Made by a program: the position numbers and the translations under genes
The notes under the pieces: model-generated
The model's input: the letters and a program-made list of their open reading frames with translations, nothing else
Told to the model about the DNA's origin: nothing
The model's database searches: none
Part shown: positions 1 through 64,000 of the stretch, one piece after another
How the letters are laid out: every line of letters begins with the position of its first letter
Position numbering within the stretch: position 1 is the stretch's first letter
NCBI RefSeq assembly: GCF_014636315.1
Contig: NZ_BMED01000008.1
Location: 140,506 to 204,505 of the forward strand
Length of the DNA: 64,000 nucleotides
Direction: 5' to 3'
From: Parundibacterium terreum
GTDB taxonomy: Bacteria; Pseudomonadota; Gammaproteobacteria; Burkholderiales; Burkholderiaceae_D

Positions 1-2
1 CC

Positions 3-797
3 CGCATCGTGTTTGTGGAAACCATTGCCAATCCGCGCACTCAGGTCGCGGATTTGAAGCGCATAGGCGAGCTGTGCCGCGCGCGCGGCATTTTGTATGT
101 GGTGGACAACACCATGACTTCGCCTTATCTGTTCCGCCCCAAGACTGTAGGGGCAGGGCTGGTAGTGAATGCTTTGACCAAGGCGATTGCAGGCCACGGC
201 AATGTGCTCGGCGGCGCGCTGACAGATACCGGCCTGTACGACTGGAATGCGTATCCGCATATTGTGGAAAACTATAAAAAATTCCCTGTCATCCAGTGGG
301 GCATGGCACAGATACGTGCCAAGGCCTTGCGCGATTTCGGCGGCACGCTGGGGCCGGAGGCCGCGCATCACGTCGCCATCGGTGCAGAAACCATGGCCTT
401 GCGCCAGCAGCGCGAATGCGAGAATGCACAGGCAGTCGCGGAACTGCTGGCAGCAGACGAGCGTGTGGCTGCTGTCCACTATCCGGGTTTGCCGGGACAT
501 CCGCAGCACCATATCGCCAAGGAGTTGTTCCGTTCCTACGGCGCCTTGCTCAGCTTTGAGCTGCGCGAGGATATAGACTGCTTTGACTTCCTGAACCGCA
601 TGAAGCTGGCTATCCCCGCCAGCAATCTGGGTGATACACGCACCCTTGTTATTCCGGTTGCACACACCATTTTCTACGAGATGGGTGCAGAGCGCCGTGC
701 CAGCATGGGCATCGCCGAATCGCTGATACGGGTATCGATAGGCCTGGAAGATACCGAAGACCTGCTGGAAGATTTCCGGCAGGCGTTGGCTGGCTAA
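3..797 (+). CDS. Cys/Met metabolism PLP-dependent enzyme, 3' part
   Basis: This is the C-terminal part (about 265 residues) of a transsulfuration-type PLP enzyme of the cystathionine gamma-synthase / gamma-lyase / O-acyl-homoserine sulfhydrylase family, cut by the window start; full members are about 390-430 residues. The reading frame is open back to base 3, so the GTG at base 9 is only an internal codon. The Schiff-base lysine lies in the stretch NALTKAIAGHGNVLGGAL, and the C-terminal stretch IRVSIGLEDTEDLLEDF is typical of the family. The enzymes use homocysteine, cystathionine or acyl-homoserine substrates in the cytosol. The exact reaction cannot be decided from this fragment. The next gene begins 42 bases downstream on the same strand. 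Confidence 0.85.
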   Translation, partial: RIVFVETIANPRTQVADLKRIGELCRARGILYVVDNTMTSPYLFRPKTVGAGLVVNALTKAIAGHGNVLGGALTDTGLYDWNAYPHIVENYKKFPVIQWGMAQIRAKALRDFGGTLGPEAAHHVAIGAETMALRQQRECENAQAVAELLAADERVAAVHYPGLPGHPQHHIAKELFRSYGALLSFELREDIDCFDFLNRMKLAIPASNLGDTRTLVIPVAHTIFYEMGAERRASMGIAESLIRVSIGLEDTEDLLEDFRQALAG

Positions 798-839
798 ATA
801 ATTAGAGTCAAACTGGGACTACGGTCTGGAAGGACAGGA

Positions 840-3338
840 ATGTTGCGGCTTTCTTTTAGTATGACAATGCGCGACTGGCGCGCAGGCGAATTACGCTTCC
901 TGCTGGTAGCCCTGATGATTGCCGTGGCCTCCCTGTCTTCGGTCGGCTTTTTTGTCGACCGCATGCGCACCGGCCTGAACCGTGACGCTCATCAATTGCT
1001 GGGCGCTGACCTGGTAATCAGCGCAGATCAGCCGGTGAATCCGGCCTGGCGTAGTGAAGCGCAGAAGCGCGGCCTGTCGCTGGCGGAAACGGTGGTATTC
1101 CCCAGCATGGCGATTGCCGGTGTGGGTGACGGGGCCGCGACCAAGCTGGTTTCCATCAAGGCCGTCAGTTCCGGCTATCCCCTGCGCGGCAATTTAAAGC
1201 TGGTCCAGGGCAAGGCGGAAACGACCACGACGGAAACACCTGCCGCCGGCACCGTATGGGTGGACCCCGCGATGCTCCCCGGCCTTAACCTGAAAGTAGG
1301 CGACCAGCTCAAGCTGGGCGACAAGTCTTTTAATGTGGCGCAGATCATTGCCAACGAGCCTGATCGCGGCGCTTCTTTTATGAACTTCATGCCGCGCGTG
1401 ATGATTTCCAAGCAGGATCTGGCAGGCACCAATCTGATACAGGACGGCTCCCGCGTCACTTATCGCTTGCTGGTCGCCGGTCCTGCCAAAACCGCCCAGG
1501 CTTTCCAGAAATGGCTGCAGGATACGATAGAACAGAATGATGTCAAAGGCGTGCGGCTGGAATCGCTGGAAACCGGGCGGCCGGAAATGCGTGCCACGCT
1601 GGACAGGGCAGAGCAATTCCTGTCGCTGGTCAGCCTGCTGTCCGCAATGCTGGCAGCGGTGGCTGTGGCGATGGCGGCACGACGCTTCATGCTGCGCCAC
1701 CTGGACGCGTGCGCCATGCTGCGCTGCCTGGGATTGACGCAAAACCAGGCCACGTCCATGTACCTGGTTGAATTCCTGATGGTAGGTATTGCCGGCAGCC
1801 TGGCCGGCGTGATGCTGGGATTCGCCGGCCATTATGTGTTGCTGGAGTGGCTGGGGAAACTGGTTTCCAATGATTTGCCCGGCGCCAGTTGGTTGCCTGT
1901 ATGGCAGGGCCTTGCTACCGGTTTGCTGTTGCTGATCGGCTTTGCCTTGCCGCCGATACTGCAGTTGCGTAATGTACCGCATAACCGCGTGATACGCCGC
2001 GAGCAGGATGCCCCCAAACCATTGACGCTGGCCAGCTATGGCCTGGGTCTGGCAATGTTTACCGGCCTGTTGTTATGGCAGGCTGGCGATATCAAGCTGG
2101 GCTTGCTGACTGCCGCCGGCTTCCTGCTCGGCTTGCTGGGCTTTGCGCTGATTTCCTGGCTGGCAGTGGCATCGCTGAAACGCTTGCGCGGGCTGATCAA
2201 TCATGCGTCATGGCGCTTTGCCGTGACAGCGCTGCAGCGCCGCCCCGGTGCGACGGTGATCCAGGTCGTGTCACTGGCTTTGGGCCTGATGGCGTTGCTA
2301 TTGCTGACCGTGGTGCGCTCCGACCTGATCGCAGCATGGCAGCAAGCCACGCCGGTAGATGCGCCTAATCAGTTTGTCATCAACATCCAGCCGGACCAGA
2401 AGGAAGAAATTGCGGCCCGGTTGGCGCAGGTAGCCAAACCTGTTTTATACCCGATGATACGCGGCCGCCTGACGCAAGTGAACGACAAGGTGATCACGGC
2501 CGACACCTATCAGGAAGACAGGGCCAAACGGCTGGTGGACAGGGAGTTCAATCTGTCGACGATGACTGAAATGCCGCTCATGAACAAGATCGTCGCGGGC
2601 CAATGGTATAACGATGGCACCACCCAGCAGGCAGAAGCCTCGGTGGAAGAGGGGATTGCTAAGACACTGAATCTGAAACTGGGCGACAAGCTGAGCTTTG
2701 ATGTCGCCGGACAAAGTGTCAGCGCTATGGTGACCAGTCTGCGCAAGCTGGACTGGGGATCAATGCGGGTGAATTTCTTTGTCATCATCAATCCCAAGGC
2801 TATGCAAGACATGCCGCAAACCTGGATCACCGCATTCCGTTTGCCGGAAGGACAGGTAAATTTTGTAAATCAACTGACGCGTGACTATCCGAACCTGACC
2901 ATCGTTGACGTGGGGGCCTTGATCAAGCAATTGCAAAGTGTGATGGACCAGGTGATCACTGCCGTTGAATTCCTGTTTCTGTTCACCTTGGCGTCTGGCG
3001 TGCTGGTGCTGTATGCGGCATTGGCAGGCTCGCAGGATATACGGATGCGGGAAGCAGCGCTGTTGCGCGCACTCGGTGCGACCCGCAAGCAGCTGTCGCA
3101 GGCGCAATGGATAGAATTCTTGCTGGTGGGCGGGCTGGCCGGCGTGCTGGCAGCGACCGGTTCCTCGGCGATAGGCTGGGCGCTGGCGCGCTTCGTATTT
3201 AATTTTGAATGGACTTTCAGCCCGCTGGTATGGGTGGCCGGTCTGGTAGTGGGAGCAGGATGTGCATTGATAGGCGGATGGGTAGGCCTGCGCAATGTAT
3301 TGAACCAGCCGCCACTATTGAGCTTGCGCGAAAGTTAA
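840..3338 (+). CDS. ybbP: FtsX-like ABC transporter permease, YbbP type
   Basis: An 832-residue inner-membrane permease. It has an N-terminal membrane segment (about residues 18-40), a large periplasmic domain, a central bundle of membrane helices (about 258-440) that includes a first FtsX-like domain, a second extracytoplasmic domain, and a C-terminal FtsX domain (about 725-830, with the stretch REAALLRALGATRKQL). Length and layout match YbbP, the permease partner of the ATPase YbbA. The start has a good upstream AGGACAGGA. The ATPase-like partner is not adjacent; a YbbA homologue sits about 17 kb away at 20833-21525. The substrate is not known; family members are often linked to lipoprotein or envelope functions. 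It is followed after 18 bases by a truncated haemoglobin gene, probably in the same operon. Confidence 0.85.
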   Translation: MLRLSFSMTMRDWRAGELRFLLVALMIAVASLSSVGFFVDRMRTGLNRDAHQLLGADLVISADQPVNPAWRSEAQKRGLSLAETVVFPSMAIAGVGDGAATKLVSIKAVSSGYPLRGNLKLVQGKAETTTTETPAAGTVWVDPAMLPGLNLKVGDQLKLGDKSFNVAQIIANEPDRGASFMNFMPRVMISKQDLAGTNLIQDGSRVTYRLLVAGPAKTAQAFQKWLQDTIEQNDVKGVRLESLETGRPEMRATLDRAEQFLSLVSLLSAMLAAVAVAMAARRFMLRHLDACAMLRCLGLTQNQATSMYLVEFLMVGIAGSLAGVMLGFAGHYVLLEWLGKLVSNDLPGASWLPVWQGLATGLLLLIGFALPPILQLRNVPHNRVIRREQDAPKPLTLASYGLGLAMFTGLLLWQAGDIKLGLLTAAGFLLGLLGFALISWLAVASLKRLRGLINHASWRFAVTALQRRPGATVIQVVSLALGLMALLLLTVVRSDLIAAWQQATPVDAPNQFVINIQPDQKEEIAARLAQVAKPVLYPMIRGRLTQVNDKVITADTYQEDRAKRLVDREFNLSTMTEMPLMNKIVAGQWYNDGTTQQAEASVEEGIAKTLNLKLGDKLSFDVAGQSVSAMVTSLRKLDWGSMRVNFFVIINPKAMQDMPQTWITAFRLPEGQVNFVNQLTRDYPNLTIVDVGALIKQLQSVMDQVITAVEFLFLFTLASGVLVLYAALAGSQDIRMREAALLRALGATRKQLSQAQWIEFLLVGGLAGVLAATGSSAIGWALARFVFNFEWTFSPLVWVAGLVVGAGCALIGGWVGLRNVLNQPPLLSLRES

Positions 3339-3356
3339 ACAGTTTTTGGAAATGGC

Positions 3357-3776
3357 ATGACAGTAGAGAACACTGAAGAAAGCTCCGGCGCGACGGAAGC
3401 CACCTTGTTTGACGTAATTGGCGGCGCCGAGAAATTGCGTGAAATGGTAGACCGGTTTTATGACTTGATGGAGCTGGAGCCGGAATTTGCCGGCATCCGT
3501 GCCTTGCATCCACCGACCATGGAAGGCTCGCGCGACAAGCTTTACTGGTTCTTGTCGGGCTGGATGGGCGGCCCCAGCCTGTATATAGAAAAGTTCGGAC
3601 ACCCGCGTTTGCGCGCACGCCACCTGCCCTATGCCATTGCCAGCGGCGAACGCGATCAATGGCTGCGCTGCATGGCCTGGGCCATGCAGGATGTAGGCAT
3701 AGATGCGGGTTTGCAGGAAAGACTGATGCAGTCTTTTTATGAAACCGCAGACTGGATGCGAAACCGGCAAGGCTGA
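3357..3776 (+). CDS. Group II truncated haemoglobin
   Basis: A 139-residue globin of the trHb2 (GlbO/YjbI) class, which binds haem and O2 or NO in the cytosol. The diagnostic stretch GHPRLRARHLPYAI gives the proximal histidine (His89), and ERDQWLRCM supplies the group II tryptophan at position G8 (Trp102). Length is normal for the class; the first 15 residues are a variable extension. It lies 18 bases after the permease gene and 28 bases before rmuC, so co-transcription is likely. Nothing in the sequence shows a direct functional link to either neighbour. Possible roles are oxygen handling or protection from nitrosative or oxidative stress. Subclass assignment is confident, physiological role is not. 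Confidence 0.9.
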   Translation: MTVENTEESSGATEATLFDVIGGAEKLREMVDRFYDLMELEPEFAGIRALHPPTMEGSRDKLYWFLSGWMGGPSLYIEKFGHPRLRARHLPYAIASGERDQWLRCMAWAMQDVGIDAGLQERLMQSFYETADWMRNRQG

Positions 3777-3804
3777 AAATAGCCGCGATAAAAATGAATA
3801 AAAA

Positions 3805-5295
3805 ATGACGATGAACCCTATAGAAATAATCATACTCCTGCTGCTATTGGCCTTGCTGGTAATGGGCTTGCTTATCCTCAAGCGCAGCAAGGGCGGCGAC
3901 ATCAATGCGCAATTGCAAGGCTTGCAGGATGCGCTCAAGCAGGATCAGCAAACGCAGCAGCAGGCACAGGAGAGGTCGGAGCGCTCGTTGCGCGAGCAGG
4001 TGCAGAGCACGGCGCAAGCCACCAGGCAGGAGTTGGGCGGTAATTTCTCCCAACTGCAGCAGAATCTGGCGGCTCAGTTGACCAGCGTTGCAACCTTGCA
4101 GAATAACCAGATTGATGCGTTTTCGCAGCAATTGGTAAAACTCAATGAAACCAATGCACAGCAACTGGAACAAGTCAGGCAGGCATTGATACAGCAGAGC
4201 CAGAGCGCACGCGAAGAACAGGCACTGAGCCTGAAGCGCTTCGGCGACACCATCAACCAGACCCTGGCTGCCTTGACTGAATCCAATGCGCAAAGGATGG
4301 CGGAAGTGCGTGCAACGCTGGAAGAAAAAATCCAGGGACTGCAGGCAGACAATGCCGCCAAGCTGGAAGAGATGCGCAAGACCGTAGATGAAAAACTGCA
4401 TGCCACGCTGGAGCAGCGCCTGGGCGAGTCCTTCAAGCTGGTGTCGGACAGGCTGGAAAAAGTGCATCAGGGCCTCGGCGAGATGCAGCAATTGGCAATC
4501 GGTGTCGGCGATCTGAAACGCGTACTGACCAACGTGAAAACGCGCGGCACCTGGGGCGAAGTGCAACTGGAGATGGTGCTGGAGCAGATGCTGACGCCGG
4601 AACAGTATGCCAAGAATGTGGAAACCATACCCGGCACCGGCGAGCGCGTAGAGTTTGCGATCAAGCTGCCCGGCAAGGAAGACGGCAAGGTGCCTGTATG
4701 GATGCCTATCGATGCCAAGTTCCCTAAAGAACAGTATGAACGCCTGGTTGAAGCCGCAGAGCGTGCCGATGCCGAAGGTGTAGCACTGGCCGGCAAGGAG
4801 CTGGAAAGGGCGATACGCGGAGAAGCCAAGACCATCGCTGAAAAATACATTTCACCGCCGTTGACCACCGATTTCGCCATCCTGTTTTTGCCGACCGAAG
4901 GCCTGTATGCCGAGGTCATGCGCAGGCCGGGCCTGGCGGACGACTTGCAGCGCACCTGCCGCGTCAGCATCGCAGGCCCGTCTACCTTGTCGGCCTTGCT
5001 GAACAGCCTGCAAATGGGCTTCCGCACATTGATACTGGAAAAACGGTCTTCCGAGGTATGGCAAGTACTGGGTGCGGTGAAAACCGAGTTCGGCAAATTC
5101 GGCGACGTACTGGCTGCGACCAAGACGGCGCTGGAGCGCGCCGCCAAGAATATCGACAACGCCGAAGTACGCACCCGGCAAATGACTCGCAAATTGAAAT
5201 CGGTGGAAGCCTTGCCGACAGAGGCGGCGCAAAGCCTGCTGGGCGTGGATGGAGATTTGCTGGCTGATGCCGGGGATCAGGATTTGCTGAGCTGA
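3805..5295 (+). CDS. rmuC: DNA recombination protein RmuC
   Basis: A 496-residue RmuC family protein. An N-terminal membrane anchor (about residues 5-25, nearly all Ile/Leu/Val) is followed by a long Gln/Glu-rich coiled coil (about 35-230), then the conserved RmuC domain (about 240-440) starting at RGTWGEVQLEMVLEQML and containing IDAKFPKEQYERLVEA. RmuC proteins are nuclease-fold proteins that limit inversions and rearrangements at repeats. The first of two close ATGs is used; the ribosome site is weak. It is the last gene of a plus-strand run that begins before the window. No strong terminator is seen in the 120 bases before the convergent gene. Confidence 0.92.
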   Translation: MTMNPIEIIILLLLLALLVMGLLILKRSKGGDINAQLQGLQDALKQDQQTQQQAQERSERSLREQVQSTAQATRQELGGNFSQLQQNLAAQLTSVATLQNNQIDAFSQQLVKLNETNAQQLEQVRQALIQQSQSAREEQALSLKRFGDTINQTLAALTESNAQRMAEVRATLEEKIQGLQADNAAKLEEMRKTVDEKLHATLEQRLGESFKLVSDRLEKVHQGLGEMQQLAIGVGDLKRVLTNVKTRGTWGEVQLEMVLEQMLTPEQYAKNVETIPGTGERVEFAIKLPGKEDGKVPVWMPIDAKFPKEQYERLVEAAERADAEGVALAGKELERAIRGEAKTIAEKYISPPLTTDFAILFLPTEGLYAEVMRRPGLADDLQRTCRVSIAGPSTLSALLNSLQMGFRTLILEKRSSEVWQVLGAVKTEFGKFGDVLAATKTALERAAKNIDNAEVRTRQMTRKLKSVEALPTEAAQSLLGVDGDLLADAGDQDLLS

Positions 5296-5418
5296 GTATC
5301 CGAAAACGGGTCTGCCGCTCCTACTTTCTGGAACAGCTTGATCAACAAAAGAAGATGATTGCGGATCAAACTATTCCAGTAAGCGAGTCTAGAAGAATTA
5401 CTGTTTCTTCAGGCAATC

Positions 5419-6675
5419 CTATTGTATTTGAATGACAGAGTTGATCACGATAGGTGTTACCGGGACATCATTAAATCCACCACTCGATTTAGTGGTGACT
5501 GCCTTGATTTTGTCGACAACATCCATGCCACTCAGAACCTTCCCAAATACTGCATAGCCATCCACACCTGGAAAATTGGCATTCAGGCTGGGGTTATCCA
5601 CTACGTTGATGAAAAACTGCGAAGTCGCGGTATTTGGTTCGCTGGTACGCGCCATCGCCACGGTGCCGCGTTGATTTTTCAAGGAGACGTCTGATTCCAG
5701 TAAGATAGGCGTGAAGGTTGGGATTGGGGCCAATGCGGGAGTATAACCGCCGCCTTGGATGACAAAATTATTGATCACTCGATGAAAAATTGTGCCAGCA
5801 TAAGATTTACTCTCTACATAATTCAGGAAGTTGTCTACGCTGACCGGTGCTTTGACAGGATTTAATTCCATGACGATATTCCCCATCGTTGTGTTGATAG
5901 ATACTTGCGGTGATGGAGGTGTTGGAACAGTGAGCGTACCAATGGACGTCCTGACATTGTCCACAGTGTCTACATATAAAGGTACCGTGCCCGTTCCAGT
6001 GATCTTTGCAGTGAACTTGCGTTGAGTTGACGTGCCGACGCCGATCTCAGTCACGTTTACACATCCGAAACAGGCAACCTTCAATACAGAATCAAGGTTT
6101 TTGCCGGTGAGTGTCAGTGTAGCTGTTTGACGGTATGCCAATTGATCGGTCACAACGCTGATCGTGGGTAAGGGGGGCGCCGGTTTAACCACTATTGAGT
6201 AAGGGACGGGGTAGTTGGAATTGCCGAGCTGTGTCTGGCAATTACTGTCCAGGCATACTTTGATCGTCAGGTTTCCACTATAGGTTTTCGCCCCCTTAGG
6301 TGCTACTAGTCCGCGCAGTTTGACAGCGCCGTTAGGCGTAGTATTGTTGAACGTAGCTGGGGTGATCCCTGTTGCGAACAATGGGTCCGGGATGGTAATG
6401 AATACATAAACTGTTTTTCCAAAGAGCACCGATAAATCACCATCCAGAGTGCCCGACAGAGTCACGTCGGGAATAGTTGCCCCCTCATATACCTGGAGGT
6501 TGATACTTGTTGGACTGACGTCTTTCAAGAAGGGCATACTGGGTGTAACCGGTGTCGTATTCGGATTTGTCGCCCCGCTTGATCCTCCGCCCCCACCGCC
6601 GCACGCGGATAGGAAGAGAGCAATCGACGTGTATAAACATAAATTCAGCAATTTCTTCATTCCAGATTTCATCAT
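5419..6675 (-). CDS. Cyclophilin-type peptidyl-prolyl isomerase lipoprotein (long form)
   Basis: A 418-residue lipoprotein. The signal peptide ends in the lipobox LSAC (Cys25), followed by a Gly/Ser/Thr linker, so the mature protein is probably lipid-anchored in the outer membrane facing the periplasm. The middle contains a beta-rich segment, ending in an Ig/TIG-like stretch (about 170-255, with QLAYRQTATLTLTGKNL). The C-terminal 160 residues are a cyclophilin domain with the core FHRVINNFVIQGGGY, which holds the catalytic Arg, Phe and Gln, and with SQFFINVVDN. It should catalyse cis-trans isomerisation at prolines in exported proteins. It is a paralogue of the gene at 7445-8305 but carries about 130 extra residues after the lipobox. 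Codon 6 (ATG) is an alternative start. Confidence 0.87.
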   Translation of the reverse strand: MMKSGMKKLLNLCLYTSIALFLSACGGGGGGSSGATNPNTTPVTPSMPFLKDVSPTSINLQVYEGATIPDVTLSGTLDGDLSVLFGKTVYVFITIPDPLFATGITPATFNNTTPNGAVKLRGLVAPKGAKTYSGNLTIKVCLDSNCQTQLGNSNYPVPYSIVVKPAPPLPTISVVTDQLAYRQTATLTLTGKNLDSVLKVACFGCVNVTEIGVGTSTQRKFTAKITGTGTVPLYVDTVDNVRTSIGTLTVPTPPSPQVSINTTMGNIVMELNPVKAPVSVDNFLNYVESKSYAGTIFHRVINNFVIQGGGYTPALAPIPTFTPILLESDVSLKNQRGTVAMARTSEPNTATSQFFINVVDNPSLNANFPGVDGYAVFGKVLSGMDVVDKIKAVTTKSSGGFNDVPVTPIVINSVIQIQ

Positions 6676-6889
6676 CAGTAATTATAGTTGTTAAAATTTT
6701 ATAAAAAACAGACAACATTCTCAAAGGAAATTTCTATTCTGTCAAATTTTTTGATTGTGATGAAGCCGGCAGGATAAGCGTCGAGTTTGAGTGATGGAAG
6801 GGAATTGAATTACTTAGCTTGCAATGTGCGGGTAACGCGCTGATATGAAATAAGTTGAGTAAAATTTTAGTATTTGAATTGAGCGTTCG

Positions 6890-6917
6890 AAAAAAAGGCC
6901 GATGATTTCATCGGCCT
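6890..6917 (-). terminator. Intrinsic terminator of the comEA-like gene
   Basis: AGGCCGATG (6896-6904) pairs with CATCGGCCT (6909-6917) around a 4-base loop. On the minus strand the stem is followed by a run of seven U (complement of A 6890-6896). It lies 30 bases past the stop codon of the minus-strand gene at 6947-7294. Confidence 0.85.
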
Positions 6918-6946
6918 CTTTCCATTTTGAAGAAACACTATATCGA

Positions 6947-7294
6947 TTATTTCTTCTTTGTTTTTTGCTTCGCAATAATCATATCCTTGATGCCGTTATA
7001 CACGTCTTCAGGAATGATTTTTTTGTTCAGCAGATCGTCTTTGCCATTATACGGACGGCCCTTGATGATGGCGTCGGAGCGGACATCGCCGATCTTTGGC
7101 AGCGCAGACAATTCCTTCTTGCTGGCGCTGTTGATATCAAGCAGTTCCGTCTTGGCCGGAGCCGATGCCGAGGCTGACGCAGGAGCTGCTGCACTGGCGG
7201 GTGCCGATGCTTTTTTGTCTGCGGCCTGGGCTGCACCTGCAAACATCAAGGAAACGCCTAAAGTCAGCAACATGGATTTCAATAGCCTGTTCAT
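6947..7294 (-). CDS. ComEA-like helix-hairpin-helix DNA-binding protein
   Basis: A 115-residue secreted or periplasmic protein. A signal peptide ending AAQA (cleavage near residue 24) is followed by an Ala/Ser/Pro linker (about 28-50) and a helix-hairpin-helix domain (about 52-112) starting LLDINSASKKELSALPKIGD. ComEA proteins bind incoming double-stranded DNA during natural transformation, but many proteobacterial copies are short like this one and have not been tested. The start has a perfect AAGGAGT seven bases upstream. It is a single-gene unit with its own terminator, set between two cyclophilin lipoprotein genes on the same strand. No other competence genes are in the window. Confidence 0.85.
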   Translation of the reverse strand: MNRLLKSMLLTLGVSLMFAGAAQAADKKASAPASAAAPASASASAPAKTELLDINSASKKELSALPKIGDVRSDAIIKGRPYNGKDDLLNKKIIPEDVYNGIKDMIIAKQKTKKK

Positions 7295-7403
7295 CTTTAC
7301 TCCTTATGGTTTAACGCACCAGGTGCGGCATTTCACAAAAAATCTGAGCTACGGCTAATTGCCTGTTACCGCAGTAAAGCAGGCATGACGATCTGATTGC
7401 TGC

Positions 7404-7434
7404 GCTTGCAGAAGTCGCTGTAACTTCTGCAAGC
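7404..7434. terminator. Strong hairpin after the second cyclophilin gene
   Basis: A 12-bp perfect stem (7404-7415 with 7423-7434) with a 7-base loop lies 11 bases past the stop of the minus-strand gene at 7445. On the minus strand there is no U run after it. On the plus strand CATTTTT follows. It could be a weak terminator or an mRNA 3'-end stabiliser. Confidence 0.45.
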
Positions 7435-7444
7435 ATTTTTATAC

Positions 7445-8305
7445 TTATTGCGAACGAGTCATTCCAGTGATGGTCACAGGTGTTACCGGTACATCCGTCA
7501 TGCCGCCTTGTGTCGAAGTCGGTACGGCCTTGATCAGGTCAACCACGTTCAAGCCGCTGACTACCGCGCCGAATACTGCATAGCCGTCTACACCAGCATT
7601 TGTCGCATCCAGCGATGCATTGTCCACCACGTTGATGAAGAATTGCGAGGTCGCTGTGTTAGGCGCTGTCAAACGGGCCATTGCCACACTGCCGCGCACG
7701 TTTTTCAAGCCATTACCCGATTCCAGCACGATTGCCGATTGCGTCGTCGGTTGTGTCAGCGCTGCGGTATAGCCGCCACCCTGGATCACGAAGTTGCTAA
7801 TGACGCGGTGGAAGATCGTGTTTGGATAGAAATTGCTTTCCACATAGTTGAGGAAATTATCAACGCTGATTGGTGCCTTGCTTGGCTCCAGCTGCATGAC
7901 TACGCTGCCCAGAGTGGTAGTCATCGTGACTTGCGGAGGCAGGGCCGGAACAGGGACAGTCAGGGTGCCGGAATAGATCAGGGAATTGTCGCTGGCATAT
8001 ACCTTCAGCAAGGATGTGCCGACGGTGATCATTTTGCATGAGTATACACGCTGCGTATCGGTGCCTGTGCCGACTTCCGTCATCGTGAAGCAGCCATAGT
8101 TATTGATGGTCAAACCCTTCAGCAGGTTTTGTCCGGTGATGGTCAGAGTCGTCGTATTGCGGTAAACGAGCTGATCCGGAGCTACTTTCAAGATCGAGGC
8201 TACCGGACCTGTAGGGGTGGTTGTGGCGCTATCTTTGCTTCCGCCGCAGCCTGCCAGTAAAACGGTCGCTGTGAGTGCGCTTGCCAGCCAAACTAGTGCT
8301 TTCAA
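7445..8305 (-). CDS. Cyclophilin-type peptidyl-prolyl isomerase lipoprotein (short form)
   Basis: A 286-residue lipoprotein with a C-terminal cyclophilin domain (core FHRVISNFVIQGGGY, then SQFFINVVDN). I place the start at a TTG (8305-8303) because AGGAG stands six bases before it, and this gives a clean lipoprotein signal MKALVWLASALTATVLLAGC. An ATG 33 bases further upstream, at 8338, would put an odd polar extension before the signal peptide. After the lipobox comes a short linker, one Ig/TIG-like segment (QLVYRNTTTLTITGQNL) and the isomerase domain. It is paralogous to the gene at 5419-6675. Likely role: folding of periplasmic or outer-membrane proteins. Confidence 0.87.
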   Translation of the reverse strand: MKALVWLASALTATVLLAGCGGSKDSATTTPTGPVASILKVAPDQLVYRNTTTLTITGQNLLKGLTINNYGCFTMTEVGTGTDTQRVYSCKMITVGTSLLKVYASDNSLIYSGTLTVPVPALPPQVTMTTTLGSVVMQLEPSKAPISVDNFLNYVESNFYPNTIFHRVISNFVIQGGGYTAALTQPTTQSAIVLESGNGLKNVRGSVAMARLTAPNTATSQFFINVVDNASLDATNAGVDGYAVFGAVVSGLNVVDLIKAVPTSTQGGMTDVPVTPVTITGMTRSQ

Positions 8306-8509
8306 TATTTTCTCCTGAATACAAATTGCATTTTGCAATCGAATTGTTGAATGAGGTGCTACAGTATTTGTTTCCTATCGGCTATAAACCGGGATATGTG
8401 CGTAGTATATCGCTACTGAAGGCCTTAGAGTCTGTTGGTAGCTAAATTGAAATGTAAATTTGCATGACAACATTTGTATATTTGCAAATTTATACGGCGA
8501 AGCCGGGGT

Positions 8510-9823
8510 TCAGATCAGGCCGTCGAACAAGATGACATTCACTTTGTCGCCTGCGGCAACATCCGACTGTCCCTCCGGCAATACGACAATGCAATTCGCC
8601 TCTGTCATTGAACTGAGGATGCCCGAGCCCTGGGCGCCGGTAATTTTTACCTGCAAATCGCCATTGGGCATTGCCGACAGATTGCCGCGTTGATACTCGG
8701 TACGTCCGGGGCGTTTGCGGATTGCACTGCTTGCTGTTGCAGGAACCAGCGGTAATGGGGCCGCATCGGCGCCTGCCATTCGCAGCAAGGCCTCGCGCAC
8801 AAAAAAGTAAAAGCTGACCATCACTGCGACAGGATTGCCGGGCAGGCCGAATAGATAAGCGCTGCTGCCTTCCGATGCGATTTTTCCGAAGGCCATGGGC
8901 CTGCCTGGCCGCATATTGATGCCCCAGAACGCAACATCTCCCATGGTCGCCATCATTTGCCGGGTGTAGTCGGCAGCACCCACGGATACGCCGCCTGAGG
9001 TGATGATTGCATCTGCATGCTGGCAGGCTGTACTGAAGGCAGCCTTCAGCGATACCGGATCGTCCTTGACAATACCCATGTCGATTACTTCGCAGCCCAG
9101 GCGCGTCAGCATGCCGTATAAGGTATAACGATTGCTGTCGTAGACGCAGCCCTCATCCAGTGCATCGCCGACGGAGCGCAGTTCGTCTCCGGTAGAAAAA
9201 AATGCGACCCGCAGCCGGCGCCGGACAGGAACATCTGCAATCCCCAGCGAGGCCAGTAAGCCGAGATCCGCAGGACGCAGTATCTTGCCTTTTGCCAGCG
9301 CGATTTTGCCCTTGGCCAGATCCTCTCCGGCCAGGCGCCGGTTGTCGCCCGGCCTTACTTTTCCTGCCGGGACGGTGATGCTGTTCTCGCTGATATCTTG
9401 TGCCAGCTCCTGCGGTATCACAGTGTCCAGGTCTTGTGGCATCACAGCGCCGGTCATGATGCGTATGCATTCACCGCGTTGTACCGTGCCCTGATGGGCT
9501 CTGCCGGCAAAGGCGATGCCGGCTATTTTTAGTATTGCCGGCGCATCGCCGTCTAAATCCTGGCCATGGAAGGCATAGCCATCCATGGCCGAATTATCAT
9601 ATGCGGGGACATTAATGGTCGACACGATATCCTTGGCCAGTACCCGGTCCAGTGCGCTGCGTACTGCCAGCATTTCTACCTGATCAGCCGAAGCTGCCGG
9701 AGATATAAACTGGTGGATGATCTGTTGAGCGAGTGCCACCGGGACGGTAGTCGCTTCGTAGCCGGCTACTCCGGCGAGCAGGCTAGATAAATCAGGGGAG
9801 GGTTGGAGCAAGGATTCAGGCAT
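8510..9823 (-). CDS. moeA: Molybdopterin molybdenumtransferase MoeA
   Basis: MoeA inserts molybdate into adenylylated molybdopterin, the last step of molybdenum cofactor synthesis in the cytosol. The protein (437 residues from MPESLLQP) shows the hallmark NVPAYDNSAMDGYAF near the N-terminus, FFSTGDELRSVGDAL, the MPT-binding stretch TSGGVSVGAADYT and LPGNPVAVMVSF. The ATG at 9823 overlaps the last 8 bases of mobA, which suggests translational coupling. A longer open frame up to 9880 would run deeper into mobA and is unlikely. Order in transcription is moaA, mobA, moeA. A 204-base gap with no gene follows. Confidence 0.93.
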   Translation of the reverse strand: MPESLLQPSPDLSSLLAGVAGYEATTVPVALAQQIIHQFISPAASADQVEMLAVRSALDRVLAKDIVSTINVPAYDNSAMDGYAFHGQDLDGDAPAILKIAGIAFAGRAHQGTVQRGECIRIMTGAVMPQDLDTVIPQELAQDISENSITVPAGKVRPGDNRRLAGEDLAKGKIALAKGKILRPADLGLLASLGIADVPVRRRLRVAFFSTGDELRSVGDALDEGCVYDSNRYTLYGMLTRLGCEVIDMGIVKDDPVSLKAAFSTACQHADAIITSGGVSVGAADYTRQMMATMGDVAFWGINMRPGRPMAFGKIASEGSSAYLFGLPGNPVAVMVSFYFFVREALLRMAGADAAPLPLVPATASSAIRKRPGRTEYQRGNLSAMPNGDLQVKITGAQGSGILSSMTEANCIVVLPEGQSDVAAGDKVNVILFDGLI

Positions 9824-10451
9824 TGGCTTCAAGTTGACGCAGTTCTTCCAGGGTGTTGATATTATAAAACGCGGTTTCATCGTCGAAATGGACCTGCACG
9901 ACCTTCAGCGTGGCATGCCAGGCCCCCACCTTTCTGCCGCCTTGGTCCAAAAAAGCTGTCAGGGATGGCAGCACACTGGTTTTCATCAGCGAACATACCC
10001 TATGCACCTGCAACTGGCCTTTTACTGATGCGGTGGCCACGGCGAGATCCGCCTGTTGCTCCAGCAGGGCCTGCGACAGCCGGTTTGCCAGATCCAATGG
10101 CACGAAAGGGGCGTCGCATGGCGTACTCAGCAGATAACTGGTCTTGCAGTGGCGCAGACCCGCTTGCAGTCCTGCCAGCGGTCCGGCAAAGTCTTCCGTC
10201 TGGTCCGGCAGGATGGGGACCTGGTTTGAGTAAAGCATGGCGCCCAGCGACTGGTAAGCCTCTGCATTCTGGTTTGCATTGATGCTCAGGCTGCCTACCT
10301 GGGCAAGGAGCCTGCGCATCACATGCAAGGCCAGGGGCTCGCCGCGGAATAGTTGCAATCCCTTGTCGACATTGCCCATGCGCGAACCGCGGCCACCGGC
10401 CAGTAGCAAGCCGCTTATCTCAGAGATGGCGATGGGTGCAGTCTTTTCCAT
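9816..10451 (-). CDS. mobA: Molybdenum cofactor guanylyltransferase MobA
   Basis: MobA transfers GMP from GTP to molybdopterin to form the guanine dinucleotide cofactor used by DMSO-reductase-family enzymes. The 211-residue protein has the nucleotide-binding signature LLLAGGRGSRMG with DKG shortly after (about residues 15-32), and STPCDAPFVP, which carries the metal-binding Asp. Length is normal. It starts 9 bases after moaA ends and overlaps moeA by 8 bases, so the three genes form one tight operon. Its presence implies that the organism makes the bis-MGD form of the cofactor. Confidence 0.92.
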   Translation of the reverse strand: MEKTAPIAISEISGLLLAGGRGSRMGNVDKGLQLFRGEPLALHVMRRLLAQVGSLSINANQNAEAYQSLGAMLYSNQVPILPDQTEDFAGPLAGLQAGLRHCKTSYLLSTPCDAPFVPLDLANRLSQALLEQQADLAVATASVKGQLQVHRVCSLMKTSVLPSLTAFLDQGGRKVGAWHATLKVVQVHFDDETAFYNINTLEELRQLEANA

Positions 10452-10460
10452 GGCGGCCTG

Positions 10461-11588
10461 TCAGCCGCCTATGTAAGACATTTCGACCTTCCTGGTGCTG
10501 CGGTCCAGCCTGATGGTTTGCTGAGTGCGCAATTCGGAATAGCGGTCGCCACGTGTGCGCCATATCTGGCCGATCACCGTGGAGATGGCCTGGTCGGAAT
10601 GCAGTGTGTCTCCACTCCTGAGCAGGCTGCGCAGGTCATGGCCGCCGGTGGCAAACAGGCAGGTGTACAGCTTGCCTTCGGTGGACAGGCGCGCGCGCGT
10701 GCAATCCTGGCAAAAGGCCTGGGTGACGCTGGAAATGACGCCTATCTCACCACTGCCGTCGGCATAACGCCAGCGTGCAGCCGTCTCTCCCGTATAGTTG
10801 GCATCTACCGCTTGCAACTCCATGCCGGCCGCACTGATGCGACTGATGACATCGGCGGAAGGTATCACTTCATCCATTTTCCAGCCATTCGATGCGCCTA
10901 CATCCATATATTCGATAAAACGCAGGATGTGCGGAGTGTCTTTGAAGTAGCGCGCCATGGGAACGATTTCCTGATCATTCAGGCCGCGCTTGACGACCAT
11001 GTTGACCTTGATCGGGCCCAATCCCACCTGATGCGCGACCGCAATGCCGTTCAGTACTTCTTCCACTGGAAAGTCGACGTCGTTCATTTGCTTGAAGGTG
11101 GCGTCATCCAGAGAGTCCAATGAGACTGTCACCCGTGTCAGCCCGGCATCTTTCAAGGACTGTGCCTTCTTGGCCAGCAGCGAAGCGTTGGTGGTCAGGG
11201 TCAGGTCCAGATCCTTGCCGTCAACAGTCTTGATCTGGCTCAGCATGCCGATCAGCTTTTCTATGTTCTTGCGCAGTAGCGGTTCACCGCCGGTCAGCCT
11301 GATCTTGGTCACGCCGTGTGCGACAAACAAGCGGGCGATACGGGTAATTTCTTCGAAAGACAACAGCGAAGAGTGCGGCAAGAAATCGTAATCCTTGTCG
11401 AATACGGATTTCGGCATGCAATACACGCAACGGAAGTTGCAACGGTCCGTCACCGAAATGCGCAGATCGTGCAAAGGGCGCTTGAGGGTATCCAGCAGAT
11501 TTCCATCCGGGGCTTCCAGAACATTGGGCACTGCCAAAGCCTGGTTCCGCTGGCGATGATCTACCACCGGGATGAATTTTTCGGTCAT
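10461..11588 (-). CDS. moaA: GTP 3',8-cyclase MoaA
   Basis: A radical-SAM enzyme that, with MoaC, converts GTP to cyclic pyranopterin monophosphate, the first step of molybdenum cofactor synthesis. The 375-residue protein has the N-terminal cluster motif CNFRCVYC (Cys50, Cys54, Cys57), the stretch [10 protein letters not shown], a second cluster CQDC with a third Cys 14 residues later, and the conserved C-terminal Gly-Gly tail. About 35 residues precede the usual MoaA start, a variable extension. It is the first gene of moaA-mobA-moeA; the rne terminator lies upstream. No moaC, moaD or moaE is in the window. Confidence 0.95.
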
Positions 11589-11707
11589 GTCTTATCCAAA
11601 ATGCAGCTTTTTATGCTTATTTTTCTCATTCTTCAGACAACTACGATACCACGAGACGCGCCGCCCCGCAGCACCCTTGAATCGGCTATTTTCAACATAT
11701 CGGCATG

Positions 11708-11743
11708 AAAAAACCGGCTGCATCGCAAGGATGCAGCCGGTTT
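11708..11743 (-). terminator. Intrinsic terminator of rne
   Basis: A 14-bp perfect GC-rich stem (11711-11724 with 11730-11743) has a 5-base loop. On the minus strand it is followed by U residues (complement of A 11708-11713). It stands 32 bases past the rne stop codon and separates rne from the molybdenum cofactor operon. Confidence 0.92.
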
Positions 11744-11774
11744 CTGAGGGTAGAGCCTATTTGCTTACTGTTGC

Positions 11775-14700
11775 TTAGTGCTTTGTTTCCACTAGCACCA
11801 GCGGTTCAGTGGACGCAGGTTCCACCGGTTTGCGCTCGCGCGGTACGCGCGGTGCAATCGTAACCGCTGCAGCAGCTTCTTGTGCCGCGCGCAGTTTGGC
11901 CGGATCCGTGCTGGCCAGTACCAGGCCAGCCGATGCCAATACTGCACTCAAGTCTTCCGCAGGCGCGGCCTTGGCTACAGAAGGTGCGCTTGCAACAGGC
12001 TTGGCTGTTTCAACTACTGCATCAAACAGGGTTGCCTGTGTCGGTGCAATAACGGCAGCCTCTGCGACTGGTTCAACCACAGCTGGCGCCGGAGCAGCGA
12101 CAGCAACTGGTGCCTCCACCGGTATCGCAGGCGTTGCCGGAACTGCTGGCGCCGCTGGTACTACCGGTGTAACAACAGCCGCTGGGGCTGCAGCTACTTC
12201 AGCTACAGCTGCCGCAGGAGCTGGCGCTGCTACAGGAGCCGCCTCTGCCGGTGCTGCAATCTCAGCAGCTACTGGAGCCATTGGAGCTACCGGTGCTGCA
12301 GGAACGTGAACCGGCGCAGCAGCAGGCGCTGCAACGGATTCGACGACAGCCTGGCTTACAGGCGCTGCGGCTGCCGGTGCAATAGCACTGTCAGGAGCAG
12401 GCACTGTTTCCAGTGCTGCGACCGGTGCAGGAGCTTGTGTGGTATTTGCAACAAATTGTGCAGCTTCTGCTACTGGCACAAAAGCGGCGGTTTGTTCACC
12501 CTGTTCTGCGCCCTCTGCTGTGTCGCCTGCTTCCGAACCATCGCGATCGCGGCGGTTACGGTTACGGCCACCACGGCGACGGCGACGACGACGCTCTTCG
12601 CCACCTTCACCGGCTTCGTTGTCGGCACCGACATTCAGGTTTTCAACAGCGTCAGCCTGATCAGCGGATTCCACTACTGGAGCTGTGTTTTTCAGCAAAG
12701 CGTCTTCCGACTTGGCTTCTGCAGCGACATTGGCAGAATTATCCTTGCGTTCTTCGCGCTGACGCTGCTGGCGTTCGCGGCGACCTTCCTGCTGCCCCTG
12801 GCCTTCACGGTCTTCACGCGGAGGGCGGGGTTGCTTAGGCTGGCGCTGAGCTTGCTCCGCCTGTGCCGGCTTGGCTTGCTCTTCCTTGTCGCCACGTTCT
12901 GCGCGTTCGGTGCGATCGCCACGGTCATTGCGTTCATTACGCTCGCTACGATTGCCGCCTGCAGGTGCCGGGCGCTCTTCGCGTTCTTCCTTGTCGCCAC
13001 GGCCGTTGCGTCCGCCATTACGGCCACGGTTGCGTTGACCACGGCCGTTCTTGTCGTTGCGATCACGGGACTGTGAAGGCTTCTCTTCTTTGACTGGTTC
13101 CGCAACAGGTGCCGGTGCTGCCGGAGTACCTTTGAAGAAGCTGAACAGTTTGGCGAAGAAGCCCGGTGATTCAGTAGTAACTACCGGTGCAGGCGCTGCC
13201 ACAACAGGTGCAACTTCCTTGCGTTCCACGATAGGTGCCTGTTCAGGAGTGATGCTCTTGACCATTGCTTCCTGGCGCGGCTTGACGTCTTCTTTCTGAC
13301 GTTTGCTGTAGCCGATATCGGTGTCGGCCTGTTCAGCCATGGCATAGCTGACGTGCGCTTCTTCCAGACGTGGATCGTCGTGTTTCAGGCGTTCCAGCTT
13401 GTAGTGCGGCGTTTCCAGATGCTTGTTCGGAATCAGGATCACGGTTACGCGATGACGGTTCTCGATTTTCAGGATCTCGCCACGCTTTTCGTTCAACAGG
13501 AAAGCGGCAACATCGACCGGTACCTGTACGTGGATGGCGGCTGAGTTTTCCTTCATTGCTTCTTCCTGGATGATGCGCAGGACTTGCAATGCGGAGGATT
13601 CTGTATCGCGGATGTGGCCGGTGCCATTGCAGCGCGGGCAGGTCACATGGCTGCCTTCAGACAGGGAAGGGCGCAGGCGCTGGCGCGACAATTCCATCAG
13701 GCCGAAGCGGGAAATCTTGCCCATTTGTACACGTGCGCGGTCGTAGCGCAGTGCGTCTTTCAGACGGGTTTCGACTTCGCGCTGATTCTTGGCGTTTTCC
13801 ATGTCGATAAAATCGATCACGATCAAGCCGCCCAAATCGCGCAAACGCAACTGGCGTGCAACTTCTTCCGCCGCTTCGCAGTTGGTGTTAAATGCGGTTG
13901 TTTCGATATCGGAGCCGCGGGTAGCGCGCGCCGAGTTGACGTCGACCGACACCAATGCTTCGGTATGGTCGATCACGATCGCGCCGCCGGAAGGCAAAGG
14001 TACGGTGCGCGAATACGCGGTTTCGATCTGGTGTTCAATCTGGAAGCGGGAGAACAGCGGCACATCGTCGCTGTAGCGCTTGACGCGATGCACCATGTCC
14101 GGCATTACGTGGCTCATGAACTGCTGAGCCTGCTCGTAGATGTCGTCGGTGTCGATCAGGATTTCGCCTATGTCAGGCTGGAAGTAGTCGCGGATGGCGC
14201 GGATAACCAGGGAGGATTCCTGGTAGATCAGGAAGGCGCCTGCGGCAGATTTGCCGGCACCTTCGATGGCACGCCAGAGTTGCATCAGGTAGTTCAGATC
14301 CCATTGCAATTCATCAACGTTGCGGCCTATGCCAGCAGTACGGGCAATCACCGACATGCCGCCAGGCAGGTCCAGCTTGTCCATGGTTTCGCGCAGCTCT
14401 TGCCTGTCTTCGCCTTCTACACGGCGGGAAACACCGCCGCCGCGTGGATTGTTAGGCATCAGCACCAGATAGCGGCCGGCCAGCGAAATGAAGGAAGTCA
14501 GGGCGGCGCCTTTATTGCCGCGTTCCTCTTTCTCGACCTGGACCATGATTTCCTGGCCTTCGCGCAGCGCATCCTTGATGGAGGCATTGCGGACGTCGAT
14601 ACCTTCTTTGAAATAGGTGCGGGCAACTTCCTTGAAAGGGAGGAAACCGTGACGTTCTTCGCCGTAGTTGACGAAACAGGCTTCCAGTGAAGGTTCGATA

Positions 14701-14843
14701 CGGGTGATGACGCCTTTGTAGATATTGGATTTGCGCAGCTCGCGGCCGGCAGTCTCGATATCAATGTCAATGAGCTTTTGCCCATTCACAATGGCTACGC
14801 GCAATTCTTCCTGTTGCGTAGCATTAAACAGCATACGTTTCAT
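11775..14843 (-). CDS. rne: Ribonuclease E
   Basis: The endoribonuclease of the RNA degradosome, with roles in mRNA turnover and rRNA/tRNA processing. The catalytic half (residues 1 to about 510) has an S1 domain (about 38-120), a 5'-sensor/RNase H-like region, and the DNase I-like core with metal ligands Asp301 (in VSVDVNSAR) and Asp344 (in [10 protein letters not shown]). The zinc-link CPRC is at 402-405. The C-terminal half is disordered: a Lys/Arg/Glu/Gly-rich segment (about 590-760, likely RNA binding) is followed by a very Ala/Pro/Val-rich tail. Total length of 1022 is typical for a betaproteobacterial RNase E. Divergent from rluC, with a 619-base gap that suggests a long 5' leader. Confidence 0.96.
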
Positions 14844-15462
14844 GTTTTACTCCGTGACCTTCTGGTCATCTTGTGCTGCCTTCCTGTGTTGGGACGGCAG
14901 CTGGCTTACGTGGGGATGTATGCGCGGACGGAGTGTTTGACGGGGCGGGAAATGCCTGAGGCTGAACAGGACAGCAAATAACGCTCTTATTTCAGTATGA
15001 GCGCCTCTGTATCCCTAAGTTGCAGCGCGGGGCGCGGATAGCTTCTGCTGTTCGTCGAGTGCACATGTCCCCCGCGTTGTACTGGTCCGGAGATGCCGAA
15101 CACAACGCCAGGCGATGCGCAACTTGTACGCTGGATAACGCATATGTATTTATATGAGCGTTTCCAGCCAAATCGAAAAACTGCTTCAAAGCCATCAACC
15201 GGCAAGCACACCTTTCATATTCAATTGGTGTCTCTTGCCAGACTTATCCTTACAATTCAAACAATCTGATCCAACTTCCCTTGCACTGTCCGATAGCGGC
15301 ATTTGGTCGCTACCTTGACGTGCATCAGGACGCTGCATACACATCTTTTCCGTCGAATTTGCAAATTGGCGAGGCCGACAGATACGCCCCTGTGTAGAAT
15401 AGACGTTTATTCATACACCTGCTTAAGCAAATTGCTGAAGCGAAAACGATTATATATTCAAA
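14844..15462. other. Long divergent intergenic region, rne leader and rluC promoter
   Basis: 619 bases with no convincing gene; short open frames here have no family features or ribosome sites. It must hold the promoters of rne (minus) and rluC (plus). In enterobacteria the rne 5' UTR is long and structured for feedback control; a long leader here is compatible with that, but I did not find a recognisable hairpin. A TTGACG (from 15315) with a weak TACACA 17 bases on is one possible rluC promoter. Confidence 0.4.
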
Positions 15463-16473
15463 ATGAAGGACTTAGCGATAAATAATGGGAAACCGGCTCA
15501 AAAGAATGCCCCCAGCCAGCCTTCACAAGTACAAGCCCAGGTTCAGCTAGTTACCATTTCCGAAGAGGAAGCGGGACAGCGTATCGATAATTATTTATTA
15601 CGTATCTGCAAAGGTGTACCTAAAAGCCATATCTACCGCGTATTGCGCTCCGGCGAGGTGCGTGTCAACAAGGGCAGGATAGACCAGTTATACCGGCTGG
15701 TGGAGGGCGATATCGTCCGTATTCCCCCTATCCGTATTGCTGAAAGTGCAAATCAGAACGCTCCTGCGGCCGAATTCGCCATCCTGTTTGAAGATGCTCA
15801 TCTGCTGATCATCGACAAGCCGGCCGGGACGGCAGTCCATGGCGGTTCCGGTGTCAGTTTTGGTGTCATAGAGCAACTTCGCGCATCAAGGCCGGATGCC
15901 AAGTTTCTTGAACTGGTACACAGGCTGGATAGGGAAACCTCTGGAGTGTTGCTTTTGGCTAAGAAACGCTCTGCATTGACAAACTTGCATGAGCAGATGC
16001 GCGACGGCATTACCGACAAGCGCTATCTGACCTTGGTGCATGGCGACTGGAAGAACGCCCGCCAGCACGTCAAATTGCCTTTACACAAATATACAACTGC
16101 CGAGGGTGAACGCCGGGTCCGGGTGCAGGCGGATGGTATGGCCTCGCATACGGTATTTACGTTGCAAAAGAACTACGGCGAGTTTGCCTTACTGGAAGCG
16201 GAACTGAAGACCGGCCGTACGCATCAGATACGTGTGCATTTGTCCGCCAGCGGGTTTCCTATCGCCGGCGATGACAAGTATGGTGACTTTGCGCTGAACC
16301 GTGCTTTGCTAAAAGCGGACAAGAACCGCGGGGCGTTGAAGAGGATGTTCCTGCACGCGCACCAGATCACCTTTACCCATCCTGAAACAGGGAAGAGCAT
16401 GACCTTGAATGCAGCCCTGCCGGCGGATTGCGAAAAATTCCTGGTGAGTTTGTTGCCGACATCAAAATCTTAA
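15463..16473 (+). CDS. rluC: 23S rRNA pseudouridine synthase RluC
   Basis: A 336-residue RluA-family enzyme that makes pseudouridines in 23S rRNA (955, 2504 and 2580 in E. coli numbering). An S4 RNA-binding domain (about residues 35-95, QRIDNYLLRICKGVPKSHIY) precedes the catalytic domain with the active-site motif HRLDRETSGVLLLAKK, whose Asp is the nucleophile. GRTHQIRVH is also present. The combination of S4 domain, length and position beside rne, as in E. coli, supports RluC rather than RluD. It leads a plus-strand run with the HAD, Rieske and S49 genes. Confidence 0.93.
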   Translation: MKDLAINNGKPAQKNAPSQPSQVQAQVQLVTISEEEAGQRIDNYLLRICKGVPKSHIYRVLRSGEVRVNKGRIDQLYRLVEGDIVRIPPIRIAESANQNAPAAEFAILFEDAHLLIIDKPAGTAVHGGSGVSFGVIEQLRASRPDAKFLELVHRLDRETSGVLLLAKKRSALTNLHEQMRDGITDKRYLTLVHGDWKNARQHVKLPLHKYTTAEGERRVRVQADGMASHTVFTLQKNYGEFALLEAELKTGRTHQIRVHLSASGFPIAGDDKYGDFALNRALLKADKNRGALKRMFLHAHQITFTHPETGKSMTLNAALPADCEKFLVSLLPTSKS

Positions 16474-16577
16474 TGTTTTGTTAATTTAAAAAAATTAAGA
16501 GTAGAATAGCTTCATTGAGGATTGAAAGGGCCCGCAGCGATAGAAAAAATGACGTTGCCGGCTTATGAAAATAATAT

Positions 16578-17237
16578 ATGGCAAAAAAGCAATTTGATTT
16601 TATCGTCTTTGATTGGGACGGTACTTTAATGGATAGCACGGCAACCATCGTCAAATGCATACAGGCATCGGCCAGAGACCTGGGCTTGCCTGTACCCGAC
16701 GATAAAGCCGCCTCTTACGTCATCGGTCTTGGATTGAACGAAGCCTTGCAGATGGCCATGCCGGGGCTTGATCCGAAATATTACCCGCGCATCACGGAAC
16801 GCTACCGTTACCACTACCTGGCCCGTGATCACGAGTTGCCGCTATTTCCAGGAGTCAGGGAAATGCTGCAGGAGTTGTCGCAGGAGGGATACTTCCTGGC
16901 AGTCGCCACCGGCAAAAGCCGGGTCGGCCTGAACCGTGCCTTGCACGCCGCCAACCTGCTATCGATGTTTGATGCGACCCGCTGTGCCGATGAAACCTTC
17001 TCCAAGCCGCATCCGGCCATGTTGCAGGAATTGACGCGCGAACTGGGTCAGGACATGCGGAGGACCGTCATGATAGGCGATACCACGCACGATTTGCAGA
17101 TGGCGATGAATGCCGGTGCAGCTTCGGTCGCGGTTGAATACGGTGCACACGATGAATTGTCGCTGAAAGGCTTGAATCCGGCTTTCTCTGCCAGGACGGT
17201 TGCCGAGTTGCACAGCTGGCTGACTGAGAACGCCTGA
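16578..17237 (+). CDS. HAD-superfamily hydrolase, phosphoglycolate phosphatase-like
   Basis: A 219-residue cytosolic phosphatase of HAD subfamily IA. Motif I is FDWDGTLMDS (nucleophile Asp12, acid/base Asp14), motif II is around VATGKSR, motif III Lys is in SKPHP and motif IV is MIGDTTHDLQMAMNAGA. Cap-domain layout and size are as in Gph/PGP enzymes. Small sugar phosphates or nucleotides are likely substrates; phosphoglycolate is possible but not proven. It lies between rluC and the Rieske gene (12 bases before the latter), an arrangement I recall from other Burkholderiales. Confidence 0.85.
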   Translation: MAKKQFDFIVFDWDGTLMDSTATIVKCIQASARDLGLPVPDDKAASYVIGLGLNEALQMAMPGLDPKYYPRITERYRYHYLARDHELPLFPGVREMLQELSQEGYFLAVATGKSRVGLNRALHAANLLSMFDATRCADETFSKPHPAMLQELTRELGQDMRRTVMIGDTTHDLQMAMNAGAASVAVEYGAHDELSLKGLNPAFSARTVAELHSWLTENA

Positions 17238-17249
17238 GGTTGAAGAAGA

Positions 17250-17615
17250 ATGACTGAAATTTCCATTTGCCCATCCACCGATGTGGAGGAGGGCGGACGC
17301 GGAGTGCGTTTTCCGGTTACCGCCGGCAGCGACGATGCGACTGGCTTCGTGGTGCGCTACGGCGGCGAAGTGCATGCCTATCTGAACCGCTGCGCACATG
17401 TGCCGGTGGAGCTGGACTGGAATCCAGGTGAGTTTTTTGAGTCCAGCGGCCTGTACATCATGTGTGCGACACATGGCGCCATTTATGTGCCCGACTCCGG
17501 TTACTGCGCGGGCGGACCCTGCCGTGGAGCGCGCCTGCGCAAGATCAGTGTGATAGAAAAAGACGGGCAGATATTGTGGCAGCCCGACGAATTTGTTAAA
17601 CCCGTAATGGCCTGA
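17250..17615 (+). CDS. Rieske [2Fe-2S] protein
   Basis: A 121-residue small ferredoxin-like Rieske protein. Cluster ligands are in CAH (Cys48, His50) and CATH (Cys72, His75), spaced as in oxygenase-type and soluble Rieske ferredoxins. No signal peptide or membrane anchor, so cytosolic. It would carry one electron; the partner is unknown. No oxygenase or reductase gene is near. It sits 12 bases after the HAD gene and 39 bases before the S49 peptidase gene. Confidence 0.87.
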   Translation: MTEISICPSTDVEEGGRGVRFPVTAGSDDATGFVVRYGGEVHAYLNRCAHVPVELDWNPGEFFESSGLYIMCATHGAIYVPDSGYCAGGPCRGARLRKISVIEKDGQILWQPDEFVKPVMA

Positions 17616-17654
17616 GCCCCCGAGTTCCCTTATTCAGTTTTCGCAAAGACACGT

Positions 17655-18629
17655 ATGAACGACAATCAAACGGATCAGGCTGTACCTTCATCCAAGCCCA
17701 ATTGGGAGCGTGAGCTTCTTGAAAAACTTGCGACTGATGCCTTGAAGGAGCAAAAGCTACGCCGCCGCTGGGGAATTTTCTTCAAGGGATCTTTCCTGCT
17801 GCTGGTGCTGTTTGGTTTATACCAGTTCAGCGTCTACAACAGCGCTGAAATGGAAAACCTCGGCCGCCATACTGCACTGATAGAAATTAACGGCACGATA
17901 GATACCGATAGCAGCGGCGGCGCCAAGGTGGTGGTGCCGGCACTGGATAGGGCCTTTGCCGATGCAGGATCGGTAGGCGTGGTCATGCATATCAATAGCC
18001 CCGGCGGCAGCCCTGTGCAGGCAGGCATTATCAGTGATGAGATGTTGCGCCTGCGTAAAGCTTATCCGCAAAAAAAATTGTACGTGGTCGTGGATGAAAT
18101 GTGCGCGTCCGGCGGCTACTACATCGCCGCTTCTGCCGACCAGATTTATGTGAACAAGGCCAGCATCGTCGGTTCCATCGGCGTGTTGATGGACGGCTTC
18201 GGATTTACCGGTTTGATGGACAAGGTCGGAGTGGAGCGCAGGCTGCTGACAGCAGGTGAAAACAAGGGTTTCCTGGATCCTTTCTCGCCGCAGTCGGACA
18301 AGCAAAAAGCTTTTTCACAGGCAATGCTGAACGAGATCCACCAGCAATTTATCGATACGGTACGCAAGGGTCGTGGCCAGCGCCTTAAGGAAACACCGGA
18401 AACCTTTACGGGGCTGTTCTGGATAGGCACGAAAGCAGTGGACATGGGGCTGGCAGATGGCTTCGGTACGATAGACACCGTGGCCCGCGACATTGTCAAG
18501 GCGGAAGACATCGTGGACTATACGCAGAAAGAAGGCTTGCCTGAGCGCGTGCTGAAAAAGTTCGGCGCTTCCATTGGCAGTGGTGCCATCTCTTCGTTAT
18601 GGAAGGGCAGCATCCCGGGCCTGCGTTAA
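17655..18629 (+). CDS. S49 family signal peptide peptidase (SppA-like)
   Basis: A 324-residue inner-membrane serine peptidase with a cytoplasmic N-terminus, one membrane segment (about 43-60) and a single S49 domain facing the periplasm. The catalytic serine is in CASGGYYIAASAD (Ser152), and the likely general-base lysine is Lys206 in AGENKGFLDP. The spacing of 54 matches the Ser-Lys dyad of short SppA proteins. It degrades cleaved signal peptides or other small membrane peptides. Last gene of the rluC run; a bidirectional terminator lies about 360 bases downstream. Confidence 0.9.
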   Translation: MNDNQTDQAVPSSKPNWERELLEKLATDALKEQKLRRRWGIFFKGSFLLLVLFGLYQFSVYNSAEMENLGRHTALIEINGTIDTDSSGGAKVVVPALDRAFADAGSVGVVMHINSPGGSPVQAGIISDEMLRLRKAYPQKKLYVVVDEMCASGGYYIAASADQIYVNKASIVGSIGVLMDGFGFTGLMDKVGVERRLLTAGENKGFLDPFSPQSDKQKAFSQAMLNEIHQQFIDTVRKGRGQRLKETPETFTGLFWIGTKAVDMGLADGFGTIDTVARDIVKAEDIVDYTQKEGLPERVLKKFGASIGSGAISSLWKGSIPGLR

Positions 18630-19031
18630 GGGATTCAGGGTGTTTTGTCCGGTACGAACGCACTGTATTCAATGCATAAATCGAGTTGTTTCGGGGATAT
18701 TGTTTATTTAATTTTTTAAATCTCCATCGCTGCTTGGATAGTTATATTTATCTTTCCGTATGCTAGGCATTGGCCTATATTGAACCCGTAACTGGTTCAA
18801 AAGAAGGAGGTCTAAAAACTGGAAATTCAGGTCGTTGTTACGAATTGAGTGTGTTCCGGTGGTGTCTGGTGTACCGGTTATTAGTGAAGTATGAAATTAA
18901 AATTTGAGCAGTTTGCTTCCCGCGCATAGGCCGCGGACCCGAGGTATCTTAGGTACCTCATCATGTCGCTAACACAAGGGCAAAAAAGACGGTGGTGCAA
19001 TGCCACCGTTTTTTTATGGCCGCAAGCTTTA
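18630..19031. other. Gene-free stretch between sppA and mnmH with several dyads
   Basis: About 400 bases with no protein gene. Visible elements are a dyad TGAACC-N7-GGTTCA near 18780, a perfect AAGGAGG near 18804 followed by no normal start codon, a dyad GAGGTA-N7-TACCTC near 18941, and a terminator at 18982-19015. These could form a small RNA that ends at the terminator, but I recognise no known family. Confidence 0.35.
18982..19015. terminator. Bidirectional terminator between sppA and mnmH
   Basis: ACGGTGG (18989-18995) pairs with CCACCGT (19003-19009) around a 7-base loop. There is an A run on the left (18982-18987) and a T run on the right (19009-19015), so it can end transcripts from both convergent genes. 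Confidence 0.85.
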
Positions 19032-20153
19032 TCAGGTTTTGCTTGCCGCGCTTGTTGGGTTTCCCATGCCTGCTGTATTTTTTGCCAGGGCCAAATCAGA
19101 TTGCAATATCACTTTTGTACTCTGTAGAAAATCTTCGTGGCTGATACCTGTCTGATCTATCAGTAGCGCATTTTCCGACTGCAAAAAATTCCTGTTGATG
19201 GAGCGCAGATAAGCCGGGTCGTAGTGTTTTTCCAGCAGTTCCCTGACCAGTTCGCCTATCTGCCCCTTATCTGCCAACTGCTTCCAGTCCTTGATTTTTT
19301 CCTTGCCATGCAAGACGTGTAGAAAATCCAGTTGCCGGTTCAAATTATCTGTATCTTCGATGAAGTGGGCATAGTCATCCATCAGCAGTTCCACTCTTTG
19401 TTCGGTCGGCAGGCGGAGATTGATGCAAGGCGATTTGCGCATTTCTTCCATGATGGCTTCAGGCACCCTGAGCTTGCCTACTTTTTTACTTTCGGCTTCT
19501 ACATAGACGGGAAGGGTGGAGTCGAAGTTGCGCAGCGTTTGCCAGATACTGCTTTCAAATTTTTTCTGCGATGGCTGTGGCTGGCTGGGCAGATCGCCAA
19601 GCACCGAGCCGCGATGTGCTGCCAGTTGCTCCAGGTCCAATACTTGCGCACCCTGGCTGGCCAGGCTGGTCAGCAGGCGGCTCTTGCCGCTGCCTGTGGT
19701 GCCGCAGATCACCCGCCATTGAAAGCGGGGCGCGAACTGGGGCAGTACTTCATTGACGTGGTTGCGAAAATTTTTGTAACCACCTTCTAGCTGAGCCACC
19801 GGCCAGCCTATCTTTGCCAGTATCAGCGCCATTGCGCCGCTGCGATTGCCGCCGCGCCAGCAGTAGATCAACGGCTTCCATTCCCTGGGTTTGTCCAGGA
19901 AGCGCTCTTCTATATGCTGCGCGATATTCTTGGCGATCAGTGCCGCGCCGATTTTCTTGGCTTCGAAAGAACTGACTTGCTTGTAAATGGTGCCGACACG
20001 GACACGCTGCTCGTCATCCAGCACTGGGCAATTGATGGCGCCGGGGAGGTGATCTTCCGCATATTCTGACGGGCTGCGCACATCGATGATTGCGTCAAAT
20101 TGTGCAAGGTGCGGCAGCAGATCGTTGAAGCTAAGGACTTCCGGGTATTTCAT
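19032..20153 (-). CDS. mnmH: tRNA 2-selenouridine synthase MnmH (SelU)
   Basis: Replaces sulfur with selenium at the wobble 2-thiouridine of certain tRNAs, via a geranylated intermediate. The 373-residue protein has an N-terminal rhodanese domain with the catalytic cysteine in YCWRGGNRSG (Cys98) and a C-terminal P-loop domain with GTTGSGKS (151-158). Length and both domains are normal for the family. It implies selenophosphate synthesis (selD) elsewhere in the genome. It follows tesA by 33 bases on the same strand. Confidence 0.93.
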   Translation of the reverse strand: MKYPEVLSFNDLLPHLAQFDAIIDVRSPSEYAEDHLPGAINCPVLDDEQRVRVGTIYKQVSSFEAKKIGAALIAKNIAQHIEERFLDKPREWKPLIYCWRGGNRSGAMALILAKIGWPVAQLEGGYKNFRNHVNEVLPQFAPRFQWRVICGTTGSGKSRLLTSLASQGAQVLDLEQLAAHRGSVLGDLPSQPQPSQKKFESSIWQTLRNFDSTLPVYVEAESKKVGKLRVPEAIMEEMRKSPCINLRLPTEQRVELLMDDYAHFIEDTDNLNRQLDFLHVLHGKEKIKDWKQLADKGQIGELVRELLEKHYDPAYLRSINRNFLQSENALLIDQTGISHEDFLQSTKVILQSDLALAKNTAGMGNPTSAASKT

Positions 20154-20186
20154 GAACTCATTTCTATCTGTATTGATGCATTCTGT

Positions 20187-20834
20187 TTATCTGGACAACA
20201 GCGGTTGCAGATGAGACCAGACATTGTCCAGTATTCTTGGATGCGCCTGCGCTGTCATATGGATGCGGTCTGCCTGAAACAGCTCAGGCTTGTCGGCAAC
20301 GCCTTCCAGCAGAAAGGGCACCAGCTCTACCTTACTCTCCCTGGCCAGCTTTGCATAAATCGAAAAGAATTTTTCAGTGTATTCGCGCCCATAGTTTGGC
20401 GGGATCTGCATACCGACCAGCAGTACCTTGGCTTTGGCGGTTTTGGACATGGCGATCATGTCGCGAAAATTGGTTTCGGATGCCCCCAGGGCTAGTCCGC
20501 GTAATGCGTCATTGCCGCCCAGTTCTATGATCACAACGTCGGGATGATTCTTGCTCAGCAGGCTCGCCAGCCTGGCCTTGCCGCCGCTGGTGGTTTCACC
20601 GCTGATGCTGGCGTTGATCACAGTGGCGTCTATCTTTTTTTGTTTCAGGCGCTGGTCCAGCAGCGCTACCCAGCCTGTGCCGCGTGCCAGACCGTATTCG
20701 GCAGATAAACTATCACCGAGCACAAGCACGGTTTTTGATGCAGAATAGGCGGCCGTGCCGCATAAAGCGATTGTCATTGTCAGCATCAGCCCATATATAC
20801 GCCTGACCCAACCTTTTTGATTAAAGAACAGCAT
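20187..20834 (-). CDS. tesA: Periplasmic arylesterase / lysophospholipase L1 (TesA family)
   Basis: An SGNH-hydrolase (215 residues) that cleaves thioesters, lysophospholipids or aryl esters in the periplasm. A signal peptide (positive KGWVRR, hydrophobic core, cleavage near residue 32) precedes block I VLVLGDSLSAEYGL (nucleophile Ser42), block III GGNDALRG, and the C-terminal DRIHMTAQAHPRI that holds the catalytic Asp and His. The frame is open up to 21203, but that region is the antisense of ybbA. The ATG at 20834-20832 gives a proper signal peptide and shares two bases with the ATG of divergent ybbA. ATG at 20786 is a possible alternative. Confidence 0.92.
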   Translation of the reverse strand: MLFFNQKGWVRRIYGLMLTMTIALCGTAAYSASKTVLVLGDSLSAEYGLARGTGWVALLDQRLKQKKIDATVINASISGETTSGGKARLASLLSKNHPDVVIIELGGNDALRGLALGASETNFRDMIAMSKTAKAKVLLVGMQIPPNYGREYTEKFFSIYAKLARESKVELVPFLLEGVADKPELFQADRIHMTAQAHPRILDNVWSHLQPLLSR

Positions 20835-21525
20835 GAACCTTCCTTTGGAAACTACTCGCACTGCAATCGGGGTACAGCATTTATCCAAGCGCGTTGCTGA
20901 CGCAACTGGCGAACTCACCATCTTGCACGAGATTGATTTTACCGCGCAAGCTGGCGAAACGCTTGCGATAGTTGGGGCATCGGGCTCGGGCAAGTCAACC
21001 TTGCTGGGTATCCTGGCAGGTTTAGATACCCCTAGCCATGGCAAGGTGTTGTTGGATGGCGTAGATATTTTTGCACTGGATGAGGATGGCAGGGCCAGCT
21101 TCAGGAAGGAAAAACTGGGTTTTGTGTTCCAGTCCTTCCAGTTGCTGATGCACCTGAACGCGCTGGAAAATGTGATGCTGCCTCTGGAACTGCGCGGTGA
21201 CAAACGGGCGCGCGAAAAGGCCGAAGAGATGCTGTCGCGTGTGGGTTTATCCAGCCGGCTGAAGCACTATCCCAAATATTTGTCCGGCGGTGAGCAGCAG
21301 CGGGTGGCATTGGCGCGTGCTTTTGTGACCGAGCCGCCACTGCTGTTCGCCGATGAACCTACCGGGAGCCTGGATGCGGCCACCGGCGAGTCGGTGATAC
21401 AACTGATGTTTGCCTTGAACCGCGAGCGCGGATCGACGCTGGTGCTGGTGACGCATGACTTGTCGATCGCTGCGAGGTGCTCACGGACGCTGACGATCAC
21501 CGCCGGGCGCCTGCATCAGGACTGA
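20833..21525 (+). CDS. ybbA: ABC transporter ATP-binding protein YbbA
   Basis: A 230-residue ATPase of the MacB/LolD class. Walker A is GASGSGKST (about 50-58), the signature is LSGGEQQRVALARA, Walker B is LLFADEPTGSLD and the His switch is VTHD. It pairs with an FtsX-type permease; the natural partner YbbP is encoded at 840-3338 rather than next to it. Divergent from tesA with overlapping start codons, so each gene's ribosome site lies inside the other gene's transcribed start region. In E. coli tesA and ybbA are also divergent neighbours, as I recall. Confidence 0.92.
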   Translation: MNLPLETTRTAIGVQHLSKRVADATGELTILHEIDFTAQAGETLAIVGASGSGKSTLLGILAGLDTPSHGKVLLDGVDIFALDEDGRASFRKEKLGFVFQSFQLLMHLNALENVMLPLELRGDKRAREKAEEMLSRVGLSSRLKHYPKYLSGGEQQRVALARAFVTEPPLLFADEPTGSLDAATGESVIQLMFALNRERGSTLVLVTHDLSIAARCSRTLTITAGRLHQD

Positions 21526-21568
21526 TGCGTGTCGAAAATGGGTCTTTGCGCTGGCGATGAAATAAATT

Positions 21569-23122
21569 CTAATATGCGTCAACGAGTCCGCTGCTATCAG
21601 CCAGCATCTCATTCAGGCACTCTCTGACTGCATGAATTAACTCACCGGACGTAATCCCCACTGGACCTATGCCGTGCTCCACCAGCCGGTCTGCTGCCTG
21701 CCCGTGCAGGCAGGCGGCTAAACCTGCCACATCTATGGCGGGCGCTTCCCTGACCAGCAGCGTGCCGCAGATGCCAGCCAGTATGTCTCCGGTGCCGGCG
21801 GTCGCCAGCGCCGGATTGCCGGTGTGATTGATGAATACATAGCCTTCCTTGTCCGCAATCACGGTGCCGGAACCTTTTAGTATGACCGTGGCTGAGAAAC
21901 GCTGGGCCAGTGTCCGCGCAGCATGCAGGCGATCCGCCTGTACTTCCAGGCCGCTGATTTCCAGCAGGCGCGCGGCTTCCAGCGGGTGAGGGGTGAGCAC
22001 TGTGGCACCCGAGCGCTTGGAGAGCAAGCCCTGCAGGCCGCTATCCACGGCAATCAGGTTCAGCGCGTCAGCGTCTATCACCAGCTTGGCCGCTTGCTGC
22101 AAGGCTTTGTACAGAAGCTGCTTGGCCGCGGTGGACTGGCCCAGGCCTGGCCCGATGACGACCGCATCTGCGGAAAAATCGGCGTCGGCGGCACGGCGAA
22201 ACATCAACTCGGGATTCTGGCTGTCGTACACCGGAGGCTCTGCGATAAAGCCGGTGAAAACCCGGCCCGCGCCGCAATGCGCTGCGGCGCGGGCTGCCAG
22301 CACGGCTGCGCCCGCCATGCCCGGCGCTCCGCCGAGTATCAGCACATCGCCATACCTTCCCTTATGCGAATTGTGCGGCCTGGGTTTCAATATGGATGAA
22401 AACATCAGTTGATTGCTCAATTGCGCCTTGGGCAATTGCCTCAACTGCTGGTCTATGGCCAAGTCTGCGACTTCCACTTCACCTGCATAATCCTTTCCTG
22501 CGCCGGTGTGCAGGCCGGGCTTGTTGCCGATGAAGGTCAACGTATGGGTCGCATGCACGGCGATGCCCTGCTGGCCCACGACTTGCCCGGTATCGGCATC
22601 CAATCCGCTTGGGACATCCAGCGACAGGACTGGGATACGGTACAGGGCGGACAGTTTATTCAGCCTTTCCACCACCGCATAGAAGCCGCCGCTGACAGGG
22701 CGCGACAAACCTATACCAAACAGGCCGTCGATCGCCAGCGCCCATTGTTCCGGCCTGGCTTCGTTCAGATAGTCCGGGCCAAAAAATTGCACCTTGCTGG
22801 ACAAGGCGCGCCGATAACATTGCTGCGCATCGGCAGAAAACTGGGTAATGTCCCCGCACAACATGACGGAGACAGCGTAGCCGTCGTCCGCGAGCAGATG
22901 CGCTGTTTCCAGCGCATCGCCGCCATTATTTCCTGGGCCGGCGATGACCAGCACATTGGCCGAAGCCCCTTTCAGCAGCAATTTTGCGTAGGCGGCAGAA
23001 GCGACTCCTGCCCTGCGCATCAGGGTTTCTGGCGGCAGGGTAGAGGTAGCCGCATTTTCCATTGCACGAATCTGCTGCACCGAGTACAGGGCATTTTTCG
23101 ACAGAAAAGATTTGCTGGCCAT
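21569..23122 (-). CDS. nnr: Bifunctional NAD(P)H-hydrate epimerase / ADP-dependent dehydratase
   Basis: Repairs damaged (hydrated) NADH and NADPH. The 517-residue protein joins an N-terminal epimerase domain (about 1-230, with VIAGPGNNGGDALETAHLL) and a C-terminal ribokinase-like dehydratase domain (about 240-515, with TVLTPHPLEAARLL and the catalytic-loop GTGDILAGI). Fusion of both activities is usual in bacteria. It begins only 31 bases after fliR on the same strand, so it may be read as the last gene of the flagellar fliL-fliR transcript. It is convergent with ybbA. Confidence 0.92.
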   Translation of the reverse strand: MASKSFLSKNALYSVQQIRAMENAATSTLPPETLMRRAGVASAAYAKLLLKGASANVLVIAGPGNNGGDALETAHLLADDGYAVSVMLCGDITQFSADAQQCYRRALSSKVQFFGPDYLNEARPEQWALAIDGLFGIGLSRPVSGGFYAVVERLNKLSALYRIPVLSLDVPSGLDADTGQVVGQQGIAVHATHTLTFIGNKPGLHTGAGKDYAGEVEVADLAIDQQLRQLPKAQLSNQLMFSSILKPRPHNSHKGRYGDVLILGGAPGMAGAAVLAARAAAHCGAGRVFTGFIAEPPVYDSQNPELMFRRAADADFSADAVVIGPGLGQSTAAKQLLYKALQQAAKLVIDADALNLIAVDSGLQGLLSKRSGATVLTPHPLEAARLLEISGLEVQADRLHAARTLAQRFSATVILKGSGTVIADKEGYVFINHTGNPALATAGTGDILAGICGTLLVREAPAIDVAGLAACLHGQAADRLVEHGIGPVGITSGELIHAVRECLNEMLADSSGLVDAY

Positions 23123-23153
23123 GAAGTACGCTCCGCAGGAAATTTTTGTGCAG

Positions 23154-23957
23154 CTAACGCGGGATAGGAACGGGAGTTGGCGGCTGCAGGGACAAAGATT
23201 GTATCGCCTCTATGCTTTGCCTGAACATGGTTTCTATAGGCAGCATCAGGTAAGGCAGAATCAAACCTACCATCAGGAAACCGACGCCTATTGTGATGGG
23301 AAAACCTATGCCGAACAGGTTAAGCTGCGGCGCCGCACGGGTCAATATACCGAGTGCAATATTGGTGATCAGCAAGGCAGCAACGATAGGCAGCGACAGG
23401 CGCATGCCATAGATGAAAATCTGTTCGCCCCAGATGGCCAGGCGCTGGAAGCTGAAGCCGGTGGTCAGCGTGGTTGAAATGGGGATGGTGGTGAAACTCT
23501 CTACCAGCGTCGCCAGCATGGACAGGTGCACGTTCATGGTGACAAACAGCAAGGTCGCCACCAATACCAGGAACTGGCTGATCGCATTGGTACGGCCCTG
23601 GGTTTGCGGATCGAAAAAGCTGGCAAAGCCCAGACCCATCGTCAGTCCTATCACTTCACCAGCCAGTTCTATGCCGGAAAAAATGACGCGGATGACAAAG
23701 CCCATCGCCATGCCTATCACAAACTGCTGACCCAGAATCATGATGCCTGCGGCCGACAGCGGATCGGCGACGTCCAGCGGAGGGATGGTCGGCGCGACGA
23801 TCATCGCCAGCATGATCCCCAGTATTAGCTTGACCTGGACGGGGACCGTGCTATTGCCGAAAGGCGGCGCTATCGCAAGCATGCCCAGTATCCGTGTGAG
23901 CGGCCACATGAAGGACAACATCAAGCCGATTATCTGATTGCTCGTAACGGTGACCAT
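23154..23957 (-). CDS. fliR: Flagellar export apparatus protein FliR
   Basis: A 267-residue polytopic protein of the flagellar type III export gate (FliP5-FliQ4-FliR1) in the MS-ring pore. The sequence shows about six hydrophobic segments and the conserved stretches GMAMGFVIRVIFSGIELAGE and GLGFASFFDPQTQ. Length is normal. It ends the fliLMNOPQR run and lies 85 bases after fliQ. Confidence 0.95.
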   Translation of the reverse strand: MVTVTSNQIIGLMLSFMWPLTRILGMLAIAPPFGNSTVPVQVKLILGIMLAMIVAPTIPPLDVADPLSAAGIMILGQQFVIGMAMGFVIRVIFSGIELAGEVIGLTMGLGFASFFDPQTQGRTNAISQFLVLVATLLFVTMNVHLSMLATLVESFTTIPISTTLTTGFSFQRLAIWGEQIFIYGMRLSLPIVAALLITNIALGILTRAAPQLNLFGIGFPITIGVGFLMVGLILPYLMLPIETMFRQSIEAIQSLSLQPPTPVPIPR

Positions 23958-24042
23958 GAAATGGATCTAATGTGGATCTATTTAGTATTACTGGGAAGCG
24001 TCACAACGCCGGGAGAGTTTTTCAACGAAGCCTATAGCGCTA

Positions 24043-24312
24043 TTATCCTGCCAATGTCGGAATGCTGGCAAAAACCTGCCTCATGTAATCCAGCAGTACC
24101 GTCAGCATCCAGGGGCCGGCAAGGACCAGCGTCACAAAAATACCGATCAGCTTGGGAATGAAAGACAGTGTCGTTTCATTGATCTGGGTTGCGGCCTGGA
24201 AGATACTGACGATAAGGCCTATGCCCAGTGCCACCAGCAGCAGCGGGGCGGAAACCATCAGTGTTACTTCTATCGCCTGGCGGCCAAGCGTCATTACGCT
24301 GTCTGGTGTCAT
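24043..24312 (-). CDS. fliQ: Flagellar export apparatus protein FliQ
   Basis: An 89-residue two-helix membrane protein of the export gate. I place the start at MTPDSVMTLGRQAIEV (24312), the normal FliQ start; 18 further upstream codons are open but are not FliQ-like. The two hydrophobic hairpins and FQAATQINETTLSFIPK are characteristic. It follows fliP after 11 bases. Confidence 0.94.
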   Translation of the reverse strand: MTPDSVMTLGRQAIEVTLMVSAPLLLVALGIGLIVSIFQAATQINETTLSFIPKLIGIFVTLVLAGPWMLTVLLDYMRQVFASIPTLAG

Positions 24313-24323
24313 CTTATTCTTTC

Positions 24324-25100
24324 TTAGTAAAAGCTTTGCGCAAGGGAGCCGATCAGCAACTGCCATCCATCGACCAGCACAAACAGCATCAGCTTGAACG
24401 GGAGCGACACAATGGCCGGCGACACCATCATCATACCCATCGACATCAGCACGCTGGCAACCACCATATCGATGATCAGGAAAGGGATGAAGATGGCGAA
24501 GCTGATCTGGAAGGCCGTTTTCAATTCACTGGTGATAAAAGCCGGAATCAGGATACGCAATGGGATTTCTTCCGGTCCCTGCAATTGCGGCGTATTCGAC
24601 AATTTCACATACAAGGCCAGGTCGGTTTGCCGGGTCTGCTTAATCATGAATTTTTTCAACGGTTCAACGCCTTTGTCCATCGCCTCCTGCATGGTCATCT
24701 TGTTTTCTGCAAAAGGCTGATAGGCATCGACATAGATCTTGTCGAATACCGGACCCATTACAAACAAGGTCAGGAACAGGGCCAGTCCCACCATGACCTG
24801 ATTGGGCGGCGCCGATTGCGTGCCCAGCGCCTGTCTTAACAGCGACAGCACAATGATGATGCGGGTGAAGCTGGTCATCATCAGCAATACTGCCGGGATG
24901 AAGGATAGCGCCGTCAGGAACAGCAGCGTCTGTATGGGCAGTGAATAGTTTTGGCCGCCGCCGGGAGCAGGGGTGCTGGTGATGGCCTGCAAGCCGCCGC
25001 TGGCCTGGGCAAGCGCCTGCGTGGGCACGAGCAAGGCTGCACCGGCCAGACAGGCGAGAGCCAGCAGCGTGCCCGGCGCGAATGTGTTCGATATTTTCAT
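24324..25100 (-). CDS. fliP: Flagellar export apparatus protein FliP
   Basis: A 258-residue export-gate core protein. It has a cleavable signal peptide (ending near TQALAQA), as is known for FliP, then four membrane segments with the conserved [20 protein letters not shown] and the loop NEGEPG-like region around VEPLKKFM. FliO is thought to help its assembly, and fliO lies 8 bases upstream. Confidence 0.95.
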
Positions 25101-25108
25101 ACTTTGGC

Positions 25109-25531
25109 TTACTGCTGTGGCTCGTTGCGTTTATCCATCGTCCGCTTCAGCCAGGTAGAGAACTGATTCACAGGCTGGGCGTCATCCTGTTGTTCAACCA
25201 GGTTGGTTTGCTTGGGCATCGTCGATAAAGTATTGATCTGGCTGGCAGTGATGCCGACAACGATCCACTGATCGGCAACCTCTACCACCACGATACGCTC
25301 ACGGTTGCCGACATTGATGCCGCCGACAACTTTGACCGGTACCTTATTGCCGGTCGTGGCCGGCCCAATTTTTTTGAATGACCAGGCAGCGACGGCCATC
25401 AATGCCAATACAGCGACCAGGCCCAGAAAAATCTGCAGCAGGCCGGCGGTAGGCGAGATCGCCGTTTGTTCTGCCGCCGAAGCGGCGCTGCTTGTGAGTA
25501 CTAAAACTGCAGGGATTAAAATTCGCCTCAT
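25109..25531 (-). CDS. fliO: Flagellar assembly protein FliO
   Basis: A 140-residue small membrane protein. A signal-like N-terminus (about 1-19) is followed by one membrane segment (about 29-50) and a cytoplasmic domain with [26 protein letters not shown], characteristic of FliO. It scaffolds FliP oligomerisation. Position between fliN and fliP confirms the call. Confidence 0.92.
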
Positions 25532-25578
25532 TGGTTCGCTTATGTGTTCAACGTATTGATGTAACTTATTTGTTCAGC

Positions 25579-25995
25579 TTATTTGTTCAACTTACGTATG
25601 CGCTCAGCCGGCGTCACAATGTCGGTCAGGCGGATACCAAACTTGTCATTGACCACCACTACTTCGCCCTGTGCAATCAGGCAGCCGTTAACCAGTACGT
25701 CCATAGGTTCACCCGCCAGGCCATCCAGTTCCACAACGGAGCCTTGCGCCAGTTGCAGCAGATTCTTGATGGCGATCTTGGTGCGGCCCAGTTCTACCGT
25801 CAGCTGGACAGGAATGTCGAGGATAAAGTCGATATCATTGTGCGTCTCGGTAGCAGTACCTTTGCCGCTGAATTCCTTGAAGATGGTCGCTGCGGCAGGA
25901 GGTGGGGTTGTAATGGCAGCTTCCGCCTTGGCCTGCTCTGCAATGGCAGCGCCCCAATCATCTTCACTGATAGGTGCATCGCTATTGTCATCCAT
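25579..25995 (-). CDS. fliN: Flagellar motor switch protein FliN
   Basis: A 138-residue C-ring protein. The N-terminal linker (1-50) is acidic and Ala-rich. The SpoA/FliN domain (about 55-135) has IPVQLTVELGRTKIAIKNLL and VNGCLIAQGEVVVVNDKFGIRLTDI. It forms the base of the switch with FliM and docks the FliH-FliI export ATPase. The start codon overlaps the fliM end by 8 bases. Confidence 0.95.
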   Translation of the reverse strand: MDDNSDAPISEDDWGAAIAEQAKAEAAITTPPPAAATIFKEFSGKGTATETHNDIDFILDIPVQLTVELGRTKIAIKNLLQLAQGSVVELDGLAGEPMDVLVNGCLIAQGEVVVVNDKFGIRLTDIVTPAERIRKLNK

Positions 25996-26989
25996 GATTT
26001 TCTCCTTGTGCTATGTCCTGTACGCTGGAGCTGATCAGCTTTTCCACGCGTAGCGCATATTGTCCATTGAATACGCCGTATTTGCATTCCATCACTGGCG
26101 TGCCGTCCACCTTGGCAGAAACGATTTCCGGTATCGACATGGGAATAATGTCGCCTTCCTTCATGTTCAGGATATCGCCCAGGGTTACTCTGGTGGTTCC
26201 CAGGTCGGCGACGATTTCCACTTCGGCGATCTGTATCTGTTGCGTCATCAGGCGCACCCAGCGCTTGTCAACTTCCAGGGTTTCACCCTGCAAGCTGGAG
26301 GTCAGTAAATCCCTGATAGGTTCTATCATCGCGTAGGGCATGCAGATATGCATCTCGCCGCTGACGGGGCCCAGTTCTATCGTGAAGGTGGTGGAGACCA
26401 CAACCTCGTTCGGCGTTGCGATATTGGCAAACTGCGTGTTCATTTCCGAACGTATATATTCAAATTCGACCGGATAGACAGGCTCCCAGGATTTGGAATA
26501 AGTTTCGAAAATGATTTCCAGTATGCGCTGGATAATCCTTTGTTCGGTCTGGGTAAAGTCACGACCCTCGACGCGTGTGTGGAAGCGGCCATCGCCGCCG
26601 AACAGGTTGTCCACCAGCAGGAACACCAGGCCGGGATCCATGACGATCAATGCCGTTCCGCGCAAAGGCTTCATATGCGCCAGATTCAGATTGGTCGGGA
26701 CTACCAGATTGCGGATGAATTCGCTGTACTTGGAAACGCGCACGGTGCCAACGGAAACCTCGGCACTGCGCCGCAGGAAATTGAACAGGCCTATGCGCAG
26801 CAGGCGTGCAAAACGCTCATTGATAATTTCCAGTGTCGGCATACGGCCGCGAACGATACGCTCTTGCGTAGCAAGATTGTAGGGACGGACCCCAGAGGTG
26901 TCTTCCGGTCCCGCCGCGTCGTCCTGATCTCCCGTGACACCCTTTAAAAGGGCATCAACTTCTTCCTGGGAGAGAAAATTATCAGCCAT
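25988..26989 (-). CDS. fliM: Flagellar motor switch protein FliM
   Basis: A 333-residue switch protein. The N-terminal peptide LSQEEVDALLKG binds phosphorylated CheY. A CheC-like middle domain (about 45-235) and a C-terminal SpoA domain (about 250-325) follow. It couples chemotaxis signals to rotor direction. It begins 3 bases after fliL and overlaps fliN by 8. Confidence 0.96.
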   Translation of the reverse strand: MADNFLSQEEVDALLKGVTGDQDDAAGPEDTSGVRPYNLATQERIVRGRMPTLEIINERFARLLRIGLFNFLRRSAEVSVGTVRVSKYSEFIRNLVVPTNLNLAHMKPLRGTALIVMDPGLVFLLVDNLFGGDGRFHTRVEGRDFTQTEQRIIQRILEIIFETYSKSWEPVYPVEFEYIRSEMNTQFANIATPNEVVVSTTFTIELGPVSGEMHICMPYAMIEPIRDLLTSSLQGETLEVDKRWVRLMTQQIQIAEVEIVADLGTTRVTLGDILNMKEGDIIPMSIPEIVSAKVDGTPVMECKYGVFNGQYALRVEKLISSSVQDIAQGENHG

Positions 26990-26992
26990 GAT

Positions 26993-27502
26993 CTACTGTA
27001 CTACAAATGAAGTGAAGAACACGCCGGTAATTTTTTGCGGTTCGCCTTTAGGGGTGAAAGGCAGTGAAGCCTGTTCCATGATTTCTTCCACCAGTTTTGC
27101 TTTGCCCTCGCCGGTCAGTATTTCAGTGGCATCCTTGCTGGAGAGCAGCATCAGCAGGCGGCTGCGTACTTGCGGCATATTCAATTTGACCAGGTTGACC
27201 GTTTCTTCGTCCGGCACTTGCAGTGTCATCGTGACCTGCAGGTACTTGTCACCGCCTTCGGATTGCAGATTGACGGTAAATGGCTCCATGGGGAGAAACA
27301 CAGGGGCCTTGGCAGGTTCTGCCTTATGTTCTTTTTCTTTATGTTCGCCGCCACCTTTTTTTGACAAAAACATTGCTGCACCGCCGCCGGCGCCGGCCAG
27401 CAGGACCACCACTGCGGCAATGATGATAATCAGCTTTTTCTTGGAACCGCCGGCTGCTGCTTCGCCGGGAGCTGCCGCTGCTTTTGCTGGTGCTTTTGAC
27501 AT
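26993..27502 (-). CDS. fliL: Flagellar basal body-associated protein FliL
   Basis: A 169-residue single-pass inner-membrane protein. A short Ala-rich cytoplasmic start and a Lys-rich KKKLIIII lead into one membrane segment (about 24-46). The periplasmic domain (about 65-169) has EPFTVNLQSEGGDKYLQVTMTLQV. FliL surrounds stators and affects motor torque. It heads the fliLMNOPQR run, after a 299-base gap downstream of fliK. Confidence 0.93.
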   Translation of the reverse strand: MSKAPAKAAAAPGEAAAGGSKKKLIIIIAAVVVLLAGAGGGAAMFLSKKGGGEHKEKEHKAEPAKAPVFLPMEPFTVNLQSEGGDKYLQVTMTLQVPDEETVNLVKLNMPQVRSRLLMLLSSKDATEILTGEGKAKLVEEIMEQASLPFTPKGEPQKITGVFFTSFVVQ

Positions 27503-27801
27503 AATCTTCCTTATTACTGGGCACGGATGTACGGATATTGTTCCATATTACCGTTGATTGCTTCATATTATCTTTACAATCGTGCCTAACATCTGTGAAA
27601 AAGAAAGGTAAATGCAGTGTTTTTCCCTCATTCCAGATGGTGCACGATCAGACGCGCCATGCCGTGCCTGATTCTGCGGCTGTGACTGGCTTACTGTTAT
27701 TTTACATGCTCTTACAGCTTGGCAAGCCAGACTGTTGCGACATTGAGGAAAGAAGGGGGCTTAACTGGAGCTTATAGCGGAGACCATAAGCGGTCGCTAG
27801 C
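27503..27801. other. Gap between fliK and fliL
   Basis: 299 bases without a supported gene. A separate promoter for fliL-fliR is likely here. I found no convincing FliA- or sigma-54-type motif and no clear terminator after fliK. Confidence 0.35.
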
Positions 27802-29172
27802 TCAGGCGAAAGTGTCGACCATCCCCAGATTGCCGCCGCGGGAAGTTACCGTACTGCTGACTGTTGGCAACGAGCCAATATCCGCATCGGGAAGTCCATG
27901 GCTGAAGCGGTTTGAACTTGATGAGCTATTATTGTTGCCGGCAAACTGGCTGCCGGGATTGGATGACTGTGTGTTGAAGGAAAAGCTGGATAACTGAACG
28001 CCGGCATCGCTCATCATTTGCCTGAGCTTGGGCATGGCAGATTCCAGTGCCTCCCGCACTTCCGGTTGAGCAGTCACAAAGGTGGCGGTCGCCTTGTCAT
28101 TGTTGACGCTCAATACGACTTGCATAGGGCCGAGATCCGGTGGGTTCAGGGTTAATTCGGCAGTTTGTTTGCCGCCTGCAACCATCCACACCACTTTTTG
28201 GCCCACGGCCTGATCCCAGCCTGCCGCGCCTACGCGAGGTGCCAGGTGGTCGGCTGCTGCCGTACTGCCCTGGCTTGCAGTTGCTGCTAGTTGCTGGGCG
28301 AAGTTTTGCTGGACCGGAGCAACGCTGGCGGCGCCATCCTGCATCAGGGCCTTGGCCGATGCCAGTTCCTGGGCCGCTTGTAATTTCTGGTCTGCACCGG
28401 CGGTCGATTCTGCCGGACTGCGAATTTGCTGCAATGCGTCTTTGGCAGCGTCGCGCGAGTCTGTCGTTACCTTTGCCAAGGTGCTTACATCTTTGGCTTT
28501 GGATGCGTCGGTATCCTGTTGGACACCGGCTTTGTCGGCGAGTTGGCTATCTACCGGTTTTTTTCCTGTCAGGTCTGCATCGGTTTTCAGGCCTGCATCC
28601 TTGGCTGCCAGCACCTTGTCGCCAGCGGTGACGTCGGTATCTGCTTTGGCATCCACCAACTGCTTGGATTTGTCTGCTAATCCCGCTTTTTCAGCACCTG
28701 TAATAGCTGACAGGTCTACTTTCTTGTCATCCGATTTATCGGAAGACGGCGCCTTGTCTACCGCCAGTTTTCCCAGATTTTCCACCAGGGCGATTAATTG
28801 CCCGCCGGGAGTTTGGTCGGCAGATGCCGCAGTCTGGTCGGCATTGGTGTCGTCGTCCTTGTCCTTGGCTTCAGTGGGCTTGTCGGTTTTGCCGCTGGCA
28901 TCGGTTTGCGCTGGCTTGTCCGCAGGCTTGCTGTCTACCTGATTGTTATTGGCGCTGCTGTCTTTGTTATTGTTAACATCATTGTTGTTATTGTTGACGT
29001 TATTTTGATTGCTGTTGTTACTGTTGGACGGGCTTTTGGGGCTGGCAATTTCCTTGTTCAGGAACTGGTTGAACGATGGCCCGGACACGTCACTGGAGGC
29101 GGATTTTGTCGATACGGCAGTCGGCAAGAAGTCTGCTTGAGGAGGTACGGAATTCGTGCGCATGATATTCAC
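27802..29172 (-). CDS. fliK: Flagellar hook-length control protein FliK
   Basis: A 456-residue secreted molecular ruler that switches export from hook to filament substrates by acting on FlhB. The N-terminal two thirds are low-complexity (an Asn-rich stretch about 45-80, then Asp/Lys/Ala-rich). The conserved C-terminal domain (about 330-420) has AELTLNPPDLGPMQVVLSV and the following hydrophobic core. Last gene of fliFGHIJK. A second protein with a FliK-like C-terminus is encoded at 36283-37491. Confidence 0.9.
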   Translation of the reverse strand: MNIMRTNSVPPQADFLPTAVSTKSASSDVSGPSFNQFLNKEIASPKSPSNSNNSNQNNVNNNNNDVNNNKDSSANNNQVDSKPADKPAQTDASGKTDKPTEAKDKDDDTNADQTAASADQTPGGQLIALVENLGKLAVDKAPSSDKSDDKKVDLSAITGAEKAGLADKSKQLVDAKADTDVTAGDKVLAAKDAGLKTDADLTGKKPVDSQLADKAGVQQDTDASKAKDVSTLAKVTTDSRDAAKDALQQIRSPAESTAGADQKLQAAQELASAKALMQDGAASVAPVQQNFAQQLAATASQGSTAAADHLAPRVGAAGWDQAVGQKVVWMVAGGKQTAELTLNPPDLGPMQVVLSVNNDKATATFVTAQPEVREALESAMPKLRQMMSDAGVQLSSFSFNTQSSNPGSQFAGNNNSSSSSNRFSHGLPDADIGSLPTVSSTVTSRGGNLGMVDTFA

Positions 29173-29184
29173 CAGAAAATTGCT

Positions 29185-29625
29185 TTAGCGTTTATAAAAA
29201 AAAGATCGGGAAGCATGTTCGTCCATCGCTTTTTGATCCCGTTTTGCTTCCTTGCTCTGCTGCGACACCTCGGCCCTGTTTTGCAGCGTGCCGTATGAGA
29301 GCCGTTTCCGCTCATGGTCTTGCCACAGTTGCCGCGCCAGTTGTATCTTGTGCTCCGCATCTTTGACCACCTGTTTCTGGCCATCAATAGCGCTATCCAG
29401 TTTTCTGATGAAAGACTGAAAATTGTGATACTGCGTAATACTCAAGCCTTTAGCCGCCCCATCCTGGAAACGGGAGTCGTAATCGTCGCGGTACTGCACC
29501 AGCAAAGCCAGTTTCTTTTGCGTTTCCTCATGCGCTCGTATGGCGTTGCCCAGTCTTTTGGCGGCGTCATCGGTATTCTTTTCTTCTATCTCAATCAGGG
29601 TATTGAGCGGAGATTTTTGCGTCAT
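29185..29625 (-). CDS. fliJ: Flagellar export chaperone FliJ
   Basis: A 146-residue, almost wholly coiled-coil protein rich in Lys, Gln and Arg. FliJ sits in the FliI hexamer and recycles export chaperones. Weak sequence conservation is usual for this family; the call rests on size, the coiled coil and the position between fliI and fliK. Confidence 0.9.
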   Translation of the reverse strand: MTQKSPLNTLIEIEEKNTDDAAKRLGNAIRAHEETQKKLALLVQYRDDYDSRFQDGAAKGLSITQYHNFQSFIRKLDSAIDGQKQVVKDAEHKIQLARQLWQDHERKRLSYGTLQNRAEVSQQSKEAKRDQKAMDEHASRSFFYKR

Positions 29626-29657
29626 GATGAGTCAATTATAGAGAGTGGTATCAGATT

Positions 29658-31088
29658 TCATCCGTTGAATAGAGCGGCAAGTCCAGCCAAGCTCTCGGGA
29701 ATGGTCGATTTTTCCATGATGTTTTGTTGCAAAAACGAAACGATATTCGGGTGTAGCCTGATCGCCTCATCCAGCAAGGGATCTGAGCCGGGAGAGTAAG
29801 CGCCAACGCTGATCAGATCTCGGCTTCGTTCGTAACGGGAATACAATTGCTTCAGGCGCCGGGACAATTGCTGATGTTCCGGTGTGGTAATGCTGTGCAT
29901 CGCGCGGCTGATGGATTGCTCAATATCAATTGCCGGATAATGGCCGCTTTCCGCCAGTGTACGGTTCAATACGATATGGCCGTCCAGAATCGCCCGGGCC
30001 GAATCGGCGATCGGATCCTGCTGATCGTCGCCTTCGGTCAATACCGTATAGAAAGCAGTGATGGAACCGCCGCCTTCCTTACCGTTGCCGGCGCGTTCTA
30101 CCAGTATAGGCAATTTTGCAAATACTGACGGCGGGTAACCTTTGGTCGCGGGAGGCTCGCCGATTGCCAGTGCGATTTCACGCTGTGCCATCGCATACCG
30201 GGTCAGCGAATCCATGATCAGCAAGACATCCTTGCCCTGGTCGCGGAAATATTCGGCGATTGTGGTCGCATAGGCGGCGCCCTGCAGGCGCATCAGCGGC
30301 GGTGCATCGGCGGGAGCTGCCACGACTACAGAGCGGGCAAGACCTTCCTTGCCCAGAATCTGCTCGATGAATTCTTTTACTTCGCGGCCGCGTTCGCCGA
30401 TCAGGCCCACCACGATCACATCTGCCGTCGTATAGCGCGCCATCATGCCGAGCAATACGCTTTTACCGACGCCCGAGCCGGCAAACAGACCCAGCCTTTG
30501 GCCGCGGCCTACAGAGAGCATACTATTGATCGCGCGTACACCCACGTCCAGCGTATCGACGATAGGTGCTCTTTCCAGCGGGTTATAAATACGCGCACCT
30601 AGCGGCGCTGATTCCGTGGCGCCCAACGGCCCTAGCGTATCCAGCGGCCTGCCATTGCCGTCCAGCACACGTCCGAGCAATTCGTAGCCCACAGGAAGAT
30701 GGCGGGTGCGGTCGCTAGGGCGGCGTTTCGGATGTTTGGGATTTTCCAGTTGGACCACTTCGGCAGGAAAAACCGGTGTGCCCGGCGTGACGCCTTCCAG
30801 ATCGCTATGCGGCATCAGGAACAGGCTGTCGCCGTCAAAGCCGACCACTTCGGCGTCAATTTTCATGCCGTTTTGCAGATGCACCGAGCAAGCGCTGCCT
30901 ACCGGCAGTTTCAACCCTACAGCTTCCATCACCAGTCCGGTCACCTTGGTCACCCGGCCGGCTGTCTGAAAAGTCTGTATGTGCGGTATCTGCGCTATGC
31001 CCCGTTGCAGCAGCGATTGCCAGGGGTGCATATCGAGCTCGCCCTCCGCCTTGGCCTGGGTTTCGTTCTCGGTTTCAGTGATCGTCAT
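29658..31088 (-). CDS. fliI: Flagellum-specific ATPase FliI
   Basis: A 476-residue ATPase that powers early steps of flagellar export. Walker A is [13 protein letters not shown], and [15 protein letters not shown] and the Walker B region [19 protein letters not shown] are present. A predicted F1-beta-like fold runs from about 120 to 400. The first 35 residues are a variable extension. It starts 12 bases after fliH. Confidence 0.96.
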
Positions 31089-31100
31089 TGAAGGCTTGCC

Positions 31101-31802
31101 TCAGCTTTTGGGCGGCAGTTGTTTTTTCATCGCGTCGCTGAGCTTATGCCAGCGCGAGGAGAAGCTGGCATCCACCAGGTTCTGCGCCGTTTCCAGCCTG
31201 CATCCGCCTGGCTCCATATGGCTGTCGGTGACGATACGCCAGCCATCCTTGTCCAGTTCATCCCCCATATGGCTCTTGATGATCTCGGCGTCATTCGGAT
31301 TCAATATCAGCTGGGCAGGGCGCTGCACCGATGGCAAACTTTCGACAGCTTCACGTACCACGGGAAGTATCAGTTCCGGATTCAGTTCCAGGCTGGTTCT
31401 CAGCATGGCTTCGGACAGGTCCAGCGCCAGCTTGAATACATCCTGTGTAACCAGCTTGTGCACCGATGCGATCTGTTCTGCGAAATGATGGGCAATGCTC
31501 TGTACCGTGGCCAGTTCGGCATCAATGATTTCCTTGCCGGCAGCGAGTCCTTCCCTATGGCCGTCTTCCTGAGCTTGCTGCAAGCCTAATGCATAGGCTT
31601 CCTTGTAGCCGGCGGCATAGCCTTCCTTGCGCGCCTGTTCACGGGCCTGGTGCATTTCTTCCTGCTGCGCTTTTGCTGCCACGCTGGCATTCAAATTTCT
31701 TTCCGCTACCTGGGATGGACGCTCATCGCCGAAAGAGGCCATTTCCCAGCGTTGAAAGGCCGACATCTGGCCTTTCGGTATGGTGCTATCAGACATAGGC
31801 AT
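31101..31802 (-). CDS. fliH: Flagellar assembly protein FliH
   Basis: A 233-residue regulator of FliI. An N-terminal charged/Gln-rich coiled coil includes the Ala/Gly/Glu-spaced segment EGYAAGYKEAYALGLQQAQ, typical of the FliH GxxxG region. The C-terminal domain (about 110-225) resembles the V-type ATPase E subunit. It overlaps the fliG end by 14 bases. Confidence 0.92.
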   Translation of the reverse strand: MPMSDSTIPKGQMSAFQRWEMASFGDERPSQVAERNLNASVAAKAQQEEMHQAREQARKEGYAAGYKEAYALGLQQAQEDGHREGLAAGKEIIDAELATVQSIAHHFAEQIASVHKLVTQDVFKLALDLSEAMLRTSLELNPELILPVVREAVESLPSVQRPAQLILNPNDAEIIKSHMGDELDKDGWRIVTDSHMEPGGCRLETAQNLVDASFSSRWHKLSDAMKKQLPPKS

Positions 31803-32784
31803 CTTCGCCTTTTGCTCCCAGCATGATCTGTCCTTCGTCTGCCAGACGGCGTACGATCAGCAGGATTTGCTTTTGCTGCGCCTCGACTTCGGACAGGCGA
31901 ACCGGTCCCTTGGACTCGAGATCTTCGCGCATCATTTCTGCCGCGCGCTGCGACATATTCTTGAAGATCTTGTCGCGCATATCCTGGTTGGCACCTTTCA
32001 GTGCAACGATCAGTGAATCGGACTGCACTTCGCGTAGCAGCAACTGTATGCCGCGATCGTCGATTTCCAGGATGTTATCGAAGACGAACATTTCGTCCAT
32101 GATTTTCTCGGCCATATCGCCGTCGTACTTGCGCAGGTTTTCCATCACCGAAGCTTCGTTTTCGCCGCTCATGAAGTTCAGGATTTCTGCCGCCGCGCGC
32201 ACGCCACCGATAGTTTTCTTTTTCAGGCTTTCGTTGCCGGTCAGCAGTTTGGTCAATACATCATTCAGTTCGCGCAGCGCGGTAGGCTGGATACCGTCCA
32301 GCGTCGCAATACGCAGGATGACATCGTTGCGCAGGCGCTCGGTAAACTGGTTAAGGATTTCACAGGCCTGATCCCGCTCCAGATGGACCAGGATGGTGGC
32401 AATAATTTGCGGGTGCTCGTTCTTGATCAGTTCGGCCACGGAAGGGGAGTCCATCCACTTCAGACTCTCGATGCCGCTGGCGTCCTTGCCGCCCAGGATG
32501 CGGTTCAGCAGCGAGGCCGCCTTGTCGTCGCCCAGGGCCTTGGTAAGAACATTCCGGATGTATTCGTCGGAATCAAGACCGACGGATGAGCTGATATTGG
32601 CCTCGGCCTTGAATTCTTCCAGCACCTTGGCAATGTTCTCGTGTGGAATAGCGCCGATCACCGCCATCGCCGCGCCGATTTTTTGTACTTCGCGCGGGCC
32701 CAGGTACTTCATGACCTCGGCTGCGCCGTCTTCACCTAGCGCAAGCATCAGGGTCGCTGCTTTTTGTACGCCGTCATCACTCAT
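31789..32784 (-). CDS. fliG: Flagellar motor switch protein FliG
   Basis: A 331-residue rotor protein that contacts the stator. It has N-terminal FliF-binding, middle (EHPQ motif in KNEHPQIIATILVHL) and C-terminal domains, the last with the charged helix DDRGIQLLLREVQSDSLIVALK involved in torque. Overlaps fliF by 8 bases and fliH by 14. Confidence 0.96.
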   Translation of the reverse strand: MSDDGVQKAATLMLALGEDGAAEVMKYLGPREVQKIGAAMAVIGAIPHENIAKVLEEFKAEANISSSVGLDSDEYIRNVLTKALGDDKAASLLNRILGGKDASGIESLKWMDSPSVAELIKNEHPQIIATILVHLERDQACEILNQFTERLRNDVILRIATLDGIQPTALRELNDVLTKLLTGNESLKKKTIGGVRAAAEILNFMSGENEASVMENLRKYDGDMAEKIMDEMFVFDNILEIDDRGIQLLLREVQSDSLIVALKGANQDMRDKIFKNMSQRAAEMMREDLESKGPVRLSEVEAQQKQILLIVRRLADEGQIMLGAKGEDAYV

Positions 32785-34516
32785 TGCTTACCCATTTCTT
32801 GATTACGTTTGCCACAATTTTCGGGTCGTTCTTCGCCAGGTCTATTGCCATCTGCAGGTCGTTCTCATAAGGAGAGCCATGCTTGACGATATTGCCTTCT
32901 GCATCCCTGGTCAGGCTGACTATTGCGCCTTCTTCTTCGTCGCCGCCGTTCTCCAGGCGGGCGGCTTCTGCTTCCGCTTCTTCCTGTTCCAGTCTGGCTT
33001 TTTCCTCTGCCGCGGCTTCTGCTTCCGCTTTCAGGCGGTCACGCTCTTCCTGGCCCGACAGTTTATACAACAAAGGTTTCAGGTAGGCAAAGAACAGATA
33101 TCCCAATACTAGCGCGACCAGCAGATACTTGCCGACTTCTTTCATCAAGTCCCAGAACCAGGCTTGTTTCCAGAATGGTAATTCCACTATAGAGTCTTTT
33201 TCAGGGCTGGCAAATGGACTGTTGACAACATTCACCGTATCTCCGCGATCCTTGTTGTAACCCATGGCTTCTTTAACAAGATCAGTGATCTGGGCTTTCT
33301 CCTGCTCGGTCAGCGGAATGTTGTTTACTTTGCCGTTTTTGTCGACATCGCGCTTGTAATTGATCACCACACCCACTGTCAGACGCTTGATGCCGCCCAT
33401 GGGTTGCTGCGTATAGCGTATCGTCTTGTCCACCTCATAGTTCACGGTGGAATCTTTTTGTACCAGTGCTGTATTGGAGGCCGTAGTGGAGTTTGCGGCA
33501 CCGCTGGCGACGATAGGTGCAATGGCAGGCACCGGCGGCTGGTTGGACAGTGCGCCTGGAATGCCGGAAGGATTCTGGTTTTTATTGAAGCTCTCGCTGG
33601 ACTGCTGGCTGCGGATTGCCTGAGGTTCCGGCGGCGAATTCGGTCTGTAGCTTTCTGCTGCCTGCTCGCTGCGGGAAAAGTCGACATCGGCAGTAGCTTC
33701 CGCGTGTACGTTAGTCGGTCCCACGATAGGCGCGATGATGGATTCCACGCGTTTGATGATGTTTTGCTGTATGTCCTGGATATACTTGAGCTGGGAAGGG
33801 TCCAGGATGTTGGGGCCGTTCTGCTTGTTCGGATCAGACAGCAGATTGCCGTTCTGGTCGACGATGGTCACATTCTTGGTGGTCAGTTCCGGCACGCTGC
33901 TGGCTACCAGATGCACGATGGCGGACACCTGCTGCTGGTCCATGATGCGGCCGGGGTAGAGGTTCAGCAGTACGGAGGCGGTAGGCTTTTGCTGGTCACG
34001 GATAAATACGGAAGCCTTGGGGATCGCCAGATGCACGCGCGCCGATTGTACGGAGGATACAGATTCTATGGAGCGGGCCAGCTCGCCTTCCAGCGCGCGC
34101 TGGAAGTTGACTTGTTCCAGGAACTGGGAAATACCTAGCTTCTGGTTTTCCATCAGTTCAAAACCGACATTACCGCCTTTTGGCAGGCCCTGCGCCGCCA
34201 GCTTCAGCCTGGCGTCATGCACCTGGTTGGCTGGAACCAGGATGGCGTTGCCGCTTTCCGAATATTTGTAGGGGACATTCATTGTTTGCAATTGTGCAAC
34301 AATGGCACCGCCATCCCTGTCGTTAAAGTTGGAAAACAGGACTTTATAGTCCGGTTGCTGGCCCCATAGCCAGACTGCAACCATGATGCCGATAACCAAT
34401 GCAGCGCCCAGGCCCATCAGCGCAGTACGCACGGCCGGTGTCTGCGGGATGCCGAAAATGCTCGGTACCGGTGCCGGCGCCGGTTCACCCAGTGCGGTTT
34501 CTTCAGCGATTGCCAT
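32777..34516 (-). CDS. fliF: Flagellar MS-ring protein FliF
   Basis: A 579-residue inner-membrane ring protein. The first membrane segment is at about 30-51 and the second at about 445-475 (KYLLVALVLGYLFFAYLK). Between them are the periplasmic ring-building motifs and a disordered Ser/Asn/Pro linker (about 290-350). The C-terminal tail that binds FliG ends in PKIVANVIKKWV. First gene of fliFGHIJK. Confidence 0.96.
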   Translation of the reverse strand: MAIAEETALGEPAPAPVPSIFGIPQTPAVRTALMGLGAALVIGIMVAVWLWGQQPDYKVLFSNFNDRDGGAIVAQLQTMNVPYKYSESGNAILVPANQVHDARLKLAAQGLPKGGNVGFELMENQKLGISQFLEQVNFQRALEGELARSIESVSSVQSARVHLAIPKASVFIRDQQKPTASVLLNLYPGRIMDQQQVSAIVHLVASSVPELTTKNVTIVDQNGNLLSDPNKQNGPNILDPSQLKYIQDIQQNIIKRVESIIAPIVGPTNVHAEATADVDFSRSEQAAESYRPNSPPEPQAIRSQQSSESFNKNQNPSGIPGALSNQPPVPAIAPIVASGAANSTTASNTALVQKDSTVNYEVDKTIRYTQQPMGGIKRLTVGVVINYKRDVDKNGKVNNIPLTEQEKAQITDLVKEAMGYNKDRGDTVNVVNSPFASPEKDSIVELPFWKQAWFWDLMKEVGKYLLVALVLGYLFFAYLKPLLYKLSGQEERDRLKAEAEAAAEEKARLEQEEAEAEAARLENGGDEEEGAIVSLTRDAEGNIVKHGSPYENDLQMAIDLAKNDPKIVANVIKKWVSNE

Positions 34517-34727
34517 GTCTTGCCTCGTGCTTCATCGGGGGAGTGTGCTGCATTTCTATTTCCAATCCGGGGTTTTTTCCTTGATACGAATTTTGCTGTG
34601 ATTTGGAAAAATCAATTGCGAGAGCAAACTTGTTTTTGCCCTTCTTATCGAAGCTAGCCGGAGATGTTGGAGTGCTAATGTGATGGGGTGGCGAAAATGC
34701 GGATCAAAGCCGCTGCCGGATGTCTTA

Positions 34728-34755
34728 TCAATTTTCGGTTCGCTATAGCTGATAA
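34728..34755 (+). promoter_or_regulatory. Possible FliA-type promoter for fliE
   Basis: TCAATTTT, 12 bases, GCTGATAA resembles the sigma-28 pattern (TAAAGTTT-N11-GCCGATAA in enterobacteria) with one extra spacer base. A start near 34762 would leave a leader of about 15 bases containing the AAGAGGT before fliE. Confidence 0.35.
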
Positions 34756-34776
34756 AGATGACCAAGAGGTACAAAA

Positions 34777-35118
34777 ATGGGTGGAATTGATACTAGCAGA
34801 ATAGATGCGATGGTAGCACAGCTAAGGGCTGCGTCCGCGCGCATGGAGGGGGGCATTCCCAATCCCGTTTCGCCGGCGACAGGAAGCGCTTCAAAGGTAG
34901 ACTTTGCCGATATGCTGAAGGGTTCGCTGGACCAGGTGAATAGCATGCAGGTGAATGCGGACCAGTTGGGGCAGAAGTTTTCGCTGGGTGACGACAAGGT
35001 CAGCTTGTCTGATGTCATGATTTCGATGCAAAAAGCCAACATCTCCTTCCAGACTTCTATCCAGGTGAGGAACAAACTGGTGTCGGCCTACCATGACATC
35101 ATGAATATGCAGATTTGA
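34777..35118 (+). CDS. fliE: Flagellar hook-basal body protein FliE
   Basis: A 113-residue rod protein that joins the MS ring to the rod. The C-terminal part has the family pattern FADMLKGSLDQVN, VSLSDVMISMQKANISFQTSIQVRNKLVSAYHDIMNMQI. The N-terminal 40 residues are variable. It is the only flagellar gene on the plus strand, divergent from fliF with a 260-base gap between them. A good AAGAGGT stands before the ATG, and a bidirectional terminator follows. Confidence 0.95.
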   Translation: MGGIDTSRIDAMVAQLRAASARMEGGIPNPVSPATGSASKVDFADMLKGSLDQVNSMQVNADQLGQKFSLGDDKVSLSDVMISMQKANISFQTSIQVRNKLVSAYHDIMNMQI

Positions 35119-35132
35119 TCTGGCTGATACTG

Positions 35133-35175
35133 AAAAAAACCTGGCATCCTGTAAAGGATGCCAGGTTTTTGTTTT
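35133..35175. terminator. Bidirectional terminator between fliE and ycgR
   Basis: A 12-bp perfect stem (35139-35150 with 35155-35166) with GTAA loop is flanked by an A run on the left and T runs on the right. It ends fliE on the plus strand and ycgR on the minus strand. Confidence 0.93.
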
Positions 35176-35176
35176 T

Positions 35177-35938
35177 CTAGCGTATGCCGGTCATCTTGGC
35201 GTTGCGTTCGCGCTCCAGCTTCATGATGTAGCGCTGTATGCTGGACAGCACGGAGTTGGATAAGTCCATGAACTGGCAACCCAGCCGGCGGTTGGATTTG
35301 CCATTCAGCAGGATCAGGTCCTGTGAATTCCGCACTTGCAGCGTGACATCGATCAGGCCTATCGTCGGCAGATCAATCTTGCAGTTCTTGTATTCGGTAC
35401 CGATCGCGCAGTCTATGATCTTGCGGTCATCCAGGATGGCCACGCCGCCGCAACTGATATCCACCAGCGACAATTTTACTGTTTCCGTACGATTTTCTTC
35501 GGACAGCGTCATCTGGCAGCGTATAGGATTGGACAGCGGGGTATTGATACGGTAGTACTCGCGCCTTTGCAGCCTGATCATACTGGTCGGAATGCCGAAC
35601 TGCAGTGCCGGCCGATTTTCGAAATCGGTGCGCTGTATGCCGGTCGATGAAAATTGTATGCTGATCCTGTCCAGCAGGCCTTCAAACGATACCCGCGGCG
35701 CTTCCACGATGCGTTGATTGGCCAGTTGGCCCGGGGCGCTGTCGATGATGACGGTGTTATTGGCGTCGTCCACTTCCAGGATGGATGTGATGAAAACTTC
35801 GGACCCGCCGTTAATCATCATGCTGATCAACTGGTTGGCTTCTTTCAGGCCGCGCAATAGCGAGATGATTTCACGTCGCGAGTCGACCTGAAATGGACTT
35901 TGGTTCTCGGTGCCCAACACTGGAGGAGCTGATTGCAT
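35177..35938 (-). CDS. ycgR: Flagellar brake protein YcgR (PilZ domain)
   Basis: A c-di-GMP effector that slows the flagellar motor by contacting FliG or MotA. The protein (253 residues from MQSAPPVLGTEN) has an N-terminal YcgR-type domain (about 20-125) and a C-terminal PilZ domain with the ligand-binding LQRREYYRINTP and DISCGGVAI motifs. The frame is open up to 36079, but that start would overlap the flhB-like gene by 80 bases, so I prefer the ATG at 35938, although no strong ribosome site stands before it. A diguanylate cyclase gene is at 56209-57867. Confidence 0.88.
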   Translation of the reverse strand: MQSAPPVLGTENQSPFQVDSRREIISLLRGLKEANQLISMMINGGSEVFITSILEVDDANNTVIIDSAPGQLANQRIVEAPRVSFEGLLDRISIQFSSTGIQRTDFENRPALQFGIPTSMIRLQRREYYRINTPLSNPIRCQMTLSEENRTETVKLSLVDISCGGVAILDDRKIIDCAIGTEYKNCKIDLPTIGLIDVTLQVRNSQDLILLNGKSNRRLGCQFMDLSNSVLSSIQRYIMKLERERNAKMTGIR

Positions 35939-35999
35939 ATACGTTTGTGGTGACCTGAAATGGATGAGTGGGAAATGTGCTTCCAGCCTGATTTCCGGA

Positions 36000-36296
36000 T
36001 CAGATATCCGGTTTTCTGGATTCTCCAGATTTCTCTCTCTCAATATGGTATAGCCAAGCGAGCAGTTCTGCAACCGCACGGTACAAGGCAGGCGGAATAT
36101 CCTGGTCCAGCTCCACCTTCATCAACAGCGATACCAGTTCCTTGGACTGATGGACAAACACGCCATGCTCCTTGGCCTTGGAGATGATGGCTTCAGCGAT
36201 CAGGCCACGGCCTTTCGCGACCACTTTAGGCGTGGTAGCGCCGCCCTGATAGGCGAGTGCGACCGCGCTTTGCATGTCGGATTTAGGCTTTGTCAT
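36000..36296 (-). CDS. FlhB C-terminal-domain homologue (FlhX type)
   Basis: A 98-residue soluble protein that matches only the cytoplasmic domain of FlhB/YscU (AVALAYQGGATTPKVVAKGRGLIAEAIISKAKEHGV, then VELDQDIPPALYRAVAELLAWLYHIE). The NPTH autocleavage motif that precedes this region in FlhB is missing. The protein thus resembles the already cleaved FlhB C-terminal piece. Such stand-alone homologues are known in several flagellated bacteria and can partly replace that piece. It overlaps the FliK-like gene by 14 bases, which suggests that they work together in export switching. Confidence 0.88.
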   Translation of the reverse strand: MTKPKSDMQSAVALAYQGGATTPKVVAKGRGLIAEAIISKAKEHGVFVHQSKELVSLLMKVELDQDIPPALYRAVAELLAWLYHIEREKSGESRKPDI

Positions 36297-37491
36297 CCTT
36301 TTTCACCGAAAAACTGTCCAGTTGAGCGCCTGCTTGCTTCAGCGCTTGCGCCAATGTTACAGCATGTTCCTGTAAAGCGGTGGCGGAGGATTCAGAGTCG
36401 GTGCGGACGAAAATCTGCAGATGTTCGCCATGCAGGTTGATCGTTGCGGCAATTGCCCCCAGATGCGGCAGCTCGAAGCGCACGGTGCTTTGCCATGATT
36501 GTTCGGGTTCGGTCTGCTGGCTTTTGTTCTTTTCGGTGTTGCGGGTGACTTCCCATTCCATGGGTTGGCCCGGAAGCAGGTTGCCTTGCCAGACGATGCG
36601 TTGCTGTTCCAGCGTATTCAATTGAAGATTGACCATTTGCGCAAGTTCGGTGCCCTTGGCTCCATTGACCCCGTTCATGTCGGCGTCATTACCCAGGGCC
36701 TTGCCGATTTGCGCCTGCGGCTCCCGCATCAGGTCATTCAGCGGGCGCTTGCCCTCGGCCCAGTCGGCCACATGCGATTCATAGAACAGACCGCTGGAGC
36801 TGATGGTCTGCTTCAGCGTGTCGGCCATTTTGTCGGTATGCGCCATCGCCTCGCTGGACGCCGCTAGCGGGGTCTTGCCGACCAGCGAGTTTGGCGCTCC
36901 CTGTTCCTGGGCAGACCGCAGCATTTGGTCGATCAGTTTTCCTGCATTGCTCAAAATGGTCGGCGCACTGGATGCATGGTCGGCTTGGGGAGCCTGGTTT
37001 GTCGCCGTTTTGGCATCCAGCACCTGTCCGGTTTTGACAGCTTCAGTCTTTTCTTGGCCGGTTTCCGCCAGATAGGTGCCCAAGGGGTTTTGTTTGGAGC
37101 CGGCCAGAGGATTGGTATTGTCCTTGCCGTCGGTCTTTTGCTGGGCACCTTCTACCAGTTCCTGGCGCGTCAAGGCGACTGTGGTCGCAGATCCTTCGCC
37201 GGATTCCAGCAGGAAGGTAGGGCGGGGATTGGTCGAGATGAGGGTGAGTGGCAGGGAGGTGCCGGCTTTACTGTCTTTGGGGAGCGCCATGCGGGCGGTG
37301 GCGCCGTCCAGGCGGACTACAAAGGTACCGTCATTCAGACGGGACAGGATTTCGCCCTGAATCTGCTTCCCAACCACCAGTTGGGATAGCCTGGAAACGA
37401 CATCCTGCCTTGTTTCTCCTACGGATGCTGCCGAGTTGGGAGCGTCAACCGATGGCGGCGGTCTGACTTGGTTGTCGACCCTTGGCAGCAT
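36283..37491 (-). CDS. Second FliK-like hook-length control protein
   Basis: A 402-residue protein with a variable N-terminal region and a C-terminal Flg_hook/FliK-like domain (about 310-395: STVRFELPHLGAIAATINL, followed by LQIFVRTDSESSATALQEH). It is distinct from FliK at 27802-29172. It lies between fliT and the FlhB-like gene, with which it overlaps by 14 bases. It may act on the FlhB-like protein or be a divergent ruler. The start is 5 bases after fliT. Confidence 0.78.
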   Translation of the reverse strand: MLPRVDNQVRPPPSVDAPNSAASVGETRQDVVSRLSQLVVGKQIQGEILSRLNDGTFVVRLDGATARMALPKDSKAGTSLPLTLISTNPRPTFLLESGEGSATTVALTRQELVEGAQQKTDGKDNTNPLAGSKQNPLGTYLAETGQEKTEAVKTGQVLDAKTATNQAPQADHASSAPTILSNAGKLIDQMLRSAQEQGAPNSLVGKTPLAASSEAMAHTDKMADTLKQTISSSGLFYESHVADWAEGKRPLNDLMREPQAQIGKALGNDADMNGVNGAKGTELAQMVNLQLNTLEQQRIVWQGNLLPGQPMEWEVTRNTEKNKSQQTEPEQSWQSTVRFELPHLGAIAATINLHGEHLQIFVRTDSESSATALQEHAVTLAQALKQAGAQLDSFSVKKDDKA

Positions 37492-37496
37492 AGTGA

Positions 37497-37835
37497 TCAG
37501 CCGATACGGTTGCTACCGTAGGCATTTGATAGTTTGCGTGCTGTTCCGGTATTTCTCATCAATGCACTCAGGTGCGCCATCCAGGGTTCTGTGATCACAC
37601 GAATTTCCCTGTCGTCAGCCAGTATTTTCTGGATCAGCTTGATCTTCTTTTCCTTGCTTTGCGGTGGCAAAGGTGCAGGAGAGTCTTCTTGTCTCAAGGT
37701 CTGTATGTGTTTTGCGCAATTGCTTTCAAGGTCGCTGAATTTTTCCCAGTCCTGCGATTTTGCTGCAACCAGCATCTGATCTGTAATTTCTGAAACTACT
37801 TCGTAGATAGAAATGATTTCTTCGCTATTCATCAT
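37497..37835 (-). CDS. fliT: Flagellar chaperone FliT
   Basis: A 112-residue helical protein. In the family FliT is the export chaperone of the filament cap FliD, and in enterobacteria also restrains FlhDC. Features here are the N-terminal helix IISIYEVVSEITDQMLVAAKSQDWEKF and the C-terminal helix IRVITEPWMAHLSALM. It begins 2 bases after the fliS stop, so translation is probably coupled. Sequence conservation is low; the call leans on context. Confidence 0.88.
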   Translation of the reverse strand: MMNSEEIISIYEVVSEITDQMLVAAKSQDWEKFSDLESNCAKHIQTLRQEDSPAPLPPQSKEKKIKLIQKILADDREIRVITEPWMAHLSALMRNTGTARKLSNAYGSNRIG

Positions 37836-37837
37836 CG

Positions 37838-38359
37838 TTAAACACTCACAAAAGAATATTTATTAGGGGCAAGTGCGTCATAGGCCGACATTTTTGGTCC
37901 TGCAGATTTTCCGCTCGCGGTGCTTGCATTGGTAGTGTCGGGGCCGCCAGCATCTGCGGTGCCTGCGCTACCGTTACCTATCGCATCCCACGCGGTTTTC
38001 AAATCAGTGAGCAAGGTATGGACTTCTTCCAGTATCTTTACGTCGTTTTTCAAGTTCGCTTCCAGCAGGCGCGCACTCATGTATTCATACAGCGCATCCA
38101 GGCTTTCTGCGATGTCGCCGCCGGCATTCTTGTCCAGGCTGGCACGCAGGCCGCCGTCAATGATCAGGATTGCCTTGGAAATGGACATGCCTTTTTCGGG
38201 GATGTTACCTTCCGCCATTTGTTGCATCGCTGTCTTGATGGCGACCAATGCACCCTCAAACAGCATGACTATCAGCTTGTGCGGGCTGGCAGCAGCCACC
38301 CCGGTTTCCATGCCTACTTTTGCGTAGGCATTTGCACCATTACGTATGGAACCAAACAT
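37838..38359 (-). CDS. fliS: Flagellar export chaperone FliS
   Basis: Binds flagellin in the cytosol and keeps it from polymerising. The N-terminal 125 residues are a standard FliS helix bundle (ANAYAKVGMETGVAAASPHKLIVMLFEGAL, ISKAILIIDGGLRASLD). An unusual 45-residue Ala/Gly/Thr/Ser-rich tail follows. The ATG at 38359 has AGGAG 8 bases upstream; a TTG directly before it could also be read as the start. Confidence 0.94.
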   Translation of the reverse strand: MFGSIRNGANAYAKVGMETGVAAASPHKLIVMLFEGALVAIKTAMQQMAEGNIPEKGMSISKAILIIDGGLRASLDKNAGGDIAESLDALYEYMSARLLEANLKNDVKILEEVHTLLTDLKTAWDAIGNGSAGTADAGGPDTTNASTASGKSAGPKMSAYDALAPNKYSFVSV

Positions 38360-38401
38360 CAATAACTCTCCTGGTAATCCTTGAAATAGTCAGCGTGACC
38401 G

Positions 38402-40414
38402 CTAGCCATTTGCCGATATTTTTGCTAGCTGCTGCGTCAAAAATGTAGACGTCGACTGCATGCTGCTGATCGATACATCCAATGCCGTGTATTGAGCGCG
38501 TAAGCGTTTCTCAGTCTGCGCCAATCGCGTATTTAACGCATCGGATTGCTGGTCTATACTCTTGATCGATGCATTGATTGAATCATTGGCAGCCTTGATC
38601 GAACCATTTGTGCCGATAAAACTGTCCAGCAGCGAACTGAACATTGACGCATATCCGCTGGAGTAGTTGACTGTGCCGCGATCACCGAGAGCACCGCCGG
38701 AAATATCCACCTTGACGCCGGCCGCCGGACCGCCGTCGGCACCGGTGAGGGTCGTGCCGCTGCCGCTTGCTGCTGCGCCGCCTATCGTGCCCTGGATATC
38801 GGTACCTACGGTTTCTGTTGTCGTTCCAAACAAGTTGGCTGCACCGGCGCCGGAGACGCTCACTTTGGATGCCGAGCCATATTTATTGGACGTAATCGTG
38901 AACACGCCGTTGTTCTGCGTCACAGAGACATTGATGCCGGCGCTGGAAAAAGTTTTGTTGCCATTAATGAGTGATTGCAACTGCGTGGCCAGCCCGCTCG
39001 CGGTATATGGCGTGCCGGATGGCGTCAGATTGACGCTTGCGGTCGTACCATTGATAGTCAGGTTAAGCGTGTTATTGCCGCTATTGATGCTCAGGCCCGC
39101 AGCAGTACTGCCGGTAACATTGCCCTGGGTAGCCAGAGCCGTGATATTGATCGCATTGCTGCCGACAGGAGCGGTTTTCCCCGCACTGACGAACTTGACC
39201 AGGCTGTCGGAAGTGCTGCCTGAACTTGCCAGCAGTTTTTGCACGTCGTCCGGATTACTCTTCAACACGGAAGACAGTTTGCTGGAATCCAGCGCCAGCG
39301 TGCCGTCGTCCTGGAAGGTAATGCCGATCTGGCTCAAATTGGTCAGATTGCCGTTCAATCCAGGCACATCTGTCGTAAACATCTTGCGAATGGAATTCTG
39401 GATATTCCTGGTGGCCGCATCGCCAACCAATGGACCGCCACCCGTAGGAGCTGCGCCTGCACTGGCTTGCTTGCCGGGCGCTGTCAGACCGGTGATGGTC
39501 GTGTTCAGGTCGTTGTATGCCTTCACAAAGGCATTCAGGCTGGCTGTAACAGTAGTGGTGTCAGCGGAAAGCGATAGTGACGTGGTACCGATTTTGGAGG
39601 CCGTAACGGTAACACCGGGGATCGCGCCGCTGACGTCATTGGTAGGGCTGGTAATGTCAATACCACTAATATTGACCTTGGCATCCTGTCCCACCGTTTT
39701 TTGCGACAGGTTTTGAGTGCCGGCAGGATCGTAGGCAAGCAGGTTTTGAATGGCGGAGTCGCCGGAAACCGAAATCTTCATGCTGGACGTCTGCCCAGTC
39801 TTGGTCGATGTCAGTACCAGGCGGTTGGGGGCGGACGAACCATCTGAAACGATGCTGGCGGTAACGCCAAGGCCGGCTTTGTTGATTGCGTCCTTGATGC
39901 CTTGCAGTGAATTATTGGTTCCGTCTATCGTGATGGTGCCCGCGCCTTTGGTGCCGTCTTCAGTGAAAGTGGCTCCCGTATAGGTGCCGTCAGGATTCAA
40001 CGTGCCGCCGGAAATGCCGCCGAATTCAAAGGTGATCGAGGTCGATGCGCCCGAACCTATGGTCGCAGTGGTGCTGACCTGGCCGGTAGCAGCCAGATTT
40101 TGCGCCTGCGCCAATTGCGAGACATTGATGTTGTAATTGCCTGCGGAAGCACCTGTAGTCGTGGTCGCGGACAATATCGTCGCGTCGCCGGCTGTGGCAG
40201 AAAGCGCATGGTACTTGGAAGCGTCGCCCAGGCTGGTGAGCGTGCTCTGGAATGCACTCAAAGCACCGCTCAGGCTGCCATAAGCAGACAGCTTGGCTGT
40301 GTAAGATGCCTCTTTAATTTGCAGTAATTGCAATGGCCTGGCTTCGACAGTCATCAACTGACTGACAATGCTGTTCACATCGATACTGCCGCTACTGGTT
40401 GCACTGACGGTCAC
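38402..40414 (-). CDS. fliD: Flagellar filament capping protein FliD
   Basis: The filament cap (hook-associated protein 2), 670 residues. The N-terminal D0/D1 (GSIDVNSIVSQLMTVEARPLQLL) and the C-terminal coiled coil ending in STFLTQQLAKI are conserved. The middle, rich in Thr, Ser, Gly and Asn, is a large variable domain (about 100-600). GTG start with GGAGG six bases before. FliD is larger than the usual 450-500 residues. Confidence 0.95.
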   Translation of the reverse strand: MTVSATSSGSIDVNSIVSQLMTVEARPLQLLQIKEASYTAKLSAYGSLSGALSAFQSTLTSLGDASKYHALSATAGDATILSATTTTGASAGNYNINVSQLAQAQNLAATGQVSTTATIGSGASTSITFEFGGISGGTLNPDGTYTGATFTEDGTKGAGTITIDGTNNSLQGIKDAINKAGLGVTASIVSDGSSAPNRLVLTSTKTGQTSSMKISVSGDSAIQNLLAYDPAGTQNLSQKTVGQDAKVNISGIDITSPTNDVSGAIPGVTVTASKIGTTSLSLSADTTTVTASLNAFVKAYNDLNTTITGLTAPGKQASAGAAPTGGGPLVGDAATRNIQNSIRKMFTTDVPGLNGNLTNLSQIGITFQDDGTLALDSSKLSSVLKSNPDDVQKLLASSGSTSDSLVKFVSAGKTAPVGSNAINITALATQGNVTGSTAAGLSINSGNNTLNLTINGTTASVNLTPSGTPYTASGLATQLQSLINGNKTFSSAGINVSVTQNNGVFTITSNKYGSASKVSVSGAGAANLFGTTTETVGTDIQGTIGGAAASGSGTTLTGADGGPAAGVKVDISGGALGDRGTVNYSSGYASMFSSLLDSFIGTNGSIKAANDSINASIKSIDQQSDALNTRLAQTEKRLRAQYTALDVSISSMQSTSTFLTQQLAKISANG

Positions 40415-40520
40415 GAATGCCTCCGACTAAAACTATAATGTATCTGATAGCGGGCTATTCCAAAGCGACCTAAAGAGGGGAGAATTACCTGCTATTTCGA
40501 GATTCGATATAAGAATGCTA

Positions 40521-40919
40521 TCAAGCTTTTTGCTTGATCAGCACACCTTGCAGTTTGTTTTGCAGATCATCCAGGGCCTTGGAGATTTCCAGCGCTTCTT
40601 TGGATGGCATCTGACGTATTACTTCCTTGGTTTTCTGGTCAACTACCTTGACTATAGCGCGGTCCGCGTCCGAGTCAAATGAAAATTCCAGGTCTTGAGA
40701 GAAAGAGGACTTCAGCATGTCATTGATGCTTTTGACTGCCTGGGTGACTTGTGCAGTAGTAGGGGCAGGGGATGGTTGCTTTATATCAGTAGCCTCTACA
40801 ACAGGGGCGACGGCTGCCTTGACAGGCACTGCAGGGCTTGCTGTATCGGTGCCGTAAGCGCCAATACTCGCTGCACGCGACGCGGCTGAACTAGCTCCGC
40901 CGGTAGGTGATATATCCAT
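40521..40919 (-). CDS. flaG: Flagellar protein FlaG
   Basis: A 132-residue small FlaG-family protein. A variable Ala/Pro/Thr-rich N-terminus precedes the conserved domain (about 60-130) with LEFSFDSDADRAIVKVVDQKTKEVIRQMPSKEAL. FlaG influences filament length in some bacteria. Lies between fliC and fliD. Confidence 0.92.
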   Translation of the reverse strand: MDISPTGGASSAASRAASIGAYGTDTASPAVPVKAAVAPVVEATDIKQPSPAPTTAQVTQAVKSINDMLKSSFSQDLEFSFDSDADRAIVKVVDQKTKEVIRQMPSKEALEISKALDDLQNKLQGVLIKQKA

Positions 40920-40943
40920 GATTGCTCCCTCTATGACAATAAG

Positions 40944-40968
40944 CCTGGCAGAAAGAATTTCTGCCAGG
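40944..40968 (-). terminator. Hairpin between fliC and flaG
   Basis: An 11-bp perfect stem (40944-40954 with 40958-40968) with a GAA loop lies 26 bases after the fliC stop. On the minus strand it is followed only by CUUAUUGU, so termination is probably partial. It may also protect the abundant fliC mRNA 3' end. Confidence 0.6.
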
Positions 40969-40994
40969 ACTTATTTACCGTACTATTTTTCCGA

Positions 40995-42446
40995 TTAACG
41001 TAACAGCGCTAACACGCCGTTAGGCAGCGAGTTCGCTTGCGCCAACATCGCAGTACCAGCTTGTTGCAGGATCTGGCCACGTGTCAGATTGGCTGTTTCT
41101 GCTGCAAAGTCTGTATCCTGAATACGGCTGCGGGAAGCAGACAAGTTTTCAGAAGTAGTTTGCAGGTTAGTAACAGCGCTGCTGAAACGTGATTGTAAAG
41201 CACCGAATGTAGCACGTTGGCCGTTGACTGCGGACAAAGCGGAGTCGATAACCTTCAATGCATCTGTTGCGCCTTTAGCGGACGAAACGTCGATGTTGGA
41301 CACAGTGTTCAAAGTAGCAGAGTTTGCAGTGAAGTCTGTTGCACCTGCAATGTTACCAACGGTGAAGCCTTTGTCCGAGTTCATGACAACATAACCCAGC
41401 GATTTGGATGTTGTACCGCCATTTGCAACGGCCGCATCTACCGCACCTTGCGCATTACCAGAAGCATCCAGATTCTGGTTATCGAAAGTTGCTGTTGCTG
41501 CAGTACTATTGTTAGTAATAGCAATGTTGTTACCGCTTGCGTTGGTCAGGATCAGTGCATCGTTTGTCGAGTTCAACTTGGCGGTTACGCCTGTTTTGGA
41601 AGAAGCGTCATTGATTGCCGATACTGCTGTTGCCAGGCCGCTAGCGTCCAGATTGGCGCCAACAGTGAAAGTAACGTTGGCTGCGGTAGAGTTGTCGGAT
41701 ACCAGGCCCAGAGAATAGGACTGACCTGCGACAAATTTTACCTGTGTATCTGTTTGTGCTGTTGCGCTCACACCGGTTGTGTCGGAAACGCTATTAATCG
41801 ACGTTGCGACTGTTTTTGCTGTGTCAGTTGCTGAAACGTTGATTGTTTTTGTTGCCAAACCTTGGATGTCGAAAGTACCAGCTGCGTAGGCGGCTGTGGC
41901 ACTTGCTGCTACACCGTCAGTAGAGAAAGCATTGTTACCATAGCTGTTTGTACGGAAGTTTGCTGTTGTCGCTGTAATCGTTTGACCGGCGTTAGCACCA
42001 ACTTGGAAAGATGTAGTACCAAAGCTGCCGTCCAGCAGGTTCAAGCCGTTGAACTGTGTAGTTTGAGCTGTACGGTCCATCTCGGAGATCAGCTGGCCAA
42101 CCTCTTTCTGGATCGCTGCACGGTCAGTTGCTGTATTGGAGCCGTTGGCGGACTGTACGGCCAGTTCACGAATACGTTGCAAGTTATCGCCTGTGGTTGC
42201 CAAAGCACCCTCAGCAGTTTGCATCAGGGAGATACCGTCGTTTGCGTTACGGCTAGCTTGTGACAGACCGTTGATCTGAGCAGTGAAACGATCGGCAATC
42301 GCCAAGCCTGCAGCATCGTCTTTTGCGCTGTTAATACGCAGACCGGAAGACAAGCGCTGGATCGAAGTGTTCAGGGACGATTGTGAAGTCGTCAGGTTAC
42401 GCTGAGCATTGAGTGAAGCAATATTGGTATTAATTACTGAAGCCAT
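40995..42446 (-). CDS. fliC: Flagellin FliC
   Basis: The filament subunit, 483 residues. The start is MASVINTNIASLNAQRNL (42446), with AAGGAG before it; eight upstream codons are open but atypical. D0/D1 terminal domains are strongly conserved (LSSGLRINSAKDDAAGLAIADRF near residue 40, and SRIQDTDFAAETANLTRGQIL near the end). The central domain (about 180-390) is variable and rich in Thr, Ser, Ala and Asn, typical of the exposed surface. No second flagellin gene is in the window. FliA-type promoter at 42547-42573. Confidence 0.97.
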   Translation of the reverse strand: MASVINTNIASLNAQRNLTTSQSSLNTSIQRLSSGLRINSAKDDAAGLAIADRFTAQINGLSQASRNANDGISLMQTAEGALATTGDNLQRIRELAVQSANGSNTATDRAAIQKEVGQLISEMDRTAQTTQFNGLNLLDGSFGTTSFQVGANAGQTITATTANFRTNSYGNNAFSTDGVAASATAAYAAGTFDIQGLATKTINVSATDTAKTVATSINSVSDTTGVSATAQTDTQVKFVAGQSYSLGLVSDNSTAANVTFTVGANLDASGLATAVSAINDASSKTGVTAKLNSTNDALILTNASGNNIAITNNSTAATATFDNQNLDASGNAQGAVDAAVANGGTTSKSLGYVVMNSDKGFTVGNIAGATDFTANSATLNTVSNIDVSSAKGATDALKVIDSALSAVNGQRATFGALQSRFSSAVTNLQTTSENLSASRSRIQDTDFAAETANLTRGQILQQAGTAMLAQANSLPNGVLALLR

Positions 42447-42976
42447 GTTGATTCTCCTTACCGAAGTCATTAAATTTGGCGGAACACGCCTTAAACTTTG
42501 GTCTGCCTCGTAAAGACTAAGACAATCGGACCGCCGTTGCTAAGTGATATCGGACGGACTCCCAAAATGTTTAACTAGTTTCTGCAGATAAATATTTTTT
42601 TTTGGCCTTCAATTTATATTGATTACTTCGCTCTACGGCGTTATCTGAAAATACTTTAGGGTAAATTTTCAGTTAATTTTCGCAATGTTTTTTCTGTTCA
42701 TAACCCCAAACCTTGGAGAAAAAATAGATTTCTTGTCGTGTTTAAGCTTATTTGAGAATTTAATTTTAAGAAAAATTAAAATTAAGACAACTCAATTCAA
42801 ATTCCGGCGCTATTTACTTACTGAATAAAGCTTTTTTGATCACCAGAAATAAGGGGGAATTGCCGTTGATTTTATAAAATTGCTTTTGGGAAATATAATT
42901 TATTGTCTATGTGCAACAATTAGGCGATGGAATATTCTTTTTGCTGCAACTTTATCTACTATCCCGAAAGACATTT
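42447..42976. other. AT-rich gap between fliC and the PEP-CTERM gene
   Basis: About 530 bases without a gene, clearly AT-richer than its surroundings. It holds the fliC promoter and leader on the minus strand and a TATAAT at 42894-42899, which may belong to the plus-strand PEP-CTERM gene, although no good -35 box stands 17 bases before it. Confidence 0.4.
42547..42573 (-). promoter_or_regulatory. FliA (sigma-28) promoter of fliC
   Basis: On the minus strand TAAACATT (42573-42566), 11 bases, TCCGATAT (42554-42547) matches the sigma-28 pattern TAAAGTTT-N11-GCCGATAA with exact spacing. A start near 42540 leaves a leader of about 95 bases before the fliC ATG. Confidence 0.82.
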
Positions 42977-43603
42977 ATGAAGAAGCGTTTATTTGCCGCC
43001 CTACTGGTAACTTGTGCTTTTACCGCAAGCAGCCAGGCTACGGTGATTGACTTTAATGCTGATAAGACTTATCACGCCAGCGGCCTGTATCAGGAAGATG
43101 GTTTCCGTATTGCCGCCAACGAAGACGGCGCGAATAAGAATCAGACTCTTGTTTTTTGGGGCGATAACAGCGCTCATTACAATGCCGACAGCAAAGGCAA
43201 TACGCTGACTAATAATTATGCTGGTGCGACACTGACTCTCACCAAATCCGGCGGAGGCACTTTTTCATTTGATTCTATTGATATGGGGGACGGTGCAAAC
43301 TCCACGTCTTCCGGAAATGTCATATTCAATTTCTTCTTCGCGAACGGGCTAACGAGCCAAAAGACAGTAACATTGGATAATATCGTCGGCCTTCAAACAT
43401 TTGTTTTTAATTTGACAAACCTGTCAGCCGTATCATGGACTCCGTTGACGACAACAGCCAAACGATCCCAGGTGGATAATATTGTTCTGGATACTACCGT
43501 CCCTGCCAATCCTGTTCCCGAGCCAGCTTCACTGACGTTAGCCGGGATCGGGCTCATGGTTCTTGCAGCGAGCCGTTTCTTAAAAGCTCGTGCAGATTCT
43601 TGA
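42977..43603 (+). CDS. PEP-CTERM sorting-domain protein
   Basis: A 208-residue exported protein. The signal peptide MKKRLFAALLVTCAFTASSQA is followed by a beta-rich extracytoplasmic domain with many Asn, Thr and Gly, and ends in a PEP-CTERM tripartite tail: VPEPASLTLAGIGLMVL followed by a basic end (RFLKARA). Such proteins are processed by an exosortase (EpsH/XrtA) and often accompany exopolysaccharide. I prefer the ATG at 42977, since 22 upstream codons would precede the signal peptide. No exosortase gene is in the window. Confidence 0.88.
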   Translation: MKKRLFAALLVTCAFTASSQATVIDFNADKTYHASGLYQEDGFRIAANEDGANKNQTLVFWGDNSAHYNADSKGNTLTNNYAGATLTLTKSGGGTFSFDSIDMGDGANSTSSGNVIFNFFFANGLTSQKTVTLDNIVGLQTFVFNLTNLSAVSWTPLTTTAKRSQVDNIVLDTTVPANPVPEPASLTLAGIGLMVLAASRFLKARADS

Positions 43604-43803
43604 TGCTGCGAGGGTATTTGTGTCAGAGTGCGATCTGATCGCCGGTCAGCTAATCGCAGATAGATTTAGGCCCCCGACGCGCTTGTCGATCTCGTGAGGT
43701 TTACAGGACTGGGGGCAGACTCGGCTAATGGCGTGCATAGTCTGCGAGCGACCGGCTTTTCATTGCAGCGACCGGTTTAGCACACTTGAGTAAAATGCCG
43801 TTT

Positions 43804-44601
43804 TTAACGCAACACATCGCGGATCTTATTGAATGCCGTCAGGTAATGTGCAACATTGGGATTGTCATTCATGGCCATTTTCAGGGCGTCGCTGACCACG
43901 GCTTCATGCTCAAACTGGTTCAGGCGAGTGGATGACCAGGCGCAGGCGAAGGTATTGTAGGCCCACACTTTCCAGTCGCTATTGCTCTTTAATAGTAAAG
44001 AAGCAATCCGCTCCATCAGGAATACTTTTCTTTCCACGTCTTCGTAGCTGGTCGTATGGCAAAGCCGGGCCTTCAATTCGCTGTCCGGACCCTCGCAAAT
44101 TGCGTACATGGCTTCATTAATCTGCAGCCACTGGCGCCAGAACGCTGGCCGCGCGACGAAAAAATTGCTGAATACAATATGGCGGGAGTCCATGATCAGG
44201 CCGGCCAACCGCAAGGGCTTGCCTATCGCGGCCAGAAAATCCTCGCCGGTCTGCGTGAAACCTTGGTCAAACAACTCATTCTGCTCGAAGACATTCAGGA
44301 AGAATGCGCCCATGTCAGCCTGCGGGCTGAAGGTGATGACATCCGTGTCGGCGGGGGAGGACAGTATGAACTGGACGGTCTGTGCATGCGAAAGCCCGGT
44401 CTTGGCACGGAACTTGGGTGAGAAAAAACCGTAAAAGCACTCCTCGTCCAGCGTTTCACTCAATAGGAAATTACGGATGGGGTAGTATTCACGCCAATCC
44501 GCCCGTGGATTGTCAGTGATATTCAAGGCGGAGTAACCCGCTTCCATATTGGCCAGGATTTGTTCGGAATAGGCTATCTGGTAGAGCTTGACTTGGCGCA
44601 T
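43804..44601 (-). CDS. Conserved hypothetical protein next to the GT41 gene
   Basis: A 265-residue soluble protein that I cannot assign to a named family. It starts MRQVKLYQIAYSEQILANMEAGY and includes DWREYYPIRNFLL and FFSPKFRAKTGLSHAQTVQFI, which give it a globular, aromatic-rich look. No signal peptide, membrane segment or repeat is seen. It lies 70 bases after the TPR/GT41 gene on the same strand. I have an impression that similar proteins occur in surface-glycan loci of betaproteobacteria, so a role in protein or glycan modification is possible but unproven. Confidence 0.75.
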   Translation of the reverse strand: MRQVKLYQIAYSEQILANMEAGYSALNITDNPRADWREYYPIRNFLLSETLDEECFYGFFSPKFRAKTGLSHAQTVQFILSSPADTDVITFSPQADMGAFFLNVFEQNELFDQGFTQTGEDFLAAIGKPLRLAGLIMDSRHIVFSNFFVARPAFWRQWLQINEAMYAICEGPDSELKARLCHTTSYEDVERKVFLMERIASLLLKSNSDWKVWAYNTFACAWSSTRLNQFEHEAVVSDALKMAMNDNPNVAHYLTAFNKIRDVLR

Positions 44602-44671
44602 GAGATGGATTCGTTGATCAATGTGGTTCTTGCAATTGGCTGAGTAGGGTTTGCCGCGAGCCTTGAGTCCG

Positions 44672-46501
44672 CTATGCAGTTTGTTTTAACTCAGCCAGCA
44701 AACGCGTGATGACCGCATCAAAGTCGGCCACAAATTTATGCGTATTCAGTGCCGCGCTATTTTGCTTGGCTGCCTTCAGTATGTCGCTGCTTTGCGCTTG
44801 TTGCTGCGGGCTGAGCGCAAAGGCAACGGCCTTGTCTTCATACTCTGCATGCGTATCGGCGATCAGGCTCTCCAGCCCGACCGAGCGCAGTATGCTGCCG
44901 GCCATGCGCGAGGTATAGCTGCGTCCAGATAAGGTCACCAGCGGCAGACCCACCCAGACGGCATCGTTGGCGGTTGTGCCGGCATTGTAGGGGAATGTGT
45001 CCAGGAACAAATCGGCCGAGCAGAATCGCGATAGGTAATCGGTAGGAGACACTCTGCCGGCAAAAAACAGGCGGTCGGGGTCGATGCCATGTGCTTGTGC
45101 CGCATTGCGCATGTTTTGCTCGGACCATTGATTGTCCTTCAGTAGCCACAATACACTGTCCGGAACCCGGCGCAGTATGCGCATCCATGACTCGAATACT
45201 TCAGGGATGATCTTGTAGTTGTTGTTGAAGGCGCAGAAAACGAACTTATCTTCCGGCAGTCCGTAATGCGCTTTTTTCTTTTCGCTGGAATATTCGCGCT
45301 GGTCATCGCTGACCTGGTAGCAGTCCGGCATATACAGCGGCTTTTCGGTGAAGTGCTGTGCCAGCTCCGGCGGATAGATATACTCATCGCCGATGACGTA
45401 ATCGACATAGGGCAGTGCGGAAGTGCCGGGATAGCCCAGATAGGCGATCTGTATGGGAGCAGGGCCGCGGGCCACGATATTCGGGCGCGTGCCTGCAGTC
45501 AGCCCCTGCAGATCGAACAGGATGTCTATTTCCTGCTTCTGGATCAGCTCTGCTGCTTTTTCATCGCTGGTACCGGCGATGTCGTAGTATTTATCAAAGG
45601 ATGAGAATACGCGGTGCTGGAAGGGCGTGCCGTCCCGGTTGCTCCAGCCGAAACCTATCACTTCATACTTGTTGCGATCGAGGAGTTCAAAGAAGCGCAC
45701 CGTCAACAGTGATAAGGCATGCAGGCAGAAGTCGCCGGACAGGAAACCGATTTTCAGCTTCTTATGCTCAGGATAAAGCCGGCCGAACGGCATCATGCGC
45801 GGCACGTCGATGACATTCTTGCTCACATAATTGCGCGCGGTTTCCAGCAGGCGGGCGGGGTCGTCGGTCAGGCCGAGCAGGGCCAGCGGCGAGGCCGCCT
45901 GCCACATGTTTTCAACGGAAATGCCGGGCAGCTTGCGCAGGCTGGGCCATTTGCATTGTTTTTGCCGCAGGTGTATCCAGTGGTACAGCGCTGCCGGCTG
46001 CTCCTGGTTCAATTCCAGGCTGCGCCTCAATACGTCCTCGGCCTCGTCATACTCTTTGAACTTGTCCAGCAGCCTGCCCATGCCGTTCAGCAGCATGATG
46101 TGAATGCCATTATTCTGCGCATCCTTGAGCGCCGGCTCGGCTAGCGAGGCGCGCCATTGCTTGATGGTTTCCTGGAAGTGGCCCTGGCGTTCCAGATGAA
46201 CGCCGACATTGTATTGGGCCTGGAAGAAATCCGGCTTCAGATGCGCCGCCTGGCGAAACGCCGCTACGGCTTCGGAGGAGCTGCCGACTTCACCCAGCAG
46301 CACCCCCAGGTTGAAATAGGCGGCATGCTCAAGCGCCCGCTCCGGGTGCTTGAGCCAGGCCCTGTAGAGATCAATCGCCTTAGCCTGTTGCTGCGTGCGG
46401 ATCAGTTGCTCCGCCATCGGGATGACTTTTAACAGCTCAAGCTTGCCTTGCAGGGCCAGCGCAAGAAGTTCGTCGTAGTTAGTTTGTTCTGAGTTGGACA
46501 T
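44672..46501 (-). CDS. TPR-containing O-GlcNAc transferase-like glycosyltransferase (GT41)
   Basis: A 609-residue protein with N-terminal tetratricopeptide repeats (about 20-185, e.g. AAYFNLGVLLGEVGSSSEAVAAFRQAAHL) and a C-terminal SPINDLY/OGT-type catalytic domain (about 245-600). Conserved stretches are KIGFLSGDFCLHAL, ILFDLQGLTAGTRPNIVARGPAPIQIAYLGYPGTS and LFLDTFPYNAGTTANDAVWVGLPLV. It should transfer a sugar (GlcNAc or similar, from a UDP donor) to Ser or Thr of proteins in the cytosol. Candidate substrates are flagellin, whose gene is about 2 kb away, and the Thr-rich repeat protein encoded directly upstream in the transcription sense. Confidence 0.9.
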   Translation of the reverse strand: MSNSEQTNYDELLALALQGKLELLKVIPMAEQLIRTQQQAKAIDLYRAWLKHPERALEHAAYFNLGVLLGEVGSSSEAVAAFRQAAHLKPDFFQAQYNVGVHLERQGHFQETIKQWRASLAEPALKDAQNNGIHIMLLNGMGRLLDKFKEYDEAEDVLRRSLELNQEQPAALYHWIHLRQKQCKWPSLRKLPGISVENMWQAASPLALLGLTDDPARLLETARNYVSKNVIDVPRMMPFGRLYPEHKKLKIGFLSGDFCLHALSLLTVRFFELLDRNKYEVIGFGWSNRDGTPFQHRVFSSFDKYYDIAGTSDEKAAELIQKQEIDILFDLQGLTAGTRPNIVARGPAPIQIAYLGYPGTSALPYVDYVIGDEYIYPPELAQHFTEKPLYMPDCYQVSDDQREYSSEKKKAHYGLPEDKFVFCAFNNNYKIIPEVFESWMRILRRVPDSVLWLLKDNQWSEQNMRNAAQAHGIDPDRLFFAGRVSPTDYLSRFCSADLFLDTFPYNAGTTANDAVWVGLPLVTLSGRSYTSRMAGSILRSVGLESLIADTHAEYEDKAVAFALSPQQQAQSSDILKAAKQNSAALNTHKFVADFDAVITRLLAELKQTA

Positions 46502-46821
46502 CTTTTCGTTTTTCTTATTTGCTGCACATTGAGGTCAAGTATCCGTGCTGGCGATGCCGCGCAATCGCGTAAAAGGCATGTAACAGGCATGCAGCAGGAT
46601 ATGGTCGCCCAGTGATTTTGCAAAATGGATAGCCTAAACGCAAGCAGAAATACTGCTTTAAGCGGTTTATTTGTGTTTTCGGTACGAATTGCAGATTTCG
46701 GACAGCTTTCAGCCGGATATCAAGTCGGCCATCAAGCCGATCTCCGGCCTAAGGCAAATGCCCAGGCGTAAAAAAAGCGGCAAGACTTTTCAGTCTTGCC
46801 GCTTCTATTCATGCAGCTGGA
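46502..46821. other. Gap between the repeat gene and the GT41 gene
   Basis: 320 bases with no gene. The terminator of the repeat gene is at 46770-46804. The remainder should contain the GT41 promoter, but I see no clear boxes. Confidence 0.4.
46770..46804 (-). terminator. Intrinsic terminator of the large repeat gene
   Basis: A 13-bp perfect stem (46775-46787 with 46792-46804) has loop TTTC and, on the minus strand, a run of seven U (complement of A 46770-46776). It is 18 bases past the stop codon of the repeat gene. Confidence 0.93.
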
Positions 46822-49800
46822 TTACTTGTGGCTTGGTGCCAGGATTCCATTGTTGTTTGGATTCAGGATACCTTGTCCACCGCCAGTTTGGCCTGCCAAC
46901 ATTGCCGGTGTGCCGGAGCCGTTGACCAGATTGCCATTGGCATCGAAGTTTTTCATCACATCGACGATGGTCGCCACGTTTGCCGCCGTAGAGGCATTCG
47001 AGCTGGAGTTTCCACCCAATACGCCGCTGATGGCAGGCGCGCCGGCTGCAGCTGTCTGTGCACTATCGAAGGCACCGATGGCTTGCGACAAGCTGCTGAC
47101 ATTGGATTTCAGGTCTGCAGGCTGTTGGTTCTTGTCTGCAACAAACCAGACGTCACCCATCGCATGTGTCTTGCCGTCGGCGGTTTCGTAGCTGGAAACC
47201 AGACCCAGCCAGTTGCCGTTATCCTTGACCGAAGTTTTGGATGCGTCAAGATTCAGCTTGGTGATGCCCAGGTCGGTCAGGGAAGAGAGTTCCCCGGCTT
47301 CGCTGATACCGTCTGAGTTCTTGTCTACCCATACCTTCAGATCGCCGAAGGCGGTGTCTGCGCTGGAGATGACGTTGTCATGGTTGCTGTCCAGCTCGCT
47401 CAGTGCTGCATAACCATCAGACGCTTTGCCGCCTGTGGACGTGTTGGTTGCATTTCCGAACAGTTCCGAACCGTCGTTGATGATGCCGTCATGGTTGCGA
47501 TCCAGTACCAGCAAGCCGTCGCTGGAAGAAACCCAGCCAGTATTGACCTTGTTGCCGCTTGCAAACAGATCGAACTCAACGCCGGACGCGATGCTCTGCG
47601 TTTTGATGCCGTCGCCATTCAGATCCAGAATGATAGGCGAAGTCACTTTCAGGTGAGAGATCTGTGCAGTGGTGAACGCAGGGATCTGGTCACTGGTCAG
47701 GGCCATGGTTTGTGTCGATGACAGGGCTTCTACCTGAGCAGTCGTCAACGCAACGATCTGGTCTGTCGTCAGGTGGCTGACTTGAGAAGTCGTCAAGTGG
47801 TTGATCGCGCTGGTCGTCAGGGCTTTAACGTCCTGAGTTTCCATTGCTTGCAACTGGTCGGTCGTCAAGGCCGCTACCTGCGCAGTCTTCATTGCGGCGA
47901 CCTGAGCAGTCGTCAACGCAACGATCTGGTCGGTGCTCAATGCTTTGGAGACTTGATCTGTCGTCAATGCGCCGATTTCAGCAGTAGTCAAAGCAGCGAT
48001 CTGCGCTGTTGTGAAGCCTTTGGAGATCTGGTCTGTCGTCAGGGCAGCAACTGCGTTGGTGCTCAGTGCGGCGACATCACGTGTTTCCAGAGCGTGAACC
48101 TGGTCAGTCGTCAACGCTACAACTTGCGATGTTTTCAGCGATGCAACCTGTGCAGTCGTCAATGCAACGACCTGGTCTGTCGTCAGGCCTTTGGAGACTT
48201 GATCTGTCGTCAAAGCGCCAACTTCAGCGGTAGTCAATGCAGCGATTTGCGCTGTAGTCAGACCTTTGGAAACCTGGTCTGTCGTCAACGCAGCGACGTT
48301 AGCGGAGCCCAGTGCAGCGACATCGCGTGTTTCCAGAGCAGCGACCTGGTCTGTCGTCAACGCTACAACTTGCGATGTTTTCAGCGCGCCGACTTGTGCT
48401 GTGGACAGAGCCACAACCTGGTCGGTGGTCAGACCTTTGGAAATCTGGTCTGTCGTCAATGCAGCGATAGAGGCGGTAGTCATTGCAGCCAGATCACGTG
48501 TTTCCAGAGCAGCGACTTCGTCTGTCGTCAATGCAACAACCTGGGTCGTTTTCAGGCCGGCGACTTGTGCGGTAGTCAAAGCAACGACTTGATCCGTGGT
48601 CAGACCTTTGGAGATCTGATCGGTGGTCAGGGCATTGATCTGGCCGGTAGTCATTGCAGCAACCTGCGCAGCGCTCAGACCTTTGGAGATCTGGTCTGTC
48701 GTCAATGCAGCAACAGCGGCGGTAGACAGGGAGGCAACGTCGCGTGTTTCCAGCGCAGCAACCTGGTCTGTCGTCAAGGATGCAACCTGTGCTGTTTTCA
48801 GCGCAGCGACCTGGGTGGTAGACAGGGCCACAACCTGGTCGGTCGTCAGGCCTTTGGAGACCTGGTCAGTTGTCAACGCAGCGACTTCAGCAGTGGTGAA
48901 TGCAGCAACTTGTGCCGCAGTCAGGCCTTTGGAGATCTGGTCGGTAGTCAGTGCAGCAACGTTAGCAGAACCCAGCGCAGCAACATCGCGTGTTTCCAGA
49001 GCGTGAACCTGGTCGGTAGTCAGAGCGACAACCTGTGCAGTTTTCAACGCGCCTACCTGGGCAGTGGACAATGCCACGACCTGGTCAGTAGTCAGGCCTT
49101 TGGAGATCTGGTCTGTGGTCAACGCAGCGATTGCAGCAGTGCTCAAGACAGCCAGGTCACGTGTTTCTATCGCTGCTACCTGGTCGGTAGACAGAGCGAC
49201 AACCTGAGATGTTTTCAGAGCGCCGACTTGGGCTGTAGTCAATGCGACTACTTGGTCAGTGGTCAGGCCTTTGGAGATCTGGTCTGTCGTCAACGCAGCG
49301 ATTTCAGCGCTGGTCAACGCAGCAACTTGCGCGGTGCTCAGACCTTGAGAGATCTGGTCGGTAGTCAACGCAGCAACGTTGGCGGTACCCAGTGCAGCAA
49401 CGTCGCGTGTTTCCAGAGCGTGAACCTGATCAGTGCTCAATGCCACAACTTGCGATGTTTTCAGTGCGCCGACTTGAGCGGTAGACAGAGCCACAACCTG
49501 GTCAGTAGTCAGGCCTTTGGAGATCTGGTCTGTTGTCAATGCAGCGATTGCAGCGGTGCTCAGGACAGCCAGGTCGCGTGTTTCCAATGCAGCGATCTGG
49601 TCAGTAGAGAAGGCTACGATCTGAGCTGTTTTCAGAGCGCCGACTTGTGCTGTAGTCAGTGCCACTACTTGATCAGTAGTCAGACCTTTGGAGATCTGGT
49701 CGGTTGTCAATGCGCCGATTTGCGCGCTGGTCATTGCACCTACTTGGGAAGCGCTCAAACCTTTGGAGATTTGGTCGGTAGACAAGGCGGCAACTGCAGC

Positions 49801-51936
49801 GGTGGACAGGGCCGCAACATCGCGAGTTTCCAGAGCAGCGACTTGATCTGTGGACAGAGCAGCTACTTGAGCTGTTTTCAGTGCGCCGACTTGTGCAGTA
49901 GTCAAGCCTACAACCTGATCCGTGGTCAGACCTTTGGAGATCTGGTCTGTAGTCAAGGCAGCGACTTCAGCGGTTGTAAAGGCGGCAACTTGCGCTACTG
50001 TCATGCCCAGGGAAATCTGGTCTGTAGACAGAGCTGCAACATTGGCAGTACCCAATGCAGCGACATCGCGTGTTTCCAGAGCGTGAACCTGATCGGTGCT
50101 CAATGCTACAACTTGCGATGTTTTCAGAGCGCCGACTTGTGCTGTAGACAGCGCTACGACCTGGTCAGTAGTCAGGCCTTTGGAGATCTGGTCTGTTGTC
50201 AATGCAGCGATTGCAGCGGTACTCAAGACAGCCAGGTCACGTGTTTCCAGTGCAGCGATCTGGTCGGTAGACAATGCTACAACTTGCGCTGTTTTCAGTG
50301 CACCAACTTGTGCTGTGGTCAGTGCCACGACTTGATCAGTAGTCAGACCTTTGGAGATCTGGTCTGTCGTCAACGCAGCGATCGCGGCGCTGGTCAGGGC
50401 AGCGACTTGCGCAGTGCTCAAACCTTTAGAAATCTGGTCTGTGGTCAATGCTGCAATATTGGCCGAGCTCAGAGCGGCGATGTCACGTGTTTCCAGTGCA
50501 CGTACCTGATCGGTGCTCAAGGCAACAACTTGCGCGGATTTCAATGCGCCGACTTGTGCAGTAGACAGGGCAACGATTTGATCTGTTGTCAGACCTTTGG
50601 AGATTTGGTCTGTTGTCAACGCAGCGATTGCAGCGGTGCTCAAGACAGCCAGGTCACGTGTTTCCAATGCAGCGATCTGGTCGGTAGACAAGGCTACAAC
50701 CTGGGCTGTTTTCAGCGATGCTACCTGGGCTGTGGTCAGTGCCACGACCTGGTTAGTAGTCAGGCCTTTAGCAACCTGGTCTGTTGTCAATGCGCCGATT
50801 TGCGCACTTGTCAACGCAGCTACTTGGGCAGTGCTCAGGCCTTTGGAGATCTGGTCGGTAGACAGGGCGGCAACGGCACCGGTGGACAGGGCAGCAACGT
50901 CGCGGGTTTCCAGCGCAGCCACCTGGTCGGTCGTCAAGGATGCAACCTGTGCTGTTTTCAGCGAAGCTACTTGTATTGTGGTCAATGCAACGACCTGGTC
51001 AGTAGTCAAGCCTTTGGAGATTTGGTCAGTCGTCAGCGCGCCAACTTCAGCGGTGGTGAAGGCAGCTATTTGTGCAGCAGTCAAACCTTGGGAAATCTGG
51101 TCTGTAGACAGTGCTGCAACGTTGGCAGAACCCAATGCAGCAACGTCGCGTGTTTCCAGTGCGTGAACCTGGTCAGTAGTCAGCGATGCAACTTGCGCCG
51201 TTTTCAGTGCACCGACTTGTGCGGTAGTCAGGGCAACGACTTGATCAGTGGTCAAGCCTTTAGAGATCTGGTCTGTCGTCAGGGCGTTGATTGCTGCTGT
51301 AGTCAGCGCAGCCAGATCACGTGTTTCCAGTGCAGCTACCTGGTCAGTCGTCAATGCAACGATCTGGCTGGTTTTGATGCCGGCAACTTGTGCAGTGGTC
51401 AGGGCGACAACTTGGTCAGTAGTCAGGCCTTTGGAGATCTGGTCTGTAGTCAACGCATTGATTTCGCCTGTGGTCATGGCGGCAACCTGTGCAGCGCTCA
51501 AGCCTTTAGAAATCTGGTCGGTAGTCAGTGCAGCAATATTGGTAGTACCCAAAGCGGCGACATCGCGAGTTTCCAGCGCGTGTACCTGATCGGTAGTCAA
51601 TGCAATGATCTGGGAGGTTTTCAGTGCAGCTACTTGCGCTGTCGTGAGGCCAACTACTTGATCAGTGGTCAGAGCCAGCCTGATCTGGTCAGTGGTCAGT
51701 GCTGCGATAGTGGAGGTGGTGAACGCAGCAACGTCGCGTGTTTCGAAAGCGGGGATCTGATCTGTAGTGAATGCAACAATCTGAGAGGTTTTAAAAGCAC
51801 CGACTTGAGCAGTAGTCAACGCAATGATTTGATCAGTCGACAAAGCGATGATGTCATCAGTTGAGGCACCGGCAATTTGGGCTGTAGTGAGCGCAGCGAT
51901 TTGCGCGGTGGTCATACTTGAAAAAATCGAACTCAT
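46822..51936 (-). CDS. Giant repeat protein, candidate type I secretion substrate
   Basis: A 1704-residue protein with no signal peptide. Residues 1-1426 are about 174 copies of an 8-residue unit, consensus ALTTDQVx with Ala, Lys, Glu or Ser at set positions. They form 10 leading units, 18 long modules of 57 residues, 11 short modules of 25, and 5 trailing units. Each module opens with a 9-residue SKGLTTDQV-like unit. The C-terminal 278 residues contain four calcium-type loops (DLNGDG near 1438, DRNHDG near 1479, DSNHDN near 1516, DKNSDG near 1538), a module I associate with type I-secreted proteins. RTX nonapeptides are absent. ABC transporter and HlyD genes lie directly upstream. GGAGG stands before the ATG. 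Function unknown; adhesin or matrix protein is inferred. Confidence 0.85.
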   Translation of the reverse strand: MSSIFSSMTTAQIAALTTAQIAGASTDDIIALSTDQIIALTTAQVGAFKTSQIVAFTTDQIPAFETRDVAAFTTSTIAALTTDQIRLALTTDQVVGLTTAQVAALKTSQIIALTTDQVHALETRDVAALGTTNIAALTTDQISKGLSAAQVAAMTTGEINALTTDQISKGLTTDQVVALTTAQVAGIKTSQIVALTTDQVAALETRDLAALTTAAINALTTDQISKGLTTDQVVALTTAQVGALKTAQVASLTTDQVHALETRDVAALGSANVAALSTDQISQGLTAAQIAAFTTAEVGALTTDQISKGLTTDQVVALTTIQVASLKTAQVASLTTDQVAALETRDVAALSTGAVAALSTDQISKGLSTAQVAALTSAQIGALTTDQVAKGLTTNQVVALTTAQVASLKTAQVVALSTDQIAALETRDLAVLSTAAIAALTTDQISKGLTTDQIVALSTAQVGALKSAQVVALSTDQVRALETRDIAALSSANIAALTTDQISKGLSTAQVAALTSAAIAALTTDQISKGLTTDQVVALTTAQVGALKTAQVVALSTDQIAALETRDLAVLSTAAIAALTTDQISKGLTTDQVVALSTAQVGALKTSQVVALSTDQVHALETRDVAALGTANVAALSTDQISLGMTVAQVAAFTTAEVAALTTDQISKGLTTDQVVGLTTAQVGALKTAQVAALSTDQVAALETRDVAALSTAAVAALSTDQISKGLSASQVGAMTSAQIGALTTDQISKGLTTDQVVALTTAQVGALKTAQIVAFSTDQIAALETRDLAVLSTAAIAALTTDQISKGLTTDQVVALSTAQVGALKTSQVVALSTDQVHALETRDVAALGTANVAALTTDQISQGLSTAQVAALTSAEIAALTTDQISKGLTTDQVVALTTAQVGALKTSQVVALSTDQVAAIETRDLAVLSTAAIAALTTDQISKGLTTDQVVALSTAQVGALKTAQVVALTTDQVHALETRDVAALGSANVAALTTDQISKGLTAAQVAAFTTAEVAALTTDQVSKGLTTDQVVALSTTQVAALKTAQVASLTTDQVAALETRDVASLSTAAVAALTTDQISKGLSAAQVAAMTTGQINALTTDQISKGLTTDQVVALTTAQVAGLKTTQVVALTTDEVAALETRDLAAMTTASIAALTTDQISKGLTTDQVVALSTAQVGALKTSQVVALTTDQVAALETRDVAALGSANVAALTTDQVSKGLTTAQIAALTTAEVGALTTDQVSKGLTTDQVVALTTAQVASLKTSQVVALTTDQVHALETRDVAALSTNAVAALTTDQISKGFTTAQIAALTTAEIGALTTDQVSKALSTDQIVALTTAQVAAMKTAQVAALTTDQLQAMETQDVKALTTSAINHLTTSQVSHLTTDQIVALTTAQVEALSSTQTMALTSDQIPAFTTAQISHLKVTSPIILDLNGDGIKTQSIASGVEFDLFASGNKVNTGWVSSSDGLLVLDRNHDGIINDGSELFGNATNTSTGGKASDGYAALSELDSNHDNVISSADTAFGDLKVWVDKNSDGISEAGELSSLTDLGITKLNLDASKTSVKDNGNWLGLVSSYETADGKTHAMGDVWFVADKNQQPADLKSNVSSLSQAIGAFDSAQTAAAGAPAISGVLGGNSSSNASTAANVATIVDVMKNFDANGNLVNGSGTPAMLAGQTGGGQGILNPNNNGILAPSHK
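47659..51918 (-). repeat. Nested tandem repeat array, 24/171/75-bp periods
   Basis: The DNA coding for the repeat protein is a hierarchical tandem array: a 24-bp unit, grouped into 171-bp (57-codon) and 75-bp (25-codon) modules. A marker string CCTTTGGAGATCTGG or close variants recurs at most module joins (e.g. 48025, 48187, 48429, 48606). Copies differ mainly at third codon positions. Such an array is prone to slippage and unequal recombination. Confidence 0.95.
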
Positions 51937-52304
51937 ATTGCAACCTCCAGAGAGCTACCTGTTTTAGTGATATTTATCCACACCAAACCAGCATCATGAA
52001 ACTTGATACTGGGCTAATGCGGAAGTGAATTTTATTGCGACAGTAAGTAATGGCGACAGAAAATCTTTGGTTCTTAAATGAAATAAGAGGATTTTTTATT
52101 CTCAGATTTTCATCAAGAAAGCCGTCAAAATTTCTACTTTGATCGGCCTCTGGACATTTAACGGCAGGAAATTTTGAATGTTTAGGGTAGTTCGAAAAAA
52201 AATTTCCGTGCGGTATTATTAATTTGCAGGAAGAACTACCCTATTTGACATGATAGGGTTTGGGAAAGCGCTGCACAGGCGTGGAGTGCTGTGCTTATAC
52301 TTGT
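51937..52304. other. Intergenic region between hlyD and the repeat gene
   Basis: 368 bases without a gene, AT-rich. It contains competing dyads at 52183-52259 and a purine-rich ribosome site (GGAGG) just before the repeat gene. A separate promoter for the repeat gene may lie here, because no strong terminator follows hlyD. Confidence 0.45.
52183..52259. promoter_or_regulatory. Three-part dyad that can form alternative hairpins
   Basis: TAGGGTAGTTC (52183-52193) is complementary to GAACTACCCTA (52233-52243), whose part ACCCTAT (52238-52244) is also complementary to ATAGGGT (52253-52259). The middle element can pair with only one partner at a time, as in an attenuator, or the elements could be repeated operator half-sites. 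Confidence 0.4.
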
Positions 52305-53663
52305 TTAAGGTTCGCGAAGACCTTCGTCCAGTGCCTTGGTGAGGGGCCATAACAGGTAAGACATTACAGAGCGTTTGCCGACGACGATCTCAGCAGAAAG
52401 AGTCATACCAGGCAAAAGCCTTGCCTTTTCCGTCATTTTTTTCAAGCCGACCTTGCCTATGCCCAGCCTGCTGACATAGTAGGCATCCAGTCCCTGGCCC
52501 AGATTGCCGGCATCGCGCTTGAAGGCATCTTCACTGATGGTGCGGACTTCCGCTGATAAGGTGCCATGCTGCTGGAAGGGGAAGGCATCCAGCTTCACAT
52601 GCACTTTGTCATGCAGCTTGATATAGCCCACATCGACGGAGTCAATCTGTACTTCCGCCTCAAGCTCGGTGCCTACCGGTACCAGCGTGAACAGCGGCTC
52701 TGCTTCTTTGATGATGGAGCCGAGTGACAATTTCGCAATATCCAGCACTACGGCATCGGAAGGTGCGACCAGCGTGATCAATTTGTTACGGCGGTCAGCT
52801 TTTTGTAATTGTTCTGTCACAGAGTTGCGGTCCCGAGTGGTGGATAGCAAATCTTCCATCGCTTTTTGTCGCCAGCTTTTCTCAAAGGCTGCTTTTTCTG
52901 CAGTCGAGCCCGCCAGTTCGCGCTTGATTTCATTTTCGCGATTCTTGGTATTGAGCATTTCCCTTTCGACTTCAAGACGTTTGTCCTGTGCTGCCAGGTA
53001 GTTGGCGCGGGCGCCGTATTGTTGTTCTACCAGCTTTTCCTGCATTGCTTCCATTTCGCGCAGATACTGCACGCGCGATTCCAGCAACTGCTGGTCTTTG
53101 CGGTTGGTTTCCAGTGAAGCACGCAAGCGGGCGACTGTTTCTTCCAGCCTGGTTAATTGGGCCTGGTAGTTGGCCTGGCGTTCCAGCGAGAGCCTTGCCT
53201 GCAACTGTGTATCGGCATTGGCAGCCGGCGTATTTGGATTCTTTGCGCCGCCGAGTTCCGCTTCCAGGTTTTTGGATTGCGTTTCCAGGCTGCTTAGCCG
53301 GCTTTTCAGCTCAGCCTGGTCTGCCCCGGCAAAGGTGGCGTCCAGCACTGCCAGTACTTGCCCTTTTTTTACGACTTGGCCTACCTGCACGTTGATGGTC
53401 TGGATGATAGAGGTTTCCAGCGGCTGCACGATGATATTGGAAGAGGGCGTTACCAGCTTGCCGCGCGCAACAACTACCTTATCAATTTTCGCAAAAGAGG
53501 CAAAAATGATAAATGTGAAGAGGCCTGCCACCAGCACCAGCAAGGTAATACGTGCCAGGCGCGGCAGAGGGCGGCGTTCGATTTCGTCTGCGTCAGGCAG
53601 GAATTCGACGACGGTCAGGTCCTCGGCGGCCTTGTTTACAGGTGGCTTGTTTGTTGATTCCAT
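52305..53663 (-). CDS. HlyD-family type I secretion periplasmic adaptor
   Basis: A 452-residue membrane fusion protein. A short cytoplasmic N-terminus and one membrane segment (about 38-60, ITLLVLVAGLFTFIIFASF) are followed by a lipoyl/barrel region, a long coiled coil (about 120-300) and the C-terminal barrel ending in RLLPGMTLSAEIVVGKRSVMSYLLWPL. It links the ABC transporter to a TolC-type outer-membrane channel, whose gene is not in the window. Overlaps the transporter gene by 28 bases. Confidence 0.94.
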   Translation of the reverse strand: MESTNKPPVNKAAEDLTVVEFLPDADEIERRPLPRLARITLLVLVAGLFTFIIFASFAKIDKVVVARGKLVTPSSNIIVQPLETSIIQTINVQVGQVVKKGQVLAVLDATFAGADQAELKSRLSSLETQSKNLEAELGGAKNPNTPAANADTQLQARLSLERQANYQAQLTRLEETVARLRASLETNRKDQQLLESRVQYLREMEAMQEKLVEQQYGARANYLAAQDKRLEVEREMLNTKNRENEIKRELAGSTAEKAAFEKSWRQKAMEDLLSTTRDRNSVTEQLQKADRRNKLITLVAPSDAVVLDIAKLSLGSIIKEAEPLFTLVPVGTELEAEVQIDSVDVGYIKLHDKVHVKLDAFPFQQHGTLSAEVRTISEDAFKRDAGNLGQGLDAYYVSRLGIGKVGLKKMTEKARLLPGMTLSAEIVVGKRSVMSYLLWPLTKALDEGLREP

Positions 53664-55777
53664 AGATGTGCATAAGTAGAGCTACTGATGAGCAATTCGG
53701 AATGGCGGCCGCTATCGACCAGCTTCCCTTGTTGCATGACCAGGATGGCATCGGCGTTGACCAGGGTCGACAGCCTGTGCGAAATCATGATGACCGTCCT
53801 GCCCACGGCGATACGGGACAGGTTATTGATGAAGATTGCTTCGCTTTCCGGATCCAGCGCGCTGGCGGCCTCATCCAGGATCAGCACCGGCGGATTGGAC
53901 AGTAGCGAACGGGCAATGGACAGCCTTTGCTTTTGGCCGCCACTGAGGTTGGCCGCATTTTCTTCCAGCAGCGTATCGTAACCCTGTGGCATTCTTTCGA
54001 TGAATTCATCGGCGCCGGCCGCTTGCGCAACGGCGACGATCTCTTCAAAAGTGGCGTCCGGCTTGGTCGCAGAGATGTTTTCGCGTATCGAGCCGCGGAA
54101 CAGGAAATTTTCCTGCAAGACCACGCCTACCTGTTTGCGCAGGTGAGACAGATCTATTTCGCGCGAATCTATGCCGTCAAAACGGATGATACCTTCTTGT
54201 ATTCCGTACAAGCCCTGGATCATCTTGGTCAGCGTGGTCTTGCCGGAACCGCTGCGGCCGACAATGCCGATCACCGTGCCGGACTGGATTGTGAACGTGG
54301 TCCTGTCCAGTGCCGTGTTCGTCGCGCCGGGATAGCGGAAGGTCACATTGTCAAAGCTGATCTCGCCCTTGAACTGCGGGCGCAGGCCACCTGCACCGGC
54401 GCGTCCTTCAGGTGGACGATTCATCACCTCGCCCAGCATGCGTACCGACAGGGCCGTTTCCTGGTATTCATTGACCAGGCTGACTATCTGCACCAGCGGC
54501 GAGACCACGCGGCCGGAAATCATCTGGAAGGCGATCAATGCGCCGACTGTCATGGTCTGGTCAAATACTGCCTGCGCGCCGATGACGATGATGATCACAG
54601 GCAGCAGCTTGCCCAGGAAATCGGTAATGGCATTGGCGGTAATGGAAATCTGGCCTACCTTGAAATGGCTGCTGATCGCATCTGCCGAACGCTGGTCCCA
54701 GGTTTTCCTTTGTATCGGTTCTATCGCCAGTGATTTCACCGTGCGCATGCCGTGTATGGTTTCCACCAGCATGGCCTGGCGCTTGCCTTCGGCCGTGTAC
54801 ATTTTGTTCAGCCGGCGCTGATAGGTCGGTACCAGAATGGCAACCACGCCGCCTATCAATACCGTAAACATCAGTGTGATGCCGGCCAAAGGCACGGAGT
54901 AGGTAAACAACAAGGGAAGGAACAGGAACAGCGCGGTGGCGTCCAGGCCGATAAAAAACAGGCGGCCAGTCAGGAACTGGCGTATCCGCTCCAGTTGCTG
55001 CATATGGCGGGTAATCACGCCGGCAGTCGTTGTCTCGAAATAATCGATGGGCAGTGAAATCAGATGCGAGAACACGCGCCGGGTCAGCCGCATGTCTATC
55101 TTGTTGGTCGCAGCCAGCGTCAGGTATTGGCGCAAGAAGCCGAAGGTGGCGTCAAACATCAATGCCAGCACCACGCCCACGCCCAGCACCCATAGCGTTG
55201 AATTACTCTGGTGTACCAGCACCTTGTCCAGCACCAGCTGGAAGAAAATCGGCGATGATAGCGCCAGTACGTGCAGGCACAGCGCCGCAATGATGATGTC
55301 GCGAAAAGCCGCCTTCTGTTTCAATATTTCAGGAATGAACCAGCGCAGCCCAAAAGGCTGGTTGGGGTCGGTGATGGCATGTTGCCGTTTCAATAGCACG
55401 ACCTCGCCACCCCAGCGGCTGCAGAACTGCTCCTTGTCCACGACAATAACGGTGGCGCGGTCTGCCTTGGGGTCAAGGATGGCAACCTTGCCATCGCCTT
55501 CCTTGCGTACGCCGACGATGATCACGCCTTCGCCGGTGTTCAGCCTGCCCAGGATAGGGAATACGCCGGCCTGGCCCATCAGGGTTTGCCAACTGAATTT
55601 CTCGGTCTTTGCTTTCAGGCCTATTTCAGAAGCGATGCGTTCCAGCATGGCGGCTGGCGGGTCTTCTGCAGCCAGCGCATAGTCGTCGATCAGCCGCTCA
55701 GGGTTGATCTGCAGCCCATGATGCTGCGCAATCGCAGTCAGACACTGAATTACCGAGTGAGGAAATTTTTCTTGCAT
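53636..55777 (-). CDS. Type I secretion ABC transporter (HlyB-like, inactive C39 domain)
   Basis: A 713-residue exporter with an N-terminal C39-like domain (about 5-130), six membrane helices (about 150-440) and an ATPase domain (about 465-710) with Walker A GRSGSGKTT, signature LSGGQKQRLSIARSLL and Walker B VLILDEAASALD. Aligning HSVIQCLTAIAQHHG to the C39 motif puts Ser8 at the catalytic cysteine, and the catalytic histidine region (GVIIVGVR) lacks His. The domain is therefore the non-cleaving, substrate-docking kind found with large C-terminally signalled substrates, consistent with the repeat protein downstream. Confidence 0.94.
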   Translation of the reverse strand: MQEKFPHSVIQCLTAIAQHHGLQINPERLIDDYALAAEDPPAAMLERIASEIGLKAKTEKFSWQTLMGQAGVFPILGRLNTGEGVIIVGVRKEGDGKVAILDPKADRATVIVVDKEQFCSRWGGEVVLLKRQHAITDPNQPFGLRWFIPEILKQKAAFRDIIIAALCLHVLALSSPIFFQLVLDKVLVHQSNSTLWVLGVGVVLALMFDATFGFLRQYLTLAATNKIDMRLTRRVFSHLISLPIDYFETTTAGVITRHMQQLERIRQFLTGRLFFIGLDATALFLFLPLLFTYSVPLAGITLMFTVLIGGVVAILVPTYQRRLNKMYTAEGKRQAMLVETIHGMRTVKSLAIEPIQRKTWDQRSADAISSHFKVGQISITANAITDFLGKLLPVIIIVIGAQAVFDQTMTVGALIAFQMISGRVVSPLVQIVSLVNEYQETALSVRMLGEVMNRPPEGRAGAGGLRPQFKGEISFDNVTFRYPGATNTALDRTTFTIQSGTVIGIVGRSGSGKTTLTKMIQGLYGIQEGIIRFDGIDSREIDLSHLRKQVGVVLQENFLFRGSIRENISATKPDATFEEIVAVAQAAGADEFIERMPQGYDTLLEENAANLSGGQKQRLSIARSLLSNPPVLILDEAASALDPESEAIFINNLSRIAVGRTVIMISHRLSTLVNADAILVMQQGKLVDSGRHSELLISSSTYAHLWNQQTSHL

Positions 55778-56208
55778 CGATCGTGATTTATGGGGTGTAA
55801 AGAGTATGCAATTTAAAATCTTGGCCCGATAAGATGTGCATTATGTATTTATCGATAGACAAGCAAGCTGCATAGTACAGCCTGGCGCGCGCAACATTCA
55901 TCAGGAAAGCATGCAATATAGGCTTCTATTCGTTATCTGGATGTTTGTCGACGCTGCCATCCGGTATTTTCTTATGCCTGGGTCTGGATTATGGCACGCG
56001 GTCTCATCGGATGACACCGGCGTGGCAAATACATCACATTGTTACCGTAGAGCAAAAAATTTTACCACGTTCGCTGCTCCAGATATACCGCTGCGTGCTT
56101 TAGATACCGATAAACCCTGCAAACAGCGGCAATCCTGTCAATACTTGCTAGGCGACAGTTTGGTCCGGATACTTAACTGGAATTATTCTGGAGCGGCCTG
56201 CCAAGGAC
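55778..56208. other. Gap upstream of the type I secretion operon
   Basis: 431 bases with no gene I can support. A 128-codon open frame on the plus strand (55836-56222) runs into the end of the diguanylate cyclase gene and shows no family feature or ribosome site. The promoter of the secretion operon should lie here. Confidence 0.4.
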
Positions 56209-57867
56209 TTAATCTGCTTTGATAACCCTGTTTTTGCCGGTATTTTTTGCTTCATACATGGCTTTATCCGCGCGCTTGACAACAGATTCCTGGGTTTCCC
56301 TTGGTTCGCGTAGCGCAACGCCGGCGCTGAAGGTAATCAGCAGGCGCTCATTATTGACCAGGAAAAAATGCTTGGTCAGTTCGCGTTGCACGCGTGTCAT
56401 CGCCTGGGCTGCTTCATCCAGATTGGTTTCCGGCATCACAATCAGGAATTCCTCGCCGCCGTAACGCGCAATGACGTCGATAGAGCGCAAGGTCTGTTTG
56501 ACGATGCGTACCAGATGCACAAGTGCCTCATCGCCGGCAGCATGGCCATGCATGTCATTGAGTTTTTTGAAGTTGTCCAGGTCCAGCATGGCCGCGCACA
56601 AGGGAGTGCCGCGGCGGTCTGCGCGATCCGCTTCGCGATCGAACACATCGTCCAGCCCGCGCCGGTTCAGGCTACCTGTCAGTTCATCTTCGCGTACCAA
56701 TTCACTCATGTGCGCGAGCTTTTCTTCCAGCTCCTTGATCCTGTCTTCGGCTTCTTTGACTTCTTTTTGTGCTGCCAGCATCATGTCGCGCGAGCGTATT
56801 GCTTCGGATTGCACCAGCTTGGTTTCGTCCAGCATCGAGCTGACCAGTTTGCCAACTTCCAAGCCGTCCTTGGCCTGGCTGATTTTTTTCGAATAGCCGT
56901 CCATCTTTGCATGGTAGTTGCCGGTGCTGTTGGCGATCACTTCCAGGCGGTCGATAAAGGTCGTCATCATGTTCTTTACCGACGACTGCGATTCGGCAAT
57001 GCTGTTTTTCAGCGCAGCCTGTTTGTAGATGACATCCTTCAGGCTGCGGGTCGCATCTTGCAATGCGCGGTGATCGATAGGACCTGAAATCAGGTTCTGC
57101 ACGACTTCAATTTGCCCTCGCAGCCAATTGTCATGGTCCAGCAGTTCATGCACGTTTTCCAACAGCAGGCTAAACAGGCGCAACAGCAACTCCTGCTGCT
57201 CGGCGCTGTCACCGCTCTTCAATTCTATCTGGAAGCATAACTGCTTCAAGCGCGCAGCAACCTGGTTCAGGCTGTTCTCGTTGGTCGCTTCTTTGACAGC
57301 AGTACCCAGCGCCTCAGCATCGGCGGCCAGCTTGGGTGTGGTCTGGAGTAGCGAAGTCAGTGCCAGCGACAGGGTGCGGTACAGCGAATCCTTCAGGATG
57401 CGCACCATAGGCTCATCTTCGGCGAAGCTGTCGACTAAAGAAATGCCGGAACTGAGGGAGGGGGCGGGCGGCGGTATGTCATCCACCAGGCTGATCCCCT
57501 TGGATGCAGGTGGCGTGGCTGGCTTGGCCGATAGCTTTTCTACGAGCTGGTTCAAGCTCTTGCTGTAATCTTCCCAGTCTTTTGCCCTTACCGCGCGGCT
57601 TAGTCTCTGGCCGAACATGGCGATCTCTGGCGGAGACTTTTGCAGGCTGCTTGCAAAGCTTGTCAGCATTGCTTCTGCCTCGGATGCCTGTAGCGCTGCG
57701 ATCTGTGCTTTTTTTGCCTCTTCGTCAGGCTCGCCGGAGATGTCCAGATATAGCTTGCGGTATGCGTCCGGCGTTGGCGCTATGCGCTCCAGTGCCAAAC
57801 GCCGGAAGGTTTCCCTGGCAATGTCTGTGGGACTTTTGAATTGCGAGCTATTTGAATTATTTGACAT
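56209..57867 (-). CDS. Diguanylate cyclase (GGDEF)
   Basis: Makes c-di-GMP from two GTP. The 552-residue cytosolic protein has a long helical N-terminal region (1 to about 300, no recognised sensor), a coiled coil (about 310-390) and a GGDEF domain (about 390-550) with active site GGEEF near 470-474. The product-inhibition site RxxD is present as RSID shortly before it (RSIDVIARYGGEEF), as in PleD. No EAL domain. A c-di-GMP reader (YcgR) is encoded in the flagellar cluster. Confidence 0.93.
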   Translation of the reverse strand: MSNNSNSSQFKSPTDIARETFRRLALERIAPTPDAYRKLYLDISGEPDEEAKKAQIAALQASEAEAMLTSFASSLQKSPPEIAMFGQRLSRAVRAKDWEDYSKSLNQLVEKLSAKPATPPASKGISLVDDIPPPAPSLSSGISLVDSFAEDEPMVRILKDSLYRTLSLALTSLLQTTPKLAADAEALGTAVKEATNENSLNQVAARLKQLCFQIELKSGDSAEQQELLLRLFSLLLENVHELLDHDNWLRGQIEVVQNLISGPIDHRALQDATRSLKDVIYKQAALKNSIAESQSSVKNMMTTFIDRLEVIANSTGNYHAKMDGYSKKISQAKDGLEVGKLVSSMLDETKLVQSEAIRSRDMMLAAQKEVKEAEDRIKELEEKLAHMSELVREDELTGSLNRRGLDDVFDREADRADRRGTPLCAAMLDLDNFKKLNDMHGHAAGDEALVHLVRIVKQTLRSIDVIARYGGEEFLIVMPETNLDEAAQAMTRVQRELTKHFFLVNNERLLITFSAGVALREPRETQESVVKRADKAMYEAKNTGKNRVIKAD

Positions 57868-58008
57868 GACGCAAGCGAGCCGATGTTAAGTGACGAAACT
57901 TATTGGTATGGGGTGAGCAGTCCCCAATAGGTCCGATCGGCAGACAGTTAACTTCGCGCCTCACGAACCATGTCGATTCTAGAGGTTTTTCGCGAAGCAA
58001 GACAAATA

Positions 58009-58656
58009 TTATTCAACCAGTTGATTTTTTATTGCGTAGTGAGTCAGCTCGGCGTTGTGCCGCAGCTTCATTTTTAACAATACACGGGCGCGATATTCGC
58101 TGACAGTTTTGACAGAAAGTGAAAGCTCTTTGGCAATGTCGCTGACGGTCTTGCCGGAAGCGATCATGGTCATGGTCTGGAATTCCCTGTCCGACAAGCT
58201 CTTGTGCAAGGCGCCATCGTGCGGCTGGTTCAGGTTATTGGCCAATTCCTGTGCCAGTTGTGTACTGACATATTTCAGGCCTGCCGCCACTTGGCGTATC
58301 GCATCCAGTATGTCGGCCGCGCCGGCCTGTTTGTTCAGGTAGCCGGCGGCGCCCGCCTTATGCGAGCGTATCGCGTATTGTTCCTCGCTGTGGATGGAGA
58401 ACATCAGTACCGAGATGGCGGGGATTTCTTTCTTGATCTGCTTCAGGACTTCGATGCCGTTGCGGTCAGGTAAAGAGATGTCCAGCAAGACAACGTCGCA
58501 TTCCAATTGGCGCACTTGCTTGATTGCTTCCAGGCCGGTTTCTGCTTCGCCGGCGACGACAATATCCGCACTGCTGCCAATAATTTGTTTTAATCCTTCT
58601 CTCACTACCGCGTGATCGTCAACGATCAGTAGTTTGATTGCGGTGCTGTCAGTCAT
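58009..58656 (-). CDS. NarL/FixJ-family response regulator
   Basis: A 215-residue two-component regulator. The receiver domain (about 5-125) has acidic Asp13/Asp14 (VDDH), phospho-acceptor Asp59 (VVLLDISLPDRNG) and conserved Lys near 109. A LuxR-type HTH (about 145-205) has LSDREFQTMTMIASGKTVSDIAKELSLSVKTVSEYRARVL. It resembles UvrY/GacA-like regulators. The sensor kinase gene is not adjacent. It lies upstream of the diguanylate cyclase on the same strand, 141 bases away. Confidence 0.92.
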   Translation of the reverse strand: MTDSTAIKLLIVDDHAVVREGLKQIIGSSADIVVAGEAETGLEAIKQVRQLECDVVLLDISLPDRNGIEVLKQIKKEIPAISVLMFSIHSEEQYAIRSHKAGAAGYLNKQAGAADILDAIRQVAAGLKYVSTQLAQELANNLNQPHDGALHKSLSDREFQTMTMIASGKTVSDIAKELSLSVKTVSEYRARVLLKMKLRHNAELTHYAIKNQLVE

Positions 58657-58974
58657 GCATTTACCTTGAAATTGAGGGGCATTATTGATTCTGTGCTATT
58701 TATTTCTGCCCTTTTTACCTTATCTGCTATTTTATAAGGCTTGGCACTTGAGCGGCAGGCAAATTTGTTATTAACTGTTTAATATGTTGCAAATAGCTAC
58801 AGACGGCTAGATGCAGTTTTTTAGTTCGCTCCTGCTTGTTTGCGACCCGGCGGCAAAACTTATTAAGCTGCGCCGGTGCCTTGCATCCCGGTTCCGGCGC
58901 TTAGTTACAGGATCCGTGCGAAATTCGCTGAACTTTAGCTGCGTAGCCAGTGCTGGCTCCGCTACAATACCCTT
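58657..58974. other. Divergent promoter region of the response regulator and greB
   Basis: 318 bases without a gene. It contains a 7-bp GC-rich dyad (58870-58876 with 58894-58900) and a TACAAT at 58963-58968, directly before the greB ATG. Confidence 0.45.
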
Positions 58975-59526
58975 ATGAATAAAGCATTTGTCAAAGAAAC
59001 CGAGCAGGATGACGACGACCTGGAAGCGGGCGCGCCGCCTATACCCGCGGGCGTTAAAAATTACATGACCCCGGAAGGTTACGACAGGATGAAGACCGAG
59101 CTGCTGCGTCTGATCGATGTAGACCGCCCCGAAGTTGTCAACATCGTTTCTTGGGCTGCTTCCAATGGCGACCGCTCTGAAAACGGCGACTATATTTACG
59201 GGAAGCGCAGATTGCGTGAGATCGACCGCCGTATCCGCTTTCTGACCAAGCGGCTGGATCTTGCCGAAGTGGTCGATCCGCGCGTGCACCATGGTTCCGA
59301 CCAGATATTTTTTGGCGCAACAGTGCGCTATGAAAACCTGGCCGGAGAAGAGCAGGTGATCACGATTACCGGTGTGGATGAGTTCGATCCGCTCAAAGGC
59401 AAGATCAGCTGGATATCGCCGGTGGCAAGGGCGCTGACCAAGGCCAGGACCGGCGACACGGTCGTGCTGCAGACGCCTGCAGGCGAAGACGAGCTTTACG
59501 TCATCGACGTCACATATCCCGAGTAA
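58975..59526 (+). CDS. greB: Transcription elongation factor GreB
   Basis: Stimulates RNA cleavage in backtracked RNA polymerase. The 183-residue protein has an N-terminal coiled coil with the acidic tip NGDRSENGDY (Asp and Glu at the polymerase active site), IYGKRRLREIDRRIRFLTKRL, and a C-terminal FKBP-like domain ending GEDELYVIDVTYPE. About 28 acidic residues precede the usual start, as I recall for other betaproteobacterial GreB. The ATG at 58975 has no ribosome site before it and may be leaderless. Confidence 0.93.
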   Translation: MNKAFVKETEQDDDDLEAGAPPIPAGVKNYMTPEGYDRMKTELLRLIDVDRPEVVNIVSWAASNGDRSENGDYIYGKRRLREIDRRIRFLTKRLDLAEVVDPRVHHGSDQIFFGATVRYENLAGEEQVITITGVDEFDPLKGKISWISPVARALTKARTGDTVVLQTPAGEDELYVIDVTYPE

Positions 59527-59554
59527 GCGTTTTCGAGTGCTTGAGATTTAAGGC

Positions 59555-59577
59555 GCTTGCCCTGCAGCAGGGCAAGC
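59555..59577. terminator. Hairpin between greB and spoT
   Basis: A 10-bp perfect stem (59555-59564 with 59568-59577) with CAG loop lies between the convergent genes. There is no U run on either strand, so it may be a weak or Rho-assisted end. Confidence 0.45.
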
Positions 59578-59596
59578 GGCCAATTGGTCACGGTAT

Positions 59597-61894
59597 TTAT
59601 CCGTGATCGCGCACTATCTTGGAAACACCGTTGAGGTGCTTGATATTGCGCATCAGCCTTGCCAGATGCAGGCGGTCGTCCACCTGTATCGTGAAATGGA
59701 TATTGGTCATGTCGTTGGCGTCGCCGTCTTCCATATTGACATGGCTGATGTTGACGTCCGATTCGCCGATCTCGGCGGCAATGCGTGCCAGTGCGCCACG
59801 CTCATTGTTGACTGTGACGGTGATGCGGGTATCGAAACGGCGGTTCAGGTCCTCGCCCCAGCTGACATCAATCCAGCGGTCCGGCTCTTTTACCTGCATA
59901 CGCTTGGCGTTTTCGCAGGTGTCAACGTGCACGACCAGGCCCTGGTCGCGCTTCAGCTGGCCGATGATGGCGTCGCCCGGTATCGGCATGCAGCAAGGAG
60001 CGAGCTGCACCGATACGCCTTCGCTGCCGTAAATAATGACAGGGTCGCGTTTGGCAAAGGCCTTGTCTCCGCCGGTATGCTGGAAAGGGATAGACGGAGA
60101 ATCGTCTTCCACCAGATCCAGGATATGGCGCGCGACCAGTGCGGCCATGCGCTTGCCTATGCCGATGTCGGTATGGATTTCGTCCAGCGACTTGGCGCTC
60201 GATTCGTTGAGCAACTTGTCTACCAGCGCGTCCGGCAATTCCGGGTTCAGGTGTACCGCAACCAGTGCCTGTGCCAGCAGGTGCTTGCCCAGCTCGGTCG
60301 ATTCATTCAGGTTGATGGTGCGCAGATAATGGCGTATCGCTGAGCGTGCCTTGCCGGTGCGCACATAGGTCAGCCAGTTCGGCGTAGGGCGCGAACTAGG
60401 GGACGTAATGATCTCGATGATGTCGCCGTTTTTCAGTTCCGAGCGTAAAGGCACGGGCTCATTATTGATACGGGTGGCAATCGCCTGGTCGCCGATGTCG
60501 GTATGGATAGTGTACGCAAAATCCAGCGCGGTGGCGCCGCGCGGCAGCGCAATGATCTTGGATTTCGGTGTGAACACATAGACCGAATCCGGAAACAGGT
60601 CGATCTTCACATGCTCCAGGAACTCGGCGGAATCGCCAGTCTGTTTCTGGATGTCCAGCAGCGATTGCAGCCACGCATGCGTGCGCTGCTGCAGGTCGGT
60701 CAGGCTGCCTTCTTCATTTTTGTATAGCCAGTGCGCGGCCACGCCGGACTCGGCTACATGGTGCATGTCCTGCGTTCGGATCTGGAATTCCACCGGCGTG
60801 CCGTAAGGGCCGATCAATGTCGTATGCAGCGACTGGTAGCCGTTGGTCTTCGGTATGGCGATGTAATCTTTAAATTTTCCGGGCATAGGTTTGTACAACG
60901 CGTGCAGCGAACCCAATGCGTAATAGCTGTTCTGGAAGCTGTCGACCACGATGCGGAAGCCATACACGTCCAGCACCTGCGAGAAGCTCAGCTTCTTGTC
61001 ATGCATCTTGCGGTAAATGCCGTACAGGGTCTTTTCGCGGCCATATACCTGCGCAGGCAGGCCGGCGCTGGCCAGCGCGTCCTTGACCGCTTCCATAATC
61101 TTGTTGACGACTTCGCGGCGATTGCCGCGCGCTGCCTTGACTGCCTTGGCCAGCGTCCGGTAGCGCATGGGATAAATATGCGAAAACGCCAGGTCCTGCA
61201 GTTCGCGATAGATATTGTTCAGGCCCAGGCGGTGTGCGATGGGGACATACACTTCCATCGTCTCGCGCGAGATGCGGCGCTGTTTTTCCGGCGCCATCGC
61301 ACCCAGCGTGCGCATATTGTGCAGGCGGTCCGCCAGCTTGACCAGGATTACGCGCACATCGCGCGCCATCGCCAGCAGCATCTTGCGGAAGTTCTCTGCC
61401 TGCGCCTCGATCTGGCTCTGGAACTCTATTTTTTCCAGCTTGGACAAGCCGTCTACCAGCGTCGCCACCGGTGCGCCGAAGCGCTCTATCAGCTCTTCCT
61501 TCTTGACGTCCTGGTCTTCCATGACGTCATGCAGCAGCGCCGCCATGATGGCCTGCACATCCAGCTTCCATTCCGCGCAGATCTCGGCGACCGCAATGGG
61601 GTGCGAGATATACGGTTCGCCGGATTTCCTCACCTGACCCAGATGCATTTCATCCGAGAAGCGATAGGCTTCCTTGACCAGTTTCAGGTCGCCGGGAGCC
61701 AGGTATTCGGAAAGACGGTTGGTCAGGTCGGTAATCGACGCGACACAGGAATTAGTCGTGCGGGTAGTCGACGCATTAGCCGCATCGGCGACTGGTGTTG
61801 CTGCAGAGGAGAGTTTTTTTTTGCTTGCAGGGGGGCGAGGCGCGGGGTGCTCAGGAGCGGCTGTGAGAGAAGAATTGGTGTCTATGATATTCAT
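59597..61894 (-). CDS. spoT: Bifunctional (p)ppGpp synthetase/hydrolase SpoT
   Basis: Controls the stringent response. The 765-residue protein has a Thr/Ala/Pro-rich N-terminal extension (about 1-60), an HD hydrolase domain (about 65-230) with intact metal motif HDVMED, a synthetase domain (about 290-420) with FKDYIAIPKTNGYQSLHT, then TGS (about 440-505), a conserved helical/CC region and a C-terminal ACT domain (about 690-765). Intact HD motif and KFKD, rather than RelA's acidic motif, support SpoT. It follows rpoZ by 42 bases, and gmk-rpoZ-spoT is as in E. coli. Confidence 0.95.
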   Translation of the reverse strand: MNIIDTNSSLTAAPEHPAPRPPASKKKLSSAATPVADAANASTTRTTNSCVASITDLTNRLSEYLAPGDLKLVKEAYRFSDEMHLGQVRKSGEPYISHPIAVAEICAEWKLDVQAIMAALLHDVMEDQDVKKEELIERFGAPVATLVDGLSKLEKIEFQSQIEAQAENFRKMLLAMARDVRVILVKLADRLHNMRTLGAMAPEKQRRISRETMEVYVPIAHRLGLNNIYRELQDLAFSHIYPMRYRTLAKAVKAARGNRREVVNKIMEAVKDALASAGLPAQVYGREKTLYGIYRKMHDKKLSFSQVLDVYGFRIVVDSFQNSYYALGSLHALYKPMPGKFKDYIAIPKTNGYQSLHTTLIGPYGTPVEFQIRTQDMHHVAESGVAAHWLYKNEEGSLTDLQQRTHAWLQSLLDIQKQTGDSAEFLEHVKIDLFPDSVYVFTPKSKIIALPRGATALDFAYTIHTDIGDQAIATRINNEPVPLRSELKNGDIIEIITSPSSRPTPNWLTYVRTGKARSAIRHYLRTINLNESTELGKHLLAQALVAVHLNPELPDALVDKLLNESSAKSLDEIHTDIGIGKRMAALVARHILDLVEDDSPSIPFQHTGGDKAFAKRDPVIIYGSEGVSVQLAPCCMPIPGDAIIGQLKRDQGLVVHVDTCENAKRMQVKEPDRWIDVSWGEDLNRRFDTRITVTVNNERGALARIAAEIGESDVNISHVNMEDGDANDMTNIHFTIQVDDRLHLARLMRNIKHLNGVSKIVRDHG

Positions 61895-61936
61895 TCTGCC
61901 TGTTTCCCAGCCGCTTCACGGTAGTAATAATCAGAA

Positions 61937-62140
61937 TTAAACTGGAACTTTTTTCAGCATCTCAATACCGATCTTGCCTTCAGCGATCTCACGCAGGGCT
62001 ACCACAGTTGGTTTGTCTTTGGAATCAACTTTTGGGGTGTGACCTTGCAACAATTGGCGCGCACGATAAGTAGCGCACAGTGTGAGCTGGAAACGGTTTG
62101 GGATTTGCTTCAAAGAATCTTCAATTGTAATACGGGCCAT
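61937..62140 (-). CDS. rpoZ: RNA polymerase omega subunit
   Basis: A 67-residue omega subunit that supports beta' folding and holds a ppGpp site in proteobacteria. [21 protein letters not shown] and the stretch [13 protein letters not shown] are diagnostic. It lies between gmk and spoT; all three relate to guanine nucleotide balance. Confidence 0.97.
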
Positions 62141-62215
62141 ATATTTTCCTTAGTACAGTCCAACGACTAGCTTAAAAATGCTCAATAAATCAGTAAATAC
62201 TGAGTGAATGCGTCA

Positions 62216-62860
62216 CTATTGGGGGTTGGCATGGATGCCCAATTGGGCAAACAGCTCTGCATTGCGGGTAGATTGTTGTGTAAAACGACAGCGGGTCGCT
62301 TTGACAACGGCATTCAATTCTGACAATGCAGTCGCAAACTCTTGATTAATAATAACATATTCGAACTCAGGAGCGTGCGCCATTTCTCCGCCAGCCGCAA
62401 GTATGCGTCTGGTAATGATGTGCGGCTCATCCTGCCCGCGCTTTTTCAGCCTGTCTTCCAGCGCCGGAATCGAAGGGGGCAGGATAAAAATGCCGACCGC
62501 GTTCGGGAACTGCTTTTTCACCTGCTGAGCGCCTTGCCAGTCTATCTCAAGCAGGATATCGGTGCCGGCTTTCATCTGCTGTTCTATGACGATGCGCGAG
62601 GTGCCGTAGTAATTGCCGTGTACTTCTGCTGATTCCAGGAATTCGCCCTGTGCCTTGCGCGCCAAAAAATCTTCCACTGTGGTGAAGTGGTATTCACGGC
62701 CGTCTTCTTCACCCGGGCGCGGCGGGCGCGTGGTGTAGGAGATCGACAGGCGTATTGCCGGTTCCTGTGCCAGCAGTGCATTCACCAGCGTTGACTTGCC
62801 CGCACCAGACGGCGCAGCAACCATGAACAGGCTACCGGCGGTAGGAGATGAAATCAGCAT
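62216..62860 (-). CDS. gmk: Guanylate kinase
   Basis: Phosphorylates GMP to GDP. The 214-residue protein has the P-loop APSGAGKST (16-24), the GMP-binding [19 protein letters not shown] and EVHGNYYGT, and [18 protein letters not shown]. Length is normal. First of gmk-rpoZ-spoT; 145 bases after yicC. Confidence 0.97.
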
Positions 62861-63005
62861 ATATCCTCTAAGGTGTGGTTGGTCGGACGCTGCTTTTGGG
62901 ACGAAGGTGGAATTCCCTTCGCGCTTGCCGGCTCGCTGCCCTTATCGGCTATTTGCACCCGGCGGCACAAAATGCAAGGGCGCGAGTATAAGCAAATGCG
63001 CGCAT

Positions 63006-63926
63006 TTATTCAAGATTTTGCACTTGTTCGCGCATTTGTTCTATCAGCAGCTTCAATTCCATCGCTGCATCTGCCAGTTCCTTGGCCGCCGCCTTGGAGC
63101 CCAGCGTATTGGCTTCGCGATTCAGTTCCTGCATCATGAAATCCAGGCGTTTGCCGACCATGCCGCCTTTTTTAAGTATGTGGCGGGTTTCAGTCAGGTG
63201 GGCAGACAGGCGGGCCAGTTCTTCGGCCACGTCTATGCGTATGCCATACATGGTGACTTCCTGGCGTATCCGGTCCAGCGCTTCTTCGCGGGTGATGGTC
63301 TGGGCGGCGTTATTATTGGCGCCATTCTGCAGGGCCAGGCCCAAAGCTTCTTCCAGCCGGGTAGTGGCTTTTTGCTGGAACTGCTGCACGACTTGAGGTA
63401 TCAGCGGCGTAATGCGTACGACTATCTCTTCCATCGCGGCGATGCGACTCAGCAGGGTTTGTTCCAGTGCGGCGCCTTCGCGTTCGCGGCTTGTCACAAA
63501 AGCATCCAGGGTGCTGTTAATCGTCGATATGATGCTTGATTGCAACATTTCTTCATTTATTTCAGCTTCCTCGACCACGCCGGGCCAGCGCAGCAACTCA
63601 TTGACCGATAATGGCGTTGCTGTCAGGAATTGTTTTGTGACATGGGTTTGCAGATCGGCGATCTGGGTCAGGACCTCGGCATTCAGGGACTTCATTGCGC
63701 CGCTGTTGTTTTTTTTGCCAAAGCTGAAGCGGCATTCGACTTTGCCGCGCGTCAGCTTGCGCGAGATCGCTTCGCGAAACAGCGGTTCTATGGACCTGAA
63801 ATCGTCATTGATGCGGAATTGCAGATCAAGGAAGCGGGAATTGACGCTCTTGATCTCGATGGTGATGGTGCCCGCATCGGTCTCATTGGTCGTGGCGGCA
63901 TAGCCGGTCATGCTGTTAATAGTCAA
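63006..63926 (-). CDS. yicC: YicC family protein
   Basis: A 306-residue YicC protein with an N-terminal YicC domain (INSMTGYAATTNETDAGTIT, IKSVNSRFLDLQFRI) and a C-terminal DUF1732 domain (HILKKGGMVGKRLDFMMQELNREANTLGSKA). YicC proteins have been linked to endoribonuclease activity and small-RNA decay. The gene lies upstream of gmk on the same strand, a linkage I recall in many proteobacteria. Confidence 0.94.
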   Translation of the reverse strand: MTINSMTGYAATTNETDAGTITIEIKSVNSRFLDLQFRINDDFRSIEPLFREAISRKLTRGKVECRFSFGKKNNSGAMKSLNAEVLTQIADLQTHVTKQFLTATPLSVNELLRWPGVVEEAEINEEMLQSSIISTINSTLDAFVTSREREGAALEQTLLSRIAAMEEIVVRITPLIPQVVQQFQQKATTRLEEALGLALQNGANNNAAQTITREEALDRIRQEVTMYGIRIDVAEELARLSAHLTETRHILKKGGMVGKRLDFMMQELNREANTLGSKAAAKELADAAMELKLLIEQMREQVQNLE

Positions 63927-64000
63927 TTGGATTCCTTGTTAGGCAGGGCACGGCGTAAAAATTAACGCCCGGTGCCGCTAGGTTACGATAAGCTCGAAAA

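What the first reader, a model, noticed from the sequence alone, without database searches (positions are those of the whole stretch)
46822..55777. Dedicated type I secretion locus for a giant 8-residue-repeat protein
An HlyB-like exporter with a non-catalytic C39 domain, an HlyD adaptor and a 1704-residue protein lie in a row on one strand. The large protein is 84% repeats of an 8-residue Thr-rich unit, has no signal peptide and no RTX nonapeptides, and ends in a region with four Asp-rich calcium-type loops. I cannot match the repeat to a named structural family. The Thr-x-x-Gln pattern resembles a helix-capping box, so short helices in a solenoid are conceivable, but a beta solenoid is also possible.
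Basis: partly seen in the sequence, partly recalled or inferred. Interest (0 to 1): 0.75.

Follow-up and report, generated by a model that had tools for sequence, protein, structure and literature searches.

The report
Exported helical-screw protein with sugar transferase
A bacterial gene cluster appears to make a giant protein built from about 170 tiny eight-residue helices, probably attach sugars to it with an enzyme encoded next door, and export it through its own transporter.

Summary
In detail: an HlyB-like exporter whose C39-like domain lacks the peptidase residues, an HlyD adaptor, and a 1704-residue protein that is 83% Thr-rich octads without RTX repeats. Additions: (1) The repeat has a name, Pfam PF20080 ALTTAQ_rpt; one confident model of five shows one short helix per octad. 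(2) The calcium-loop region is homologous to the FrpC self-processing module (E 3e-38), but its scissile Asp is Ser; 48 of 49 ALTTAQ modules have Thr/Ser there, while 15 of 29 other modules have Asp. It probably folds with calcium without cutting. (3) The next gene is an OGT-like GT41 glycosyltransferase. GT41 neighbours ALTTAQ or its exporter gene in 13 of 26 sampled ALTTAQ-bearing genomes; in 21 named ones it is next door in 2 and within 20 kb in 11. Flagellin-linked GT41s fall in another clade, but some loci, the window's included, lie beside flagellin. Best reading: a glycosylation-plus-type-I-secretion locus for a giant surface protein. Secretion, glycosylation and function are inferred. 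New variant of a known kind.

The parts
46822..51936 (-). ALTTAQ giant protein, 1704 aa, proposed exported substrate
   Evidence: ORF; PF20080 E=0, 1168.6 bits, 52 stretches
47662..51912 (-). about 170 Thr-rich octads (residues 9-1425); one short helix each in the modelled 196-residue part
47638..47640 (-). codon of Ser1433, at the place of the scissile Asp414 of FrpC (Ser-Pro instead of Asp-Pro)
   Evidence: alignment to 6sjw/6sjx starts at the Pro; coordinate; family count
47131..47637 (-). SPM-like domain with four Asp loops, residues 1434-1602
   Evidence: phmmer to FrpC SPM 6sjw, E 2.9e-38
46825..47130 (-). C-terminal tail (residues 1603-1704) ending NNGILAPSHK, proposed secretion signal
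   Evidence: tail kept in two ALTTAQ proteins without an SPM (L072); end motif in 20 of 23 gene ends on loci with a >=60% exporter homologue, 0 of 4 with a distant one
52305..53663 (-). HlyD-family periplasmic adaptor
   Evidence: TIGR01843, 311.9 bits, above its cut-off of 208.65
53636..55777 (-). HlyB-like exporter ATPase/permease
   Evidence: PF00664, PF00005, PF03412; best NCBIfam TIGR01846, 641.6 bits, below its cut-off of 725.55
55382..55753 (-). C39-like domain of the exporter (residues 9-132), not a peptidase by eye
   Evidence: PF03412 range; best solved match HlyB 8dck, E 8.4e-6
44672..46501 (-). GT41 (OGT-like) TPR glycosyltransferase, 609 aa, proposed to glycosylate the octads
   Evidence: PF13844; XcOGT 2jlb E 8e-78; His and Lys of the active site kept by eye; locus association
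43804..44601 (-). 265-aa protein with no significant Pfam, NCBIfam or solved-structure match; beside the GT41 gene in some loci
   Evidence: next to GT41 in L082 and L084
40995..42470 (-). flagellin next to the locus; the rival target of the GT41
   Evidence: PF00669/PF00700; 2.2 kb from the GT41

Best explanation
This is a dedicated type I secretion locus for a giant ALTTAQ protein, with its own cytosolic O-glycosyltransferase. Shown by sequence or model: (a) about 170 Thr-rich octads, each predicted (in the part modelled) as one 4-7-residue helix, stacked into a helical screw; (b) near the C-terminus a domain homologous to the FrpC self-processing module that keeps the calcium-loop residues but has Ser in place of the scissile Asp; (c) a C-terminal tail whose end motif recurs in relatives; (d) HlyB-like exporter, HlyD adaptor and GT41 genes that recur with ALTTAQ genes. 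Inferred: the exporter reads the C-terminal tail and sends the unfolded chain out; the SPM-like domain emerges early, binds calcium and folds without cutting itself, doing the seeding or anchoring job that RTX repeats do elsewhere; the screw then folds. Before export the GT41 enzyme glycosylates some of the roughly 350 Ser/Thr of the repeat. The product is a long, possibly sugar-coated filament or adhesin at the cell surface.
For: Repeat: PF20080. Fold: best model pLDDT 92.2, 24 helices in 196 residues; sequence match of the repeat to the solved chain HeliScrew4, E 9.4e-15. SPM: 6sjw E 2.9e-38. Of 49 distinct SPM stretches in ALTTAQ ORFs, 48 have Thr (35) or Ser (13) before the Pro and one has Asp; of 29 other SPM stretches 15 have Asp (two rows assigned by eye; Fisher p 2e-7). 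Exporter: beside ALTTAQ genes in named Duganella, Rugamonas and Pseudoduganella genomes and others and in unnamed ones; 12 of the 15 family genomes with an exporter hit over 900 bits are PF20080-positive. Tail: end motif in 20 of 23 gene ends on loci with a >=60% exporter homologue, 0 of 4 with a distant one, 8 of 25 with none in the stretch (the motif was drawn from these same ends). GT41: ALTTAQ-ALTTAQ-GT41-ABC-HlyD in a row on one strand in L072; ALTTAQ-ABC-HlyD-TolC-GT41-265 aa in a row in L082. Of 26 PF20080-positive genomes (15 of 116 in the family sample; 11 others of 300 in the order sample) a GT41 gene lies next to ALTTAQ or its exporter gene in 13 and within 20 kb in 18. GT41 hits over 420 bits (a limit set after seeing the gap in scores): 15 of 116 family genomes, 13 of them PF20080-positive, Fisher p 2e-13, relatedness not corrected. 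In 21 genomes behind named ALTTAQ loci, 17 have a GT41 hit over 420 bits. GT41 tree: the window's row lies in a 100/100 clade of 21 rows, 15 ALTTAQ-linked by position; two more ALTTAQ-linked pairs lie elsewhere; all nine flagellin-linked rows lie in another 100/100 clade.
Against: No secretion, glycosylation or calcium data exist here. In the window the GT41 is also 2.2 kb from flagellin, beside a flagellar cluster; in G019 the GT41 is under 1 kb from a flagellin and 15.5 kb from the exporter gene. In G001 it is about 0.5 Mb away and in G027 36 kb; none was seen in the fetched flanks of G209, G297 and G385; G108, G303 and G353 were not resolved. G106 has the GT41 but no PF20080 match. Some ALTTAQ proteins (L080, L106, L118) end in repeats, with neither SPM nor tail. 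The first calcium loop is altered in several ALTTAQ SPMs (for example L015, L034, L119). Thr/Ser-Pro also occurs in 11 of 29 non-ALTTAQ SPMs. A distant genus has giant ALTTAQ ORFs with no SPM, exporter, adaptor or GT41 match in the fetched stretches. Four of five structure models had pLDDT 38-59 and no solved fold matched at E <= 0.001.
Confidence: 0.6

Rival explanations
1. The secretion locus and the glycosylation genes are separate: GT41 and the 265-aa protein glycosylate flagellin, like FlmG in Caulobacter, and ALTTAQ merely sits in the same motility island. The giant protein is exported unmodified.
For: Flagellin lies 2.2 kb from the window's GT41, under 1 kb from that of G019, and the flagellar cluster is adjacent. 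Flagellin genes also lie beside ALTTAQ loci in L083, L087 and L090. FlmG, a cytosolic O-glycosyltransferase with a TPR domain, modifies flagellins (PMC7591256, passages read).
Against: GT41 sits beside ALTTAQ or exporter genes with no flagellin hit in the same fetched stretch (L072, L082, L088, L102, L103, L106), though in G037 a flagellin follows about 5 kb on (L073). The nine GT41 rows labelled flagellin-linked fall in a separate clade (rows near both, like the window's, were labelled ALTTAQ-linked). ALTTAQ-linked GT41s arise in at least three places of the tree.
Confidence: 0.22
2. The SPM-like domain still self-processes by another chemistry at the Thr/Ser-Pro bond, releasing or cross-linking the screw.
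For: The Pro and many loop residues are conserved (Pro invariant in 27 of 27 rows), as if the junction matters.
Against: In the published mechanism the Asp side chain attacks its own carbonyl to form an anhydride (PMC7078468, passages read); Thr/Ser cannot form that anhydride (chemical inference). The uncleaved P415A form still folds with calcium, so conservation of the fold needs no cutting.
Confidence: 0.08
3. The repeat is a low-complexity spacer, disordered or a beta solenoid, and the model's helices are an artefact of a repetitive input.
For: Only one of five models was confident; no Foldseek PDB match at E <= 0.001; V/I/T-rich composition.
Against: Best model pLDDT 92; the 8-residue chain HeliScrew4 matches by sequence; the best, weak PDB fold match is mesothelin, described as a right-handed solenoid of 24 short helices (PMC10035497, abstract and passages).
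Confidence: 0.1

Closest known systems
Pfam PF20080 ALTTAQ_rpt
   Same: The repeat is a member: 52 stretches, 1168.6 bits against a cut-off of 26.4
   Different: Pfam names a repeat only. I found no paper on it in the held library: 'ALTTAQ' gave 0 papers; 'PF20080' gave 7 whose titles and abstract starts look unrelated (listing only)
Self-processing module of FrpC-type RTX proteins (6sjw/6sjx)
   Same: Homologous over about 170 residues; calcium-loop residues kept in the window protein
   Different: Ser-Pro (in relatives Thr/Ser-Pro) instead of Asp-Pro; no RTX repeats; module sits near the C-terminus behind octads
HlyBD-type type I secretion
   Same: Exporter with a C39-like, apparently inactive domain plus HlyD adaptor
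   Different: Non-RTX giant octad substrate; GT41 gene in or near the cluster; no TolC hit over 50 bits in window 36001-60000
OGT / GT41 (XcOGT 2jlb, human OGT, SPINDLY)
   Same: TPR plus GT41 domain, active-site His and Lys kept by eye
   Different: Linked to an exported repeat protein; donor sugar and target unknown
FlmG flagellin glycosyltransferase (PMC7591256)
   Same: Cytosolic O-glycosyltransferase with a TPR domain, acting before export (passages)
   Different: FlmG acts on flagellin; I made no sequence comparison with FlmG
HMW1 adhesin with HMW1C
   Same: Exported adhesin with a dedicated glycosyltransferase (PMC3012730, abstract start in search listing)
   Different: HMW1 uses two-partner secretion and Asn-linked sugars
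Mesothelin and the chain HeliScrew4 (9zem)
   Same: Solenoid of short helices (mesothelin); 8-residue repeat related by sequence (HeliScrew4, taken to be a designed protein from its name only)
   Different: Mesothelin match is weak (TM 0.43, rmsd 10); HeliScrew4 is not among the 50 Foldseek rows shown

Membership tests
ALTTAQ_rpt PF20080 | score over the gathering cut-off of 26.4 bits | tested here: met
   1168.6 bits, 52 stretches
HlyB/HlyD type I secretion system | exporter with C39-like domain, membrane domain and ATPase, plus HlyD adaptor | tested here: met
   PF03412, PF00664, PF00005; TIGR01843 above cut-off; TIGR01846 best but below its cut-off
HlyB/HlyD type I secretion system | outer-membrane TolC partner | tested here: inconclusive
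   no hit over 50 bits in window 36001-60000; TolC in the row in L082 (PF02321); own genome not searched for TolC
HlyB/HlyD type I secretion system | substrate actually secreted by this exporter | not testable with these tools
   needs an exporter-gene deletion
RTX proteins | GGxGxDxxx nonapeptide repeats | tested here: not met
   0 GGxGxD in the protein
FrpC-type self-processing module | homologous domain with four calcium sites | tested here: met
   E 2.9e-38 and loop residues kept in the alignment; site positions from PMC7078468; calcium binding itself not tested
FrpC-type self-processing module | scissile Asp-Pro bond | tested here: not met
   Ser-Pro in the window; Thr/Ser in 48 of 49 ALTTAQ SPM stretches
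GT41 glycosyltransferases | GT41 domain with active-site His and Lys (residue roles recalled) | tested here: met
   PF13844 2.7e-78; alignment to XcOGT
GT41 glycosyltransferases | activity on the ALTTAQ protein | not testable with these tools
   needs biochemistry
TAL effector repeats | score over the cut-off of 28 bits | tested here: not met
   15.6 bits
Mesothelin-like short-helix solenoid | significant fold match | tested here: inconclusive
   E 2.3e-3, probability 1.00, TM 0.43, rmsd 10

The most novel reading that the evidence does not exclude
A so far undescribed class of surface glycoprotein: OGT-like enzymes glycosylate Thr-rich octads in the cytosol, a dedicated type I exporter secretes the chain, and a cutting-dead SPM replaces RTX repeats as the calcium-triggered folding seed for a helical screw of hundreds of helices.
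Probability: 0.4. Interest if true: 0.75.

Novelty: new variant of a known kind. Interest (0 to 1): 0.6.

Why it matters
ALTTAQ proteins are very large and my literature searches found no described function for them. They occur in a minority of genomes (15 of 116 in the window's family sample, 12 of 300 in the order sample). Linking them to an OGT-like enzyme and an exporter gives the family a testable function, offers a substrate candidate for bacterial GT41 O-glycosylation, and points to natural SPMs that may fold without cutting. It would also be type I export with a calcium switch other than RTX repeats, and a natural eight-residue helical screw for repeat-protein work.

Tried and rejected
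Rejected: RTX toxin (no GGxGxD repeats). TAL-effector relation (15.6 bits, cut-off 28). HTH_25, LRR_EndoS and lanthipeptide-leader hits, which pass their cut-offs only as sums of short repeat matches; no stretch passes alone. Beta solenoid (model nearly all helix). Position 478 of the SPM as a second mark of lost chemistry: Asp-Pro SPMs vary there too (2 of 6 have Asp), so dropped.

Recounts. A first count by text pattern gave 40 ALTTAQ SPMs, all Thr/Ser, one of them (L037) a chance case; it missed SPMs whose first loop did not fit the pattern. I replaced it by an alignment-based count: 49 ALTTAQ stretches (at least 8 octad motifs in the ORF) and 29 others; L015 and L069 were assigned by eye. 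The one Asp case (L068, the same gene as the second ALTTAQ gene of L076) has decayed calcium loops. An earlier count said GT41 lies within 20 kb in 19 of 26 genomes; my recount is 18.

Led nowhere: fold of the 265-aa protein (structure queue full at every try); VIA-align second look (library not ready twice); a viral-library fold search, which gave 3 matches at E <= 0.001, all to unnamed-function uncultured phage proteins with TM at most 0.38. I did not try to name the window's organism.

Limits: the 20 control GT41 loci were chosen by me from the weaker hits, not at random. The GT41 tree used 54 of 55 rows (one dropped, under 140 bits); the GT41 of G019 is not in it. Gene maps come from ORFs and tblastn, not from annotation. 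The flagellin and PF20080 hit lists were cut short by the tool. PF20080 limits differed between samples (E 1e-6, 1e-8, 1e-10). That GT41 and ALTTAQ share a contig in named genomes rests on equal contig lengths.


Full report
Observation. On the minus strand the window holds an HlyB-like exporter (53636-55777), an HlyD adaptor (52305-53663, overlapping by 28 bases) and a 1704-aa protein (46822-51936). The exporter has C39-like, membrane and ATPase domains. Its C39-like domain matches HlyB best among solved chains; read by eye, it lacks Cys and His at the positions aligned with the peptidase motif (motif recalled). The large protein has octads with consensus T-T-x-Q-V-x-A-L from residue 9 to about 1425; a mechanical split gave 140 eight-residue and 28 nine-residue units plus two unsplit pairs. 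The array is built of 57- and 25-residue blocks with the best identity at lag 139 (0.67). There are 352 Ser/Thr in residues 9-1425.

What the repeat is. Pfam already holds it as PF20080 ALTTAQ_rpt. In the held open-access library 'ALTTAQ' gave 0 papers, 'HeliScrew' 0, and 'PF20080' 7 that look unrelated from the listing; subscription papers and preprints were not searched. AlphaFold2 on 196 residues, with six in-register copies from this same protein as alignment (A1), gave one helix of 4-7 residues per octad, 24 in all, pLDDT 92.2, pTM 0.84; the other four models scored 37.6-58.6, so this is one confident model of five. By sequence the repeat matches the solved chain HeliScrew4 (9zem), E 9.4e-15; repetitive sequence inflates such scores, and I take 'designed' from the name only. 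Foldseek found no PDB match at E <= 0.001; the best was mesothelin (E 2.3e-3, TM 0.43, rmsd 10), described as a right-handed solenoid of 24 short helices (PMC10035497, abstract and passages). The viral library gave three matches at E <= 0.001, to uncultured phage proteins (TM at most 0.38).

What the C-terminus is. Residues 1434-1602 match the FrpC self-processing module (6sjw, E 2.9e-38; 6sjx, E 1.8e-37). The four calcium sites described in PMC7078468 (passages read) align with Asp loops here. The scissile residue is Ser1433, not Asp. I aligned this domain to all loci held (window copies removed) and kept one entry per distinct stretch. Of 49 SPM stretches in ORFs with at least eight octad motifs, 35 have Thr, 13 Ser and 1 Asp before the Pro; of 29 others, 15 have Asp, 6 Ser, 5 Thr, 2 Arg, 1 Cys (L015 and L069 assigned by eye; Fisher p 2e-7, relatedness not corrected). 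The single Asp case has decayed calcium loops (L068/L076). The first loop is altered in several ALTTAQ SPMs too (for example L015, L034, L119), so calcium binding need not be uniform. The own genome has an Asp-Pro SPM in a frame with RTX motifs on contig C6. In the published mechanism the Asp side chain makes the anhydride, so the Thr/Ser modules probably fold but do not cut. Two ALTTAQ proteins in L072 lack the SPM and keep the tail; L080, L106 and L118 end in repeats with neither. A short end motif (G, one of FIYLMVW, L/F/M, A/G/T/S, then at most five residues) occurs in 20 of 23 gene ends on loci with a >=60% exporter homologue, 0 of 4 with a distant one, 8 of 25 with none in the stretch. 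The motif was drawn from these same ends. It fits a C-terminal secretion signal read by the cognate exporter.

The locus is wider than reported. Downstream lie a TPR-GT41 gene (44672-46501; XcOGT E 8e-78; active-site His and Lys kept by eye, roles recalled) and a 265-aa gene (43804-44601) with no significant Pfam, NCBIfam or PDB match. In 116 family genomes, 15 have PF20080 and 15 have a GT41 match over 420 bits (limit set after seeing the gap between 424 and 357 bits); 13 have both (Fisher p 2e-13, relatedness not corrected). In 300 order genomes, 12 including the own have PF20080 and 6 including the own a GT41 match at E <= 1e-110; without the own genome 4 have both, 1 GT41 only, 7 PF20080 only (p 5e-6). 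Over the 26 distinct PF20080-positive genomes a GT41 gene lies next to ALTTAQ or the exporter gene in 13 (G000, G037, G058, G065, G069, G081, G087, G089, G241, G243, G277, G290, G388) and within 20 kb in 5 more (G019, G040, G047, G113, G171). It is far off in G001 (about 0.5 Mb) and G027 (36 kb), not seen in the fetched flanks of G209, G297 and G385, and unresolved in G108, G303 and G353. Rows such as ALTTAQ-ALTTAQ-GT41-ABC-HlyD (L072) and ALTTAQ-ABC-HlyD-TolC-GT41-265 aa (L082) read like operons.

Named genomes. The fetched stretches of the 22 named ALTTAQ loci L014-L035 showed GT41 in only two (L028 and L032). I therefore searched the 21 genomes behind them. All 21 have a GT41 hit at E <= 1e-40 and 17 one over 420 bits, against 2 of 101 PF20080-negative family genomes (p 4e-15). 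In the other 10 the GT41 is on another contig or could not be placed; most of those ALTTAQ contigs are short, but those of L031 and L033 are long, so there it is truly elsewhere. Co-occurrence is thus strong, immediate adjacency less general.

Flagellin as the rival target. The window locus abuts a flagellar cluster and flagellin is 2.2 kb from the GT41; in G019 it is under 1 kb from the GT41. I fetched 20 weaker GT41 loci as controls and built a tree of 54 of 55 GT41 rows; rows near both ALTTAQ and flagellin were labelled ALTTAQ-linked. The window's GT41 lies in a 21-row clade (100/100): 13 ALTTAQ-linked, 2 linked at more than 8 kb, 6 unlinked in the fetched stretch. Five of those six come from genomes with PF20080 (L084, L111, L112) or a close exporter (L108 and L109, both of G009); L107 of G106 has neither. 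Two more ALTTAQ-linked pairs (L080+L118, L114+L028) sit elsewhere. All nine flagellin-linked rows (from eight genomes) lie in a separate 17-row clade (100/100), which also holds one ALTTAQ-linked row (L089_10876, beside a second GT41). The ALTTAQ label needs 7 changes against a shuffled mean of 15.4 (0 of 500 as low).

Limits of generality. A phylum sample found PF20080 in 6 of 299 genomes (own plus five of one distant genus). Those five have giant ALTTAQ ORFs without SPM, exporter, adaptor or GT41 matches in the fetched stretches, so the repeat is wider than this secretion-glycosylation package.

Verdict. The repeat has a family name, the calcium region has a known homologue with a telling change, and a GT41 goes with the locus. 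Secretion, glycosylation, calcium folding and surface role remain untested. I score interest 0.6: the parts are known kinds, but the combination, and the near-uniform absence of the scissile Asp, are undescribed as far as these searches show.

Noticed in passing
G000 contig C6:1449-3536 (L002, L003): The same genome carries two SPM matches in one frame with RTX motifs, one with an Asp-Pro and one with an Arg-Pro junction, so it may hold both a cutting SPM and the Ser-Pro one.
   Followed up: partly
L141-L156 (genomes G469, G492, G507, G518, G530): A distant genus has giant ALTTAQ ORFs (up to about 5,600 aa) without SPM, exporter, adaptor or GT41 matches in the fetched stretches.
   Followed up: partly
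L059, L061, L062, L064, L066: A second, non-ALTTAQ group of SPM proteins also has Thr-Pro (DAAITPI...) and no RTX motif in the stretch seen.
   Followed up: no
L078:15926-17746, L084:11441-13126 and three other loci: A protein cluster of about 560-600 aa with no Pfam match (one member tested) recurs in five loci, beside GT41 or the 265-aa gene in several.
   Followed up: partly
L089:2916-4652, L072:17899-19000: A TPR protein follows HlyD in the operon-like rows of two genomes of one genus.
   Followed up: no
genomes behind L017, L018/L022, L019, L020, L021, L024: Three GT41 genes lie within about 10-28 kb of each other on one contig.
   Followed up: no
G016:C130:37852-38343: An SPM match lies in an open frame of 12,663 residues.
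   Followed up: no
control genome Caulobacter vibrioides: PF20080 rings there but not at the stricter limits.
   Followed up: no
window 47773-51864, + strand: A 1363-residue antisense ORF is open across the repeat; it looks like an effect of the repeat's codon use, not a gene.
   Followed up: partly
window 27802-42470: A flagellar cluster (FliK-like twice, flagellar/T3SS-type ATPase, FliG, FliF, YcgR, FliD, FlaG, flagellin) adjoins the locus.
   Followed up: partly
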